In this document: in pieces, positions 1-48,338 of the stretch
How positions within the stretch are numbered: position 1 is the first letter of the stretch
Layout: each line of letters begins with the position of its first letter
Assembly (NCBI GenBank): GCA_027484025.1
Contig: JAIXTI010000062.1
Location: 1-48,338 of the forward strand
DNA: 48,338 nt
Reading direction: 5' to 3'
From: a bacterium
GTDB lineage: Bacteria; Gemmatimonadota; Gemmatimonadetes; Gemmatimonadales; Gemmatimonadaceae
Notes under the pieces: model-generated
Databases searched by the model: none
What the model was told of the DNA's origin: nothing
The model's input: the letters and a program-made list of their open reading frames with translations, nothing else
Translations under genes and position numbers: made by a program

Positions 1-1014
1 CAGCGCCGTGAGCAATCCCGCCGCGCCGACGAATCCCATGACCCATGGGCCGTAGCTCAGCCGGGTGACGCGCAGCAGCGCGAGATCGGCATCGGGGCCC
101 TTGAGTCCCGGCACTGCGGTGATGGCGGCAAAGCCAATGAAAAACACGAAGAGCAGAATGATCTGGTACAACGGCATGAGGATGGCGTTGCGCCGGAACG
201 CCGCGTCGCTGCGCGCGGCGAAGACGGAACCAAACGTGTGTGGCCACATGTAGAAGCCGAACACGGTCATGAGGATGGTGCTCGTGTACCAGGTACCGGA
301 GAACCCGCGCTCGGGAAACACGAAGAACTCCGGCTGCTTCGCAATGAGCGTGTCGAACATGGGGCCGATGCCTCCGTGCAGCGTGTACGGCAGCGCGATG
401 CCGAGTCCGACGACGGTGCAGAGGACGAGGACATCTTTGAACGCCGCTGTGTACGCGGACCCGCGCACGCCGGCGAGCACGACGTACACAATGAGCGCAG
501 CGGTGCCGAGGAGAATGGCGAGGTCGGCGTTGATGAGTCCGTACGACGACTCGCTCACCAGAATGCCGAGTCCCTTGAGCTGCAGGACCAGATAGGGGAT
601 GAGCGCGCAGGTGCCGACAATGGCGACGACGCGCCCGAGCCATGGGCTGCCGTAGGCGCGGGCAAAGTAGTCCGGTTGCGTGATGACCTGCCACGAGAGC
701 CCACGTCGCCAGATGGCCGGGAGCAGCCAGTACGACACCGCGTACGCCACTGATGCGTAGCCGATGATGTAGTAGGCCGGCGCGCCGCGGGCATAGGCCC
801 ACCCGCTGCCCCCGAGGAAGGTGAAGGTGGTATACATCTCGCCCGCGAGTAGCATGAAGATGAGTACCGATCCGAACCCGCGGCTGGCCACGCTCCATTG
901 CTCGAGGCTCTGCGCACCGCGACCGCGTACCGAGAGGACGAAGGCGATGATCAGCGTGAGCGCCATGAGGCCAAGGGCAATGGTGGCCTCGCCGAACTCA
1001 ACGGCTGTCGTCAC
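1..1014 (-). CDS. SSS-family sodium:solute symporter (partial, C-terminus off window)
   Basis: This is the N-terminal 338 codons of a polytopic inner-membrane protein of the sodium:solute symporter (SSS) family, read from a GTG at 1014-1012; the gene runs off the left edge. Hydrophobic helices alternate with short loops. The stretch with YTTFTFLGGSGWAYARG, then PAYYIIGY and QPDYFARAYGS, is typical of the pantothenate/monocarboxylate (MctP-like) branch. The start is chosen because its GTG overlaps the TGA of the upstream DUF3311 gene as GTGA, a translational-coupling arrangement, and because DUF3311 proteins habitually sit beside SSS permeases. With the M20 hydrolase upstream it may import a carboxylate or amino-acid-like product. 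The substrate cannot be read from sequence. Family is confident; specificity is not. Confidence 0.9.
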   Translation of the reverse strand, partial: MTTAVEFGEATIALGLMALTLIIAFVLSVRGRGAQSLEQWSVASRGFGSVLIFMLLAGEMYTTFTFLGGSGWAYARGAPAYYIIGYASVAYAVSYWLLPAIWRRGLSWQVITQPDYFARAYGSPWLGRVVAIVGTCALIPYLVLQLKGLGILVSESSYGLINADLAILLGTAALIVYVVLAGVRGSAYTAAFKDVLVLCTVVGLGIALPYTLHGGIGPMFDTLIAKQPEFFVFPERGFSGTWYTSTILMTVFGFYMWPHTFGSVFAARSDAAFRRNAILMPLYQIILLFVFFIGFAAITAVPGLKGPDADLALLRVTRLSYGPWVMGFVGAAGLLTAL

Positions 1015-1211
1015 TCGTTGGCGCTCGTCTCACGAGAATCGACGAACCAGAGGACAAGCGATGTACAGAGGACCCATCCCGAAATCCACGCCAACAGAAA
1101 CGGCATGCCGAAGATGCGCGGCTCGATGCGATTGGCGAACCATGGCGCGCCGAGAATGGCCACCATGGGGACCAGCACGAGCCAACGATGCATTCGTCGC
1201 GGCGCGCTCAC
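1011..1211 (-). CDS. DUF3311 small membrane protein, symporter partner
   Basis: This is a 66-residue protein with two predicted membrane helices (about residues 10-24 and 36-56) and a WFANRIEPRIFGMPF loop between them, the usual pattern of DUF3311. Such mini-proteins are commonly encoded immediately before an SSS-type permease and are thought to be an accessory subunit, although the biochemical role is not established. Here the stop codon overlaps the symporter GTG by four bases, and the start lies three bases after the stop of the M20 hydrolase, so all three are very likely one transcript. Length and layout match the family. Confidence 0.85.
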   Translation of the reverse strand: MSAPRRMHRWLVLVPMVAILGAPWFANRIEPRIFGMPFLLAWISGWVLCTSLVLWFVDSRETSANE

Positions 1212-1214
1212 GAA

Positions 1215-2471
1215 TCAGGCGTTCGGCGTGAGCAGGTCGAGCGTGGCCGCTGTGAGATAGCGGAGCCCGATATCCAGTGATCGTTCGTCGACCTGGAAGC
1301 GCGGATGATGATGCGGAAAGGTGATCCCCGCCGCTTCGTTGCCGGCGCCGACGAAGGCGAACACGCCCGGCGCGCGCTGCTGATAGGCCGAAAAGTCTTC
1401 TCCGCCCATAGTGGGACGCATATCGACGAGTGTGTCGTTGCCAAAGGTGCGTCGCACGACGTCGGTAAGCCGCGCTGAGAGCACCGGATCGTTCACCACC
1501 GGCCGATAGCCTTGTTCGTAGTGGAACTCGTAGCTGGCACCGAACGCTTCCGCGATGCCCTTGATGACCCGTTCCATCTGCGCCGGCACGGCGATGCGCA
1601 GGGCGGCGTCGAAGGTGCGCACCGTGCCCGACAGATAGGCGCTGCTGGGGATGACGTTGAACGTGGTGCCGGCGATGAATTGCGTGACCGACAGGACCAC
1701 CGGATCGAGTGGGTCGACGGTGCGCGACACCACCTGTTGCAGCGCCGTCACGATCTGCGCGCCGATGGCGATGGGATCGACACATTCATGCGGCATGGCG
1801 GCGTGTCCGCCCTTCCCGATGATCGTGCACTGAAAGTTGTCGGGAGCGGCCATGGCGGGACCGCTCAGAATGCCAATGCGCCCAACCGGCATGGGTGCCC
1901 AGAGATGCAGCCCGATGACCTGTGCCACGCCATCCATGACGCCGTGTTGCACCAGTTCTTCGGCGCCGCCGGGGGACAACTCCTCCGCGTGCTGAAAGAC
2001 AAAGCGCACCGTGCCGGGGAGCGTATCGACGCGGGCGGCGAGGAGCGCGGCGAGTCCGAGCACAATCGCGGTGTGCCCATCGTGGCCGCACGCGTGCATG
2101 GCACCGTCGCGCGTACTGCGGAACGCGACGTCGGCTTCTTCGTGAATGGGCAGGCCGTCGATATCGGCGCGCACCGCGATGGTGTGGCCTGGGAGTGCCC
2201 CGCGCAGTTCGGCGACCACACTCGTGCGCGTGGGGCGCGACAGCGTGAGTCCCGGGACGGCGGACAGCGTGTCGAAGATGAACTGCGACGTTTCGACTTC
2301 GTGGAAGGCGACTTCGGGGCGCTGGTGCAGCTGCCGTCGCCACTGGATGACCTGCGGGGCCAGCGCCGCGGCGGCCTCGAGGGGGGCGAGCGTCCCGCCG
2401 GCGAGAGCCGACGAAGCGAATGGTAAAGAGGTGCCCGGGAGCGTCGTCTGAACGAGGGTCATACCGTGCAT
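1215..2471 (-). CDS. M20 family metallo-amidohydrolase (amidohydrolase / N-acyl-amino-acid hydrolase)
   Basis: This is a cytosolic M20D-type zinc hydrolase of about 415-418 residues. Visible metal and catalytic motifs are ACGHDGHTA (metal-binding Cys and His), QHAEE (catalytic and metal Glu), HLWAP, the lid/dimerisation region around GKGGHAAMPH, and a C-terminal HHHPRFQVDE. Family members hydrolyse amide bonds of N-acyl amino acids, hippurate or indole-acetyl conjugates; the substrate here is unknown. The reading frame stays open further upstream, but those codons run into the divergent gene at 2519, so I start at the ATG at 2471; a second ATG at 2462 is equally possible. It leads an operon with DUF3311 and the SSS symporter, suggesting uptake of a small conjugate followed by hydrolysis. 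Confidence 0.9.
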   Translation of the reverse strand: MHGMTLVQTTLPGTSLPFASSALAGGTLAPLEAAAALAPQVIQWRRQLHQRPEVAFHEVETSQFIFDTLSAVPGLTLSRPTRTSVVAELRGALPGHTIAVRADIDGLPIHEEADVAFRSTRDGAMHACGHDGHTAIVLGLAALLAARVDTLPGTVRFVFQHAEELSPGGAEELVQHGVMDGVAQVIGLHLWAPMPVGRIGILSGPAMAAPDNFQCTIIGKGGHAAMPHECVDPIAIGAQIVTALQQVVSRTVDPLDPVVLSVTQFIAGTTFNVIPSSAYLSGTVRTFDAALRIAVPAQMERVIKGIAEAFGASYEFHYEQGYRPVVNDPVLSARLTDVVRRTFGNDTLVDMRPTMGGEDFSAYQQRAPGVFAFVGAGNEAAGITFPHHHPRFQVDERSLDIGLRYLTAATLDLLTPNA

Positions 2472-2518
2472 CGGGGCAAAAGTGTAACCGGGGGGCCGCA
2501 GCCCGCGTAAATTGGAGT

Positions 2519-3196
2519 ATGCCTCTGACCCAGCCTCCCACGCCACCCGCGCCGCCCGTCGCCGCGGGGCCTGAAGCCCCGAGATCGCAGCCGTCGGCCA
2601 TCGATGTGGGAACGGGTGTCCCCATCGTGGTCCCCCGTCCGGTGACGCAGGCGGAGGTCGACGCCCTCAAGGAAAAGCGTTCCGAACTGTCGCGGCAGCT
2701 GACCAGTGCCAGCGATCGCCGCAAAGATGTGGTGCGCGATCTCGGGCGTGCGTCCGAAGAAAGCAAAGCGGGGCTGCAAAAGCGTCTCGATGTGCTCGAC
2801 GAGCGCATCGTGCAGCTGGAGCGTGACATCGCGGCGAACGGTCAGGCCCTGGCCAGCGCGCCGGGTGACTTGGCGTTGGGGGAGCGGACCGCGCCGCAGG
2901 TCCGCTTCGGGCCGTTTTCGTCGGGACAGCTGACCGCCATTTCCATTGTGGGCACGCTGGCGGTGCTCATGCCGCTCTCGCTCGCCGTGGCGCGTGCCCT
3001 GATGGTGCGTGCGCGTCAGCCCCGCATCACGCCGGAGATTCTCGAAGCCACCCGTCGCATGGAGCGCATGGAGCAGGCGATCGATACGGTGGCGATCGAG
3101 GTGGAGCGCATCAGCGAAGGGCAGCGGTTCGTGACGCAGCTGATGGCGGGGAAGCAGAAGGAGCCGGTGTTGGTCGAGGGGAAACGGGACGAGTAG
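2519..3196 (+). CDS. Coiled-coil, single-TM membrane protein of unknown function
   Basis: This is a 225-residue protein I do not recognise. It has a Pro-rich N-terminus (about 1-40), a charged heptad-like segment from about 45 to 105 that looks like a coiled coil (EKRSELSRQL, LDERIVQLERDI), one hydrophobic helix around 138-160, and a second charged helical tail. The ATG at 2519 is preferred because translation from an earlier in-frame start would overlap the divergent hydrolase. A GGAG lies only one base before the ATG, which is too close for normal ribosome binding. The gap to the divergent gene is about 47 bp, so promoters must overlap. A scaffold or envelope role is possible, but nothing shows it. 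Confidence 0.75.
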   Translation: MPLTQPPTPPAPPVAAGPEAPRSQPSAIDVGTGVPIVVPRPVTQAEVDALKEKRSELSRQLTSASDRRKDVVRDLGRASEESKAGLQKRLDVLDERIVQLERDIAANGQALASAPGDLALGERTAPQVRFGPFSSGQLTAISIVGTLAVLMPLSLAVARALMVRARQPRITPEILEATRRMERMEQAIDTVAIEVERISEGQRFVTQLMAGKQKEPVLVEGKRDE

Positions 3197-3206
3197 GGGC
3201 TGAGTC

Positions 3207-3602
3207 CTACGCCGGCAGATCGTCGGCCGCGCGATCACCGAGGAGTTCAGGGCGGCCCAGCATGGGGGCGCGCGCAGAGGGAGACAGCGCACCGCGCAGA
3301 CGATCGTAGTTGAGTCGAAAGAGCTCGACGGCGGCCGGAATGTCGTGCTCGCTGCGCAACCGGAAGCTGATCCACCCGGAGTGCGGGAGCGTGTGATGCG
3401 CCTGCGCGCGGCCGGCGGCGACAAGATCGCGTCGAAGGCGCACACTCACCAGCAGATCGGCGACCCCGCTGAGATGCACGTGCCCGATTTCGCGTTTGCC
3501 GACACGGAACTCCACACCGCCGTAGCGATGCGGAAGGACTTCCATGTCGCTCCAGTGGCTGAGCAGCTCTGCGAGTTTGGCGCCGTAATCGGGAGTGCCC
3601 AT
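3207..3602 (-). CDS. DUF5519 (luciferase-family domain) protein
   Basis: This is a 131-residue soluble protein. The segment GHVHLSGVADLLVS followed by HHTLPHSGWISFRLRS and a C-terminal helix with LFRLNYDRL matches the short DUF5519 family, often annotated as luciferase family protein. No enzymatic activity is established for these stand-alone domains and I infer none. The ATG at 3602 gives a normal family length. It is convergent with the coiled-coil membrane protein gene, with about 10 bp between stop codons, and is separated from the upstream glnN by about 200 bp that contains a strong hairpin. Confidence 0.75.
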   Translation of the reverse strand: MGTPDYGAKLAELLSHWSDMEVLPHRYGGVEFRVGKREIGHVHLSGVADLLVSVRLRRDLVAAGRAQAHHTLPHSGWISFRLRSEHDIPAAVELFRLNYDRLRGALSPSARAPMLGRPELLGDRAADDLPA

Positions 3603-3741
3603 TCATCGTTCCGCGCCGAGTGTGGACCGACATTTCCACGAGCTACTGCAAGAGCATGCAGCCGGAACGTCATTGCGGCAAGTCAACGTCGTGAGATGCG
3701 CTCCGCGCAGCACTCGCCCTGATTTCCCCCCAGCTCGACAG

Positions 3742-3781
3742 ACAACGGGCCGCGCTGCCAAATGGCAACGCGGCCCGTTGT
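3742..3781 (-). terminator. Candidate terminator hairpin downstream of glnN
   Basis: There is a 13-bp perfect inverted repeat (arms 3742-3754 and 3769-3781, core CGGGCCGCG), extended by a 4-bp inner TGCC/GGCA stem closing on an AAAT loop, with one mismatch between the two stems. It lies 20 bp after the glnN stop codon, where a terminator is expected. No clear T-tract follows on either strand, so it may instead protect the mRNA 3' end or act with a termination factor. The rest of the 3603-3800 gap shows nothing else. Confidence 0.6.
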
Positions 3782-3800
3782 GTATGTCCAGCGGCTGCGA

Positions 3801-6023
3801 TCAGACCGGGAACAGCATCTCGCGGTACCGCGGCAGCGGCCACATCTCGTCGGCAATGGCGAGTTCGAGCGCATCGCTGGCTTCACGCACTTCGGCCATC
3901 GTGTCGCACGCCGTCGTGGTGAGGTACACACCCTGCGCGGCGAGGTCGTCGTGCAGATGCTCGGCCTTGGCCGTGACCTTGGCGAGCTCGGCGCGCTTCT
4001 TCTGCAGCGTGGCGACGAGCTTGGAGGTGGCGTTGGCCGCGTCGACGATGGGCTGCATGTTGATGCCCGCCGCCGCACCCTGTCCGGCGGCACCGGCCAG
4101 CTGACCGAGATACGCGTACGACGCCGGGAGCACCTGCGTGTCCACGATCTGCTGCAGCGTGTGCAGCTCGATGAGGATGTCCTTCACGTAGCGCTCGAGA
4201 CGCACATGGTAGCGGCTCTCGAGTTCGACGTCCGAAAGAATGCCGGTGTCCTTGAAGAGCGCCTTCGCCGTGTCCGTGCGCAGCTGGGCCAGCGCTTCCG
4301 GCGTACGACGCAGGTTGAGCAGACCACGCTTGTTGGCTTCGACCACCCACTCGTCGGAGTAGTTGTTGCCTTCGAAGCGCACCGCGGCCGTTTCCTTGAA
4401 CGCCTTGCGCGCCACTTTGAGCGCGGCGTTGTCGGTGCTGGCACCGGCCGCGATTTCCTTCTTGAGCTCTTCGATCATTTCGCCGACCGCTTCGGCGACC
4501 GCGGCCTGCAGCAGCATGACCGGGAACGCGATGCTCTGCGAAGCGCCCACCGCGCGGAACTCGAACTTCGCGCCCGTGAACGCGAACGGCGACGTGCGGT
4601 TGCGGTCGGTGTTGTCCTGCTCGACTTCGGGAAGCTTGGCGACACCGAGCTTGAGCATCGCCTGCTCGGCGTTGTTGGCCGACGTCTTGCCCGCGGCGAT
4701 GTCTTCGACGACCTGTGTGAGGCCGGAACCGAGGAACGCCGAGATGATGGCCGGCGGCGCTTCGTTGGCGCCGAGGCGGTGTTCGTTACCCGTGACGGCG
4801 ATACCGGCGCGCAGCAGACCGGCGTGCTTGTGCACACCCTTGAGCACCGCAGCCAGGAACAGCAGGAAGCGGATGTTCTGGTGCGGCGTCTTGCCGGGCT
4901 TGAGCAGGTTGGTGCCGTCGAGCGCGTTGTCGGAGACAATGGCCATGGACCAGTTGCAGTGCTTGCCCGAGCCGTTGATGCCGGCGAACGGCTTCTCGTG
5001 CACGAGCGCCTGCAGGCCATGGCGCAGCGCGACCTTGCGCATGATGGCCATGACGAGGTGGTTGTGGTCCACCGCGACTTCGGAGTCTTCGAAGTACGGC
5101 GCCATTTCGAACTGCGACGGCGCGACTTCGTTGTGGCGCGTGGTGATGGGCACGCCGAGCTTGTAGAGCTCGTGCTCGACTTCGCTGATGCACGCCTGGA
5201 CGCGCTCGGGGATGCCACCGAAATAGTGGTCTTCGAGCTGCTGGCCACGCGGCGGCGGTGACCCCACGAGCGTGCGGCCGGCCATGACGAGGTCGGGGCG
5301 CAGCGCGAAGTGGCCGCGGTCGATCATGAAGAATTCCTGCTCCACGCCGAGCGTCGTGATGACGCGCAGCACACCGGTGTCGCCAATGAGGCCGAGCATT
5401 TCGGTGGCGCGGGCGGAAAGCGTATCACAGCTCCGGAGGAGCGGCGTCATTTCGTCGAGCGCTTCGCCGTTGTAGCCGATGAAGACCGACGGAATGCAGA
5501 GGTACTTCACGCCGCCGGTTTCGCTGATGAAGACGGGCGATGCGGGGTTCCACGCGGTGTAGCCGCGCGCTTCCCAGGTGGCGCGAAGACCGCCCGACGG
5601 GAACGACGACGCGTCGGGTTCCGACTGAATGAGCTGCTCGCCGGTGAACGTCTCGATGGCGTGGCCGTGCTCGTCGAAGTTCAGGAAGGCGTCATGCTTT
5701 TCGGCGGTGAGCCCCGTCTGCGGCTGGAACCAGTGCGTGAAGTGGGTGACGCCGCGCGACATCGCCCACTCCTTGATGACCTGCGCAACGACGGGCGCGA
5801 TGTCGGAGTCGAGCTTTTTGCCGAGGCGGATGGAGGCCGCGAGCTTCTTGTAGACGTCCTTGGGCAACTTCGCGCGCATCTGGCGAATGCCGAAGGTGTT
5901 CATGCCGAACCAGGCGCTCGTGGGGAGCTGGACGCCGTTTTCCTCGGGACGCGAGGTGTGGCGCGGCGCACGGTGCGAGATCTCGCGCATGGCGATCGCG
6001 CGCGAGTTGTTGTTGTTGGCCAT
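3801..6023 (-). CDS. glnN: Glutamine synthetase type III
   Basis: This enzyme forms glutamine from glutamate, ammonia and ATP in the cytoplasm. The 740-residue length is typical of GSIII, well above the roughly 450-470 of type I. Diagnostic GSIII segments are present: the N-terminal VQLPTSAWFGMNTFGIRQM, then HWFQPQTGLTAEKHDAF, SFPSGGLRATWEARGYTAW, the catalytic FAGINGSGKHCNWSM and the NEAPPAI segment. The ATG at 6023 is followed by an Asn run (MANNNNSR). No strong Shine-Dalgarno is adjacent; a GGAGG lies about 25 bp upstream. No PII (glnB), ammonium transporter or GlnR-like gene is next to it. Two TTGTGCA direct repeats 21 bp apart lie upstream, and a strong hairpin lies downstream, so it is probably monocistronic. 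Confidence 0.95.
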   Translation of the reverse strand: MANNNNSRAIAMREISHRAPRHTSRPEENGVQLPTSAWFGMNTFGIRQMRAKLPKDVYKKLAASIRLGKKLDSDIAPVVAQVIKEWAMSRGVTHFTHWFQPQTGLTAEKHDAFLNFDEHGHAIETFTGEQLIQSEPDASSFPSGGLRATWEARGYTAWNPASPVFISETGGVKYLCIPSVFIGYNGEALDEMTPLLRSCDTLSARATEMLGLIGDTGVLRVITTLGVEQEFFMIDRGHFALRPDLVMAGRTLVGSPPPRGQQLEDHYFGGIPERVQACISEVEHELYKLGVPITTRHNEVAPSQFEMAPYFEDSEVAVDHNHLVMAIMRKVALRHGLQALVHEKPFAGINGSGKHCNWSMAIVSDNALDGTNLLKPGKTPHQNIRFLLFLAAVLKGVHKHAGLLRAGIAVTGNEHRLGANEAPPAIISAFLGSGLTQVVEDIAAGKTSANNAEQAMLKLGVAKLPEVEQDNTDRNRTSPFAFTGAKFEFRAVGASQSIAFPVMLLQAAVAEAVGEMIEELKKEIAAGASTDNAALKVARKAFKETAAVRFEGNNYSDEWVVEANKRGLLNLRRTPEALAQLRTDTAKALFKDTGILSDVELESRYHVRLERYVKDILIELHTLQQIVDTQVLPASYAYLGQLAGAAGQGAAAGINMQPIVDAANATSKLVATLQKKRAELAKVTAKAEHLHDDLAAQGVYLTTTACDTMAEVREASDALELAIADEMWPLPRYREMLFPV

Positions 6024-6059
6024 GGACGGGGCGGAAAGAAGTCAGGCGACCTCCGTGAG

Positions 6060-6087
6060 TTGTGCACGGTGTCGCAGATTTTGTGCA
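6060..6087. promoter_or_regulatory. Direct repeat TTGTGCA x2 upstream of glnN
   Basis: Two copies of TTGTGCA (6060-6066 and 6081-6087) are spaced 21 bp apart, two helical turns, 37-64 bp upstream of the glnN start. This could be a regulator site, but no known consensus is recognised. The remaining divergent gap (6024-6290) is relatively AT-rich, with TATAAA at 6210-6215 on the plus strand, and contains no other gene I can support. Confidence 0.3.
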
Positions 6088-6290
6088 GGAGACGCAGAAA
6101 TATGGTCGCATCCGGAGCGCTTTCCAACTGTTTCGCGGGTGGCTGGCAGCGAGTTGGTGCGGGATTGGTAGAAATGCGCTGGCGGTGGGATTTATTGGCC
6201 AGTGTACCGTATAAAAGCCGAACCGGTGATACGCCGATTTTGCGGATGTTTACGGAAGTGCGCGGATTGGTGCGGTCTTTAGGTTGGTGG

Positions 6291-6851
6291 ATGGACTCTT
6301 TCGATCGAATTGGGGTGGCGTTGCTGCTCGCGGCGGGCGTGACTCTCTCGGGGTGTGGCGGCGAGAAGGCGCCGCCGCCGGCCAAGACCGCGGTGGCAGC
6401 CAACGGGTCGGTCATGCGGCCGCCCACGCCGAGCGATTCGCTGTGCCCCCGCGACGGGTTGTGGCGCGCGTGTCATTTGGAAGACCGCATCAACAAGGCG
6501 GGGATGGGCATCAAGGTGCTTGATACCATTACGGTGCCGTATTTCGCGGAACCGGGCACGCGCTACAAGATCGGCAAGACGGCGAAGCTGGTGGCGTTCT
6601 TCTTTGCCGACTCGGCGGCCGGGGCCGCGGCGACGGCGTCGCTCGACGAGCTGCGGCTCACGCCCCCGCGCGATTCGATCGGGAAATGGCCGACGGCGCC
6701 ATTCGAGGCGATCCGCACGGCCAACATGATTGCGGTGCTCTTCGAGGTCACGGCGGGGCAGGCGGAGCGCGTACGGTTGGCGCTGACGGCGGGGGCGCCG
6801 CAGCCATATACGGAACAGGCGCAGACCTTGCCGCCGGCGACGGCGCGGTGA
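6291..6851 (+). CDS. Putative lipoprotein of unknown function
   Basis: This is a 186-residue protein with a signal peptide ending in a lipobox: a hydrophobic run (VALLLAAGVT) followed by LSGC, Cys at about residue 22. It is then predicted to be lipid-anchored at the cell envelope. The mature part begins with a Pro/Ala-rich linker, then a compact domain of about 140 residues with no motif I recognise. The frame is open far upstream, inside the glnN region, but coding antisense to glnN is not credible. The ATG at 6291, preceded by GGTTGGTGG, places the signal peptide correctly. Its TGA overlaps the next GTG, so the two genes are probably coupled. Confidence 0.7.
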   Translation: MDSFDRIGVALLLAAGVTLSGCGGEKAPPPAKTAVAANGSVMRPPTPSDSLCPRDGLWRACHLEDRINKAGMGIKVLDTITVPYFAEPGTRYKIGKTAKLVAFFFADSAAGAAATASLDELRLTPPRDSIGKWPTAPFEAIRTANMIAVLFEVTAGQAERVRLALTAGAPQPYTEQAQTLPPATAR

Positions 6852-7435
6852 AGGGTGCTCTTCGTGGCGCGCTCCTTGGCGCGCTGCTCGTGGCAACGCC
6901 GGTTGTCGCCATGGCGCAGGATACGACGTCAAATGCCGCCCACGGGGAGCCCGCCGCGTTGCGTTATCGCGCCATGGCGTTCGGTGTGGTGAGTTCGGCC
7001 ACCTGGACACAGGCACTCGGTGTTCCCGAAGGCTGGGACCGCACCTGGCAGGGGTACGGCAACCGGCTCAGCGATCAAGTGGGATTTGCGCTGTCGGAGG
7101 AGCTGTTGCGCGTAGGGCTCGAGCGCGCCACGGGGTGGGAGAGTGCCTACGGGCCGTGCGACGCGGCGCACGGGGCGCGGCCGTGGCGGACACGCGCCGG
7201 GGCGGCGACGCGCTGTGCGCTGCGTAGTACGTTCACCGCCAAGAACAGCGCCGGGGCCACGCGCCCCAATGCGCCGTTGCTCGGAGCCATCGTGGCAGCG
7301 AGCGCGCTGAGTCTCACGTGGCGCCCCGAACGCAAAAGCGCGAGCAAAGGGCAGCTGTTCATGGTGACGCGTGTGGGAATCGTCACCGGCGCGACGGTGG
7401 TGAACCGGGCGGTGAAGGAGATGCGGCGGCGGTGA
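6848..7435 (+). CDS. Exported protein of unknown function
   Basis: This is a 195-residue protein starting at a GTG that overlaps the TGA of the preceding lipoprotein gene (GTGA). The N-terminus is a classical signal peptide with a hydrophobic core (LLGALLVATPVV) and an AMAQ cleavage site near residue 24. The mature region has a conserved-looking segment with SDQVGFALSEELLRVGLERA and a Cys pair near residues 103 and 122, then a small hydrophobic stretch (LLGAIVAASALSL), so it may have a membrane-associated end. I do not recognise the family. It probably works with the coupled lipoprotein at the envelope. Confidence 0.65.
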   Translation: MKGALRGALLGALLVATPVVAMAQDTTSNAAHGEPAALRYRAMAFGVVSSATWTQALGVPEGWDRTWQGYGNRLSDQVGFALSEELLRVGLERATGWESAYGPCDAAHGARPWRTRAGAATRCALRSTFTAKNSAGATRPNAPLLGAIVAASALSLTWRPERKSASKGQLFMVTRVGIVTGATVVNRAVKEMRRR

Positions 7436-7444
7436 GTCCCGACG

Positions 7445-8449
7445 TCAGGGGACGATAGGCGGCCCGCTGCCGCGGTAGCCGCTCGCGGCGTACAGCGCAT
7501 CAGGATCGCGCAGGGCAATCAGCTCGCGCAGGGCCGCGGTCTTGTCGGTAGCGCGCAGGTAATACGCTTGCGCGATGCGGTACCCCATGAAGTATCCCAG
7601 ATCGCCGGGCCACGCCTCGGTCGCATTACCCTGATTGTACAGCCAGCGGCTGATGTCGGTGCTCGTGCGCTCCCGATCGAACGCTTCCCAGAACTCACGC
7701 TCCCGCTGCTGCCACGTGACGTAAAACCCTCGAAAGGTGGGTGCGCCAGCAACCAACTCGGCGACGAGCTCCGCGACACCTTCGTTGAGCGCCGTGTGCA
7801 GCATGGGCGCGCCGCTGCGACCGGCGCGCGAGCCCGCTCTCGATGACAGATAATGCGAATGCTCGTGAGCGACCAAGACGGGCAGATCGCGCGCAAACGA
7901 TTTCTGGTTGTCCCGCCCAAAGCGATTGAGCTCGTCGAGCGGCGCGCGGGCGTCGGTGCCGAAGAATTCGAAGCCGATGAACATGCGTCCGTTGTTCACC
8001 GTGCCTCCCGTGCTGAACCGGCCCACGAGCAGCGTGATGGGAGGGAATGTGGCCTGCGGATACAGCGCCGTGAGTCGCCGGTTGTTGGCCCGGATGGTCG
8101 ACAGTACTACGCCGCTCCGTGACTCTGCCTTCCACCACGTCTGCAAGGCGTCGAAATAGCGGGGCGCATTCCGTGTGGCCGACACGAGTGACGCCGCCGT
8201 AATGGAACGGAGCGGAATGAATTCCCGGAGTCCGGTAGAGGCCGAGTCGAGATAGCGTCGCTGAAATGCGTCGGCGCTCCCCCCGCGTCCACCGTTCTCC
8301 CACGCCCGCCAGAACTGATCGACGTCGCTCGATTCGAAGACCGTCGCCTCCGGATCGGAGGGGGCAGTGAGCGACGAACTCCCCTGACAGGCGGTCCCTG
8401 TCAACCCGCAGAGCAACAGCCACGACAAGACACGACGTCGGATGGTCAT
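7445..8449 (-). CDS. Putative zinc-metalloprotease-like lipoprotein (HExxH)
   Basis: This is a 334-residue exported protein. The signal peptide ends in a lipobox (LTGTAC, Cys at residue 21), so it should be lipid-anchored in the envelope. The central LPVLVAHEHSHYLSSRAG contains an HExxH zinc-protease motif, followed about 25 residues later by HTALNEGVAELVAELVAG, where NEGVAE could provide the third, glutamate ligand as in gluzincins. This layout resembles DUF2268-type predicted Zn-dependent proteases, although the assignment is by motif only. It ends convergently with the exported-protein gene ending at 7435, leaving a 9-bp gap. Substrate is unknown. The 78-bp gap to the upstream EAL-HDOD gene holds nothing clear. 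Confidence 0.75.
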   Translation of the reverse strand: MTIRRRVLSWLLLCGLTGTACQGSSSLTAPSDPEATVFESSDVDQFWRAWENGGRGGSADAFQRRYLDSASTGLREFIPLRSITAASLVSATRNAPRYFDALQTWWKAESRSGVVLSTIRANNRRLTALYPQATFPPITLLVGRFSTGGTVNNGRMFIGFEFFGTDARAPLDELNRFGRDNQKSFARDLPVLVAHEHSHYLSSRAGSRAGRSGAPMLHTALNEGVAELVAELVAGAPTFRGFYVTWQQREREFWEAFDRERTSTDISRWLYNQGNATEAWPGDLGYFMGYRIAQAYYLRATDKTAALRELIALRDPDALYAASGYRGSGPPIVP

Positions 8450-8527
8450 GCCGGTTTGGACAGTCGCCGTGCGCCGAAGGTTTGAACCAGCCCGCGATCG
8501 TCGGTCGAGAGCTGCCCGAACTTTCGG

Positions 8528-9757
8528 TCAGCTGGCCTTGCGCGCAGGCGCCGCTTCCTGACTCTCCAGCGCGGCCCCGAGTGCATCGGCCGTCCACGTG
8601 ATCGCATTGGTGTAGAACTCGCCAAGTTTGGCGGGGTCGACACCCATCTCCTTCGCGATCTCGGTGGCGTTTTCGAACAGCCCGAGCTCGTACGACTCGG
8701 CGAAGTTGATCGCGTCGGCGTATGGGCCGGTGCGATCGATGAGCGCTTCGTTGGCTTCGGCGCTGAGCACGACGCGCTCCAGAATTTCCGGGAGCGGCAT
8801 ACGGAATACGGCGTCGAGGAGCGAGAAGAGCCCCACCAGGAAGAGCGTGCCCGCGTCGCGACCGCCGCCGGAGAGCTGTTCGCACAACCGGCCGCGTTCG
8901 ACGGCCTGACGCACGAGTTCCTGGTCGACGCCGTTCTTGCTCTTGCGCGCGGCCGCCACCGCGACGGCCAGCCAACGCAGGAAGGCGTTGCGGCCAATGA
9001 GACGGAGCGCCTGGCCGATGCTTGCCACGCCCCGTCCGCCGAGTGCCGCGCTGTTCACAAGGCGCAGCAGCTGGAAAGTGAGCACGGGGTCGGTGGCGAT
9101 CACATCTTCGAGCTGGCGATCGCTGATCTTCTGGTCGCGCGCGAGGCCCATGAGGCGCATCGCGGCGACGGTGCTTTGCGGCATATCAGCCGCCGGGAGC
9201 GGCTCGGGACGACTGAAGAACGTGCCCTGAAAGCCGTCGAAGCCGCGTTCGAGCGTGGCTTCGTACTGATTGAGATCTTCGACGTGCGAGGCGACGAGCC
9301 GCGGACCGGCCTTGCCCAGTCCGCGCGTCACGCGGTCACAGATGGCATTGATGGTGGCCGGTTCCCCGCTGCGCGAATCGACGCGCACCCATGACACGTG
9401 CGGCAGGAAGGCTTCTGCCGCCGCCGGTTCGGTGCCCACGGCGTCGAGCGCCAGTACGCCGCCGGCGCCGATCAAGCGCGCGATCGCGTCGTTCACCTCG
9501 TCATCCGGGGTGAGCGATGGCGGCAGCATGATGATGACCGACCCCGCCTCCGCCACGAGAAACGCATCGGCCACGAGCTGATCGCGCGTGCAGGCGACGA
9601 AGGCCGGCATGCGGTTGCGGATCAGGTCGAAGGTGCCGTTCAGGAAGCTCTGTGCAAAGGAGCCCGGCCCGTCGGCATCCTGAAAACGGATTTCATAGCC
9701 GAGGAGTGAGCCGGTGCCGCCAAAGACGGGCTGACGAACGAGCGCGAAATCTGACAT
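8528..9757 (-). CDS. EAL-HDOD (YuxH/CdgJ-type) signalling protein
   Basis: This is a 409-residue cytoplasmic protein with an N-terminal EAL-like domain (about 1-200) and a C-terminal HDOD domain (about 205-400). The HDOD part shows KISDRQLEDVIATDPVLTFQLLRLVNS, followed by SIGQALRLIGRNAFLRWLAV. The EAL part looks catalytically dead: the ExL signature position reads YEIRF and few acidic metal ligands survive. Proteins of this architecture act as signalling adaptors in motility, biofilm or c-di-GMP networks rather than as phosphodiesterases. It has its own ATG at 9757 with a GGAG-free leader. A 147-bp gap separates it from the divergent MqsA-like gene; I see no convincing promoter there. Confidence 0.9.
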   Translation of the reverse strand: MSDFALVRQPVFGGTGSLLGYEIRFQDADGPGSFAQSFLNGTFDLIRNRMPAFVACTRDQLVADAFLVAEAGSVIIMLPPSLTPDDEVNDAIARLIGAGGVLALDAVGTEPAAAEAFLPHVSWVRVDSRSGEPATINAICDRVTRGLGKAGPRLVASHVEDLNQYEATLERGFDGFQGTFFSRPEPLPAADMPQSTVAAMRLMGLARDQKISDRQLEDVIATDPVLTFQLLRLVNSAALGGRGVASIGQALRLIGRNAFLRWLAVAVAAARKSKNGVDQELVRQAVERGRLCEQLSGGGRDAGTLFLVGLFSLLDAVFRMPLPEILERVVLSAEANEALIDRTGPYADAINFAESYELGLFENATEIAKEMGVDPAKLGEFYTNAITWTADALGAALESQEAAPARKAS

Positions 9758-9904
9758 GGAGAAAGCGAGGTGCGGCGTGATGCAAGGGGTGGCGCGGACA
9801 CGTCGGTCCTGACGAGCTTGAGACGATCAAGACGTCAGCCGGGGCACGGTGCCAGCAGGGACCGTACACCCACTCTTCCTAGTATCGGCCCACAGCTCTC
9901 CGAG

Positions 9905-10408
9905 ATGAGTCTTTCGACGCTGGATGGTTCGCTGCACCGCGGATGCGGGGGGCGCTATGCGCTCCAAACCGAGACCGTGACGATGCGCCTGAGCGGTATG
10001 GCGGCCGAGGTGACGCGGGAGTTTTACCGGTGCGAGAAGTGCGGACACGAAAATCGCACCATCGAACAGCGGGACGCGGCCGAAAAGGCGGCGACGGAGA
10101 TTATCCGAAACGAGCATAACCTCTTGATTCCCAAGGCGATCCGTCAGTTACGGGAGTCGCTGGGGTTGACCCTGCCGCAGTTCGCCGAGCTCATCTATGG
10201 GACCCCAAAGGGGATCGTGGACGGCTGGGAAAAGGGGAAATACCTGCAGAATCGTGAGGCCGATGCACTCATTCGCAGTCTGGCCGACCGCGACACGCTG
10301 GAGAAGCGGGCGGCCAAGGCGGGGGTGACGTTGCCTGTGGTGGAAGTCGCGGCGACGGCCGGCGTGACGGCTGCCGAGGCGGTACCGGCGGAGCAGGCCG
10401 CGTCCTAG
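9905..10408 (+). CDS. MqsA/YgiT-like zinc-finger + HTH regulator (orphan antitoxin-like)
   Basis: This is a 167-residue protein. The N-terminal half has a zinc-finger-like segment: CGGRYAL near residue 14, then RCEKCGHEN near 45, with only one Cys in the first knuckle, so metal binding may be incomplete. The second half is an Xre-type HTH of the MqsA kind (AIRQLRESLGLTLPQFAELIYG, then GWEKGKYLQNREADALIR). In toxin-antitoxin operons this architecture is the MqsA antitoxin, but no small MqsR-like toxin gene is adjacent on either side, so it may be a stand-alone transcriptional regulator. The ATG at 9905 begins just before the zinc finger. It ends in a CTAG shared with the convergent DoxX gene. 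Confidence 0.75.
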   Translation: MSLSTLDGSLHRGCGGRYALQTETVTMRLSGMAAEVTREFYRCEKCGHENRTIEQRDAAEKAATEIIRNEHNLLIPKAIRQLRESLGLTLPQFAELIYGTPKGIVDGWEKGKYLQNREADALIRSLADRDTLEKRAAKAGVTLPVVEVAATAGVTAAEAVPAEQAAS

Positions 10409-10812
10409 GCGGTGCGCTCCTGGCGCCGCCGCCAGGCCGCCCAGGCGTCGGTGCACCAGAGCGCCCACGCCACCAGCAGGGGTTGAAAGAACAGGCGGAT
10501 CAGGCGCGCGCGGTCGGAGGTGAGGCCGAACGCGTCGACGTGGTTGACGTACTGATTGATGTTGCCGGGAAAGACCGCCACAAAAAATGCGGCGACCACC
10601 CATCCGGCCAGGTGGCGGTGCCGTGGCAAGACCAGCAGGGCCGCGCCGAGCGCGATCTCGACGACCCCTGAGGCGAGGACGACGAAGTCGGCGTCCAGGG
10701 GCAGCCACACGGGGACCTGCGCCTGAAACTCCACGCGGGCGAAACTCAGGTGGCTGACACCGGCGTAGACGAGGGCCAGCGCGAGAATCCAACGAGCTAC
10801 GGTCTTGAGCAT
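10405..10812 (-). CDS. DoxX-family membrane protein
   Basis: This is a 135-residue integral membrane protein with four predicted helices (about 5-20, 43-60, 68-84 and 102-122). The motifs YAGVSHLSF, GVVEIALGAALLV and FPGNINQY match the DoxX/DoxX-like family of small quinone-linked membrane proteins; function of most members is uncertain. The ATG at 10812 precedes the first helix directly; earlier in-frame codons belong to non-coding sequence before the divergent gene. The stop TAG is read from the same CTAG (10405-10408) that supplies the stop of the convergent MqsA-like gene. Confidence 0.85.
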   Translation of the reverse strand: MLKTVARWILALALVYAGVSHLSFARVEFQAQVPVWLPLDADFVVLASGVVEIALGAALLVLPRHRHLAGWVVAAFFVAVFPGNINQYVNHVDAFGLTSDRARLIRLFFQPLLVAWALWCTDAWAAWRRRQERTA

Positions 10813-10847
10813 ATAACAAACTAGAGGAATTCGTTTCCGCTGCGTGT

Positions 10848-13565
10848 TTGTTTGCCCTCTCCCGCTCAACCGTGCCTCGTTACTCAGCCATTGCCGGCCG
10901 TCCGGCGACGCTCGCCTTGTATGCGCTGATCGCGTGTGCCGGTGTGTTGCGCGCACAGCCCCGTGCGCCTGCCGCGCGGTCGTCCAGAGCCGGCGCCCCG
11001 TCGCCGAAGGTGGCGCGGGCGTCGCGGATTACCGGTGACGCACCGCATGTCGACGGGGTGCTCGATGATGTAGCGTGGGCTGCCGCCATGCCGCTCGACG
11101 ATTTCGTGCAGCGCATCCCCAACGAAGGCGCGCAGCCCTCGGTACGAACGGAGGTGCGCGTGCTGTACGACGATCGCGCGCTGTATGTGTATGCGCGGCT
11201 CATGCGCCCCGATCCACAGGCGATTCGCACCTCCGTCACCAGACGGGATGGCGACAGTGATGCGGAAACGTTTACGGTATCGCTCGATACGTACCTCGAC
11301 CGGCGCACCGCATACAGTTTCACCGTGTCCTCCGGTGGGGTGCGTGGCGATGCGTATCACTCGCAGGACAGCGAAGACAGCGGACGCGAGCCGCAGTTCG
11401 ACCCGGTATGGAACGCGCGCACGCGGGTGGACTCCGCGGGATGGACGGCCGAGATGCGCATTCCCTTCTCGCAGCTGCGTTTCAATGCCGCGGACGAACA
11501 CACGTGGGGGATGCAGCTCTCGCGGTATGTCGCGGACAGAGCGGAGCGCATTCAGTGGGCACTCATTCCTCTCGACGCCGCCGGTTTCTCGTCACGCTTT
11601 GGCCGGCTCGAAGGCATACGCGGTCTCGCGCCGGCGCGACGCGTGGAGCTGCTGCCGTATGTGGCGAGCGAAGCAGCGTATCGGACGTCGGACACGCGTG
11701 CCAATCCGTTTCTCAATCGCTATGGCGGACGCGTCGGCGGCGATCTCAAAGTGGGGCTTGGTCCCAATCTCACGCTCGACGCCACGATCAACCCCGACTT
11801 CGGGCAGGTGGAATCCGATCCGGCGATCGTGAACCTCACGGCGTTCGAACAGGTGTTCGAAGAGCGACGCACATTCTTCATTGAGGGCAACGAGCTGCTC
11901 ACCGGTCGCGGACAGAGTTTCATCGGTCGTCCCACGTGGTTCTACAGTCGTCGTATTGGCGCGCTGCCGCATGGGTCGGTGCAGGGTGACTACGTGGACG
12001 CGCCGACGAACACGACGATTACGACGGCCGCCAAGGTGACCGGGCGGCTCAAGTCGGGGCTATCGGTGGGCGCGCTTGCCGCGTTTACGCCGCGAGAGTT
12101 TGCGCGCACGTTCGAGACGGATGACGGTATCACGACGCGCACCGCGGTCGAACCGCCAAGTGCGTTCGGCGTGATGCGACTGCAGCAGGAGTTCGGGAAG
12201 CAGCAGTCGAATGTCGGGTTGGAGTTGACGTCGGTGCAACGCACGCTCGACGCGGGCAGCGGACTCGCGAATCTGTTGCCGACCGATGCGGTGGCTGGTG
12301 GTGTCGATTGGAAGTTGCGCTACAAGCAGGGGATGTACGAGATCACCGGGTGGGTTGGTGGCAGCTATGTGCGCGGGAGCACGGCATCGATGACCCGTTT
12401 GCAGCGCAACAGTGCGCACTTCTTTCAGCGCCCCGATCAGCCGCACGTGCGCTTCGACAGTACGCGGCGATCGCTGATGGGGAGCAGCGCCTCGGTGCGA
12501 CTGGACAAGAACGCCGGGCGCTTCACGTTGGGCGGAATACAGATTTCCGCGCGTTCGCCCGAGTTCGAGATCAACGACGCCGGACAAATGCGCAGCGGCG
12601 ACGATATCGATTTCAACGCCGACATTCAGCTGCGCGATACGAAGCCCAATCGGTTCGTGCGGATCTTTCAGTTCGGGACCTCGACGCAGGCGGGGTGGAA
12701 CTACGGTGGCATTCGGCAGTACTGGCGCTTCTCGGAGAACGCCAGCGCCACGCTGCACAACTTCATGCGTGTGACAGCCGGCATCACGCGTCATGTGGGG
12801 TCGCAGAGCGATGATCTCACGCGCGGGGGGCCGCTCATGGCCACGCCGAACGGCTATCAGGTCAGCACGTCGATCAGCAGTCGTGGCAACGTGCCCACGA
12901 CGTGGTCGGCGCGTGCGAGCTACTTTGACGATGCGTTCGGTGGGTGGAGCGTGACGACGTCGACGACGCTCACGGTCCGTCCGGCATCGCGCTGGCAGGC
13001 GTCGATGGACCCTACGTGGTCACGGGTCGTGGACCCGCGGCAGTACATCAGCACGCGTGCCGGAGGTAGCAGCGCGACGTACGGGCAGCGCTACATCTTT
13101 TCGTTCATCGAGCGCAGCACGTTGTCGACTCGCTTCCGGTTGAACTATGCGTTCACGCCGAACTTCACGGTGGAAGGGTACGCCGAGCCGTTTGCGGCGA
13201 GCGGACGCTTTTACGATCACGGTGAATTGTCGGCCGCGCGCAGTGCGGAGCAGCGTGTGTATGGTGCTGCCGGAACGGGGACGACGATGCAGGTGAACGC
13301 CGATGGCACGCGTACGGTGCGCGACGGTGCGTCGACGCTGGTGCTGCCGGCGCTGGACTTCAACCGATTGTCCTTCCGCTCCAATTTGGTGTTGCGCTGG
13401 GAGTGGTTGCCGGGGAGCACGGCATTTCTCATCTGGCAGCAGAGCCGCACCGGTCAGGACCCGGTGGGGCGCCTGATCGGTGCGGGCGATCTGCTGGATG
13501 CGACGCGAACCGCCGGCGACAATTTCCTGGTGATGAAGGTGAGCTGGCTGTTCGGGGTGCGCTGA
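10848..13565 (+). CDS. DUF5916 outer-membrane protein with N-terminal CBM9-like domain
   Basis: This is a 905-residue exported protein. A signal peptide (LALYALIACAGVLRAQ, cleavage near residue 37) is followed by a CBM9-like beta-sandwich (about 58-245, with PHVDGVLDDVAWAAA, YDDRALYVYARL and TAEMRIPFSQLRF). After it comes a long region rich in aromatic and alternating polar/hydrophobic strands that fits the DUF5916 beta-barrel. The motifs DPAIVNLTAFEQVFEERRTFFIEGNEL and FYSRRIG are characteristic of the family. The protein ends in a hydrophobic strand (MKVSWLFGVR), as outer-membrane barrels do. The start is a TTG at 10848; a GTG at 10872 is an alternative. AGAGGAA at 10823 is about 20 bp upstream, far for a ribosome site. 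Probably envelope transport or glycan binding; substrate unknown. Confidence 0.85.
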   Translation: MFALSRSTVPRYSAIAGRPATLALYALIACAGVLRAQPRAPAARSSRAGAPSPKVARASRITGDAPHVDGVLDDVAWAAAMPLDDFVQRIPNEGAQPSVRTEVRVLYDDRALYVYARLMRPDPQAIRTSVTRRDGDSDAETFTVSLDTYLDRRTAYSFTVSSGGVRGDAYHSQDSEDSGREPQFDPVWNARTRVDSAGWTAEMRIPFSQLRFNAADEHTWGMQLSRYVADRAERIQWALIPLDAAGFSSRFGRLEGIRGLAPARRVELLPYVASEAAYRTSDTRANPFLNRYGGRVGGDLKVGLGPNLTLDATINPDFGQVESDPAIVNLTAFEQVFEERRTFFIEGNELLTGRGQSFIGRPTWFYSRRIGALPHGSVQGDYVDAPTNTTITTAAKVTGRLKSGLSVGALAAFTPREFARTFETDDGITTRTAVEPPSAFGVMRLQQEFGKQQSNVGLELTSVQRTLDAGSGLANLLPTDAVAGGVDWKLRYKQGMYEITGWVGGSYVRGSTASMTRLQRNSAHFFQRPDQPHVRFDSTRRSLMGSSASVRLDKNAGRFTLGGIQISARSPEFEINDAGQMRSGDDIDFNADIQLRDTKPNRFVRIFQFGTSTQAGWNYGGIRQYWRFSENASATLHNFMRVTAGITRHVGSQSDDLTRGGPLMATPNGYQVSTSISSRGNVPTTWSARASYFDDAFGGWSVTTSTTLTVRPASRWQASMDPTWSRVVDPRQYISTRAGGSSATYGQRYIFSFIERSTLSTRFRLNYAFTPNFTVEGYAEPFAASGRFYDHGELSAARSAEQRVYGAAGTGTTMQVNADGTRTVRDGASTLVLPALDFNRLSFRSNLVLRWEWLPGSTAFLIWQQSRTGQDPVGRLIGAGDLLDATRTAGDNFLVMKVSWLFGVR

Positions 13566-13567
13566 GT

Positions 13568-14542
13568 CTACGCCGCCGCGAGTTCGCTCTCGAGGCGCGC
13601 GTAGCTCGCTTCCATGCCCGTCGTCATGCCGGTGCCAAGGATCATGTCGCGGAGTTCCTTGCTGGGATATGTGATGACGATGCTGAGTAGTGTGCCGCCC
13701 TGGACCGGCACGAGCGTGAGTTCATTGCGCGTGGCGGGTCCGTCGGTCCCGATCATCTGTTCGGTGGTGACGGCACGGTGCGGCGCATGGCTCTCCAGCA
13801 GTTCGCCTTCGAAGCCGAACTGCTGCGTTCCGTCGGCGCTGGCCCACTCGTAGCGATATCGCTCGCCGACGGCCATCGCCACTTCACACACGGGCATCGT
13901 CCATCCATCGGGGCCAGTGAGCCAGCGCTTCATGAGTGCGGGCTCGTGATGCGCGCGCCAGACCTGCGTGGGGGTCCCGCGCACCACGCGGCTGATGCGC
14001 ACCGTGGTATCGTTGAGCAACTGCGCGTCGGTGCCGCGCTCGGCAGCGAAGGTGGTGAGATCGGCGACGACCTCGTCGATCTGACTCATGGCGGAACGCA
14101 TCCCTTCCATCATGCCCATGGCCACCAGCTGTTCCATGGCCTCGATGCTGGGGAAGTGCGTGACGCTGCGGAAGCGCGAGCCCGTGGCGGTCGACTCGAA
14201 GAAGAAGGACATGCGCATGGACGGCAGGTCGGCATTGGGGGTGCCGTGTTCGTCGGCGAACCCGTCTTCGAGATCGATTTGCTGGTGCGGCGTGACGGCG
14301 AGATAGCGCCACCAGCCGCGCGATACCGTGCCGTCGGGTCCCGTCATGTGGTAGTGCGAGTAGCCACCCACCGCCATGTCGTGCCGCGTGAAGGTGGCCG
14401 GCCACTCACGCGGCCCCCAGAAGCGCTCGAGTTTGCGCGGATCGGCGTAGGCATCCCACAGACGCTCCACCGGCACGGGATAGTCGGCGATGATCGAGAG
14501 AGTGAGCGCCTGGGCATCGGAAACGACTTCGGTGATGGGCAT
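13568..14542 (-). CDS. Tandem AHSA1/SRPBCC-domain protein
   Basis: This is a 324-residue soluble protein made of two consecutive START-like AHSA1 domains (about 10-165 and 178-324). Each begins with the typical strand and helix: PVERLWDAYADPRKLERFWGP in the first, TPTQVWRAHHEPALMKRWLTGP in the second. Each ends with a helical GM-rich segment (VAMGMMEGMRSAM and ILGTGMTTGMEASY). Family members bind hydrophobic ligands or act as co-chaperone-like proteins. AHSA1 proteins are often paired with ArsR regulators, and here the ArsR gene lies three bases upstream, so the pair is one operon. The fusion of two domains in one chain makes an internal pseudodimer. Ligand unknown. Confidence 0.88.
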   Translation of the reverse strand: MPITEVVSDAQALTLSIIADYPVPVERLWDAYADPRKLERFWGPREWPATFTRHDMAVGGYSHYHMTGPDGTVSRGWWRYLAVTPHQQIDLEDGFADEHGTPNADLPSMRMSFFFESTATGSRFRSVTHFPSIEAMEQLVAMGMMEGMRSAMSQIDEVVADLTTFAAERGTDAQLLNDTTVRISRVVRGTPTQVWRAHHEPALMKRWLTGPDGWTMPVCEVAMAVGERYRYEWASADGTQQFGFEGELLESHAPHRAVTTEQMIGTDGPATRNELTLVPVQGGTLLSIVITYPSKELRDMILGTGMTTGMEASYARLESELAAA

Positions 14543-14545
14543 GGG

Positions 14546-14902
14546 TCAGTCCGCGGACGGGGTAGGGGATTCGGCAAAGAGCTCGTCGAGCTGCGTCAGG
14601 CGGGAAATCCACAGCTGTTCGAGCTGCAGCAGCAGGGTGCGGGCCTGGGCAATGCGTTCCGGGTTGCCGCGCACCAGTCGTTCACGTCCGCGGGCTTCCT
14701 TGCTCACCAGCCCCGCCTCTTCGAGTACGGCGACATGTTTTTGCACCGCGGCAAACGACATGTCGTAGCGCGCCGCCAGCGTCGATACCGACGACGGCTC
14801 GCCGGCAAGCAGCCGGGCGATGATGTCGCGGCGTGTGCCGTCGGCGAGGGCGCGGAAGAGCTGGTCCAGCTCGGGATCGGTGAGCGACAGACGTGCAACC
14901 AT
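14546..14902 (-). CDS. ArsR-family winged-helix repressor
   Basis: This is a 118-residue DNA-binding protein. ELDQLFRALADGTRRDIIARLL, then VSTLAARYDMSFAAVQKHVAVLEEAGLV with a wing (SKEARGRERLVRGN), is the ArsR/SmtB-type winged helix. No metal-binding Cys cluster is present, so it belongs to the non-metal subgroup linked to AHSA1 (SRPBCC) genes. The ATG at 14902 sits inside a 14-bp palindrome (14896-14909) and is about 10 bp after a TATTAT -10-like element, consistent with a leaderless or very short-leader, self-repressed transcript. It is followed by the tandem AHSA1 gene. Its ligand is unknown. Confidence 0.88.
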   Translation of the reverse strand: MVARLSLTDPELDQLFRALADGTRRDIIARLLAGEPSSVSTLAARYDMSFAAVQKHVAVLEEAGLVSKEARGRERLVRGNPERIAQARTLLLQLEQLWISRLTQLDELFAESPTPSAD

Positions 14903-14909
14903 ATGGTTG
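14896..14909. promoter_or_regulatory. Palindromic operator candidate at the ArsR start codon
   Basis: CAACCATATGGTTG is a perfect 14-bp palindrome that contains the ArsR ATG (14902-14900). Immediately beside it, 14911-14916, lies TATTAT on the minus strand, read as TATAAT from 14910 on the plus strand. ArsR-family dimers bind such dyads over their own promoter, so autorepression is likely. Because TATAAT also faces the YbjQ-like gene at 15016, both divergent units could be controlled. Confidence 0.5.
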
Positions 14910-15015
14910 TATAATACGGCCAACCCTCCATGCCGCAAGGGGGAAAGCGGATCGGCTCACCGTCAGCGCCATATACTTCGAGGCCGCACATCACCTCCGC
15001 CTTCAATTCGCTGCC

Positions 15016-15381
15016 ATGAGCCCCATCGTTCCGGCGCAAGCCATCGAGCTTCCCCACGAAATGACGACGACCGGCTTCGATCTGCCGGGCTACCGGGTGG
15101 ATCGCAACCTCGGCGTCGTCCGCGGCGTGGTGGTGCGCTCCCGCTCCGTGCTCGGGACCATCGGCGCCGGCTTTCAGACGATTCTTGGCGGCAACATTTC
15201 GCTCTTCACCGAATTGGCGGAGCGCACGCGCCAACAGGCGTTCGATACCATGCTGCATCAGGCGCATCTGGCGGGCGCGAATGCGGTCATCGGCATCCGC
15301 TACGACGCCAACGAAATCATGAGTGGTGTTACGGAAGTCCTCTGCTACGGCACCGCGGTGCGCGTTTCGCGGACTACGTAA
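15016..15381 (+). CDS. YbjQ family (DUF74) protein
   Basis: This is a 121-residue protein of the YbjQ/UPF0145 family. It shows the family signatures NLGVVRGVVVRSRSV near residue 33, then GGNISLFTELAERTRQQAFDTM and GANAVIGIRYDANE. These proteins form pentameric rings; the cellular role remains uncertain. The family core begins at MTTTGFDLPGY (ATG at 15061), so the shorter start is quite possible; I give the ATG at 15016 because it is the first after the divergent ArsR promoter. The longer version carries about 15 extra residues of no recognisable function. Confidence 0.85.
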   Translation: MSPIVPAQAIELPHEMTTTGFDLPGYRVDRNLGVVRGVVVRSRSVLGTIGAGFQTILGGNISLFTELAERTRQQAFDTMLHQAHLAGANAVIGIRYDANEIMSGVTEVLCYGTAVRVSRTT

Positions 15382-15409
15382 GCGCGCAATCCTTCTTTGC
15401 GACGACCTG

Positions 15410-15949
15410 ATGATGACTACCGCCAATGCGTTGCTCGACACGCTCGCCGCACGCTTTGCGAAGCACCCCGCTCGGCATGTCGGACTAACGTGGCAGCGAG
15501 TGGTGGCTCGCCTCGAGGGAAATACGGCGGCGCTGAACACGCTTGCCGCCATGGAATCGACCGGCGGTGAGCCCGATGTGATTGGCGAAGACGCCGACGG
15601 ACGCGTGATTTTCTGCGACTGCGCACCCGAAAGTCCCAGCGGACGCCGGAGTCTGTGCTACGACCGTGGGGCACTCGACGCGCGCAAGGAGAACAAGCCA
15701 GCGGGGAACGCCGTCGATGCGGCGGCCGAACTGGGCGTGGAACTGCTCGACGAAGCGCAGTATCGCGCGCTCCAGGAGCTCGGCGCCTTCGACCTCAAGA
15801 CATCGAGCTGGCTGGCGACACCGACCGCGGTGCGCGCCCTGGGTGGCGCGTTGTTCGGCGACCGGCGCTACGACCGGGTGTTCGTGTACCACAACGGGGT
15901 GCAGTCGTACTACGCGGTGCGCGGATTTCGGGGGATGTTGCGGGTGTAG
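15410..15949 (+). CDS. DUF4256 family protein
   Basis: This is a 179-residue soluble protein. Motifs GLTWQRVVARL, ESTGGEPDVIG, IFCDCAPESPSGRRSLCYDR, FDLKTSSWLATP and RRYDRVFVYHNGVQSYYAVRGFRG match DUF4256 along its full length. The family is widespread and its function is unknown; the single domain spans the whole chain. Two ATG codons (15410 and 15413) compete for the start. It lies 28 bp after the YbjQ-like gene in the same direction, possibly co-transcribed. Nothing shows regulation. The 85-bp gap downstream, up to the sigma-factor gene, contains a G-run (AGGGGGGAGAACGG) and no clear terminator. Confidence 0.85.
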   Translation: MMTTANALLDTLAARFAKHPARHVGLTWQRVVARLEGNTAALNTLAAMESTGGEPDVIGEDADGRVIFCDCAPESPSGRRSLCYDRGALDARKENKPAGNAVDAAAELGVELLDEAQYRALQELGAFDLKTSSWLATPTAVRALGGALFGDRRYDRVFVYHNGVQSYYAVRGFRGMLRV

Positions 15950-16034
15950 CCAAACACCTCGACGCGCCGTAGGGGGGAGAACGGATTGCTGTGTGTATTG
16001 TCTTCACGGACATCCATCTCCCTTTGCATTCGTC

Positions 16035-16604
16035 GTGCAATTACCGAAACGCATTCCTGATTCTGAACAAGCGATGATCGTCGGACTTCGGTCTGGCGAT
16101 CTTTCGGTGTTTGAATCGCTGTTCCGGGAAATGCATCGTCCGCTGTGCGCCTTCGTCGCCCGCTACCTTCGCGACAGTGCGCGGGCCGAAGAGATCGTGC
16201 AGGACGTCTTCCACGAGCTGTGGGAGCGCCGCGACACGCTGGATGTACGGGGCAGCCTTCGGGGCTACCTCTACACGGCGGCGCGGAACCGCGCCCTGAA
16301 TGCACGTCGTCGGAGTGCGACGGAACGCGCGTGGGAGGAGGACGAAAGCCACGATGACGTTCGGCTGCTGCATCAGCCACCGGTCCCTCCGGACCGTCTC
16401 TATGATCAGGCGGACACGCTGCAGCGGCTGACCGCGGCCTTCGAGTCGCTGCCGGAGCGCTGTCGGGAAACGATGGAGCTGCGCTGGCGCCACGAGTTGA
16501 GCTACGCCGAGGTGGCGTCGGCCATGGGTACCGGCGTCAAGGCCGTGGAAAAGCAGCTCGCGCGCGGACTGCGTCTTCTGCGCAACGCGCTGCTCGATCC
16601 CTGA
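16035..16604 (+). CDS. ECF RNA polymerase sigma factor (FecI-type)
   Basis: This is a sigma-70-family extracytoplasmic-function factor of about 189 residues. Region 2 shows FESLFREMHRPLCAFVARYLRDSARAEEIVQDVFHELWERRD, then GYLYTAARNRALNARRR. Region 4 shows SLPERCRETMELRWRHELSYAEVASAMGTGVKAVEKQLARGLRLLR. It directs RNA polymerase to a small regulon, most likely the downstream transport genes, and is held by the FecR-like anti-sigma encoded next. The start is ambiguous: GTG at 16035 gives the N-terminal QLPKRIPDSEQAM extension seen in many homologues; ATG at 16074 gives a 176-residue protein. No strong ribosome-binding site precedes either. It heads a four-gene operon that continues through FecR, TonB receptor and DUF4249. 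Confidence 0.9.
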   Translation: MQLPKRIPDSEQAMIVGLRSGDLSVFESLFREMHRPLCAFVARYLRDSARAEEIVQDVFHELWERRDTLDVRGSLRGYLYTAARNRALNARRRSATERAWEEDESHDDVRLLHQPPVPPDRLYDQADTLQRLTAAFESLPERCRETMELRWRHELSYAEVASAMGTGVKAVEKQLARGLRLLRNALLDP

Positions 16605-16671
16605 AGGGGGGATTCGGCCGCGTTGCGTGTGATGCCAACAGCAGTGTGCATCACCTTCTTCCGCCGCCCCC

Positions 16672-17769
16672 ATGTCTACTGACCATCGGTCGACCGGTTC
16701 AGACAGAATTGTGCAGGACCTCGAGCTTGAGCGATCGCTGGTGGACGCCATGGATCGTATGCTCGCGAACACCGGCTCGCAGCAGGACGAGGCCCGGGTC
16801 CACGCGTGGATCTCGAGCGCGACATCGCACGCCGCCCTCTGGGAGTTCCTGCAGGCTGAGTACGCGAACGCCGTCGACACACGAGAAGCGGCTACCGATG
16901 CGGCGTGGCTGCGGCTGCGCGCTCGGATCTCCGATGGTGTCGCACCTCCCGCACGCCCCGTGCACGACTCCGCGATTGTCGGCACCATCGTTCGCCATGC
17001 AACGCCCTCTGGCGTGGCGACCGATGTCCCACGGCAACGTTGGGTGCGACGCCTGGCAGCGGCGGCGGTATTCGTCGGCGCCGCGCTCGCGGGCAACGAA
17101 TGGATCGCGCGTTTGCCGGTGAGCGTCACCGCGACCCAAGGACAGCGCGTGACGGTCACACTCCCCGATGGCAGTACGATGATTCTTGCGGCGGGCAGCC
17201 AGGCCACCTGGCCGCGTCGCTTTACCGGCGCCGAACGTGATGTGGCGCTGGTTGGCGAAGCGTTCTTCGATGTCGTGCACGACACCGATCGTCCATTCCG
17301 CGTTCGGGTGCGGGACGCGGTCGCGGAGGATGTCGGCACGCGTTTCCTCGTAAAGGGGTGGCCAGAGCTCGCCAACGTCGAGGTGGCCGTCCATGAAGGG
17401 ATCGTAGCGCTCAGCGACAGCGCGTCTGGAGTCGCACGCCCGGTCGCGCTGCGCACCCAACTACGCGCAGGCCAACGCGGGCGACTCCTTGCCGACGGAA
17501 CGGTCCGTGTCACGAACGGCACCGACGCGGAGCTGTCGTGGCTGCGCGGCGAACTGCATTTCGCCGATGCGCCGCTGCGCGAGGTGCTGCCGGTACTTAG
17601 TCGCTGGTACGGTGTGACCCTCACCGCCGATTCCACCCTGCTGGATCGCCGCCTTACCGCACGCTTCGTCACGCAGCCCTTTCCGCAGCTGCTCGAATCG
17701 CTGCAGCTCGCACTCGGCCTAGGCAGTGAGCGTCGCGGCACGACCATCACCCTGATTCCCACTCCATGA
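16672..17769 (+). CDS. FecR-like anti-sigma factor with C-terminal STN-like domain
   Basis: This is a 365-residue inner-membrane regulator. A cytoplasmic helical segment (about 1-120), which should hold the ECF sigma factor, is followed by one membrane helix (about 127-141) and a periplasmic FecR domain (about 155-250, with TQGQRVTVTLPDGSTMILAAGS and AFFDVVHDTDRPFRV). The C-terminus (about 285-365, LSWLRGELHFADAPLREVLPVLSRWYGV) resembles the secretin/TonB-short-N-terminal-like domain that contacts the receptor's own N-terminus. Its TGA overlaps the ATG of the receptor gene as ATGA, so translation is coupled. It relays substrate binding at the outer membrane to the sigma factor at 16035. Confidence 0.9.
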   Translation: MSTDHRSTGSDRIVQDLELERSLVDAMDRMLANTGSQQDEARVHAWISSATSHAALWEFLQAEYANAVDTREAATDAAWLRLRARISDGVAPPARPVHDSAIVGTIVRHATPSGVATDVPRQRWVRRLAAAAVFVGAALAGNEWIARLPVSVTATQGQRVTVTLPDGSTMILAAGSQATWPRRFTGAERDVALVGEAFFDVVHDTDRPFRVRVRDAVAEDVGTRFLVKGWPELANVEVAVHEGIVALSDSASGVARPVALRTQLRAGQRGRLLADGTVRVTNGTDAELSWLRGELHFADAPLREVLPVLSRWYGVTLTADSTLLDRRLTARFVTQPFPQLLESLQLALGLGSERRGTTITLIPTP

Positions 17770-20522
17770 CCTGGCGACTCTGCCTTTCCCTCGTGCTGGT
17801 GGTCGCCGGGCGGCTGTTGACGGCGCAACCTCCCGCACGCAAAGGGGCCACGCCTTCGATCGCGCCGACGATCCCGGCGGGCTTCGTGCCCATCGAGAGT
17901 GTGGCCGCGCCCACCGGTGCTCTCGCGGCGAAGGTCTCGCTGACGCTGTCGAAGGTGCCATTGTCACGCGTGCTCGAAGAGATCGCCATTCAGTCCCGGC
18001 TTTCGTTCGCCGCCGATCCGTTACTGCCGGGGCTCAGCACGCCCGTCAATATCCAGCTGCAATCGGTATCGGCGCGCGATGCGCTCGTCCGCGCACTCGC
18101 CGGTTCTTCGCTGCGCGCTTTGGTGGGTCCAAACGGGCAGGTGGTGGTCATGCGGAGTGAACCGGCGCCATCTGGCGCCACCACGCCATCGACCACGCGC
18201 CTGCGTTTGTCGGGCTACATACGGACCGCCGAGAGCAACGAAGTCATTCGTCGCGCGACGATCCTGGTGGACGACGACGTGACGCGCCGCGAAAGCAACG
18301 AAGAAGGCTTTTACATTCTGCTCCTCGCGCCCGGCACGCATCGTCTGCAGTTTCGCGCGCTGGGGGCGGCGCCGCTCGACACCACCATTACGCTCACGGA
18401 ATCGACCACCCGCGACATCGTGTTGCGTCGCCGCGAAGTGGTGTTGACGGCCATGCGCGTGCAGGCGTCCAAACAGGAGCGCGGCGATCTCGATCCGTCG
18501 CTTCCCGATATGAGTGTCACGCGATTGGATCTCGCGACCGTTCGGCAGATTCCTCCGGTGCTTGGCGAAGTCGATCCGATTCGAACACTTACGCTGCTGC
18601 CGGGTGTCGCGACCGCCAACGATGCGTCCACGGCGTTCAGCGTGCGCGGGGGTGGCGTCGATCAGAATCTCATTCTGCTCGATGAGAGCACCATCTACAA
18701 TCCGTCGCATGTGCTCGGGTTTCTGTCCACGTTCAATGCCGACGCCGTCGATGATGTCGTGCTGTACAAAGGGGCCATTCCTGCCCGGTTTGGCGGACGC
18801 TTGTCGAGCGTGGTGGATGTTCGGCAACGCGAGGGAAATGCCCGCAGCTTTTCGGCGGTGGCATCCATTGGCCTGCTGGCCAGCCGAGGGCTGGTGGAAG
18901 GCCCACTACCCAAGGGCCGCGGCAGTTTCATGGTGGCCGCGCGACGCTCATATGCCGACGCGTTTCTCGGACTCGCGAGCGATACCGCGCTGCGCAGTCA
19001 ACAGGCGTACTTCTACGATCTGAACGCCAAGATCAATGTGCGTGTGGGGCAGACCGGGAGCGTGATGCTGTCGGGATACGCCGGTCGCGACGCCTTCGGT
19101 CAGCCGTCGCAGAACCTTGGGGTGGGTTGGGGAAACCGCTCGGCGACGCTCCGCTGGAACCAGGCCTTCGGCCGACTGTTTTCGAAGGTCACGGCGTCGG
19201 CGAGTGACTACGACTACCGGCTGGACTTTCGCCTCGAGCCTCGTGATTCGGCGCGATGGACAGCAAGCATCATCGGCAACAGTCTCAAGGTCGACGAGAC
19301 ATTCCGTCTGACTGGACGACAGACCTTGGAGTTCGGCGGTGAAATCATCGGGCACGAATTCAGCCCGGGAGCGCTCCGGCCGCGCGGCGATACGCTGCAG
19401 CTCCGACCTCGCACCATCCAGACGCGGTATGGCACTTCGAGCGCCGCGTATCTGGGTCACGAAATCGAACTGAACTCACGTATCGCGGTGCGCTACGGAC
19501 TGCGATATGGTGCCTTCGACCGACATGGCCCGGCGACGCGTTACCGATATGCGAACGACGCGCCGGTGGTGTTCAACGCGGCGCTGGGTCGGTACGAGCC
19601 TGGACGATTGCTGGACAGTTCGCGGACGACCGGGTCGCAGTCCATCGCCAACTTCTCGGGACTCGAGCCCCGTGCCTCGGTACGCTTTTCGACGGGCGAG
19701 AACACCAGCATCAAGGCCAGCTATGCGCGAACCCAGCAGTTTCTGCAGTTGGTCTCCAACACGAACTCGCCCACGCCGCTTGATGTATGGGAGCCAGCCG
19801 GTGAGTGGATCAGGCCGCAGCAGGCCGATCAGTATGCGCTGGGGCTGAGCGCCCGTCGCGGCTCGGTAGAGTACACCGTCGAGTCCTACTACAAGGCGGC
19901 GCGCAACGTCGTGGACTACATCGATGGCGCCGACGTCGTGCTCAATCCACGCCTCGAGACCATTCTCGTACAGGGGGAAGGACGCGCATACGGCCTTGAG
20001 CTGTACGCCAGGCGAAACACCGGGCGGTTGACGGGTTGGGCCTCATACACTCTTGGCCGTTCGGAGCAGCGCTTTCCGGTACCGGCCCGCGCCGGTGCGG
20101 TGTCCGGTGGCGGCGTCAATAACGGCGCGTGGTATGTGTCGCCGTTCGACAAGACGCACAGTCTGTCGCTGGTGGGCGTGTACCGGAAGTCCACACGCTG
20201 GTCGTTCGGATCGACGTTCATTCTGGCCAGCGGATTGCCGACGACGCTGCCGCAATCCCGCTACGTCATCGATGGATTTCTCGTCGCGGAGTTCGCCCCG
20301 CGCAACAGCGAACGGCTGCCGATGTATCACCGACTCGATCTGAGCGCTACTCGCACCATCAAGCGCGGCGAGCTGCAGTTGGGAGTGCTCAACGCGTACA
20401 ACCGCTTCAATGCGCAGTCGCTTCGTGTCCGGCAGCAGCGAGCGAATCCTCTGGTGGCCGAGGCCGTGCAGGTTTCCATTTTCGGGGTTGTCCCCAGCGT
20501 GAACTATGTCTTTCGCTTCTGA
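17766..20522 (+). CDS. TonB-dependent outer-membrane receptor with STN domain
   Basis: This is a 918-residue outer-membrane transporter/transducer. A signal peptide ends near residue 22. Then come an STN signalling domain (about 55-130, LTLSKVPLSRVLEEIAIQS), a CarboxypepD_reg-like beta domain (about 145-220, LRLSGYIRTAESNEVIRRATI), the plug (about 250-370, DPIRTLTLLPGVATANDAS, then FSVRGGGVDQNLILLD) and a long beta-barrel ending in NYVFRF with a terminal aromatic. STN-containing receptors relay occupancy to a FecR partner, which fits the adjacent sigma and anti-sigma genes. The mix of CarboxypepD_reg-like and STN domains is SusC-like, yet the protein is shorter than typical SusC. Substrate unknown. 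It overlaps the anti-sigma gene by four bases and is followed by DUF4249. Confidence 0.93.
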   Translation: MTWRLCLSLVLVVAGRLLTAQPPARKGATPSIAPTIPAGFVPIESVAAPTGALAAKVSLTLSKVPLSRVLEEIAIQSRLSFAADPLLPGLSTPVNIQLQSVSARDALVRALAGSSLRALVGPNGQVVVMRSEPAPSGATTPSTTRLRLSGYIRTAESNEVIRRATILVDDDVTRRESNEEGFYILLLAPGTHRLQFRALGAAPLDTTITLTESTTRDIVLRRREVVLTAMRVQASKQERGDLDPSLPDMSVTRLDLATVRQIPPVLGEVDPIRTLTLLPGVATANDASTAFSVRGGGVDQNLILLDESTIYNPSHVLGFLSTFNADAVDDVVLYKGAIPARFGGRLSSVVDVRQREGNARSFSAVASIGLLASRGLVEGPLPKGRGSFMVAARRSYADAFLGLASDTALRSQQAYFYDLNAKINVRVGQTGSVMLSGYAGRDAFGQPSQNLGVGWGNRSATLRWNQAFGRLFSKVTASASDYDYRLDFRLEPRDSARWTASIIGNSLKVDETFRLTGRQTLEFGGEIIGHEFSPGALRPRGDTLQLRPRTIQTRYGTSSAAYLGHEIELNSRIAVRYGLRYGAFDRHGPATRYRYANDAPVVFNAALGRYEPGRLLDSSRTTGSQSIANFSGLEPRASVRFSTGENTSIKASYARTQQFLQLVSNTNSPTPLDVWEPAGEWIRPQQADQYALGLSARRGSVEYTVESYYKAARNVVDYIDGADVVLNPRLETILVQGEGRAYGLELYARRNTGRLTGWASYTLGRSEQRFPVPARAGAVSGGGVNNGAWYVSPFDKTHSLSLVGVYRKSTRWSFGSTFILASGLPTTLPQSRYVIDGFLVAEFAPRNSERLPMYHRLDLSATRTIKRGELQLGVLNAYNRFNAQSLRVRQQRANPLVAEAVQVSIFGVVPSVNYVFRF

Positions 20523-20529
20523 GCGCTCC

Positions 20530-21378
20530 ATGCGGTATGCGAGGTATGTCAGCCTGCTGGCGCTGGCGGTGCTCGCTGCGTGCGAACGGGTGGTCGGCAT
20601 CGATGTGGCCGAAGGTCCGGAGCGGCTCGTGGTAGAAGCCCGCTTGGAGGCGGTGCGTGGGCTCACGGTGACCCGACAGGAGATTCGGCTCTCGACCAGT
20701 GCGCCTTACTTCTCCAATACCACCACGCCGCCAGCGCGTGACGCGGTGGTGGAAGTCGTGGACGACCAGAATACACGCGTGCGGTTAGCGGAGACATCGC
20801 CGGGTGTGTATCGCACCGACAGTCTTCCGCTGACGGTAGGGCGCAGCTACACCCTCCAGATTCGATGGAAAGGTGATGTGTACGAAGCGACGGAGCGGTT
20901 GGTCGAGGTCGCGCCGATTGATACGTTGTACTTTCGTGCGCGTCCCAACCAGAACGCGGCCACCGATGGCGTGCGCGCCACCATCGATCTTCGCGACCCT
21001 GCCGGCACCGCCAACTACTATCTGTGGGACCAGTTCATCGACGGGGTGCGTACGGTCGCGCCGGACACCTTGGTCCGTGTCAGGGTTGTGACCAGCGACG
21101 AACTGTACAACGGGCGACGCGTGCGTGCGTTTCAGCCGTTCGAGGGCATTGCGGTGCGATCGGGGCAGGAGGTGCGCATTCGGCAGTACTCGATTTCCGA
21201 GGCGATGTGGCGTTACTACCAGGCGCTCGGCCAGCAGACCGATGGTGATGCATCGCCGTTCGGTGTTCCGTCGGCGAGTGTGCGGGGCAACGTGGCCAAC
21301 CGGACGCGCCCGGATGCCCGTGCGCTTGGATACTTCAGCGTGTCGCAGGTTGCGGAGCGTGTGGCGCGGGTGCCGTAG
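20530..21378 (+). CDS. DUF4249 lipoprotein, TonB-receptor partner
   Basis: This is a 282-residue lipoprotein. The signal peptide (MRYARYVSLLALAVLAAC) ends with Cys at about residue 18. The mature part begins with a beta-sandwich-like segment (RLVVEARLEAVRGLTVTRQEIRLSTS, PPARDAVVEVVDDQ) and continues with YYLWDQFIDG and DELYNGRRVRAF, matching DUF4249. In Bacteroidetes these genes regularly follow TonB-dependent receptors, probably as surface-exposed partners analogous to SusD. Here the ATG lies seven bases after the receptor stop, so it completes the ECF/FecR/receptor operon. The ATG at 20530 is preferred over an upstream in-frame codon inside the receptor gene because it starts the signal peptide exactly. 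Confidence 0.85.
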   Translation: MRYARYVSLLALAVLAACERVVGIDVAEGPERLVVEARLEAVRGLTVTRQEIRLSTSAPYFSNTTTPPARDAVVEVVDDQNTRVRLAETSPGVYRTDSLPLTVGRSYTLQIRWKGDVYEATERLVEVAPIDTLYFRARPNQNAATDGVRATIDLRDPAGTANYYLWDQFIDGVRTVAPDTLVRVRVVTSDELYNGRRVRAFQPFEGIAVRSGQEVRIRQYSISEAMWRYYQALGQQTDGDASPFGVPSASVRGNVANRTRPDARALGYFSVSQVAERVARVP

Positions 21379-21423
21379 CGAGCAGTCGCGATGTACAACG
21401 CCGGCGCATGTGGTCCGCGTTGC

Positions 21424-22653
21424 TTACCGCGAGAAGCGCAGCAAAACGTTCGACCGGTCTCCCAAAAACAGTCGTGCGTCCTGTCCCGTGAGCGCGCTGG
21501 TCCCTTTCATGCCCGCATCACCCAGGGCCTGTACATACCAACTCGATGCCGGTGCGTTGGGCAAATCCTGCAGGCGGAGCGGTACGCGCGGGACGGGCGC
21601 GGGTGTGTCGATCGTCGGAAGGTACGTGATGTAGTTGCCTTCTGCGTCGAACACACGAGCGCCTGACACGTTGTTGAGGAGCAAGACAAAGGCGTTGATC
21701 TTCGTATTCCACGAGAGCGACGGCCCCCAGAAGCCGCCGCCATCGGCCTGTTGCCATGAGCGTGCCGGGGGCAGAATGGGCGTTGCCTGCCCAATGGGGG
21801 TTGGTGTCCACGACTGCCCCACGCGCGGCGAACTGGTGCCCTGCAATCCAGGGCCACGCCATTCGCCATTGTGCCAGCGCAGTGCCTTGCTGCGCCCATC
21901 GGGGTGCAGCGGCGCATCGAGGTCTTTCAGGGCAATGCGCGCGAGCTGAATGCCTTGCGTGGCGGGATTGGCGCCGGAGTAGTCGGTAAAGGCGATGTAC
22001 GCGTACACGCTATCGGGGCCCACGGCCATACTGGGGTCACCGACCCCGCCGGCAAAGAAGCGAATAGGCAGATCGCAGTGAATGGGGAAGCTGCCATCGC
22101 TGAGGATGAGCCCGAGATTTTGCCAGCTGCGCCCGTCGTCGGTGGACTTGGCGAGGCCAATGTGCGGCACCGACAGATACGGCCGTTCAAACGGAGCGCC
22201 GCAGCGTACGTACGGCCCCTCCTCGGTGTGATACAGCCCGTATAACGCGCCGGTGGACGGGCGGCGATACACCGACTCGATCCAGCGCATGGGGGTGTTG
22301 GTGGGCCCTTCGCTGGTGTTGATGTCGTGCACATACCACTGGCGCGTGGAGTCCCAGGCAAAGGTGGGATGGTCATCGGCGAAGCGCGCCAGCGTGAAGT
22401 CCTGCGCGCTGGCGGCATCGCGGGCGCCGTTGCTTCGCCACGCGTGCTGGTTGGACACGATTTGGTAGAACGTGTCGCCCACCCAGAACGACGGACGGTT
22501 GCAATCACTTCCCACCGGGCTCGTGATGCGGAGCTCCGGTGCTGGCACCAGCGTGAGCGTGGGTGGCACGAAGGGTAGTGCCGCGGGCTCGGGGTTCGTG
22601 CAGGCCATGGCCAGTGCCGCAGACGCCATGGCCCCCAGGTGACGCATGGTCAT
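21424..22653 (-). CDS. Sialidase-like beta-propeller lipoprotein
   Basis: This is a 409-residue lipoprotein. The signal peptide ends in LAMAC (Cys near residue 18). The mature chain contains repeated strand segments and one clear Asp-box (STDDGRSW, about residue 170), as in exo-alpha-sialidase and BNR-repeat propellers. Catalytic Arg triads of true sialidases cannot be confirmed by eye, so hydrolytic activity is unproven; binding is equally possible. The start codon ATG (22653) overlaps the TGA of the upstream kinase as ATGA, coupling them. It converges with the DUF4249 gene 45 bp away; that gap holds no clear terminator. Confidence 0.7.
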   Translation of the reverse strand: MTMRHLGAMASAALAMACTNPEPAALPFVPPTLTLVPAPELRITSPVGSDCNRPSFWVGDTFYQIVSNQHAWRSNGARDAASAQDFTLARFADDHPTFAWDSTRQWYVHDINTSEGPTNTPMRWIESVYRRPSTGALYGLYHTEEGPYVRCGAPFERPYLSVPHIGLAKSTDDGRSWQNLGLILSDGSFPIHCDLPIRFFAGGVGDPSMAVGPDSVYAYIAFTDYSGANPATQGIQLARIALKDLDAPLHPDGRSKALRWHNGEWRGPGLQGTSSPRVGQSWTPTPIGQATPILPPARSWQQADGGGFWGPSLSWNTKINAFVLLLNNVSGARVFDAEGNYITYLPTIDTPAPVPRVPLRLQDLPNAPASSWYVQALGDAGMKGTSALTGQDARLFLGDRSNVLLRFSR

Positions 22654-24179
22654 ACTCCGCGTAGGGCCTGCTCCAATGCTCGCGCCGAGGCAAAGCGATC
22701 TTCGGGCCGTTTGGCGAGACACTGTTGCAGGATGGCGTCGAAGTCAGCCGGCAGCTCCGGCCGCAGTGCGCGCGCCGACGGCGGCGCGTCGTTCATGTGC
22801 GCCAACATCATTTGCAACGGTGCGCGCCCCTCGAACGGCGACTGGCCGGTGACGAGGAAGTAGCCAAGCGCCCCGAGGCTGTACAGATCACTGGCGGGGC
22901 CGGGCTGTTCGTCGCCCGCGCACTGCTCGGGAGACATGTACGCCGGCGTGCCCAACACCATCCCGACTTGTGTGATACTGCCCGTGACGTCGCTACCAGC
23001 TTCACCTGTGGCGTTTTGAGCGGTGACCAGCCCAAAGTCCAAGAGCTTGGCCACGTCGGCCACGCCGCCGCGCTCGCCGAGCATGATGTTGCCGGGTTTG
23101 ATGTCGCGATGGGTGAGGCCGGCATTGTGTGCTTCGTGCAGCGCACCGGCAATCTGGATGAGCACGTGCGTGGCCCGCTGAGCGTCCATAGGCCCATCGC
23201 GCGACACGAGCTGCTCGAGGGTATCGCCGGGCAGGTACTCCATCACGTAGTAGAACGTGCCGTCATCGGTAATGCCGTAGTCGAAAATGGCGATGGTGTT
23301 GGGATGCGTGAGCGTGGCGGTGGTTTGCACTTCGCGTTCGAAACGCCGCAGCACGTCCGCGTTACCGGCGTGTTCGGGCCGAATGAGCTTGATGGCGCAC
23401 GGCCGTCGCAGCAGCCGGTGCTCGGCGCGGTGCACTTCGCCCATGCCGCCGGCCCCAAGCCGTTCCACTAGCACGTACTGGCCCAGGCGCAGCGCATCGC
23501 GGGCGACCGCGGTGGCGCGGTCAATGCGGTTCGCGCCGAACAGGGCCATGGTGGTGAAGGCTAGCAGGAACGTCCACTGCGAGCCGAGGAACGTGGCCAT
23601 GACGTTGGTGGCCACGGCATAGTGGGAGAAGTTCCACAGATTCGTGGCGGCTACAAGAGCGAGCATGAGCCCAATCATCACGGCGGCGCGCTGCCAACGG
23701 TTCGGGATGAGGAGCCCATACGAGACGATGAAGAAGCATGGAATGATCGCGTGAGCGAATCCCAGATCGAACGGCGCCGAATCGATGATCGGCACGATGG
23801 ACGGGAAATCGGCGATCAGCAGCGACTCAAACAGCAGATTGAACGAGATAAACACGCCGCCTTCGACCAGGCGCAGCGCTGCGATGGATCGCGGTGTCCT
23901 CGGGAGCAACCACCACGCGAGCAGGGCGACCGGAGGAATAATGCCGCCCATGACGAGCTGGACGGCCTTGAGCGCCGTGCGGGACGCACCCGTTACCTCG
24001 GGCATTCGCCAGAGCGCAATGACGGACATCAACAGCCCGATCGCGAGCAATACGACGGTTACCACGTGCAGCCGCGCCTGCAGCGTGACTGCCAGCTCGT
24101 CGCGGCCGCTGGTGCGGTCGCCGTCGCCGGAGGCGAAGCGGAACCGCGTGGGGAGGGCTAGCCGGTCGCCGGGTGTCAT
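22650..24179 (-). CDS. Membrane Ser/Thr protein kinase with N-terminal six-helix domain
   Basis: This is a 509-residue protein with an unusual order. About six membrane helices come first (around 36-57, 72-93, 103-123, 140-158, 163-181 and 198-216), and the Hanks-type kinase domain is C-terminal (about 235-505). The kinase looks active: LGAGGMGEVH P-loop, Lys264 in CAIKLI, HRDIKPGN with Asp359, DFG at 381-383, and GTPAYMSPEQ. The frame stays open far upstream, but the ATG at 24179 is preferred because earlier codons overlap the divergent kinase gene. The stop overlaps the start of the sialidase-like lipoprotein. The membrane domain may sense a small molecule or lipid. The 129-bp gap to the divergent kinase must carry both promoters. 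Confidence 0.88.
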   Translation of the reverse strand: MTPGDRLALPTRFRFASGDGDRTSGRDELAVTLQARLHVVTVVLLAIGLLMSVIALWRMPEVTGASRTALKAVQLVMGGIIPPVALLAWWLLPRTPRSIAALRLVEGGVFISFNLLFESLLIADFPSIVPIIDSAPFDLGFAHAIIPCFFIVSYGLLIPNRWQRAAVMIGLMLALVAATNLWNFSHYAVATNVMATFLGSQWTFLLAFTTMALFGANRIDRATAVARDALRLGQYVLVERLGAGGMGEVHRAEHRLLRRPCAIKLIRPEHAGNADVLRRFEREVQTTATLTHPNTIAIFDYGITDDGTFYYVMEYLPGDTLEQLVSRDGPMDAQRATHVLIQIAGALHEAHNAGLTHRDIKPGNIMLGERGGVADVAKLLDFGLVTAQNATGEAGSDVTGSITQVGMVLGTPAYMSPEQCAGDEQPGPASDLYSLGALGYFLVTGQSPFEGRAPLQMMLAHMNDAPPSARALRPELPADFDAILQQCLAKRPEDRFASARALEQALRGV

Positions 24180-24308
24180 GGCAGCAAAGGTCGGGGTGCG
24201 GCTGGGTATACGCAACTCGTAACCAGATCGCGATCGTGAGGGGCGTGGAGGATGCACACGAGCCGGTCGTGGCGTAACTTTGCGCGCAGTCCCCTTCCAC
24301 TCGCCATT

Positions 24309-27231
<2,923 letters not shown>

Positions 27232-27233
<2 letters not shown>

Positions 27234-27237
27234 GGAG
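27232..27237 (+). promoter_or_regulatory. Strong Shine-Dalgarno for asparaginase, overlapping the kinase stop
   Basis: AAGGAG at 27232-27237 overlaps the TAA stop (27231-27233) of the preceding kinase and stands 9 bases before ATG 27247. It decides the asparaginase start over the GTG at 27241 and suggests the two genes are co-transcribed. Such a clear site is rare in this window. Confidence 0.65.
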
Positions 27238-27246
27238 TTCGTGGTG

Positions 27247-28455
27247 ATGCGCATGAATCGTGTTGTCCGCCCGACTGTCGCACTGGTCGCTCTCGTGGCT
27301 GGTGCCTGCGTGCGACCCGGCGCGGCGCCAGTGGGGTCGCCGAGTCCTGCGGCGACAGCGCCGGTCGCCACCGCGCCTGCTGCGGGCGTCACCGCGCGCG
27401 CTGCAGCGGTCGTCCCCAATCCCAACGCACCCAAAGTGCTCGTCATTGCAACCGGCGGTACCATTGCCGGTGTGCAGGACGCGCCGGGTACGTTGGGGAG
27501 TTATCGCGCCGGCACACTCACCGCCGAGCAGATCACGGCGTCGGTACCGGAGCTCGCACGCTACGCACGTATTGAAACCGAACAGTTCTCCAACGTGGCC
27601 AGCACGCTCGTCACGCCGGAGATGTGGGTGAAGCTCGCCAAGCGTATCAACGTGGTGTTGCAGCGCGGTGTCTTGGCCGGCGTGGTGGTCACGCATGGTA
27701 CCGACCGCCTGGAAGAGACCGCGTTTTTTCTCTACCTCACCGTGCGCTCCAACAAGCCGGTGGTGGTCGTGGGTGCGCAGCGGCCAGCGACGGGGATCAG
27801 CCCTGATGGCCCCATCAATTTGCTCAGTGCCGTGCGCACCGCCGCATCACCCAAAGCCGTACAAAAAGGCGTGATGGTGGTCATGGACGACCGCATTCTG
27901 TCGGCGCGCGAATCACGCAAGTTGTATCAGCGCACCGGTGGCTTCGATACCGGCGACATGGGGATGCTTGGTGTGGTGGCGTCGCAGGGGCCGGAGTTTT
28001 TCTTTGCGCCTGTTCGCCGCTTTGGTGAACGCAGTGAGTTCGACCTCGAGCGCGTGGATACGCTCCCCAAGGTCGAGCTGACGATGTCGTATCCCGGCGG
28101 TACGGGGCAGACGTTCACCACCAATCCCAAGGGAGTTGTGGTGGCGACGACGGGGATGACCGCCGCCGAGAACGCGACGTATCGTGCGCTGCGTCAGACG
28201 GGCGTGGTCGTCGTCACGTCGTTCACGTCGGGAGAGAACGTGAACGGTGGCGGCGGTGGCGGTGATGGGCCGCCGCCGGCGCGCGTCGATACCACGGCCC
28301 GCCGTGATTCCGTCGCGCGCCCGGTCGTCGCGCCCGTGCCGCCAAGCGTGGTGGCGCTGCATCTGACGGCCACCAAAGCGCGCATCTTGCTCATGGTCGC
28401 GCTCACCAAGACGAACGATCCGCGCGAAATTCAGCGGATCTTCAACGAGTACTGA
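27247..28455 (+). CDS. Exported type II L-asparaginase
   Basis: This is a 402-residue exported enzyme that hydrolyses L-asparagine to aspartate and ammonia. The N-terminus is a signal peptide, possibly lipoprotein type (LVAGAC, Cys21), and a Pro/Ala-rich linker precedes the catalytic domain. Active-site motifs are present: VIATGGTIAG with the nucleophilic Thr, and VVVTHGTDRLEETAFFL with the Thr/Asp pair, then FFLYLTVRSNKPVVVVGAQRP. The end (KARILLMVALTKTNDPREIQRIFNEY) matches the family C-terminus. Odd feature: about 40 residues of Gly/Pro-rich sequence (ENVNGGGGGGDGPPP and on) replace the usual loop near residues 330-370. It follows the kinase with a strong Shine-Dalgarno, so it may share a transcript and report on nitrogen supply. 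Confidence 0.92.
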   Translation: MRMNRVVRPTVALVALVAGACVRPGAAPVGSPSPAATAPVATAPAAGVTARAAAVVPNPNAPKVLVIATGGTIAGVQDAPGTLGSYRAGTLTAEQITASVPELARYARIETEQFSNVASTLVTPEMWVKLAKRINVVLQRGVLAGVVVTHGTDRLEETAFFLYLTVRSNKPVVVVGAQRPATGISPDGPINLLSAVRTAASPKAVQKGVMVVMDDRILSARESRKLYQRTGGFDTGDMGMLGVVASQGPEFFFAPVRRFGERSEFDLERVDTLPKVELTMSYPGGTGQTFTTNPKGVVVATTGMTAAENATYRALRQTGVVVVTSFTSGENVNGGGGGGDGPPPARVDTTARRDSVARPVVAPVPPSVVALHLTATKARILLMVALTKTNDPREIQRIFNEY

Positions 28456-28468
28456 CGCGACGTCGTGT

Positions 28469-28936
28469 CTACCGGCGCTTGCGGGCGCTGCATTTGATTT
28501 CCACGAGCGCGGCGGGCCGTGGCAGTGCCGTCACCGAGAGCGTGGCCCGCGCGGGCGGTGCGACGGGAAAGAACTCCGAATACACCGTATTCATGGCGGC
28601 GTAGTCAGCGATGTCCTTGAGAAAGACGGTGCACTCGTCGACATCGGTCATGGTGGCGCCTCCCGCTTGCAGCGCGGTGCGGATGTTCTCGAGCGTCTGC
28701 CGCGTCTGCACGGCCACGCCGCCGGCGACGATATCCTGTGTGCCCGGCTTCATGCCCGTCATCCCCGACACGAAGATCTGATCGCCGGAGCGAATGGCGA
28801 CGGAGTACGCCGGCACGAGTGGCGCCAGCCCGGGCGGGTTCAGGACCTCGCGGCCGGTGGTGCCAGTCCGGTGCGCGCACGCGGTGGTGACACAGAGCAA
28901 GCCGGCCGTTACGGCAAGTCGAATACAGGTCGTCAA
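28469..28936 (-). CDS. RidA/YjgF-family putative lipoprotein
   Basis: This is a 155-residue protein. A RidA fold (about 30-150) is recognised from IRSGDQIFVSGMTGMKPG, GGVAVQTRQTLENIRTALQAGGATMTDV and the C-terminal LPRPAALVEIKC. RidA enzymes deaminate reactive enamine/imine intermediates in the cytoplasm. The key Arg seems kept in PPARATLSV. This copy instead carries a signal peptide with a lipobox (VTTAC, Cys20), so it is predicted to be exported. The only convenient start is TTG (28936-28934); its use is not proven. It is convergent with asparaginase, 13 bp apart. Physiological substrate outside the cytoplasm is unclear. Confidence 0.8.
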   Translation of the reverse strand: MTTCIRLAVTAGLLCVTTACAHRTGTTGREVLNPPGLAPLVPAYSVAIRSGDQIFVSGMTGMKPGTQDIVAGGVAVQTRQTLENIRTALQAGGATMTDVDECTVFLKDIADYAAMNTVYSEFFPVAPPARATLSVTALPRPAALVEIKCSARKRR

Positions 28937-28964
28937 CTGCGCGCCCTCGAGAGAGTGGGTGCCA

Positions 28965-28993
28965 ACCCGGTCGGCATGGGGGAGCGACCGGGT
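28965..28993. promoter_or_regulatory. Inverted repeat in the ridA / FG-GAP divergent gap
   Basis: ACCCGGTCG (28965-28973) and CGACCGGGT (28985-28993) form a perfect 9-bp inverted repeat with an 11-bp spacer in the 131-bp gap between two divergent exported-protein genes. Symmetry and placement fit a dimeric regulator site, though a cruciform or transcript hairpin is possible. No known consensus matched by eye. Confidence 0.4.
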
Positions 28994-29067
28994 GGTGATG
29001 CCTGGCGCGCATAACGTAGCGCGCGGGGCCGGTGGCTGTTGGCGCGCTGTCGCCGTACCTTCTGCCG

Positions 29068-30240
29068 ATGAACATGCCCCCGTTCGGCCGCCGCGGGTTT
29101 CGGGCCTCTACGGCGCTTGCGCTCTGCATTGCCGGAAGCGCCGCCGTGGCTTCGCAAACCAGCGCCGCCCGCGTCTTCGAGCGCGTGCTGTTGCTCGAGA
29201 CGACCAGCGAAACGTCCGCGAGTGTGAGCCTCGGCGATATCGACGCCAATCGTACGCTCGATGTGATTCTTGCGAAGGGGCGCCATTGGCCGCTGGTCGA
29301 CCAGGTCTTGCGCAACGACGGCAAGGGGCACTTCACCACGCAGCCCCTCTCGGACGCCCCCGATCGCACCTACTCGGCGGCGCTCGCCGACCTCGATGGC
29401 GATGGCGATCTCGATATCGTGGCGAGCAACGACAAGCCAGACCGCAAGCTGATTTATCTCAACGACGGGGCGGGGCACTTTCGCGTGGGCAGTACGTTTG
29501 GGGCGCCCGAGTGGAATACGCGCTACGTCACCGTGGCTGACCTGAACGGCGACCAGCGCCCCGACTTGATCGTGGCCAACCGGAGCTCCAACCCCGCGAC
29601 GCCGCGGCCGAGTTACGTGTGCCTCAACGACGGCGCAGGTGCGTTTCCCGCATGTACGCCGCTCGCGACGCAATCGGCCACCATTGTCGTGGCCAGTGAT
29701 CTTGACGGTGACGGCAAAACCGACCTCGTGGTGCCGCACCGCGATGGTGGCCAGAACCTGATCTTCTGGAACGACGGCGCGGGCACGTTTCGTGAGCCGC
29801 CAATGCCGTTTGGTCCGCCCAAATCGCAGATTCGTGCCGCGGCGGCGGCCGACATCAACGGTGACGGCGTGACCGATGTGGTGGTGGGCGATGAACGCGA
29901 CGGACTCTTTGTGTATATGGGCGCAGGGCAGCGTACGTTCGATGCGCCGGTGGCGCTGGCTTCAGCGGGCGGGGCGCCCTATTCGGTGGCCATTGCCGAC
30001 ATGAATCGCGACGCGAAGCGTGACCTCGTGGTGGGGCGGCAGGAGGCGGTCGGGTCGGTGCTCTTCAATACCGGCGGGGCGCGTGTGCCGCGCTTTACCG
30101 ACACGCCGTGGGGAGACGGGAAGGGGTCGGTGTACGGCGTGGCCGTTGGCGATCTCGACGGCGACGGCTGGCCGGACATTGCGGCGGCGCGTTCGGAGGC
30201 GCCAAACGCGGTGTGGTTCAGCGGGGCGGCGCGTCGATGA
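29068..30240 (+). CDS. Exported FG-GAP/VCBS beta-propeller protein
   Basis: This is a 390-residue secreted or surface protein. A signal peptide (TALALCIAGSAAVASQ) ends near residue 30. It is followed by seven Ca-binding FG-GAP repeats with cores DIDANRTLD, DLDGDGDLD, DLNGDQRPD, DLDGDGKTD, DINGDGVTD, DMNRDAKRD and DLDGDGWPD, spaced about 45-60 residues apart, so a single seven-bladed propeller is likely. The repeat DxDxDG loops bind calcium; the sixth repeat, with NRDAK, is degenerate. The ATG at 29068 gives the proper signal peptide; an ATG-like codon at 29032 would add a useless tail. Such proteins are usually adhesion or ligand-binding modules. No partner is evident. Confidence 0.85.
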   Translation: MNMPPFGRRGFRASTALALCIAGSAAVASQTSAARVFERVLLLETTSETSASVSLGDIDANRTLDVILAKGRHWPLVDQVLRNDGKGHFTTQPLSDAPDRTYSAALADLDGDGDLDIVASNDKPDRKLIYLNDGAGHFRVGSTFGAPEWNTRYVTVADLNGDQRPDLIVANRSSNPATPRPSYVCLNDGAGAFPACTPLATQSATIVVASDLDGDGKTDLVVPHRDGGQNLIFWNDGAGTFREPPMPFGPPKSQIRAAAAADINGDGVTDVVVGDERDGLFVYMGAGQRTFDAPVALASAGGAPYSVAIADMNRDAKRDLVVGRQEAVGSVLFNTGGARVPRFTDTPWGDGKGSVYGVAVGDLDGDGWPDIAAARSEAPNAVWFSGAARR

Positions 30241-30282
30241 TGCGTATCGCGAACTCTGCCCTGGAATGAGCGGCCATAACTC

Positions 30283-30984
30283 GTGAGAGCAACGGTGCCG
30301 AACCGCCGCAACTACTATCGTGTGTTGCACGTGCAGCCCGATGCGCCGCCGGAGGTGGTGCGTGCCGCGTACCGCGCGCTCATGGCGCGGCATCACCCCG
30401 ACCAGGGGGGTGACCATGAGCAGGCGGTGCTCCTGAACGAGGCGTGGGCCGTGCTCGGCAATGCCACGCGCCGCGCCGAGTATGACGCGCGCCGCGAGCG
30501 CGCGGGGCAGCGTCACCGGACGGGAGCAGAAGCGCGGCGGGAGGCGGCTGCCGACAAGGGTCCGCCCCCGCCCCAGGCGTCGGCCGATCAGTGCGCGTTC
30601 TGCGACCAAGCCAATACCGTTGGCGCTGTGGTGTGCGCGCGCTGTACGGCACCGCTGGCCCGTCCCACGCGGCCGGCGTCGCACCGGGCGTCGTCGGGAA
30701 CCGGCGAGCGCCGCACGCTGCCGCGTGTCTCGCGCGCCGATTGGGGGACGGTCCGGGTCCACTGGACGAGCGAACCGTTGGATATCCGGCTGCGCAACCT
30801 GTCGGTGGGAGGGGTGAGCTTCTACACGGGGGCACCGCTGGTGGCCGGCGCGCGGGTGCGGGTCACCGCGGCGGCGTTCGATGCCGTGGTGGAGGTGGTG
30901 CAGTGCAATCGCCGCGAGAGCGTGTTCGTGGTGCAGGGCGCGTTCGTGACGGTGGGGTTTACTTCACGGCGGCAGAGTCGCTGA
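30283..30984 (+). CDS. J-domain / zinc-ribbon / PilZ fusion protein
   Basis: This is a 233-residue predicted cytoplasmic protein with three modules. Residues 9-70 are a J domain with the HPD motif (38-40) in ARHHPDQGG, which stimulates the ATPase of a DnaK-type chaperone. Residues 104-121 hold a zinc-ribbon with C104xxC107 and C118xxC121. Residues 143-233 are a PilZ domain, and both c-di-GMP binding motifs appear: RxxxR at 144-148 and NxSxxG at 172-177. Start is GTG at 30283. It thus links chaperone recruitment to a second-messenger receptor. I know of no characterised protein with this order. It lies 43 bp after the FG-GAP gene and 86 bp before the kinase array. Confidence 0.85.
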   Translation: MRATVPNRRNYYRVLHVQPDAPPEVVRAAYRALMARHHPDQGGDHEQAVLLNEAWAVLGNATRRAEYDARRERAGQRHRTGAEARREAAADKGPPPPQASADQCAFCDQANTVGAVVCARCTAPLARPTRPASHRASSGTGERRTLPRVSRADWGTVRVHWTSEPLDIRLRNLSVGGVSFYTGAPLVAGARVRVTAAAFDAVVEVVQCNRRESVFVVQGAFVTVGFTSRRQSR

Positions 30985-31000
30985 ACTGAGTCGTTGAAAT
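30975..31000 (+). repeat. Tandem 13-bp repeat upstream of the kinase array
   Basis: GAGTCGCTGAACT (30975-30987) is followed directly by GAGTCGTTGAAAT (30988-31000), 11 of 13 identical, spanning the stop of the J-PilZ gene. GACTCTG follows at 31001-31007 and again at 31030-31036. CAGAGTC (30973-30979) also pairs with GACTCTG at 31001, which may form a stem. The repeated GAGTC/GACTC core suggests a regulator site or attenuator at the head of the kinase array. Confidence 0.4.
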
Positions 31001-31021
31001 GACTCTGACCCTGTTAATTAT
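30994..31021 (+). promoter_or_regulatory. Candidate sigma-70-like promoter for the kinase array
   Basis: TTGAAA (30994-30999) and AATTAT (31016-31021) with a 16-bp spacer lie 50 bp before the GTG at 31071. It overlaps the tandem GAGTC repeats, so a repressor or activator could act there. The region 30985-31070 is the only sizeable gap before five tightly spaced genes, hence a likely array promoter. Confidence 0.4.
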
Positions 31022-31070
31022 GAGCGATAGACTCTGCCGCTCAATGACGTCCGCGTTTGCTCCCTTCTAA

Positions 31071-33500
31071 GTGACTGATCTCCGCACCCAACTCCAAACC
31101 ACGCTTGGCGACGGCTACACCCTCGAGCGCGAGCTCGGTGGTGGCGGGATGTCGCGCGTGTTCGTGGCGCATGAGAATGCGCTGGGGCGCACGGTCGTCG
31201 TGAAGGTGATCGCCCCCGAGCTGGCCGAAGGGGTGAGCGCTGAGCGTTTCGCGCGCGAAGTGAAGCTGGCGGCGCGGCTGCAGCAGGCGAACATCGTGCC
31301 TGTGCTGAGCACGGGCAGCTCTGGATCATTGCCGTATTACACCATGCCGTTCGTCGCTGGCGAGTCGCTGCGGGCGCGACTGGCCAACGCCGTACCGCTC
31401 ACGATGTCGCAATCGCTCAACGTGCTGCGCGACGTCGCCCGTGCGCTGTCGTACGCGCATGGACAGGGTGTGGTGCATCGGGACATCAAGCCGGAGAACA
31501 TCCTGCTGTCGGGTGGCACCGCGGTGGTGACGGACTTCGGCATTGCGAAGGCGCTCAGTGCGTCGCGCACTATCGGCGACGGTGGTGCCGCCGCAGAAAC
31601 GAGTGCGTCGCTCACGCAAGCGGGTGGGTCAATAGGCACGCCCGCCTACATGGCTCCCGAGCAGGCGGTGGGTGCCGACGTCGATCAGCGGGCCGACATT
31701 TACGCGTGGGGTGTGCTGGCGTACGAACTGCTCACGGGCGCTCACCCCTTTTCGGGCAAGGCGAACTCGGCGCAGATGATCGCGGCGCATCTCTCGGAAG
31801 TGCCCCTGCCGCTCACGCAGCGCAATACCGCGTTGCCGACAGCACTGAGTGACCTGGTGTTACGGTGTCTCGAGAAGGATGCCGCCCATCGTCCGGCGAA
31901 TGCGGACGAAGTCTTGCAGAGCCTCGATAGCGTGGTGACACCAACGGGATCGACGGGCTCCCGTACGGGCGGCACGGTGACTCCGGCCCGTGATCGACGT
32001 ACGACCATGCTGATCGCGGGCGGCGTGCTCGCAGCGGCGGTCGCGGTGGCGCTGATGGTGATGAAGCCCGAGGACACCGCCGCATCGTCCGTGGGCGTGG
32101 TGGCCGGCGCGGCGTCGGTCGCACCGAACCGCGCCATCGCGGTGTTGCCACTCGCCAACCTGAGCGGCGACAAGGCCGACGACTTTTTCGGTATTGGCCT
32201 TGCCGAGGAGATGACGCGCGCATTGTCGAAGACGGGCGTGCGCGTGATTGGCCGATCGAGTGCCGGTGCCCTGCAAGCGCGCGGCCTCGACGAAAGTGCG
32301 ATTGCGCGTGAGCTGGGCGTGGGGTCGTTGCTCACCGGCAGCGTGCAGCGAGCCGCAGGGCAGGTGCGGGTGAACGTGTCGCTGGTGTCTGCCACCGACG
32401 GTGCCGTGACGTGGACGGAGAAGTACGACCGCCCACTCACCAACGTGTTCGCGCTGCAGGACGAAATCGCGCGTGCGGTGGCCACCAAGCTGCTCGGGAC
32501 GCTCGGTGGAACGAGCGCGGCGCAGGCCACCCGTGTGGAAACCACCGACCCCGAAGCGTACGCGTGGTATCTGCAAGGCCAAGTACTGTTCGGCCGGCGT
32601 ACCGCGCAAACCGTACGTCAATCCATCGCGCTGTTCGAGCGCGCGGTCGCGCGTGATCCGCAGTTTGCGCGCGCGCAGGGCGCGCTGGCGTTGGCCATCT
32701 CGGCGATCCCGTTCTACGAACAGGGTTCGGCGCGCACCACGGCCCCCATGGCCATTGCCGCGGCCCGACGCGCGATTGCCATCGATTCCACGGTGGCGGA
32801 AGCGTGGGGGGCGATTGCCTCCGCTAAGTCGAGTCTGTGGGCGAATCACGAGGCCGACGCCAACTATCGGCGAGCGCAGATGCTCGACTCCAGTATCGCG
32901 ACTCTGTGGGGTTGGCACGCGCTGAACCTCATTCACATGGGTCGCTTTGAGGAGGCCCGCGAACGGACCGCGCGGGCGGTCGCGGCCGAACCCGCTTCAC
33001 TCATCGCGCACACGTGGGCTGCGCAGCTGCTCATGACGGAGCGTCGCTACCGTGAGGCCGACTCGGCCACGCGCGCGATTCTGGCGATGGACTCGACGTA
33101 CGCGTTGGCGCTCGACGCGCGCGGTGAGGTGCTGAGCTACCTCGGCCGGCACGACGAAGCGATCGCGATGCTCACGCGTAACCTCGCTCAGCTCCCCGCC
33201 GATCAACCCAACCAGACCGAGGGCATTCTCGCGTATGTGCTAGCGCGTGCGGGAAAGCCCGCCGAGTCGCGCGCCGCCATGAATCATCTGCGTCGCGTGA
33301 ACGGTGGCGAGCTGCCGGCCATGGCCGTGCTGGCGGCGACGCTCGAGGTGCTTGGTGATCATGCCGGCGCCGTGGAGCTGATCGCGCGGGCCGTGAAGCA
33401 GCCGGACAATTGGCTGCAGATGTACAATCGCGCCGAGCGCTATGATGCGCTGCGCAAGGATCCGCGCGCGGATGCGATCATGAAGAGCATCGAGCAGTGA
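31071..33500 (+). CDS. Receptor Ser/Thr kinase, array member 1 (TolB-like + TPR exterior)
   Basis: This is an 809-residue one-TM kinase from GTG 31071. The kinase domain (about 15-290) is complete: G-loop at 22-28, Lys45, HRDIKPEN with Asp138, DFG at 155-157, GTPAYMAPEQ. The membrane helix spans about 311-331. Outside lie a TolB/FlgO-like domain (about 355-475, IAVLPLANLSGDKADDFFGIGLAEEMTRAL, then LTGSVQRAAGQVRV) and TPR helices (about 490-800). The substrate and signal are unknown. Its TGA overlaps the next GTG (GTGA), so it is coupled to member 2. Its C-terminal region differs greatly from the other members although the kinase halves remain close. Confidence 0.92.
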   Translation: MTDLRTQLQTTLGDGYTLERELGGGGMSRVFVAHENALGRTVVVKVIAPELAEGVSAERFAREVKLAARLQQANIVPVLSTGSSGSLPYYTMPFVAGESLRARLANAVPLTMSQSLNVLRDVARALSYAHGQGVVHRDIKPENILLSGGTAVVTDFGIAKALSASRTIGDGGAAAETSASLTQAGGSIGTPAYMAPEQAVGADVDQRADIYAWGVLAYELLTGAHPFSGKANSAQMIAAHLSEVPLPLTQRNTALPTALSDLVLRCLEKDAAHRPANADEVLQSLDSVVTPTGSTGSRTGGTVTPARDRRTTMLIAGGVLAAAVAVALMVMKPEDTAASSVGVVAGAASVAPNRAIAVLPLANLSGDKADDFFGIGLAEEMTRALSKTGVRVIGRSSAGALQARGLDESAIARELGVGSLLTGSVQRAAGQVRVNVSLVSATDGAVTWTEKYDRPLTNVFALQDEIARAVATKLLGTLGGTSAAQATRVETTDPEAYAWYLQGQVLFGRRTAQTVRQSIALFERAVARDPQFARAQGALALAISAIPFYEQGSARTTAPMAIAAARRAIAIDSTVAEAWGAIASAKSSLWANHEADANYRRAQMLDSSIATLWGWHALNLIHMGRFEEARERTARAVAAEPASLIAHTWAAQLLMTERRYREADSATRAILAMDSTYALALDARGEVLSYLGRHDEAIAMLTRNLAQLPADQPNQTEGILAYVLARAGKPAESRAAMNHLRRVNGGELPAMAVLAATLEVLGDHAGAVELIARAVKQPDNWLQMYNRAERYDALRKDPRADAIMKSIEQ

Positions 33501-35953
33501 GCGATCTCCGCGCGCAACTCCAATCGACGTTGGGCGACGGCTACACCCTCGAGCGTGAACTCGGCGGTGGCGGCATGTCGCGCGTGTTCGTGGCGCGCGA
33601 GAACGCGTTGGGACGCGAAGTAGTCGTGAAGCTACTCTCTCCTGAGCGCGCCGCGTCGCTGAGCGCCGAGCGTTTTGCGCGCGAGATCAAGCTCGCCGCC
33701 GCGCTACAGGACCCGCATATCGTGCCGGTGCTGACGGCGGGTACCACCAGCGAAGGGCTGCCCTACTACACCATGCCCTTCGTGCGCGGCGACTCGCTGC
33801 GCGCGCGACTCGTGGTCGGTGCGGTGCCGGTGACCGAGGCGCTCGGCATTCTGCGCAACAGCGCGCAGGCGCTGGCGTATGCGCACGAGCGCGGCATCGT
33901 GCACCGCGACATCAAGCCGGAGAATGTGCTCTTGTCGCGTGGTACGGCCGTGGTGACCGACTTCGGTATTGCCAAGGCACTGTCGGCCTCCAGCACCAAG
34001 GCCGAGGGCAACACGCTCACGTCGCTGGGCACCTCCATTGGCACGCCGGCGTACATGGCACCGGAGCAGGCGCTCGGCGATGCGAACACTGATGCGCGCG
34101 CTGATCTGTATGCGTGGGGCGTGGTGGCGTACGAACTGCTGGCGGGCGCGCATCCGTTTGCCGCGCGGACTACGCCGCAGGCGATGGTGGCGGCACACAT
34201 CAGCGAAGCGCCGGCACCGCTCGATGCTGCGCGCCTTGGTGTGCCGCACGACGTCGCCGCGCTGGTCATGCAGTGTCTCGAAAAGGACCCTGCGAAGCGC
34301 CCGCCGAGTGCCGATACGCTGCTCACGCGACTGGCAAACGTACAGACGCCGAGCACCGAAACGCCGGCGTCGCGCCCCACGCGTTCGAACCGATCCGTGC
34401 TGGTCGCGGCGAGTCTCGCGGTGCTGCTCGGCGCCGCGGCGCTCTTCGCGTGGGGTGTGCGCACACGGGATCCGGCATCAGCAGACACGGACAGCACGGC
34501 GTCGACGGATACCCCCAAGACCATTGAAACCCTCGCGGTGCTGCCGTTCGTGAACGTGGGCGGAGACGCCAAAGACGAGTACTTCTCCGATGGCATCACC
34601 GATGAACTCGCCAACGCCCTCGGCAAGCTCCCCGGTCTGCGGTTGGCCGGTCGCAGTTCCGCCTTCGCTTTCAAGGGCAAGAACGTGAGCGCGAAGGAGA
34701 TCGGCCAGCAGCTGGATGTCGCCGCGCTGATTGAAGGCACGGTGCGTCGCGCCGGCGGCCGGGTGCGCGTCACCGTGCAACTCACCAGTAGTGTCGATGG
34801 CAAGGCGCTCTGGCAGAACAGCTACGAAAACGACAAGGGTGACGTGTTTCAGGTGCAGGACGAAGTGACCGCCGCGATCGTGAGTGCCGTGTCGCCCACA
34901 CTGCGTGGCACGAGCGTCGCCTCGACCGCGGTAGCGAATCGCGGCACACGCGACACCCTCGCGTACGATCTGTACCTGCAAGGGAACTACCTGTTCGCGC
35001 GACGCGATCCAGCGTCGCTGTTGCGCGCGATCACGGTCTATCGTGCCGCCATCGCCCGGGATCCGGTGTTCGCCCGCGCCTACGCCGCACTGGGCGGGGT
35101 GTACTCCGTATTGCCCGACTACGTGGACACGATCAATGTGAGCGCGTCGATGGCGGAGGCGAAGGCGCAGGCGCGTCGTGCGCTGCAACTCGATTCCACC
35201 GTCGCCGACGCCTACCTCGTCCTGGGTGCTGTCGGGATCCGAGAAGGTGAGAGCCTCACGATCGCAGAGATGAACCACAATCGGGCGCTGCGCCTGGAGC
35301 CGAACAATCCGTTAGCGCACTTCCGGCTCTCAGTCGCGATGACCATGCGGGGGAATCTCGATTCTGCGTGGGTCGAACTGGGGCGGGCCCGCGCGCTCGA
35401 TCCGATTTCTGCGCCCATCGCGAATCACGAGGCGCGCCTGCTCCAGTACCGCGGCGATCTTCCGGCGGCGCGTCGATCAGGCGAGCAGCTGCTGCAGCGC
35501 GAAGAGCTGAGCGGCTGGCCACGCGTGTTGTTAGCCACCACGTTGACCTTCAGCGGCAGTCCGGATAGCGCGCTCGCTACGGTACGACCAATTCTCGACG
35601 TGCTCCCCGAAGCCCGCGGCAGCGAGCTATTTGCCTTGGCGGCTGCCGGACGCTGGAGTGAGGCGGAGCAACGACGCGATCAGATGATGCGCCTCCGTGG
35701 CCGGAGCGGATGGCGGGATGACCTGTGGATGGCGGCCATGGTCTTCGGCGAGTACGACCGGGCGATGGATCTGCTGGAGGCCGCATGGGATCGCGACCTG
35801 TTTCACCGCTTTTACTTCATCACCCCCACCTGCGACCCGCTCACCATCCCGCTGCGCAACAACCCACGTTTTGTCGCGCTGCTCGCGCGGAGCGGGATGA
35901 AGCGCTGTAGCAATACGACGCCAATGAAGTGGCCGATCGCGCCGCGGCGGTGA
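33497..35953 (+). CDS. Receptor Ser/Thr kinase, array member 2 (TolB-like + TPR exterior)
   Basis: This is an 818-residue kinase that begins at GTG 33497, overlapping the previous stop. Kinase residues 15-280 match member 3 with about 23 differences in the first 280 positions, counted by eye. All catalytic motifs are present (Lys45, HRDIKPEN, DFGIAK, GTPAYMAPEQ). The membrane helix is at about 300-321. The exterior begins with ETLAVLPFVNVGGDAKDEYF, a TolB-like domain (about 345-465), and continues as TPR repeats that share little with member 3. Four bases separate it from member 3. This kinase pair is probably a recent tandem duplication followed by sensor divergence. Confidence 0.92.
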   Translation: MSDLRAQLQSTLGDGYTLERELGGGGMSRVFVARENALGREVVVKLLSPERAASLSAERFAREIKLAAALQDPHIVPVLTAGTTSEGLPYYTMPFVRGDSLRARLVVGAVPVTEALGILRNSAQALAYAHERGIVHRDIKPENVLLSRGTAVVTDFGIAKALSASSTKAEGNTLTSLGTSIGTPAYMAPEQALGDANTDARADLYAWGVVAYELLAGAHPFAARTTPQAMVAAHISEAPAPLDAARLGVPHDVAALVMQCLEKDPAKRPPSADTLLTRLANVQTPSTETPASRPTRSNRSVLVAASLAVLLGAAALFAWGVRTRDPASADTDSTASTDTPKTIETLAVLPFVNVGGDAKDEYFSDGITDELANALGKLPGLRLAGRSSAFAFKGKNVSAKEIGQQLDVAALIEGTVRRAGGRVRVTVQLTSSVDGKALWQNSYENDKGDVFQVQDEVTAAIVSAVSPTLRGTSVASTAVANRGTRDTLAYDLYLQGNYLFARRDPASLLRAITVYRAAIARDPVFARAYAALGGVYSVLPDYVDTINVSASMAEAKAQARRALQLDSTVADAYLVLGAVGIREGESLTIAEMNHNRALRLEPNNPLAHFRLSVAMTMRGNLDSAWVELGRARALDPISAPIANHEARLLQYRGDLPAARRSGEQLLQREELSGWPRVLLATTLTFSGSPDSALATVRPILDVLPEARGSELFALAAAGRWSEAEQRRDQMMRLRGRSGWRDDLWMAAMVFGEYDRAMDLLEAAWDRDLFHRFYFITPTCDPLTIPLRNNPRFVALLARSGMKRCSNTTPMKWPIAPRR

Positions 35954-35957
35954 CCAC

Positions 35958-38387
35958 ATGACTGACCTCCGCACCCAACTGCAAATCACCCTCGGCGACG
36001 GCTACACGCTCGAACGTGAGCTCGGCGGGGGTGGCATGTCGCGCGTGTTCGTGGCGCGCGAGAACGCGTTGGGGCGCGAGGTGGTGGTGAAGGTGCTCTC
36101 CCCCGAGCGTGCCGCGTCGCTGAGTGCGGAGCGTTTTGCGCGCGAGATCAAGCTCGCCGCCGCGTTGCAGGACCCGCACATCGTACCGGTGCTCGTAGCG
36201 GGCACCACGAGTGAAGGGCTCCCGTATTACACCATGCCCTTCGTGCGCGGCGACTCGCTGCGCGCGCGGATGGTGGCGGGCGCCGTAACGGTGCCCGAGG
36301 CCCTTGGCATTCTGCGCAACATCGCGCAGGCGCTGGCCTACGCGCACGAGCGCGGTATCGTGCACCGCGACATCAAGCCGGAGAACGTGCTGCTGTCACG
36401 CGGCACGGCGGTGGTCACCGACTTCGGCATTGCGAAGGCACTGTCGGCTTCGACCACCAAGGCCGAGGGCAACACGCTCACGTCGGTGGGCACCTCCATT
36501 GGCACGCCGGCGTACATGGCACCGGAGCAGGCGCTGGGCGATGTGAACACCGACGCGCGCGCCGACCTGTATGCGTGGGGCGTGGTGGCGTACGAGCTGC
36601 TCACGGGGGCGCATCCGTTTGCCACGCGGAGCACACCGCAGGCCATGGTGGCGGCGCACATCAGTGAAGCGCCGCCGCCGCTCGACGCCGTGCGCCTTGG
36701 TGTGCCGCGGGAGGTCGCCGCGCTGGTGATGCAGTGTCTGGAGAAGGACCCGGCGCAGCGCCCCTCGAGTGCCGATGCACTACTCACGCGACTGGCGAAT
36801 GTGACGTCGGGGAGCGTCGAGCAAGCAGTGGCGCCGAGTCGGCGACGAGGGCCGTGGGTGCTGGGGAGCGTGTCGGTGGCGGTGCTGGCCATTGCCGGCT
36901 GGGCACTGCTCCGTCCGCGCGCGACCGCGCCGAGCGCGTCGCAAACGGCGGCCGTCGCGGCCGACAGCGCATCGAATGTTCGGTCGCTCGTGGTGCTCCC
37001 CTTCGAAAGCGTGGGCGGCGACACCGCCAATACGTACTTCGCAGAGGGTATGGCGGATGAACTCTCGAACGCCCTCACCAAGGTGCCGGGACTGCAGCTC
37101 ACGGCCCGTAGTTCTGCCGCGGCATTTCGTGGCAGGAGTGCCTCCGTGCAAGCGATCGGAAGGGCACTGAACGTAGGCGCGGTGCTCGAAGGCTCGGTGC
37201 GCCGTGCCGGTGGGAAGCTGCGTGTCTCCACGCAACTCACCAACGCCAGCACGGCCAAGGTGATGTGGAGTGAGAGCTACGAGCGCGATGCGACGGACGT
37301 TTTTGCCGTGCAGGATGACATTGCCAAAGCGATTGTCAGCGCGCTGCGCGTCACGTTGGCCGGTGGCAACACAAGCATTGCTCCTGCCGCGCGCGGTACC
37401 AGCAATCTCGAGGCGTACGACCTCTACCAGCGCGGCATGTATTTCTACGATCGCCGTGGGCCCGGGCTGTTCAGAGCGCGCGAGTATTTCGAGCAGGCCA
37501 TTCAACAGGATCCGAGGTTCGCCCGCGCCTATGCGGGGCTGGCATTGACGTGGCTCGCTCTCCCCATCTACACCGATGCGTTGATGCGAGATGCCCTTCC
37601 GCCGGCGCTTGACGCGAGTAAGCGGGCGGTGGCGCTCGACTCGATGTCTGCCGAGAGTTGGGTCGCCTTGGGGCTGACGCACACGCATCAACATCAATGG
37701 CAAGCGGCCGATGTCGAAACGGCACGTGCTGTGCAACTCGATCCGCGTAACGCGGCCGCCTGGCTCTATCGTCAGGGTCTCCTGAGTGCGATCGGAAGAG
37801 TGGCGGAGGCCGCCGAAGCAGCGCGCCGGGCCGCGGCATTGAATCCCATGAGCGTCGGCACCCTGGGCAGCGCCTCGATGGCGCTATCGCTGGCCGGTCG
37901 GCATGCGGAGGCGATGGCGCTGAGCGACCGCGCGTGGGAGATCGACTCCACGCTGGGCACGCCGATCACCACCTCTCTCCTCGCCCTCGTGGACGGTGGG
38001 CAGCGCGCTGAGGCGTCGCGACGCGCGGAGGTCGTGCTGCGGACCGCGACTCGGCCGCAGGTGCTCGCACGCGCTACGTACGTGCTCGGTGTGGCCGGTG
38101 AACGAACGCGCGCATTGACGATGGCACGGCAGTTGACTGAGCGGTTCGCCGGCAGCGATGAGGGAGCGAATAGCCTTGGCGCGGCGTGGTTGGCCGTCGG
38201 GGACACCGCCCGCGCGCTGACCTTGCTGGAGCGAGCCGTCGCGATTCCGGACTATTTCGTTCTCTCAAACCTGGGCTTGCGTATGTACGATCCCGTCCGG
38301 GCCACCCCGCGCTTCGCGGCCCTGGTACGCAAACTCGGTCTGGACGTGGCGTTGTTCACATCACCCAACGGCGGGCGGCCGCGCTAG
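35958..38387 (+). CDS. Receptor Ser/Thr kinase, array member 3 (TolB-like + TPR exterior)
   Basis: This is an 809-residue kinase from ATG 35958. The cytoplasmic half is about 92% identical to member 2, including the ERGIVHRDIKPENVLLSRGT stretch. The juxtamembrane linker differs (SGSVEQAVAPSRRRG), as does the membrane helix (about 301-320). The exterior TolB-like domain starts at VVLPFESVGGDTANTYFAEG. The TPR part is a distinct set of helices with MFARA-like pairs (DPRFARAYAGLALTWL). Active-site residues are intact. After its stop, 70 bp lead to vapB. It shows that whole kinase modules have been copied while ectodomains changed. Confidence 0.92.
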   Translation: MTDLRTQLQITLGDGYTLERELGGGGMSRVFVARENALGREVVVKVLSPERAASLSAERFAREIKLAAALQDPHIVPVLVAGTTSEGLPYYTMPFVRGDSLRARMVAGAVTVPEALGILRNIAQALAYAHERGIVHRDIKPENVLLSRGTAVVTDFGIAKALSASTTKAEGNTLTSVGTSIGTPAYMAPEQALGDVNTDARADLYAWGVVAYELLTGAHPFATRSTPQAMVAAHISEAPPPLDAVRLGVPREVAALVMQCLEKDPAQRPSSADALLTRLANVTSGSVEQAVAPSRRRGPWVLGSVSVAVLAIAGWALLRPRATAPSASQTAAVAADSASNVRSLVVLPFESVGGDTANTYFAEGMADELSNALTKVPGLQLTARSSAAAFRGRSASVQAIGRALNVGAVLEGSVRRAGGKLRVSTQLTNASTAKVMWSESYERDATDVFAVQDDIAKAIVSALRVTLAGGNTSIAPAARGTSNLEAYDLYQRGMYFYDRRGPGLFRAREYFEQAIQQDPRFARAYAGLALTWLALPIYTDALMRDALPPALDASKRAVALDSMSAESWVALGLTHTHQHQWQAADVETARAVQLDPRNAAAWLYRQGLLSAIGRVAEAAEAARRAAALNPMSVGTLGSASMALSLAGRHAEAMALSDRAWEIDSTLGTPITTSLLALVDGGQRAEASRRAEVVLRTATRPQVLARATYVLGVAGERTRALTMARQLTERFAGSDEGANSLGAAWLAVGDTARALTLLERAVAIPDYFVLSNLGLRMYDPVRATPRFAALVRKLGLDVALFTSPNGGRPR

Positions 38388-38445
38388 ACAGCGTACTGGT
38401 ATCAGGGTATTCTTCAATGCTACCGTTTTTCTTTACTTCTACACC

Positions 38446-38453
38446 GGTGGAGG
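38446..38453 (+). promoter_or_regulatory. Strong ribosome-binding site of vapB
   Basis: GGTGGAGG at 38446-38453 sits four bases before the vapB ATG (38458), far stronger than sites of the neighbouring kinases, consistent with an independently acquired module. The 70-bp gap before it includes a T-rich stretch (GTTTTTCTTTACTTCT at 38424-38439) that may hold the promoter. Confidence 0.55.
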
Positions 38454-38457
38454 CGCC

Positions 38458-38730
38458 ATGGCGGTCAACATCAAGAACGAGCGGGTCGAACGGCTCCTCG
38501 ACGAGGTCGCTGCCCTGACCGGTGAGACGAAAACCGAGGCGATCCGCCGCTCGCTCGAGGAGCGACGCGATCGTCTGGCGCGCCGCGCGGCCGAGGTCAG
38601 TCCCGCCGATCGGTTGCGTCGGTTACTCGAACGCGAAGTGTGGCCCGCCATCCCGGCGTCCGTGCGCGGCACGCGCCTCAGTAAAGCCGAAGAGGAGCAG
38701 ATCCTCGGCTATGGCCCCGACGGCGTGTGA
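38458..38730 (+). CDS. vapB: VapB-type antitoxin (Rv0623-like)
   Basis: This is a 90-residue antitoxin. The N-terminus MAVNIKNERVERLLDEVAALTGETKTEAIRRSL is the short DNA-binding ribbon-helix-helix-like VapB form related to Rv0623, which represses its own operon. The middle and C-terminus (about 40-90) with RAAEVSPADRLRRLLEREVW should wrap the toxin PIN domain. ATG 38458 has a strong Shine-Dalgarno. vapC begins seven bases after its stop, the classic arrangement in which antitoxin precedes toxin. It lies between kinase members 3 and 4 on the same strand, so transcription from the array could also reach it. Confidence 0.88.
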   Translation: MAVNIKNERVERLLDEVAALTGETKTEAIRRSLEERRDRLARRAAEVSPADRLRRLLEREVWPAIPASVRGTRLSKAEEEQILGYGPDGV

Positions 38731-38737
38731 TTGGACC

Positions 38738-39124
38738 ATGATCATCGACAGCTCCGCCCTGGTGGCCATCGTGTTGCAGGAACCCGAGGCCGAGCAGTTG
38801 CTCAGCCGCATGCGTGAGGCCTCGACGCTGGCCATCGGTGCCCCGACGCTGCTCGAAACCGGGATCGTGCTTTCGGCGAGACTGCACGACGACGCTCGCG
38901 GACTGCTGGCCCGTCTGCTTCAGGAAAGCGGTATCGCGGTGATGGATGTGACCGAGGCGCATTTCGGTGTCGCCATGGATGCCTGGCTGCGCTACGGGAA
39001 GGGACGCCACCCGGCGGCGCTCAACTTCGGCGACTGCCTGTCGTACGCGGTCTCCGTGGTGGCCGGTGAGCCGCTGCTTTGTGTCGGCGACGATTTCCCG
39101 CAGACGGATTGCGTGCTCGCATGA
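38738..39124 (+). CDS. vapC: VapC-type PIN-domain toxin ribonuclease
   Basis: This is a 128-residue PIN-domain RNase toxin. The acidic active-site residues are visible: Asp4 in MIIDSSALVAI, a Glu in TLLETGIVLSARL (about residue 42), Asp in NFGDCLSYA (about 98), and Asp in VGDDF (about 116). VapC toxins cleave tRNA or rRNA and are neutralised by the cognate VapB. The ATG at 38738 is the conventional start because Asp4 must be near the N-terminus. It ends 10 bp before the fourth kinase start. All key residues are present, so it should be functional. Confidence 0.9.
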   Translation: MIIDSSALVAIVLQEPEAEQLLSRMREASTLAIGAPTLLETGIVLSARLHDDARGLLARLLQESGIAVMDVTEAHFGVAMDAWLRYGKGRHPAALNFGDCLSYAVSVVAGEPLLCVGDDFPQTDCVLA

Positions 39125-39134
39125 GCGCGCGCCC

Positions 39135-41612
39135 ATGAGCGATCTCCGCACGCAACTCCAATCCACCCTTGGCGACGGGTACACGCTCGAGCGTGAGCTT
39201 GGCGGTGGCGGCATGTCGCGCGTGTTCGTGGCGCGGGAGAACGCGTTGGGGCGCGAGGTGGTGGTGAAGGTGCTGGCGCCTGAGCTCTCAGCGAGTGTGA
39301 GCGCCGAGCGCTTCACGCGCGAGATCGCGACGGCGGCACGGTTGCAGCAGGCGAACATCGTGCCGGTGCTGGCGGCGGGTACGTCGGACGGCGTGCCGTA
39401 CTACACGATGCCGTATGTGAAAGGCGAGTCGCTGCGGGCGCAGATGGCGCGTGGTGTGGTGTTGTCGATGCACGACCGGCTCAACGTATTGCGCGATGTG
39501 GCGCGCGCGTTGGCGTATGCGCACGGCGAGGGAGTGATTCACCGCGACATCAAACCGGACAACATCCTGCTGTCGGCCGGCACCGCGGTGGTCACCGACT
39601 TCGGCATTGCGAAGGCCATTAGCGCGGCGCGTACCCACGATGGCCCGCCGGCGAGCACCAACGACGGGACGCTCACCCAAGCTGGAAGCAGCATTGGCAC
39701 CCCTGCGTATATGGCGCCCGAACAGGCGGTGGGTGATGCCGTAGACCATCGCGCCGACATCTACGCATGGGGCGTGGTGGCGTACGAACTGCTCAGCGGG
39801 GCGCATCCGTTTGCCGGCAAGACGGGCACGTCGCAACTGATCGCCGCGCATCTCACGGAAACGCCCGTTGCGCTCGCGGTGCGATCGCCGGATGTGCCGC
39901 GCGAGGTGGTGGCGCTCGTGATGCAGTGTCTCGCCAAGCATCCGGGTGATCGTCCGGCCTCGGCTCCTTCGCTACTGGAACAGCTTGCCACGGTCTCGAC
40001 ACCCAGTGCCGAGCGCGCGGCTGCGTCGACGGGCGCAGCAACCGGTTCGCGTTCTTTCACGATGGTGGCGGCAGCGATGGTGCTGGTGGCAGGTGCCGCG
40101 GCAGTCTGGTTCATGAACGGTCGGGGTGGCGATACCGAGACGCGCACACTCACTGCGGCAGCTGCGCCAACGGAATCGCTCTCATCGCTCGCCGTGCTCC
40201 CCTTCGTGAACACGAGCGGCGATGCGAAGGACGAATACTTCAGCGACGGTCTGACCGACGAACTCGCGCATGCGTTGTCCAAGCTGCCCGGGCTGCGTCT
40301 GGCGGGTCGCTCCTCAAGCTTCTCGTTCAAAGGCAAGACGATTCTCGCGCCCGACGTGGGCAAGGCGTTGGGTGTAGGCGCAATCGTAGAAGGCACGGTG
40401 CGCCGCGCCGGTGATCGCATTCGCCTCACAGCACAGCTCACCAGTACGCGCGACGGACAGGTGCTCTGGAGCGATGCCTTCGAGCGCACCGGCGCCGATG
40501 TGTTTGCAGTGCAGGATGCATTTACGACGGCGATTGTAGCAGCGCTCACGCCGAGACTCGCGCAAGCCGCGGGCGTGATCGCGCAGCCCAATCAGGCCAG
40601 CGTGGCCGCGCGCGGCACCACCGATGCGGTTGCGTACGATCTCTATCTCAAAGGTCGCTACTACTGGGCGCAGCGAGGCGCCGGTCCACTGGATAGCGCC
40701 GTGAAGTATCTGGAGGCGGCGGTACAGCGTGACAGCATGTTCGCGCGCGGCTGGGCGGCATTGGCCTTGGCGTATGTGATCAGGCCCAACTTCAATTCCG
40801 ACGTGGATTTTGCACCGTCCGATACGAAGGCGGAGGTCGCGGCGCGTCGGGCACTGGCGCTCGATTCCACGAGTGCGGATGCACACGCGGCCGTCGGCTT
40901 TGCCGCTATCCGCCAGTTCGACTTTGAGAAGGCCGCGTCATCCATGGCCACCGCGCGACGACTCGAGCCGGCCAGCGCCATTGCCGCGCATTGGTCGGCC
41001 ATCGCGTATCACGTAGTGGGTGATACGGCGCAGGCCGATGCGCAGATGGAGCGGGCCCTCACGCTGGACCCGCTCTCTCCGACCACGTTCAATACGCGCT
41101 CCCGCATGCTCTCGGAGCGGCGGCAGTTCTTGCGGGCCCTCGAGAACGACGCGAAGGCGGCGCAACTGAGCACGACCTTCCTGACCAATTCGGCCCCGCC
41201 ATTGATTTGGGCAGGAATGGCGGACAGTGCATTTCGCGTGACGAAACGCGCCCCCGCGTCCGATCGGACTCGAGGTCGATTGGGGTACGCCATTCTGGCC
41301 GCCGCAGCCGCGGGCGAATGGGACGCCGCGCGTGCGTTGCAGCGGCAGATCGCCGCGCGCGGTCCCGACGTGCGATCGTTCGATCGCGCAGTTGCCGCGC
41401 TGGTGTTCGGTGATCGCGCAACGGCAGCCGCCCTGTTCGTCGATCACCTCGAGCATGACGGCGCACTCGCGAACCTGGCCTTCTCCGTTTGCTATCCGCC
41501 GTACGACGGCGTTCGCGCCGAGCCCGCGTGGAAAGCATTCCTCGCGCGACACCAGTTGAAGGAGTGCCCGTACAGCTCGCCGTGGCCCATTGGGCCGGCG
41601 CCCGCACGGTAA
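39135..41612 (+). CDS. Receptor Ser/Thr kinase, array member 4 (TolB-like + TPR exterior)
   Basis: This is an 825-residue kinase from ATG 39135, 10 bp after vapC. The kinase domain has intact motifs: Lys45, HRDIKPDNILL, DFGIAKAISA and GTPAYMAPEQ. Its middle, with RLNVLRDVARALAYAHGEGV, resembles member 1 rather than members 2 and 3, while its N-terminus matches all of them. The membrane helix is at about 313-332. The TolB-like domain (SLAVLPFVNTSGDAKDEYFSDGLTDELAHAL) is near that of member 2. The TPR region is distinct. The mosaic similarity suggests gene conversion or recombination among array members. The following GH1 gene starts 41 bp later in the same direction. Confidence 0.92.
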   Translation: MSDLRTQLQSTLGDGYTLERELGGGGMSRVFVARENALGREVVVKVLAPELSASVSAERFTREIATAARLQQANIVPVLAAGTSDGVPYYTMPYVKGESLRAQMARGVVLSMHDRLNVLRDVARALAYAHGEGVIHRDIKPDNILLSAGTAVVTDFGIAKAISAARTHDGPPASTNDGTLTQAGSSIGTPAYMAPEQAVGDAVDHRADIYAWGVVAYELLSGAHPFAGKTGTSQLIAAHLTETPVALAVRSPDVPREVVALVMQCLAKHPGDRPASAPSLLEQLATVSTPSAERAAASTGAATGSRSFTMVAAAMVLVAGAAAVWFMNGRGGDTETRTLTAAAAPTESLSSLAVLPFVNTSGDAKDEYFSDGLTDELAHALSKLPGLRLAGRSSSFSFKGKTILAPDVGKALGVGAIVEGTVRRAGDRIRLTAQLTSTRDGQVLWSDAFERTGADVFAVQDAFTTAIVAALTPRLAQAAGVIAQPNQASVAARGTTDAVAYDLYLKGRYYWAQRGAGPLDSAVKYLEAAVQRDSMFARGWAALALAYVIRPNFNSDVDFAPSDTKAEVAARRALALDSTSADAHAAVGFAAIRQFDFEKAASSMATARRLEPASAIAAHWSAIAYHVVGDTAQADAQMERALTLDPLSPTTFNTRSRMLSERRQFLRALENDAKAAQLSTTFLTNSAPPLIWAGMADSAFRVTKRAPASDRTRGRLGYAILAAAAAGEWDAARALQRQIAARGPDVRSFDRAVAALVFGDRATAAALFVDHLEHDGALANLAFSVCYPPYDGVRAEPAWKAFLARHQLKECPYSSPWPIGPAPAR

Positions 41613-41653
41613 CTTCCGTCCAGCGACTTCCTCTCGATCCCACACTCCCCGCC

Positions 41654-43153
41654 ATGGACCGCCGGCACTTTCTCACCGCCACCGCACTCGGCGCGACCGC
41701 CAACCAGCTCCTGCCCGGCTTGCTCGACGGGCAGCCCGGCCCTGACCTCGCGGGGAGTGACCCGCAGGCCGCGCTGCAGAAGGCATCGCGGACGTTCCCG
41801 ACCAACTTCTGGTGGGGAGCGGCGACGGCGGCCTACCAACTCGAAGGCGCTGCCGCCGAGGATGGACGCAAGCCGAGTATCTGGGACACGTTCAGCCACA
41901 CGAAGGGAAAAGTCGTCAACGGCGACACCGGCGACGTCGCCTGCGATCACTACCATCGTTACAAGGACGATGTGAAGCTGATGGCCGACCTCGGCGTCAA
42001 GCACTACCGCTTCAGCGTCTCGTGGCCGCGCGTGATTCCCGACGGACGTGGCGCCGTCAACCAGAAGGGACTCGATTTCTACAAGCGCCTCTGCGACGAG
42101 CTGCGCGCACACGGCATCACGCCGCACGCCACGCTCTACCACTGGGATTTGCCGCAGGCGCTGCAGGACAAGTACAAGGGATGGCAGAGTCGCGAGATCG
42201 TGAACGACTTCGCCGACTACGCCACCGCGGTGGTGAAGGGACTTGGCGATCGTGTCACGCATTGGATGACACTCAATGAGATCCTGACCTTCTCGGTGGT
42301 GGGCTATGGAGTCGGCAACACGGCACCGCATGCGCCGGGACTCGCGCTGGCACGCAAGAAGGACCAGCTTCAGATCATCCACCACGCGCTCTTGGCGCAT
42401 GGACGCGCCTGCCAAGCCATTCGGGCGGCGGCGCCGGGCAAGTGTTCGGTGGCGATTGCAGAGAACTTCTCGCCGTATGTGCCCGTTGTCGAAACGCCGG
42501 AACACATCGAAGCCGCTCGTTTGGCGTTCACCCGCACCGACTTCAACGGGGCGATCATCACGCCGTTGCTCACCGGCAAGTACGACCCGTACTGGCTCGC
42601 CCAACAAGGTGCCGAAGCGCCCGACGTGAAAGCCGGTGACATGGAGCTCATTCACCAGAAGCTCGATGCCCTCGGCTTCAACTGCTACACCGGCACGTAC
42701 GTGCGCGCGGCGAACACGCCCGCGGGCTTCGAGACGCTCGACACGTTCGAAGGCTACCCGCGCATGGCGCTTCCGTGGCTCACCTTGGTGCCCGAGTCGA
42801 TCTACTGGGGCATCCGCATGATCACCGATGCGCTCAAACAAAACACGTTGCCGATCTTCATCAGCGAGAACGGCTGCGCCGATAGCGGACCGGTGAGCAC
42901 CACGCGCGAGATGCAGGACATCGACCGCGTGATGTACCTCAGGCAGTACCTGCGGCAAGTGCAGCGCGCCGTGGACGATGGATATCCCGTGGTCGGCTAC
43001 TTCCCATGGAGCCTGATGGACAACTTCGAGTGGGCCGAAGGCTACACGAAGCGGTTTGGCCTGGTGCACGTGGACTACGCGACCCAGAAGCGTACGCCGA
43101 AGCTCAGCTACCGGTGGTTTCAGCAGGTGATCAAGAGCGGGGTGGTGAAATAG
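41654..43153 (+). CDS. GH1 family beta-glucosidase-like enzyme with Tat signal
   Basis: This is a 499-residue glycoside hydrolase family 1 enzyme. The catalytic pair is present: acid/base Glu209 in MTLNEI (the family usually has NEP here) and nucleophile Glu405 in ISENG. Other family landmarks are FWWGAATAAYQLEGA, HYRFSVSWPRVIPDG and LYHWDLPQAL. The N-terminus MDRRHFLTATALGATA has a twin-arginine pattern and a hydrophobic stretch, so it is probably exported folded, unusual for GH1, which is mostly cytoplasmic. ATG 41654 is chosen because it begins this signal. The likely substrates are beta-linked disaccharides, but the aglycone specificity is unknown. It overlaps or abuts the oxidoreductase gene and faces a PTS cluster. 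Confidence 0.92.
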   Translation: MDRRHFLTATALGATANQLLPGLLDGQPGPDLAGSDPQAALQKASRTFPTNFWWGAATAAYQLEGAAAEDGRKPSIWDTFSHTKGKVVNGDTGDVACDHYHRYKDDVKLMADLGVKHYRFSVSWPRVIPDGRGAVNQKGLDFYKRLCDELRAHGITPHATLYHWDLPQALQDKYKGWQSREIVNDFADYATAVVKGLGDRVTHWMTLNEILTFSVVGYGVGNTAPHAPGLALARKKDQLQIIHHALLAHGRACQAIRAAAPGKCSVAIAENFSPYVPVVETPEHIEAARLAFTRTDFNGAIITPLLTGKYDPYWLAQQGAEAPDVKAGDMELIHQKLDALGFNCYTGTYVRAANTPAGFETLDTFEGYPRMALPWLTLVPESIYWGIRMITDALKQNTLPIFISENGCADSGPVSTTREMQDIDRVMYLRQYLRQVQRAVDDGYPVVGYFPWSLMDNFEWAEGYTKRFGLVHVDYATQKRTPKLSYRWFQQVIKSGVVK

Positions 43154-44208
43154 TCCGCGTTGCGCTCATCGGGTTCGGTCCCGGCGGCGCGTACTTCCAC
43201 GCGCCGCTCATCGCGGCGACGCCGGGGCTGACGCTCAGCGTCGTGGTCACGAGCGACGAAGGTCGTCGCGCGCAGGCGCTGCGCGATTATCCCGGCGTTA
43301 CCGTCGTCGCCTCCGCGGCAGAGTTGTGGGAACGGTCGAGCGAGATCGACCTCGTGGTGATTGCGACGCCGAATCGCACTCATGCTCCGCTCGCAATGGC
43401 GGCATTCGACCGCCATATCCATGCGGTCGTCGACAAGCCGTTCGCCGTAACTGCAGCCGAGGGGCGTGCTGCGGCCGACGCCGCGCGCGCTGCGGGGCGA
43501 TTGCTGATTCCCTATCAGAATCGGCGTTGGGACGGCGACTTCCTCACCGTGCGCGCATTACTCGCACAGGGAGCATTCGGCACCGTCCATCACTTCGAGA
43601 GCCGATTCGACCGCTGGCGTCCGCAGGCAACGGGGAGTTGGCGTGAGTCCGGCGAACCAGGCGTGGCCGGTGGCCTGCTCTACGATCTCGGGAGCCATCT
43701 CATCGATCAGGCGCTCCTGCTCTTTGGCCCGGTGGCCGCAGTGTACGCCGAGTTGGATATGCGACGGCCGGGCGTTTCGGCAGAGGATGATGTATTCGTG
43801 TCGCTCACACACGTGAGTGGCGTGCGGTCGCATCTGCATGCCAGCGCACTCGCGGCGCAGGCCACTCCACGTTTTCGCGTGAGCGGGTCTGCGGCGTCAT
43901 GGGTGAAGTGGGGCCTCGATGTGCAGGAAGCAGCGCTCAAGGCGGGCGTAACGCCGGGCGGCAACGCGTGGGGTCAGGAGCCGCCTGAACGATGGGGCAT
44001 GCTTGGCACTGAGAGCTCGAGCGCGCCGGTGCCAACACAACCCGGCGACTATCTGGCGTTCTACGCGGGGGTCGCCGCCGCGATTCGCGACGACGCGCCG
44101 CCACCTGTGCAGGTACACGAAGCCATCGCCATGCTCGACGTCATCGAAGCGGCGCAGCGCTCCGCGCGTGAGCGTCGTGTGGTGGAGCTGACACCCGCGA
44201 ACAGGTAG
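43114..44208 (+). CDS. Gfo/Idh/MocA-family oxidoreductase
   Basis: This is a NAD(P)-dependent dehydrogenase of about 352-364 residues. A Rossmann segment (RVALIGFGPGGAYFHAPLI) and LVVIATPNRTHAPLA, then AVVDKPFAVT with the catalytic Lys of the EKP-type motif (here DKP), and a substrate domain with FESRFDRWRP and GGLLYDLGSHLIDQ are visible. Such enzymes oxidise or reduce sugars, inositols or their derivatives. The start is uncertain: GTG at 43114 overlaps the GH1 gene by 40 bases; the family N-terminus would begin nearer 43150, where only ATA (in ATAG with the GH1 stop) is available. It ends 20 bp before a convergent HAD gene. Confidence 0.88.
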   Translation: MVSAGDQERGGEIVRVALIGFGPGGAYFHAPLIAATPGLTLSVVVTSDEGRRAQALRDYPGVTVVASAAELWERSSEIDLVVIATPNRTHAPLAMAAFDRHIHAVVDKPFAVTAAEGRAAADAARAAGRLLIPYQNRRWDGDFLTVRALLAQGAFGTVHHFESRFDRWRPQATGSWRESGEPGVAGGLLYDLGSHLIDQALLLFGPVAAVYAELDMRRPGVSAEDDVFVSLTHVSGVRSHLHASALAAQATPRFRVSGSAASWVKWGLDVQEAALKAGVTPGGNAWGQEPPERWGMLGTESSSAPVPTQPGDYLAFYAGVAAAIRDDAPPPVQVHEAIAMLDVIEAAQRSARERRVVELTPANR

Positions 44209-44227
44209 CAAAAACGCGTGGCGACCG

Positions 44228-45052
44228 TCAGCCTCGGCTGGCGATCGCCATTGCCAACGCTTCTGCCACTCCGTCCGACTCCACGTCGGCCACGATATGC
44301 GCGGCCAGCGCCTTGGCCACCGGCTCGGCGTTGCCCATCGCCACGGGCCACCCCACAATGCCGAGTGCCGGCGTGTCGTTGAGGCCGTCACCCACGTACA
44401 TCACTTCGTCGAGCGCTACGCCATATTCGGCGGCGATCACGCGCAGCGCATAGCCCTTGTCCACACCGCGTCGGGTGAGATTCACAAACACCTGATCCGG
44501 TAGCGCTGGGCCCATCGCCGGTGAAATCTCGAGCCCCTCGTGCGGCTCGGCGACGAGGGCGTCCAGCTCGTGGTGCGCCACGATCCACTGTGCGCGAACG
44601 ATGGGCGGCGACAGCGATTCGTACGGCTGCGGCGCATAGGGCAAGCCAAGCACTTCGGCATGCACGCGTGCCACGCGCGTCTCACTCTCCGTGACGTACT
44701 GCGAGTCGGTATACAGTTCGAGCAGACGATTCTTTTCGCGCGCGCGCGCGATGAGCATCTTGATGATGTCGTCGTCCAGCACCGCCGACTGCGACTGACC
44801 ATCGTGCAAGCGCACGATGCTGGCGCCGTTCTGGAAGCAGTGCCATCCGGTAGCGTTCACGCGATGCGCCAGTTCGCGCGTGACCCCGAAGCCCGGACGC
44901 CCCGAGCACATGGTGAGCTGAATGCCGGCGCCGCGCGCCATCTCCACGGCGTGCCAGACGGCTTCACGTACGGTACCAGATTCACCGAGCATGGTGCCGT
45001 CCACATCGAGACACACCATGCGCACGGGGCGCTGCTGTTGTGTGTTGCTCAC
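44228..45052 (-). CDS. HAD-superfamily (Cof-like, class IIB) phosphatase
   Basis: This is a 274-residue cytoplasmic phosphatase. Motif I is CLDVDGTML (catalytic Asp16 and Asp18), motif [10 protein letters not shown], motif III a Lys near residue 200 ([13 protein letters not shown]), and motif [14 protein letters not shown]. The C2-type cap of Cof/YbiV-like enzymes lies between motifs II and III. Substrates are usually sugar phosphates or nucleotides; none can be inferred here. Start is GTG 45052, which overlaps the stop of the PTS permease gene as GTGA, so it is translated with it and may dephosphorylate the imported sugar phosphate. Confidence 0.9.
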
Positions 45053-46863
45053 CGCGATGCGGACATGGAGGGCAACATGGCCGCTGCAATACCGGCGGCG
45101 TCTTCGCCAACGATGAGATGCACGACACCACCGTCCACGTGCATCACGCCGCGCATACCGGCCGCCGTGAGCGCGGACTCATTGAGTCGTGACGCGTCGC
45201 GCAGCACGACGCGAACACGAGTGAGTGCCACGGCTTCGGACTCGGTGATGTTGTCGATGCCGCCGAGTGCCGCCGTGATGGCGGCGGCGCGAGTGCGATG
45301 CCCATTTGTGATGACGACGGCTGGTGCTTCAGTCACGACAGCCGAGGCGGGCGAGGCTACGGACGATGGTACACGCACGGCCGCCACCGGCATGGCGCTC
45401 ATGTACTCCTCCATATCGGTCTTGAGGTTCTCCGACCGAGTTCCGAAGATCGCTTGCATGCCGTTGCCCACCTGCATCACGCCCGATGCGCCCAACCCCT
45501 TGAGGGCCGCGGCACTGGCGCGCGAGACGTCGTGCAGGTCTACGCGCAATCGGGTAATGCAGGCGTCGAGGTTACGTATGTTATCGGCGCCGCCAAAGGC
45601 CGCCACCAGTTGCGCCGCGAGACTGCTTTCCGTGCCACTGCCTGCAGCCCCCTCCGTGTTCGCGCTCTCGTCAGATACCGCGGCGCTGTCTTCGACTTCA
45701 CGCCCCGGAGTCTTGAGGTCGCGCTTGAGGATCATGGTGCGGAACAGCGCGAAGTACATCGCCGCCCACAGGGGGCCGAGCCAGAGGAACCAGAGCCCGC
45801 GCGTGGAGTTGGGGAAGAGAACGATGTAGTCGATCAGCCCGTGCGAAAACGTCGTGCCGTGCCGGATGCCCAGCTCCACCGCCACGAAGTACGCCAACGC
45901 GGCGAGGGCTGCATGCATGGCATACAGCAGCGGCGCCACGAACATGAACGCGAACTCGATGGGCTCGGTGATACCGGTGAGGAACGACGTGAGCGCCGCC
46001 GAGATCATGATGCCGCCCACCTTCGCGCGATTCTCCGGACGCGCGGTGCGCCACATGGCGAGCGCGGCGGCGGGGAGTCCCCACATCTTGAAGAGATAGC
46101 CGCCCGCGAGGTAACCCGCGGTGGGATCGCCCGCCGCAAAGCGCGGGATCTCTCCAGTGAGTACTTGCCCAGTGGCCGGATCGGTGAACGATCCCACCTG
46201 GAAGAAGAACGGCACGTTCCAGATGTGATGCAGACCGAAGGGAATGAGCGACCGTTCCACAACGCCATACACGGAGAACGCCAAGGCCGGATTGCTACTG
46301 GCGGCCCAGTGCGAGAACACATCGATCTGATGACCGATAGGCGGCCATACCACGCTGAGCACGATGCCGGTCACCACCGCCGCGAGGGCGGTGAGAATGG
46401 GCACCGACCGCTTGCCGGCAAAAAAGCCCAGATACGACGGCAGCGTGATGCGATAGAACCGATTGAACAGCAGCGCCGCGATCGTGCCAATGAGGATGCC
46501 GCCGAACACACCCGTCTCGATGGACGGCATGCCCATGATCTGCTTGGGCTCGTAGCCCACCAGTGGGGCCATGACGCCCATGGTTGCAATCATGACCGCG
46601 AAGCCGACCACGGCGGCCAGCGACGCCACACCGTCGTTGCCGGTGAGCCCCAACGCGACCCCGATGGAGAAGATCAACGGTAGGTTGCCGAAGATGGCGC
46701 CGCCCGCCTGCGCCATCACGCTCGACATGGCAGCTGGCAAAATGCTGAATTTGGCGCTGCCTACGCCCAGCAAAATGCCCGCGGCCGGGAGCACCGACAC
46801 GGGGAGCATCAGCGACTTGCCGATTTTCTGCAGCCACCCGAAGGCGGCGCGACCCTGACTCAT
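45049..46863 (-). CDS. PTS EIICB permease (Glc/GlcNAc family) with extra EIIB-like domain
   Basis: This is a 604-residue sugar permease. The EIIC membrane domain (about 1-390) has the landmark [15 protein letters not shown] near residues 297-311 and [10 protein letters not shown] near 212-221. It is followed by an acidic/Ser linker (about 390-415) and an EIIB domain (about 416-490) with the phosphorylation Cys435 in [11 protein letters not shown]. After a Val/Ala/Pro linker comes a second EIIB-like domain (about 525-604, [19 protein letters not shown]), where Ala546 replaces the Cys. It transports and phosphorylates a hexose or amino sugar, receiving phosphate from the EI encoded upstream; no separate EIIA is in the window. 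The second domain may be regulatory. The ATG is at 46863; HAD follows with a four-base overlap. Confidence 0.92.
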
Positions 46864-46889
46864 CTGGATGTACTCCGGTTGGAGAGCGG

Positions 46890-46925
46890 CGTCATATATC
46901 GCGTCATGTATCGCATCATGAATGA
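46890..46925. repeat. Imperfect 12-bp tandem repeat between ptsI and the EIICB gene
   Basis: Three consecutive 12-bp units occur: CGTCATATATCG (46890-46901), CGTCATGTATCG (46902-46913) and CATCATGAATGA (46914-46925). They cover the ptsI stop codon and the leader of the permease gene. The role is unknown; slippage could change the spacing of the two genes. Confidence 0.45.
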
Positions 46926-48338
46926 CGCTGCGTAACGATCGCCCGCACTTCTGCACCATCGCCTGCCTCGAGCGCCAGGCGCGCTGTCTCCCGGCACTCG
47001 GCCAGCGAGAGCGAACGTACACGCGCCTTGACGGCTGGCACCAGCGGGATGTCGGCGCTGAGTTCGTCGACGCCGAGCCCGATGAGGATGGGCACCGCGT
47101 GCAGATCACCTGCGAGCGCGCCGCATACGCCCACCCAACGCCGGTGGGCGCGAGCGCCCGTCACCGTGCGCTCGATGAGCCGCAACACCGACGGGTGCAG
47201 TGCGTCCACCTGCGGTGCGAGCCGCGGGTTGGTGCGATCCATGGCCATCGTGTACTGCGTGAGATCGTTGGTGCCAATCGAGAAGAAGTCGGCCTCGCGC
47301 GCGAACTGCTCGGCTATGAGCGCGGCGGCGGGGACTTCCACCATGATGCCCACTTGAATGGGCGCCACGCCCAACGCCTCACGCTCACGCTCCACGAGCG
47401 CCTTCGCAGCGCGCCACTCCGCCAGCGTGGCGATCATGGGAAACATCATCGCCACCTTGCCGGACGTGGACGCCCGCAGAATGGCGCGCACCTGCGTACG
47501 AAAAAGCTCGGGACGCGCGAGCGTGAGGCGAACCCCTCGCTCACCGAGAAACGGATTGAGTTCGGCAGCGACATCGAGGTACGGCAGTGGCTTGTCGCCG
47601 CCAACATCGAGCGTGCGAATGACGAGAATGCGATCAGGACCCAACGCACGGGCCACCGTGGTATAGCTGTTCGTCTGTTCGTCTTCGTCGGGGGCGGTGC
47701 GCCGGTCCATGAAGAGGAACTCGCTGCGCAGCAGCCCGACTCCTTCGCCGCCGACGTCGGCGACGCGCGCGCCCTCGCTCACGGCGCCGATGTTGGCCAC
47801 CACTTCCACGCGATGTCCGTCGGTGGTGGTCGCAGGCTCGAGGGCGACGGCGAGCTCCCGATCACGGCGTTCGCTGTCCACCGCCTGCCGCGCAACGATG
47901 CGGCGTTCGTCGTCGGCGCTGGGTGTGGTGTTCACGGTGCCACGGTCGCCGTCGACTACTACGCGAGTACCGGCTGGCACTGCGAGAATGCGAGGGTCCA
48001 CGCCGGCCACTGCCGGTAGCCCCAGCCCGCGGGCGAGGATGGCCACGTGCGACGTGGCGCTTCCCATGGTGGTGCAGAGCGCGCGCACCTTGGTGCGGTC
48101 GAGCGCGGCCGTGTCCGACGGGGTGAGGTCCTCGGCCACGACAATGGAGTCGGCGGGCACGTCCACCGGCGCGGAGCCGCCAACGAGCAGCTGCAGCACC
48201 CGGCGCCCTACGTCGCGCAGGTCGGTGGCGCGTCCGCGCATGACGGCGTTGGAGAGCGCCGAGAGTCGATCGGCTTGCGAGGTATAGGCCTGTTGCCACG
48301 CCCACGCGGCGGAGTCGCCCGCGCGCACCTGTGCGGCC
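46916..48338 (-). CDS. ptsI: PTS phosphoenolpyruvate-protein phosphotransferase, enzyme I (partial, N-terminus off window)
   Basis: This is the C-terminal 470-odd residues of enzyme I, which takes phosphate from PEP and passes it to HPr. The phospho-histidine segment [21 protein letters not shown] is present, then the linker VDGDRGTV. The PEP-binding TIM barrel has [49 protein letters not shown], and [18 protein letters not shown]. The Cys loop reads GVCGALAGD where GxCGExAGD is usual. The N-terminal part, including the HPr-binding helices and any fused EIIA or HPr domains, lies beyond the right edge, so the length cannot be judged. The gap to the EIICB start is 52 bp and contains a tandem repeat. 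Confidence 0.93.

What the first reader, a model, noticed from the sequence alone, without database searches (positions are those of the whole stretch)
31071..41612. Array of four receptor kinases with near-identical kinase halves and divergent sensors
Seen: four adjacent GGGGMSRVF kinases (809, 818, 809 and 825 residues), with overlaps or gaps of a few bases except around vapBC. Members 2 and 3 differ at about 23 of the first 280 residues by eye, yet their TolB-like and TPR exteriors differ widely. Inference: the kinase modules are kept alike by duplication or gene conversion while sensors diversify, so several signals could enter one common phosphorylation output. This is the best candidate for an undescribed system here.
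Basis: partly seen in the sequence, partly recalled or inferred. Interest (0 to 1): 0.72.

Follow-up and report, generated by a model that had tools for sequence, protein, structure and literature searches.

The report
Receptor kinases that swap outer halves
A bacterium related to Gemmatimonas carries a row of four membrane receptor kinases, two of which share almost the same inner enzyme but have very different outer halves; comparison with relatives suggests that inner and outer halves are exchanged between genes, so that receptors can be rebuilt around a conserved enzyme.

Summary
The title overstates: only this pair is close (91% aa); the other five are 65-70%. Identity collapses near codon 280, about 20 residues before the membrane helix. 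At fourfold sites K2/K3 differ at 51/170 in the kinase and 65/113 in the exterior. The kinase value equals that between species, so recent conversion is not shown here. The arrays of three relatives lack K2; two also lack K4. Elsewhere exchange is clearer: in relative G006 two neighbours share a 938-nt stretch at 97.7%, with flanks of 44% and 48%, and G007 has a comparable pair. The reverse occurs too: an exterior 83% alike on kinases 60% alike. Best explanation: kinase and exterior modules of PknB-like receptor kinases reassort by homologous recombination through the kinase segment. Against: kinase trees alone reject nothing, and 15 of 28 same-exterior pairs also show the silent-site gap. A common output is unproven. 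New variant of a known kind (compare Campylobacter Tlp2/3/4).

The parts
31071..33500 (+). K1: receptor kinase, 809 aa; kinase about residues 1-285, TM 313-331, FlgO-like plus TPR exterior
   Evidence: counterparts in G009, G042 and (627 aa) G006
33497..35953 (+). K2: receptor kinase, 818 aa; TM 300-318
   Evidence: absent from the array stretches of G009, G042 and G006; no exterior above 42% in the other genomes of the genus at E 1e-60
33497..34336 (+). K2 kinase module (codons 1-280), 91% aa identical to the K3 module
   Evidence: homology with the single K3-type kinase of G009 and G042 stops at 34323
34514..35950 (+). K2 exterior: alpha/beta domain about residues 345-468 (called FlgO/TolB-like by alignment with K1), then TPR helices about 487-800
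   Evidence: AlphaFold2 model, mean pLDDT 82.5; TPR hits among PDB sequences; relatives P0002-P0004
35958..38387 (+). K3: receptor kinase, 809 aa; TM 300-318
   Evidence: counterparts in G009 and G042
35958..36797 (+). K3 kinase module (codons 1-280)
38458..38730 (+). VapB-like antitoxin (PF07704)
   Evidence: same place in G009
38738..39124 (+). VapC-like PIN-domain toxin (PF01850)
   Evidence: same place in G009
39135..41612 (+). K4: receptor kinase, 825 aa; TM 308-326; exterior 41% alike to that of K2
   Evidence: counterpart in G042, absent from the G009 and G006 stretches
34323..36797 (+). segment (K2 exterior plus the second kinase module) present here but not in the G009 and G042 arrays, bounded by kinase direct repeats: the layout left by unequal crossing over between kinase modules
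   Evidence: window 24395-34323 is collinear with G009, and from 35964 the window matches the same G009 kinase again; likewise for G042
24252..27233 (+). further kinase upstream (993 aa), also variable between relatives
   Evidence: present in G009; no full-length counterpart in the G006 and G042 stretches

Best explanation
An array of PknB-like (Hanks-type) transmembrane Ser/Thr kinases with mostly TPR-bearing exteriors, in a family whose inner kinase half and outer half are exchangeable modules. The conserved kinase-coding segment is the stretch through which genes recombine: unequal crossing over adds or removes an exterior (the layout by which K2 differs from G009 and G042), and conversion can overwrite a neighbour's kinase (best seen in G006). 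Over time a few kinase types each carry several exteriors, and one exterior type is found on several kinases. Shown: array turnover; neighbours by kinase and by exterior that disagree, in both directions; an internal near-identical tract in G006; different silent divergence of the halves in many paralogue pairs. Inferred: RecA-type recombination as the agent; K2 arriving through the shared kinase type; the exterior as a ligand sensor; K2 and K3 feeding partly shared targets.
For: K2/K3 fourfold 51/170 kinase, 65/113 exterior, p 4.7e-6. Survey of 143 loci: 169 same-locus kinase pairs, 104 long enough in both halves; 21 have kinases at least 85% alike, with exteriors 25-50% alike, pooled fourfold 984/3054 against 1176/1932, one-sided Fisher p below 0.01 in 20 of 21 (12 of the 21 lie in one contig of G021, 8 arrays in all, K2/K3 with a cut exterior being one). 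G006 pair 577450/582176: 97.7% over 938 nt (aa 14-326), flanks 44% (39 nt) and 48% (120 nt). G007:C458 genes 1 and 2: kinase 95%, fourfold 28/170, exterior 31% and 43/70. Order K1-K2-K3-VapBC-K4 in G000, K1-K3-K4 in G042, K1-K3-VapBC in G009, K1 alone in G006. Reverse direction: G009/G042 K3 kinase 52/173, exterior 14/297, p 6.7e-14; P0115 exterior 83% but kinase 60% to K4; P0124/P0185 83% and 70%; P0185 kinase 95% to P0212 with exterior 36%. Sensor data reject K2-type plus K3-type as one clade (AU p 3.8e-4).
Against: Kinase data do not reject one K2-type clade (AU p 0.438), one K3-type clade (0.432) or the sensor-tree clade of K2-type with P0006/P0007 (0.195). The silent-site control is mixed: of 28 pairs with the same exterior type, 12 show no difference between halves, 15 have the exterior more diverged, 1 the kinase; so in distant pairs part of the gap may come from a slower kinase or from saturation. 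No significant recent tract between K2 and K3 (p 0.026 and 0.0625, uncorrected). Run tests give no pair below 0.05 in G041:C1, G000:C158 or G042:C1, and only uncorrected p from 0.0066 among 231 pairs in G021:C45. Strong neighbour discordance in only 9 of 168 proteins; an exterior at least 10 points more alike than the kinase in only 30 of 14365 usable pairs. Direction in G006 could not be polarised.
Confidence: 0.68

Rival explanations
1. Plain old tandem duplication: the kinase half stays alike only because it changes slowly, at silent sites too, and the exterior changes fast. No recombination between genes.
For: Some array pairs have 96% aa kinases with fourfold 54/154, so constraint clearly contributes. 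Kinase trees cannot reject clades that follow the exteriors. In 15 of 28 same-exterior pairs the exterior is more diverged at silent sites, among them 11 of the 12 pairs of K3, G009 and G042 against G014, G043, G017 and G023.
Against: Close same-exterior pairs diverge equally in both halves (12 of 28). Some pairs have the exterior more alike than the kinase (G009/G042 K3). The G006 tract starts and stops inside the genes. G007 has fourfold 28/170 in the kinase with 43/70 in the exterior.
Confidence: 0.2
2. K2 came in as a whole gene from another lineage with the same kinase type and sits beside K3 by homologous integration; no exchange of halves happened in this genome. (A sub-case of the best explanation, so the odds overlap.)
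For: K2-type proteins P0002 and P0003 have the same architecture; the K2 kinase is as close to G009 K3 (48/171) as to its neighbour K3 (51/170).
Against: It does not explain how one kinase type came to carry two exterior types in the first place, nor the G006, G007, P0115 and P0185 cases. K2 could also be old and lost from G009 and G042.
Confidence: 0.35
3. Assembly or binning chimeras produce the appearance of swapped halves.
For: The window genome is a 291-contig assembly; near-identical repeats are prone to misassembly.
Against: The K2 architecture recurs in P0002 and P0003; K1-K3 order recurs in G009 and in the one-contig genome G042; G006:C1 is a 790-kb contig; the P0115 cluster has 133 member sequences.
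Confidence: 0.05

Closest known systems
Campylobacter jejuni chemoreceptors Tlp2, Tlp3, Tlp4 (PMC9769880, passages)
   Same: Paralogous membrane receptors with identical signalling domains and periplasmic sensor domains about 30% alike; sensor and signalling trees differ; copies vary between strains
   Different: Chemoreceptors, not kinases; three genes rather than long arrays; the text's one use of 'gene conversion' is about loss to a pseudogene
Plant receptor-like kinase clusters such as Arabidopsis OAK (PMC3136440, passages)
   Same: Tandem receptor kinases with gene conversion inside the cluster and diverged exteriors
   Different: Eukaryotic; the identical 2.7-kb tract described covers mainly the exterior and ends 60 bp into the kinase, the opposite half
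PknB-type bacterial Hanks kinases (PDB 5u94, 1o6y and others, by sequence)
   Same: Kinase domain (K2 kinase E 3.9e-48); single membrane helix (PknB topology recalled)
   Different: TPR-type exterior; no PASTA domain among the Pfam hits
Long-lasting concerted evolution in prokaryotes (PMC6053082, abstract and passages)
   Same: Homogenisation of paralogues by gene conversion
   Different: 26 genes, 22 of them for parts of stable complexes; 'kinase' does not occur in the main text
Domain shuffling in histidine kinases (recalled; search listing only)
   Same: Sensor parts recombined with kinase parts
   Different: Two-component histidine kinases, not Ser/Thr receptor kinase arrays

Membership tests
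Hanks-type (PknB-like) Ser/Thr receptor kinase | Pkinase domain with catalytic Lys, HRD, DFG and APE motifs | tested here: met
   (E 8e-43 to 2.2e-45 for the four); one search shows the VVVK, HRD 136 and DFG 155 positions; one search shows APEQ in all four
Hanks-type (PknB-like) Ser/Thr receptor kinase | Single membrane helix between kinase and exterior | tested here: met
   hydropathy maximum between 300 and 331 in all four, searched only in residues 250-420; helix 301-319 in the K2 model, at low pLDDT
Hanks-type (PknB-like) Ser/Thr receptor kinase | Kinase activity on proteins | not testable with these tools
   needs purified protein
PASTA-type PknB/StkP kinases | Extracellular PASTA repeats (recalled definition) | tested here: not met
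   no PASTA hit at E 0.001 for K1-K4
Paralogues under concerted evolution by gene conversion | Paralogues in one genome more alike than orthologues between genomes, in the exchanged part | tested here: not met
   K2/K3 kinase 51/170 against 58/172 and 62/169 for K3 between species: no difference
Paralogues under concerted evolution by gene conversion | Near-identical tract bounded by divergent sequence on both sides within paired genes | tested here: inconclusive
   met for the G006:C1 pair 577450/582176; not for K2/K3
Modular receptors with reassorted halves (works like Tlp2/3/4) | Trees or neighbours of the two halves disagree | tested here: met
   sensor data reject kinase-tree groups, p 3.8e-4 and 2.5e-5; reversed neighbours. 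The five tests on kinase data reject nothing (p 0.074-0.463)
Common-output signalling array | All four kinases phosphorylate the same targets | not testable with these tools
   indirect only: DFG-PEQ lengths of 41, 34, 34 and 40 residues

The most novel reading that the evidence does not exclude
In Gemmatimonas and kin the long arrays of receptor kinases (10 genes in 32 kb in G006, 24 kinase ORFs in about 91 kb in G021) form a receptor-diversification system: the kinase segment is the recombination handle that keeps a few output modules uniform while exteriors are gained, lost and exchanged between neighbours and between species.
Probability: 0.3. Interest if true: 0.7.

Novelty: new variant of a known kind. 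Interest (0 to 1): 0.5.

Why it matters
If right, it explains how bacteria with tens of Hanks kinases (50 Pkinase matches in this genome, 49 over the cut-off) build new receptors without losing a working output, and it gives a bacterial counterpart to plant receptor-kinase clusters. It makes a testable prediction: kinases of one type with different exteriors should share substrates. My ten paper searches listed no report of this for bacterial Ser/Thr kinases; they cover open-licence papers only, four of them returned no paper at all, and only the top of longer lists was seen.

Tried and rejected
Recent conversion between K2 and K3 was tested with silent-site runs and not supported (in the same eight-sequence test G014/G017 gave p 0.002 and K3/G014 p 0.008). 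A crossover point inside the G009 kinase (5' part like K2, 3' part like K3) was looked for; matches to K2 and K3 were even along the length (54 against 45 sites). Polarising the G006 tract through orthologues failed: the best full-length hits in six other genomes were 46-49% for one gene and 57-58% for the other. P0185's own genome was sought in 179 family genomes; the best match was 68%. That P0185 and P0212 are neighbours rests only on equal longest-contig lengths (7187). Rfam (gathering threshold) and tRNA scans of the window gave nothing. A first motif listing of own-genome kinases was too narrow and kept only 9; the broader listing took loci from L068 up. A fold search of the K2 model was not run, since the kinase would dominate the hits.

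Limits of the counts: survey pairs within one array are not independent; regions were fetched because they hold kinases; of 169 pairs 65 were dropped for a short alignment in one half; in lower bins of kinase identity the one-sided test passed in 13 of 21 (75-85%), 17 of 28 (65-75%), 3 of 22 (50-65%) and 0 of 12. Fourfold counts use only codons whose first two bases agree. Run-test p values are per pair and uncorrected; with 45 pairs in G006 only the 22-site runs (p 0.0005 and 0.001) would come near 0.05 after correction, while the 63-of-69 run (0.0015) would be about 0.07. The 189 proteins come from the listed top 120 of two searches plus five of the window and G042, so they are no random sample.

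Full report
What is there. The window is contig 223 of a 4.7-Mb, 291-contig genome with 50 Pkinase matches. Four receptor kinases lie at 31071-33500 (K1), 33497-35953 (K2), 35958-38387 (K3) and 39135-41612 (K4). Each has a Hanks-type kinase (for K2 closest to PknB among solved chains), a hydrophobic stretch within 300-331 and an exterior. For K2 the AlphaFold2 model (mean pLDDT 82.5) shows an alpha/beta domain at about 345-468 and a TPR helix array at 487-800. vapB and vapC lie between K3 and K4.

How alike the kinases are. K2 and K3 differ at 23 of 280 residues, while K1/K2, K1/K3, K1/K4, K2/K4 and K3/K4 are 65.3, 66.1, 70.3, 67.9 and 68.6% identical in the kinase. So one of six pairs is close. 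In the exterior the closest pair is K2/K4 (40.8%), not K2/K3 (35.1%), so the two halves group differently. From DFG to PEQ there are 41, 34, 34 and 40 residues, which makes two loop classes.

Age of the halves. At fourfold codons K2/K3 differ at 51/170 in the kinase and 65/113 in the exterior (p 4.7e-6). As a control all 28 pairs with the same exterior type were tested. In 12 the halves do not differ, for instance K3 G000/G009, K4 G000/G042 and all six pairs within G014, G043, G017 and G023. In 15 the exterior is more diverged: 11 of the 12 pairs of K3, G009 and G042 against the G014 group, and four of six K1 pairs. In one, G009/G042 K3, the kinase is more diverged (52/173 against 14/297). So close pairs show no faster silent change in the exterior, but distant ones do; that may be exchange of kinases between species, or saturation and a slower kinase. 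The silent-site gap alone is therefore not proof. Silent divergence in eight flanking genes runs from 0.14 to 0.31 for G000 against G009 or G006, apart from 0.08 in one gene, and from 0.26 to 0.43 against G042. The K2/K3 kinases (0.30) fall in that range, so their likeness is about as old as the species.

Turnover of the array. G042 has K1-K3-K4, G009 K1-K3-VapBC and G006 only a 627-aa K1, in the same setting; a GH1 gene follows in G000, G009 and G006, with no hit in the G042 stretch. Among the genomes of the genus searched (30 with the own one) no other exterior reaches more than 42% identity to that of K2 at E 1e-60. Window 24395-34323 is collinear with G009 up to codon 276 of K2, and from 35964 the window matches the same G009 kinase again, so the extra segment is bounded by kinase repeats. 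Unequal crossing over between kinase modules leaves such a layout, as a gain here or as losses there; I cannot tell which.

Other carriers of the modules. K2-type exteriors occur in P0002 (89%), P0003 (86%) and P0004 (67%), on kinases 89-93% alike to both K2 and K3. Among 20 rows with this kinase type (two of them identical) kinases are 88-100% alike while exteriors run from 31 to 100%. A kinase tree does not separate K2-type from K3-type rows, but its data also do not reject such clades (AU p 0.438 and 0.432), nor the sensor-tree clade of K2-type with P0006 and P0007 (0.195), nor two further groups (0.463, 0.074). The sensor tree separates them fully, and its data reject K2-type plus K3-type as one clade (p 3.8e-4) and the kinase-tree clade that includes P0129 (p 2.5e-5). 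The trees are one-sided evidence.

Replication in other arrays. In 143 loci, 169 same-locus kinase pairs were compared, 104 of them long enough in both halves. Twenty-one have kinases at least 85% alike; their exteriors are 25-50% alike (the 50% is K2/K3 with a cut exterior), and 20 of 21 differ between halves at fourfold sites, one-sided p below 0.01; the exception is a pair of L162. Twelve of the 21 come from one contig of G021. The clearest case is G006:C1, where ten kinases lie between 565 and 598 kb. Genes 577450 and 582176 are 97.7% identical over 938 nt (residues 14-326), with flanks of 44% (39 nt) and 48% (120 nt); fourfold 10/161 in the kinase. A stretch that starts and stops inside the genes is the mark of conversion or double crossover, not of whole-gene duplication. 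A third gene shares a shorter silent run with both (22 sites, p 0.0005 and 0.001, uncorrected). Exteriors of the three genes examined there match PD40 repeats, so the pattern is not tied to one exterior kind. In G007:C458 two neighbours have kinases 95% alike (28/170 fourfold) and exteriors 31% alike; both kinases are K4-type (84 and 85%) and one exterior is K4-type (65%). There the K4-type kinase is the one carried twice, where in the window it is the K2/K3 type. The run test shows no pair below 0.05 in G041:C1, G000:C158 and G042:C1, and in G021:C45 nothing that would survive correction.

Reversed pairs. If kinases were merely slow, an exterior should not be more alike than its kinase. Among 14365 usable pairs of 189 proteins, 30 have an exterior at least 10 points more alike; in the usual direction 111 of 428 pairs with kinases at least 80% alike have exteriors of at most 40%. 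P0115 has a K4-type exterior (83%) on a kinase 60% alike to K4. P0185 has a K3-type exterior (83% to P0124) on a kinase 95% alike to P0212 and P0202, with the switch between residues 281 and 360. P0141 has a K4-type exterior (72%) on a K2/K3-like kinase (79%). Strong neighbour discordance is not common: 9 of 168 proteins.

Mechanism and function. The simplest account is homologous recombination through the conserved kinase segment, within arrays and between genomes. The agent is inferred. That the exteriors bind ligands is inferred from their place and diversity. That K2 and K3 share targets is inferred from 23 differences in 280, of which two (S166/T166 and L177/V177) lie between DFG and PEQ. 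One output for all four is unlikely given the loop lengths, but is untested.

Comparison with the known. The closest parallel read is C. jejuni Tlp2/3/4, with identical signalling domains and sensors about 30% alike (PMC9769880, passages). Plant receptor-kinase clusters show conversion inside tandem arrays (PMC3136440, passages). In the Gemmatimonadota survey PMC10581226 'kinase' occurs twice, for acetate kinase and polyphosphate kinase. I judge this a new variant of a known kind, of moderate interest: reassortment is well supported as a whole, but the K2/K3 case itself is old and the window alone would not show it.

Noticed in passing
L196-L198, L079, L213, L084, L214 (G021:C45 92801-183425): 24 kinase ORFs within about 91 kb in one relative, 23 of them on one strand; five in L197 have kinases 88-96% alike with exteriors 27-34% alike.
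   Followed up: partly
L068 (G009) and L069 (G042), K3 exterior: K3 exteriors of two species nearly identical at fourfold sites (14/297) while their kinases differ (52/173), suggesting recent transfer of the 3' part; the change lies near codons 340-380.
   Followed up: partly
L070:7100-8983 (G006): K1 counterpart of 627 aa with part of the exterior missing or replaced.
   Followed up: no
38458-39124: VapBC-like pair inside the array, kept in the same place in G009; no such hit in the G006 and G042 stretches.
   Followed up: partly
22650-25004 (-) and 24252-27233 (+): Two further kinase ORFs that overlap by about 750 bp as listed; the minus-strand one has its kinase at residues 510-779, and its true start is probably further in.
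   Followed up: no
41642-43153: GH1 glycosidase gene next to K4, about 96% identical in G009 and G006; no hit in the G042 stretch, whose whole genome was not searched for it.
   Followed up: no
16672-21378: FecR-like, TonB-receptor-like and DUF4249 genes in a row, as in an outer-membrane uptake locus.
   Followed up: no
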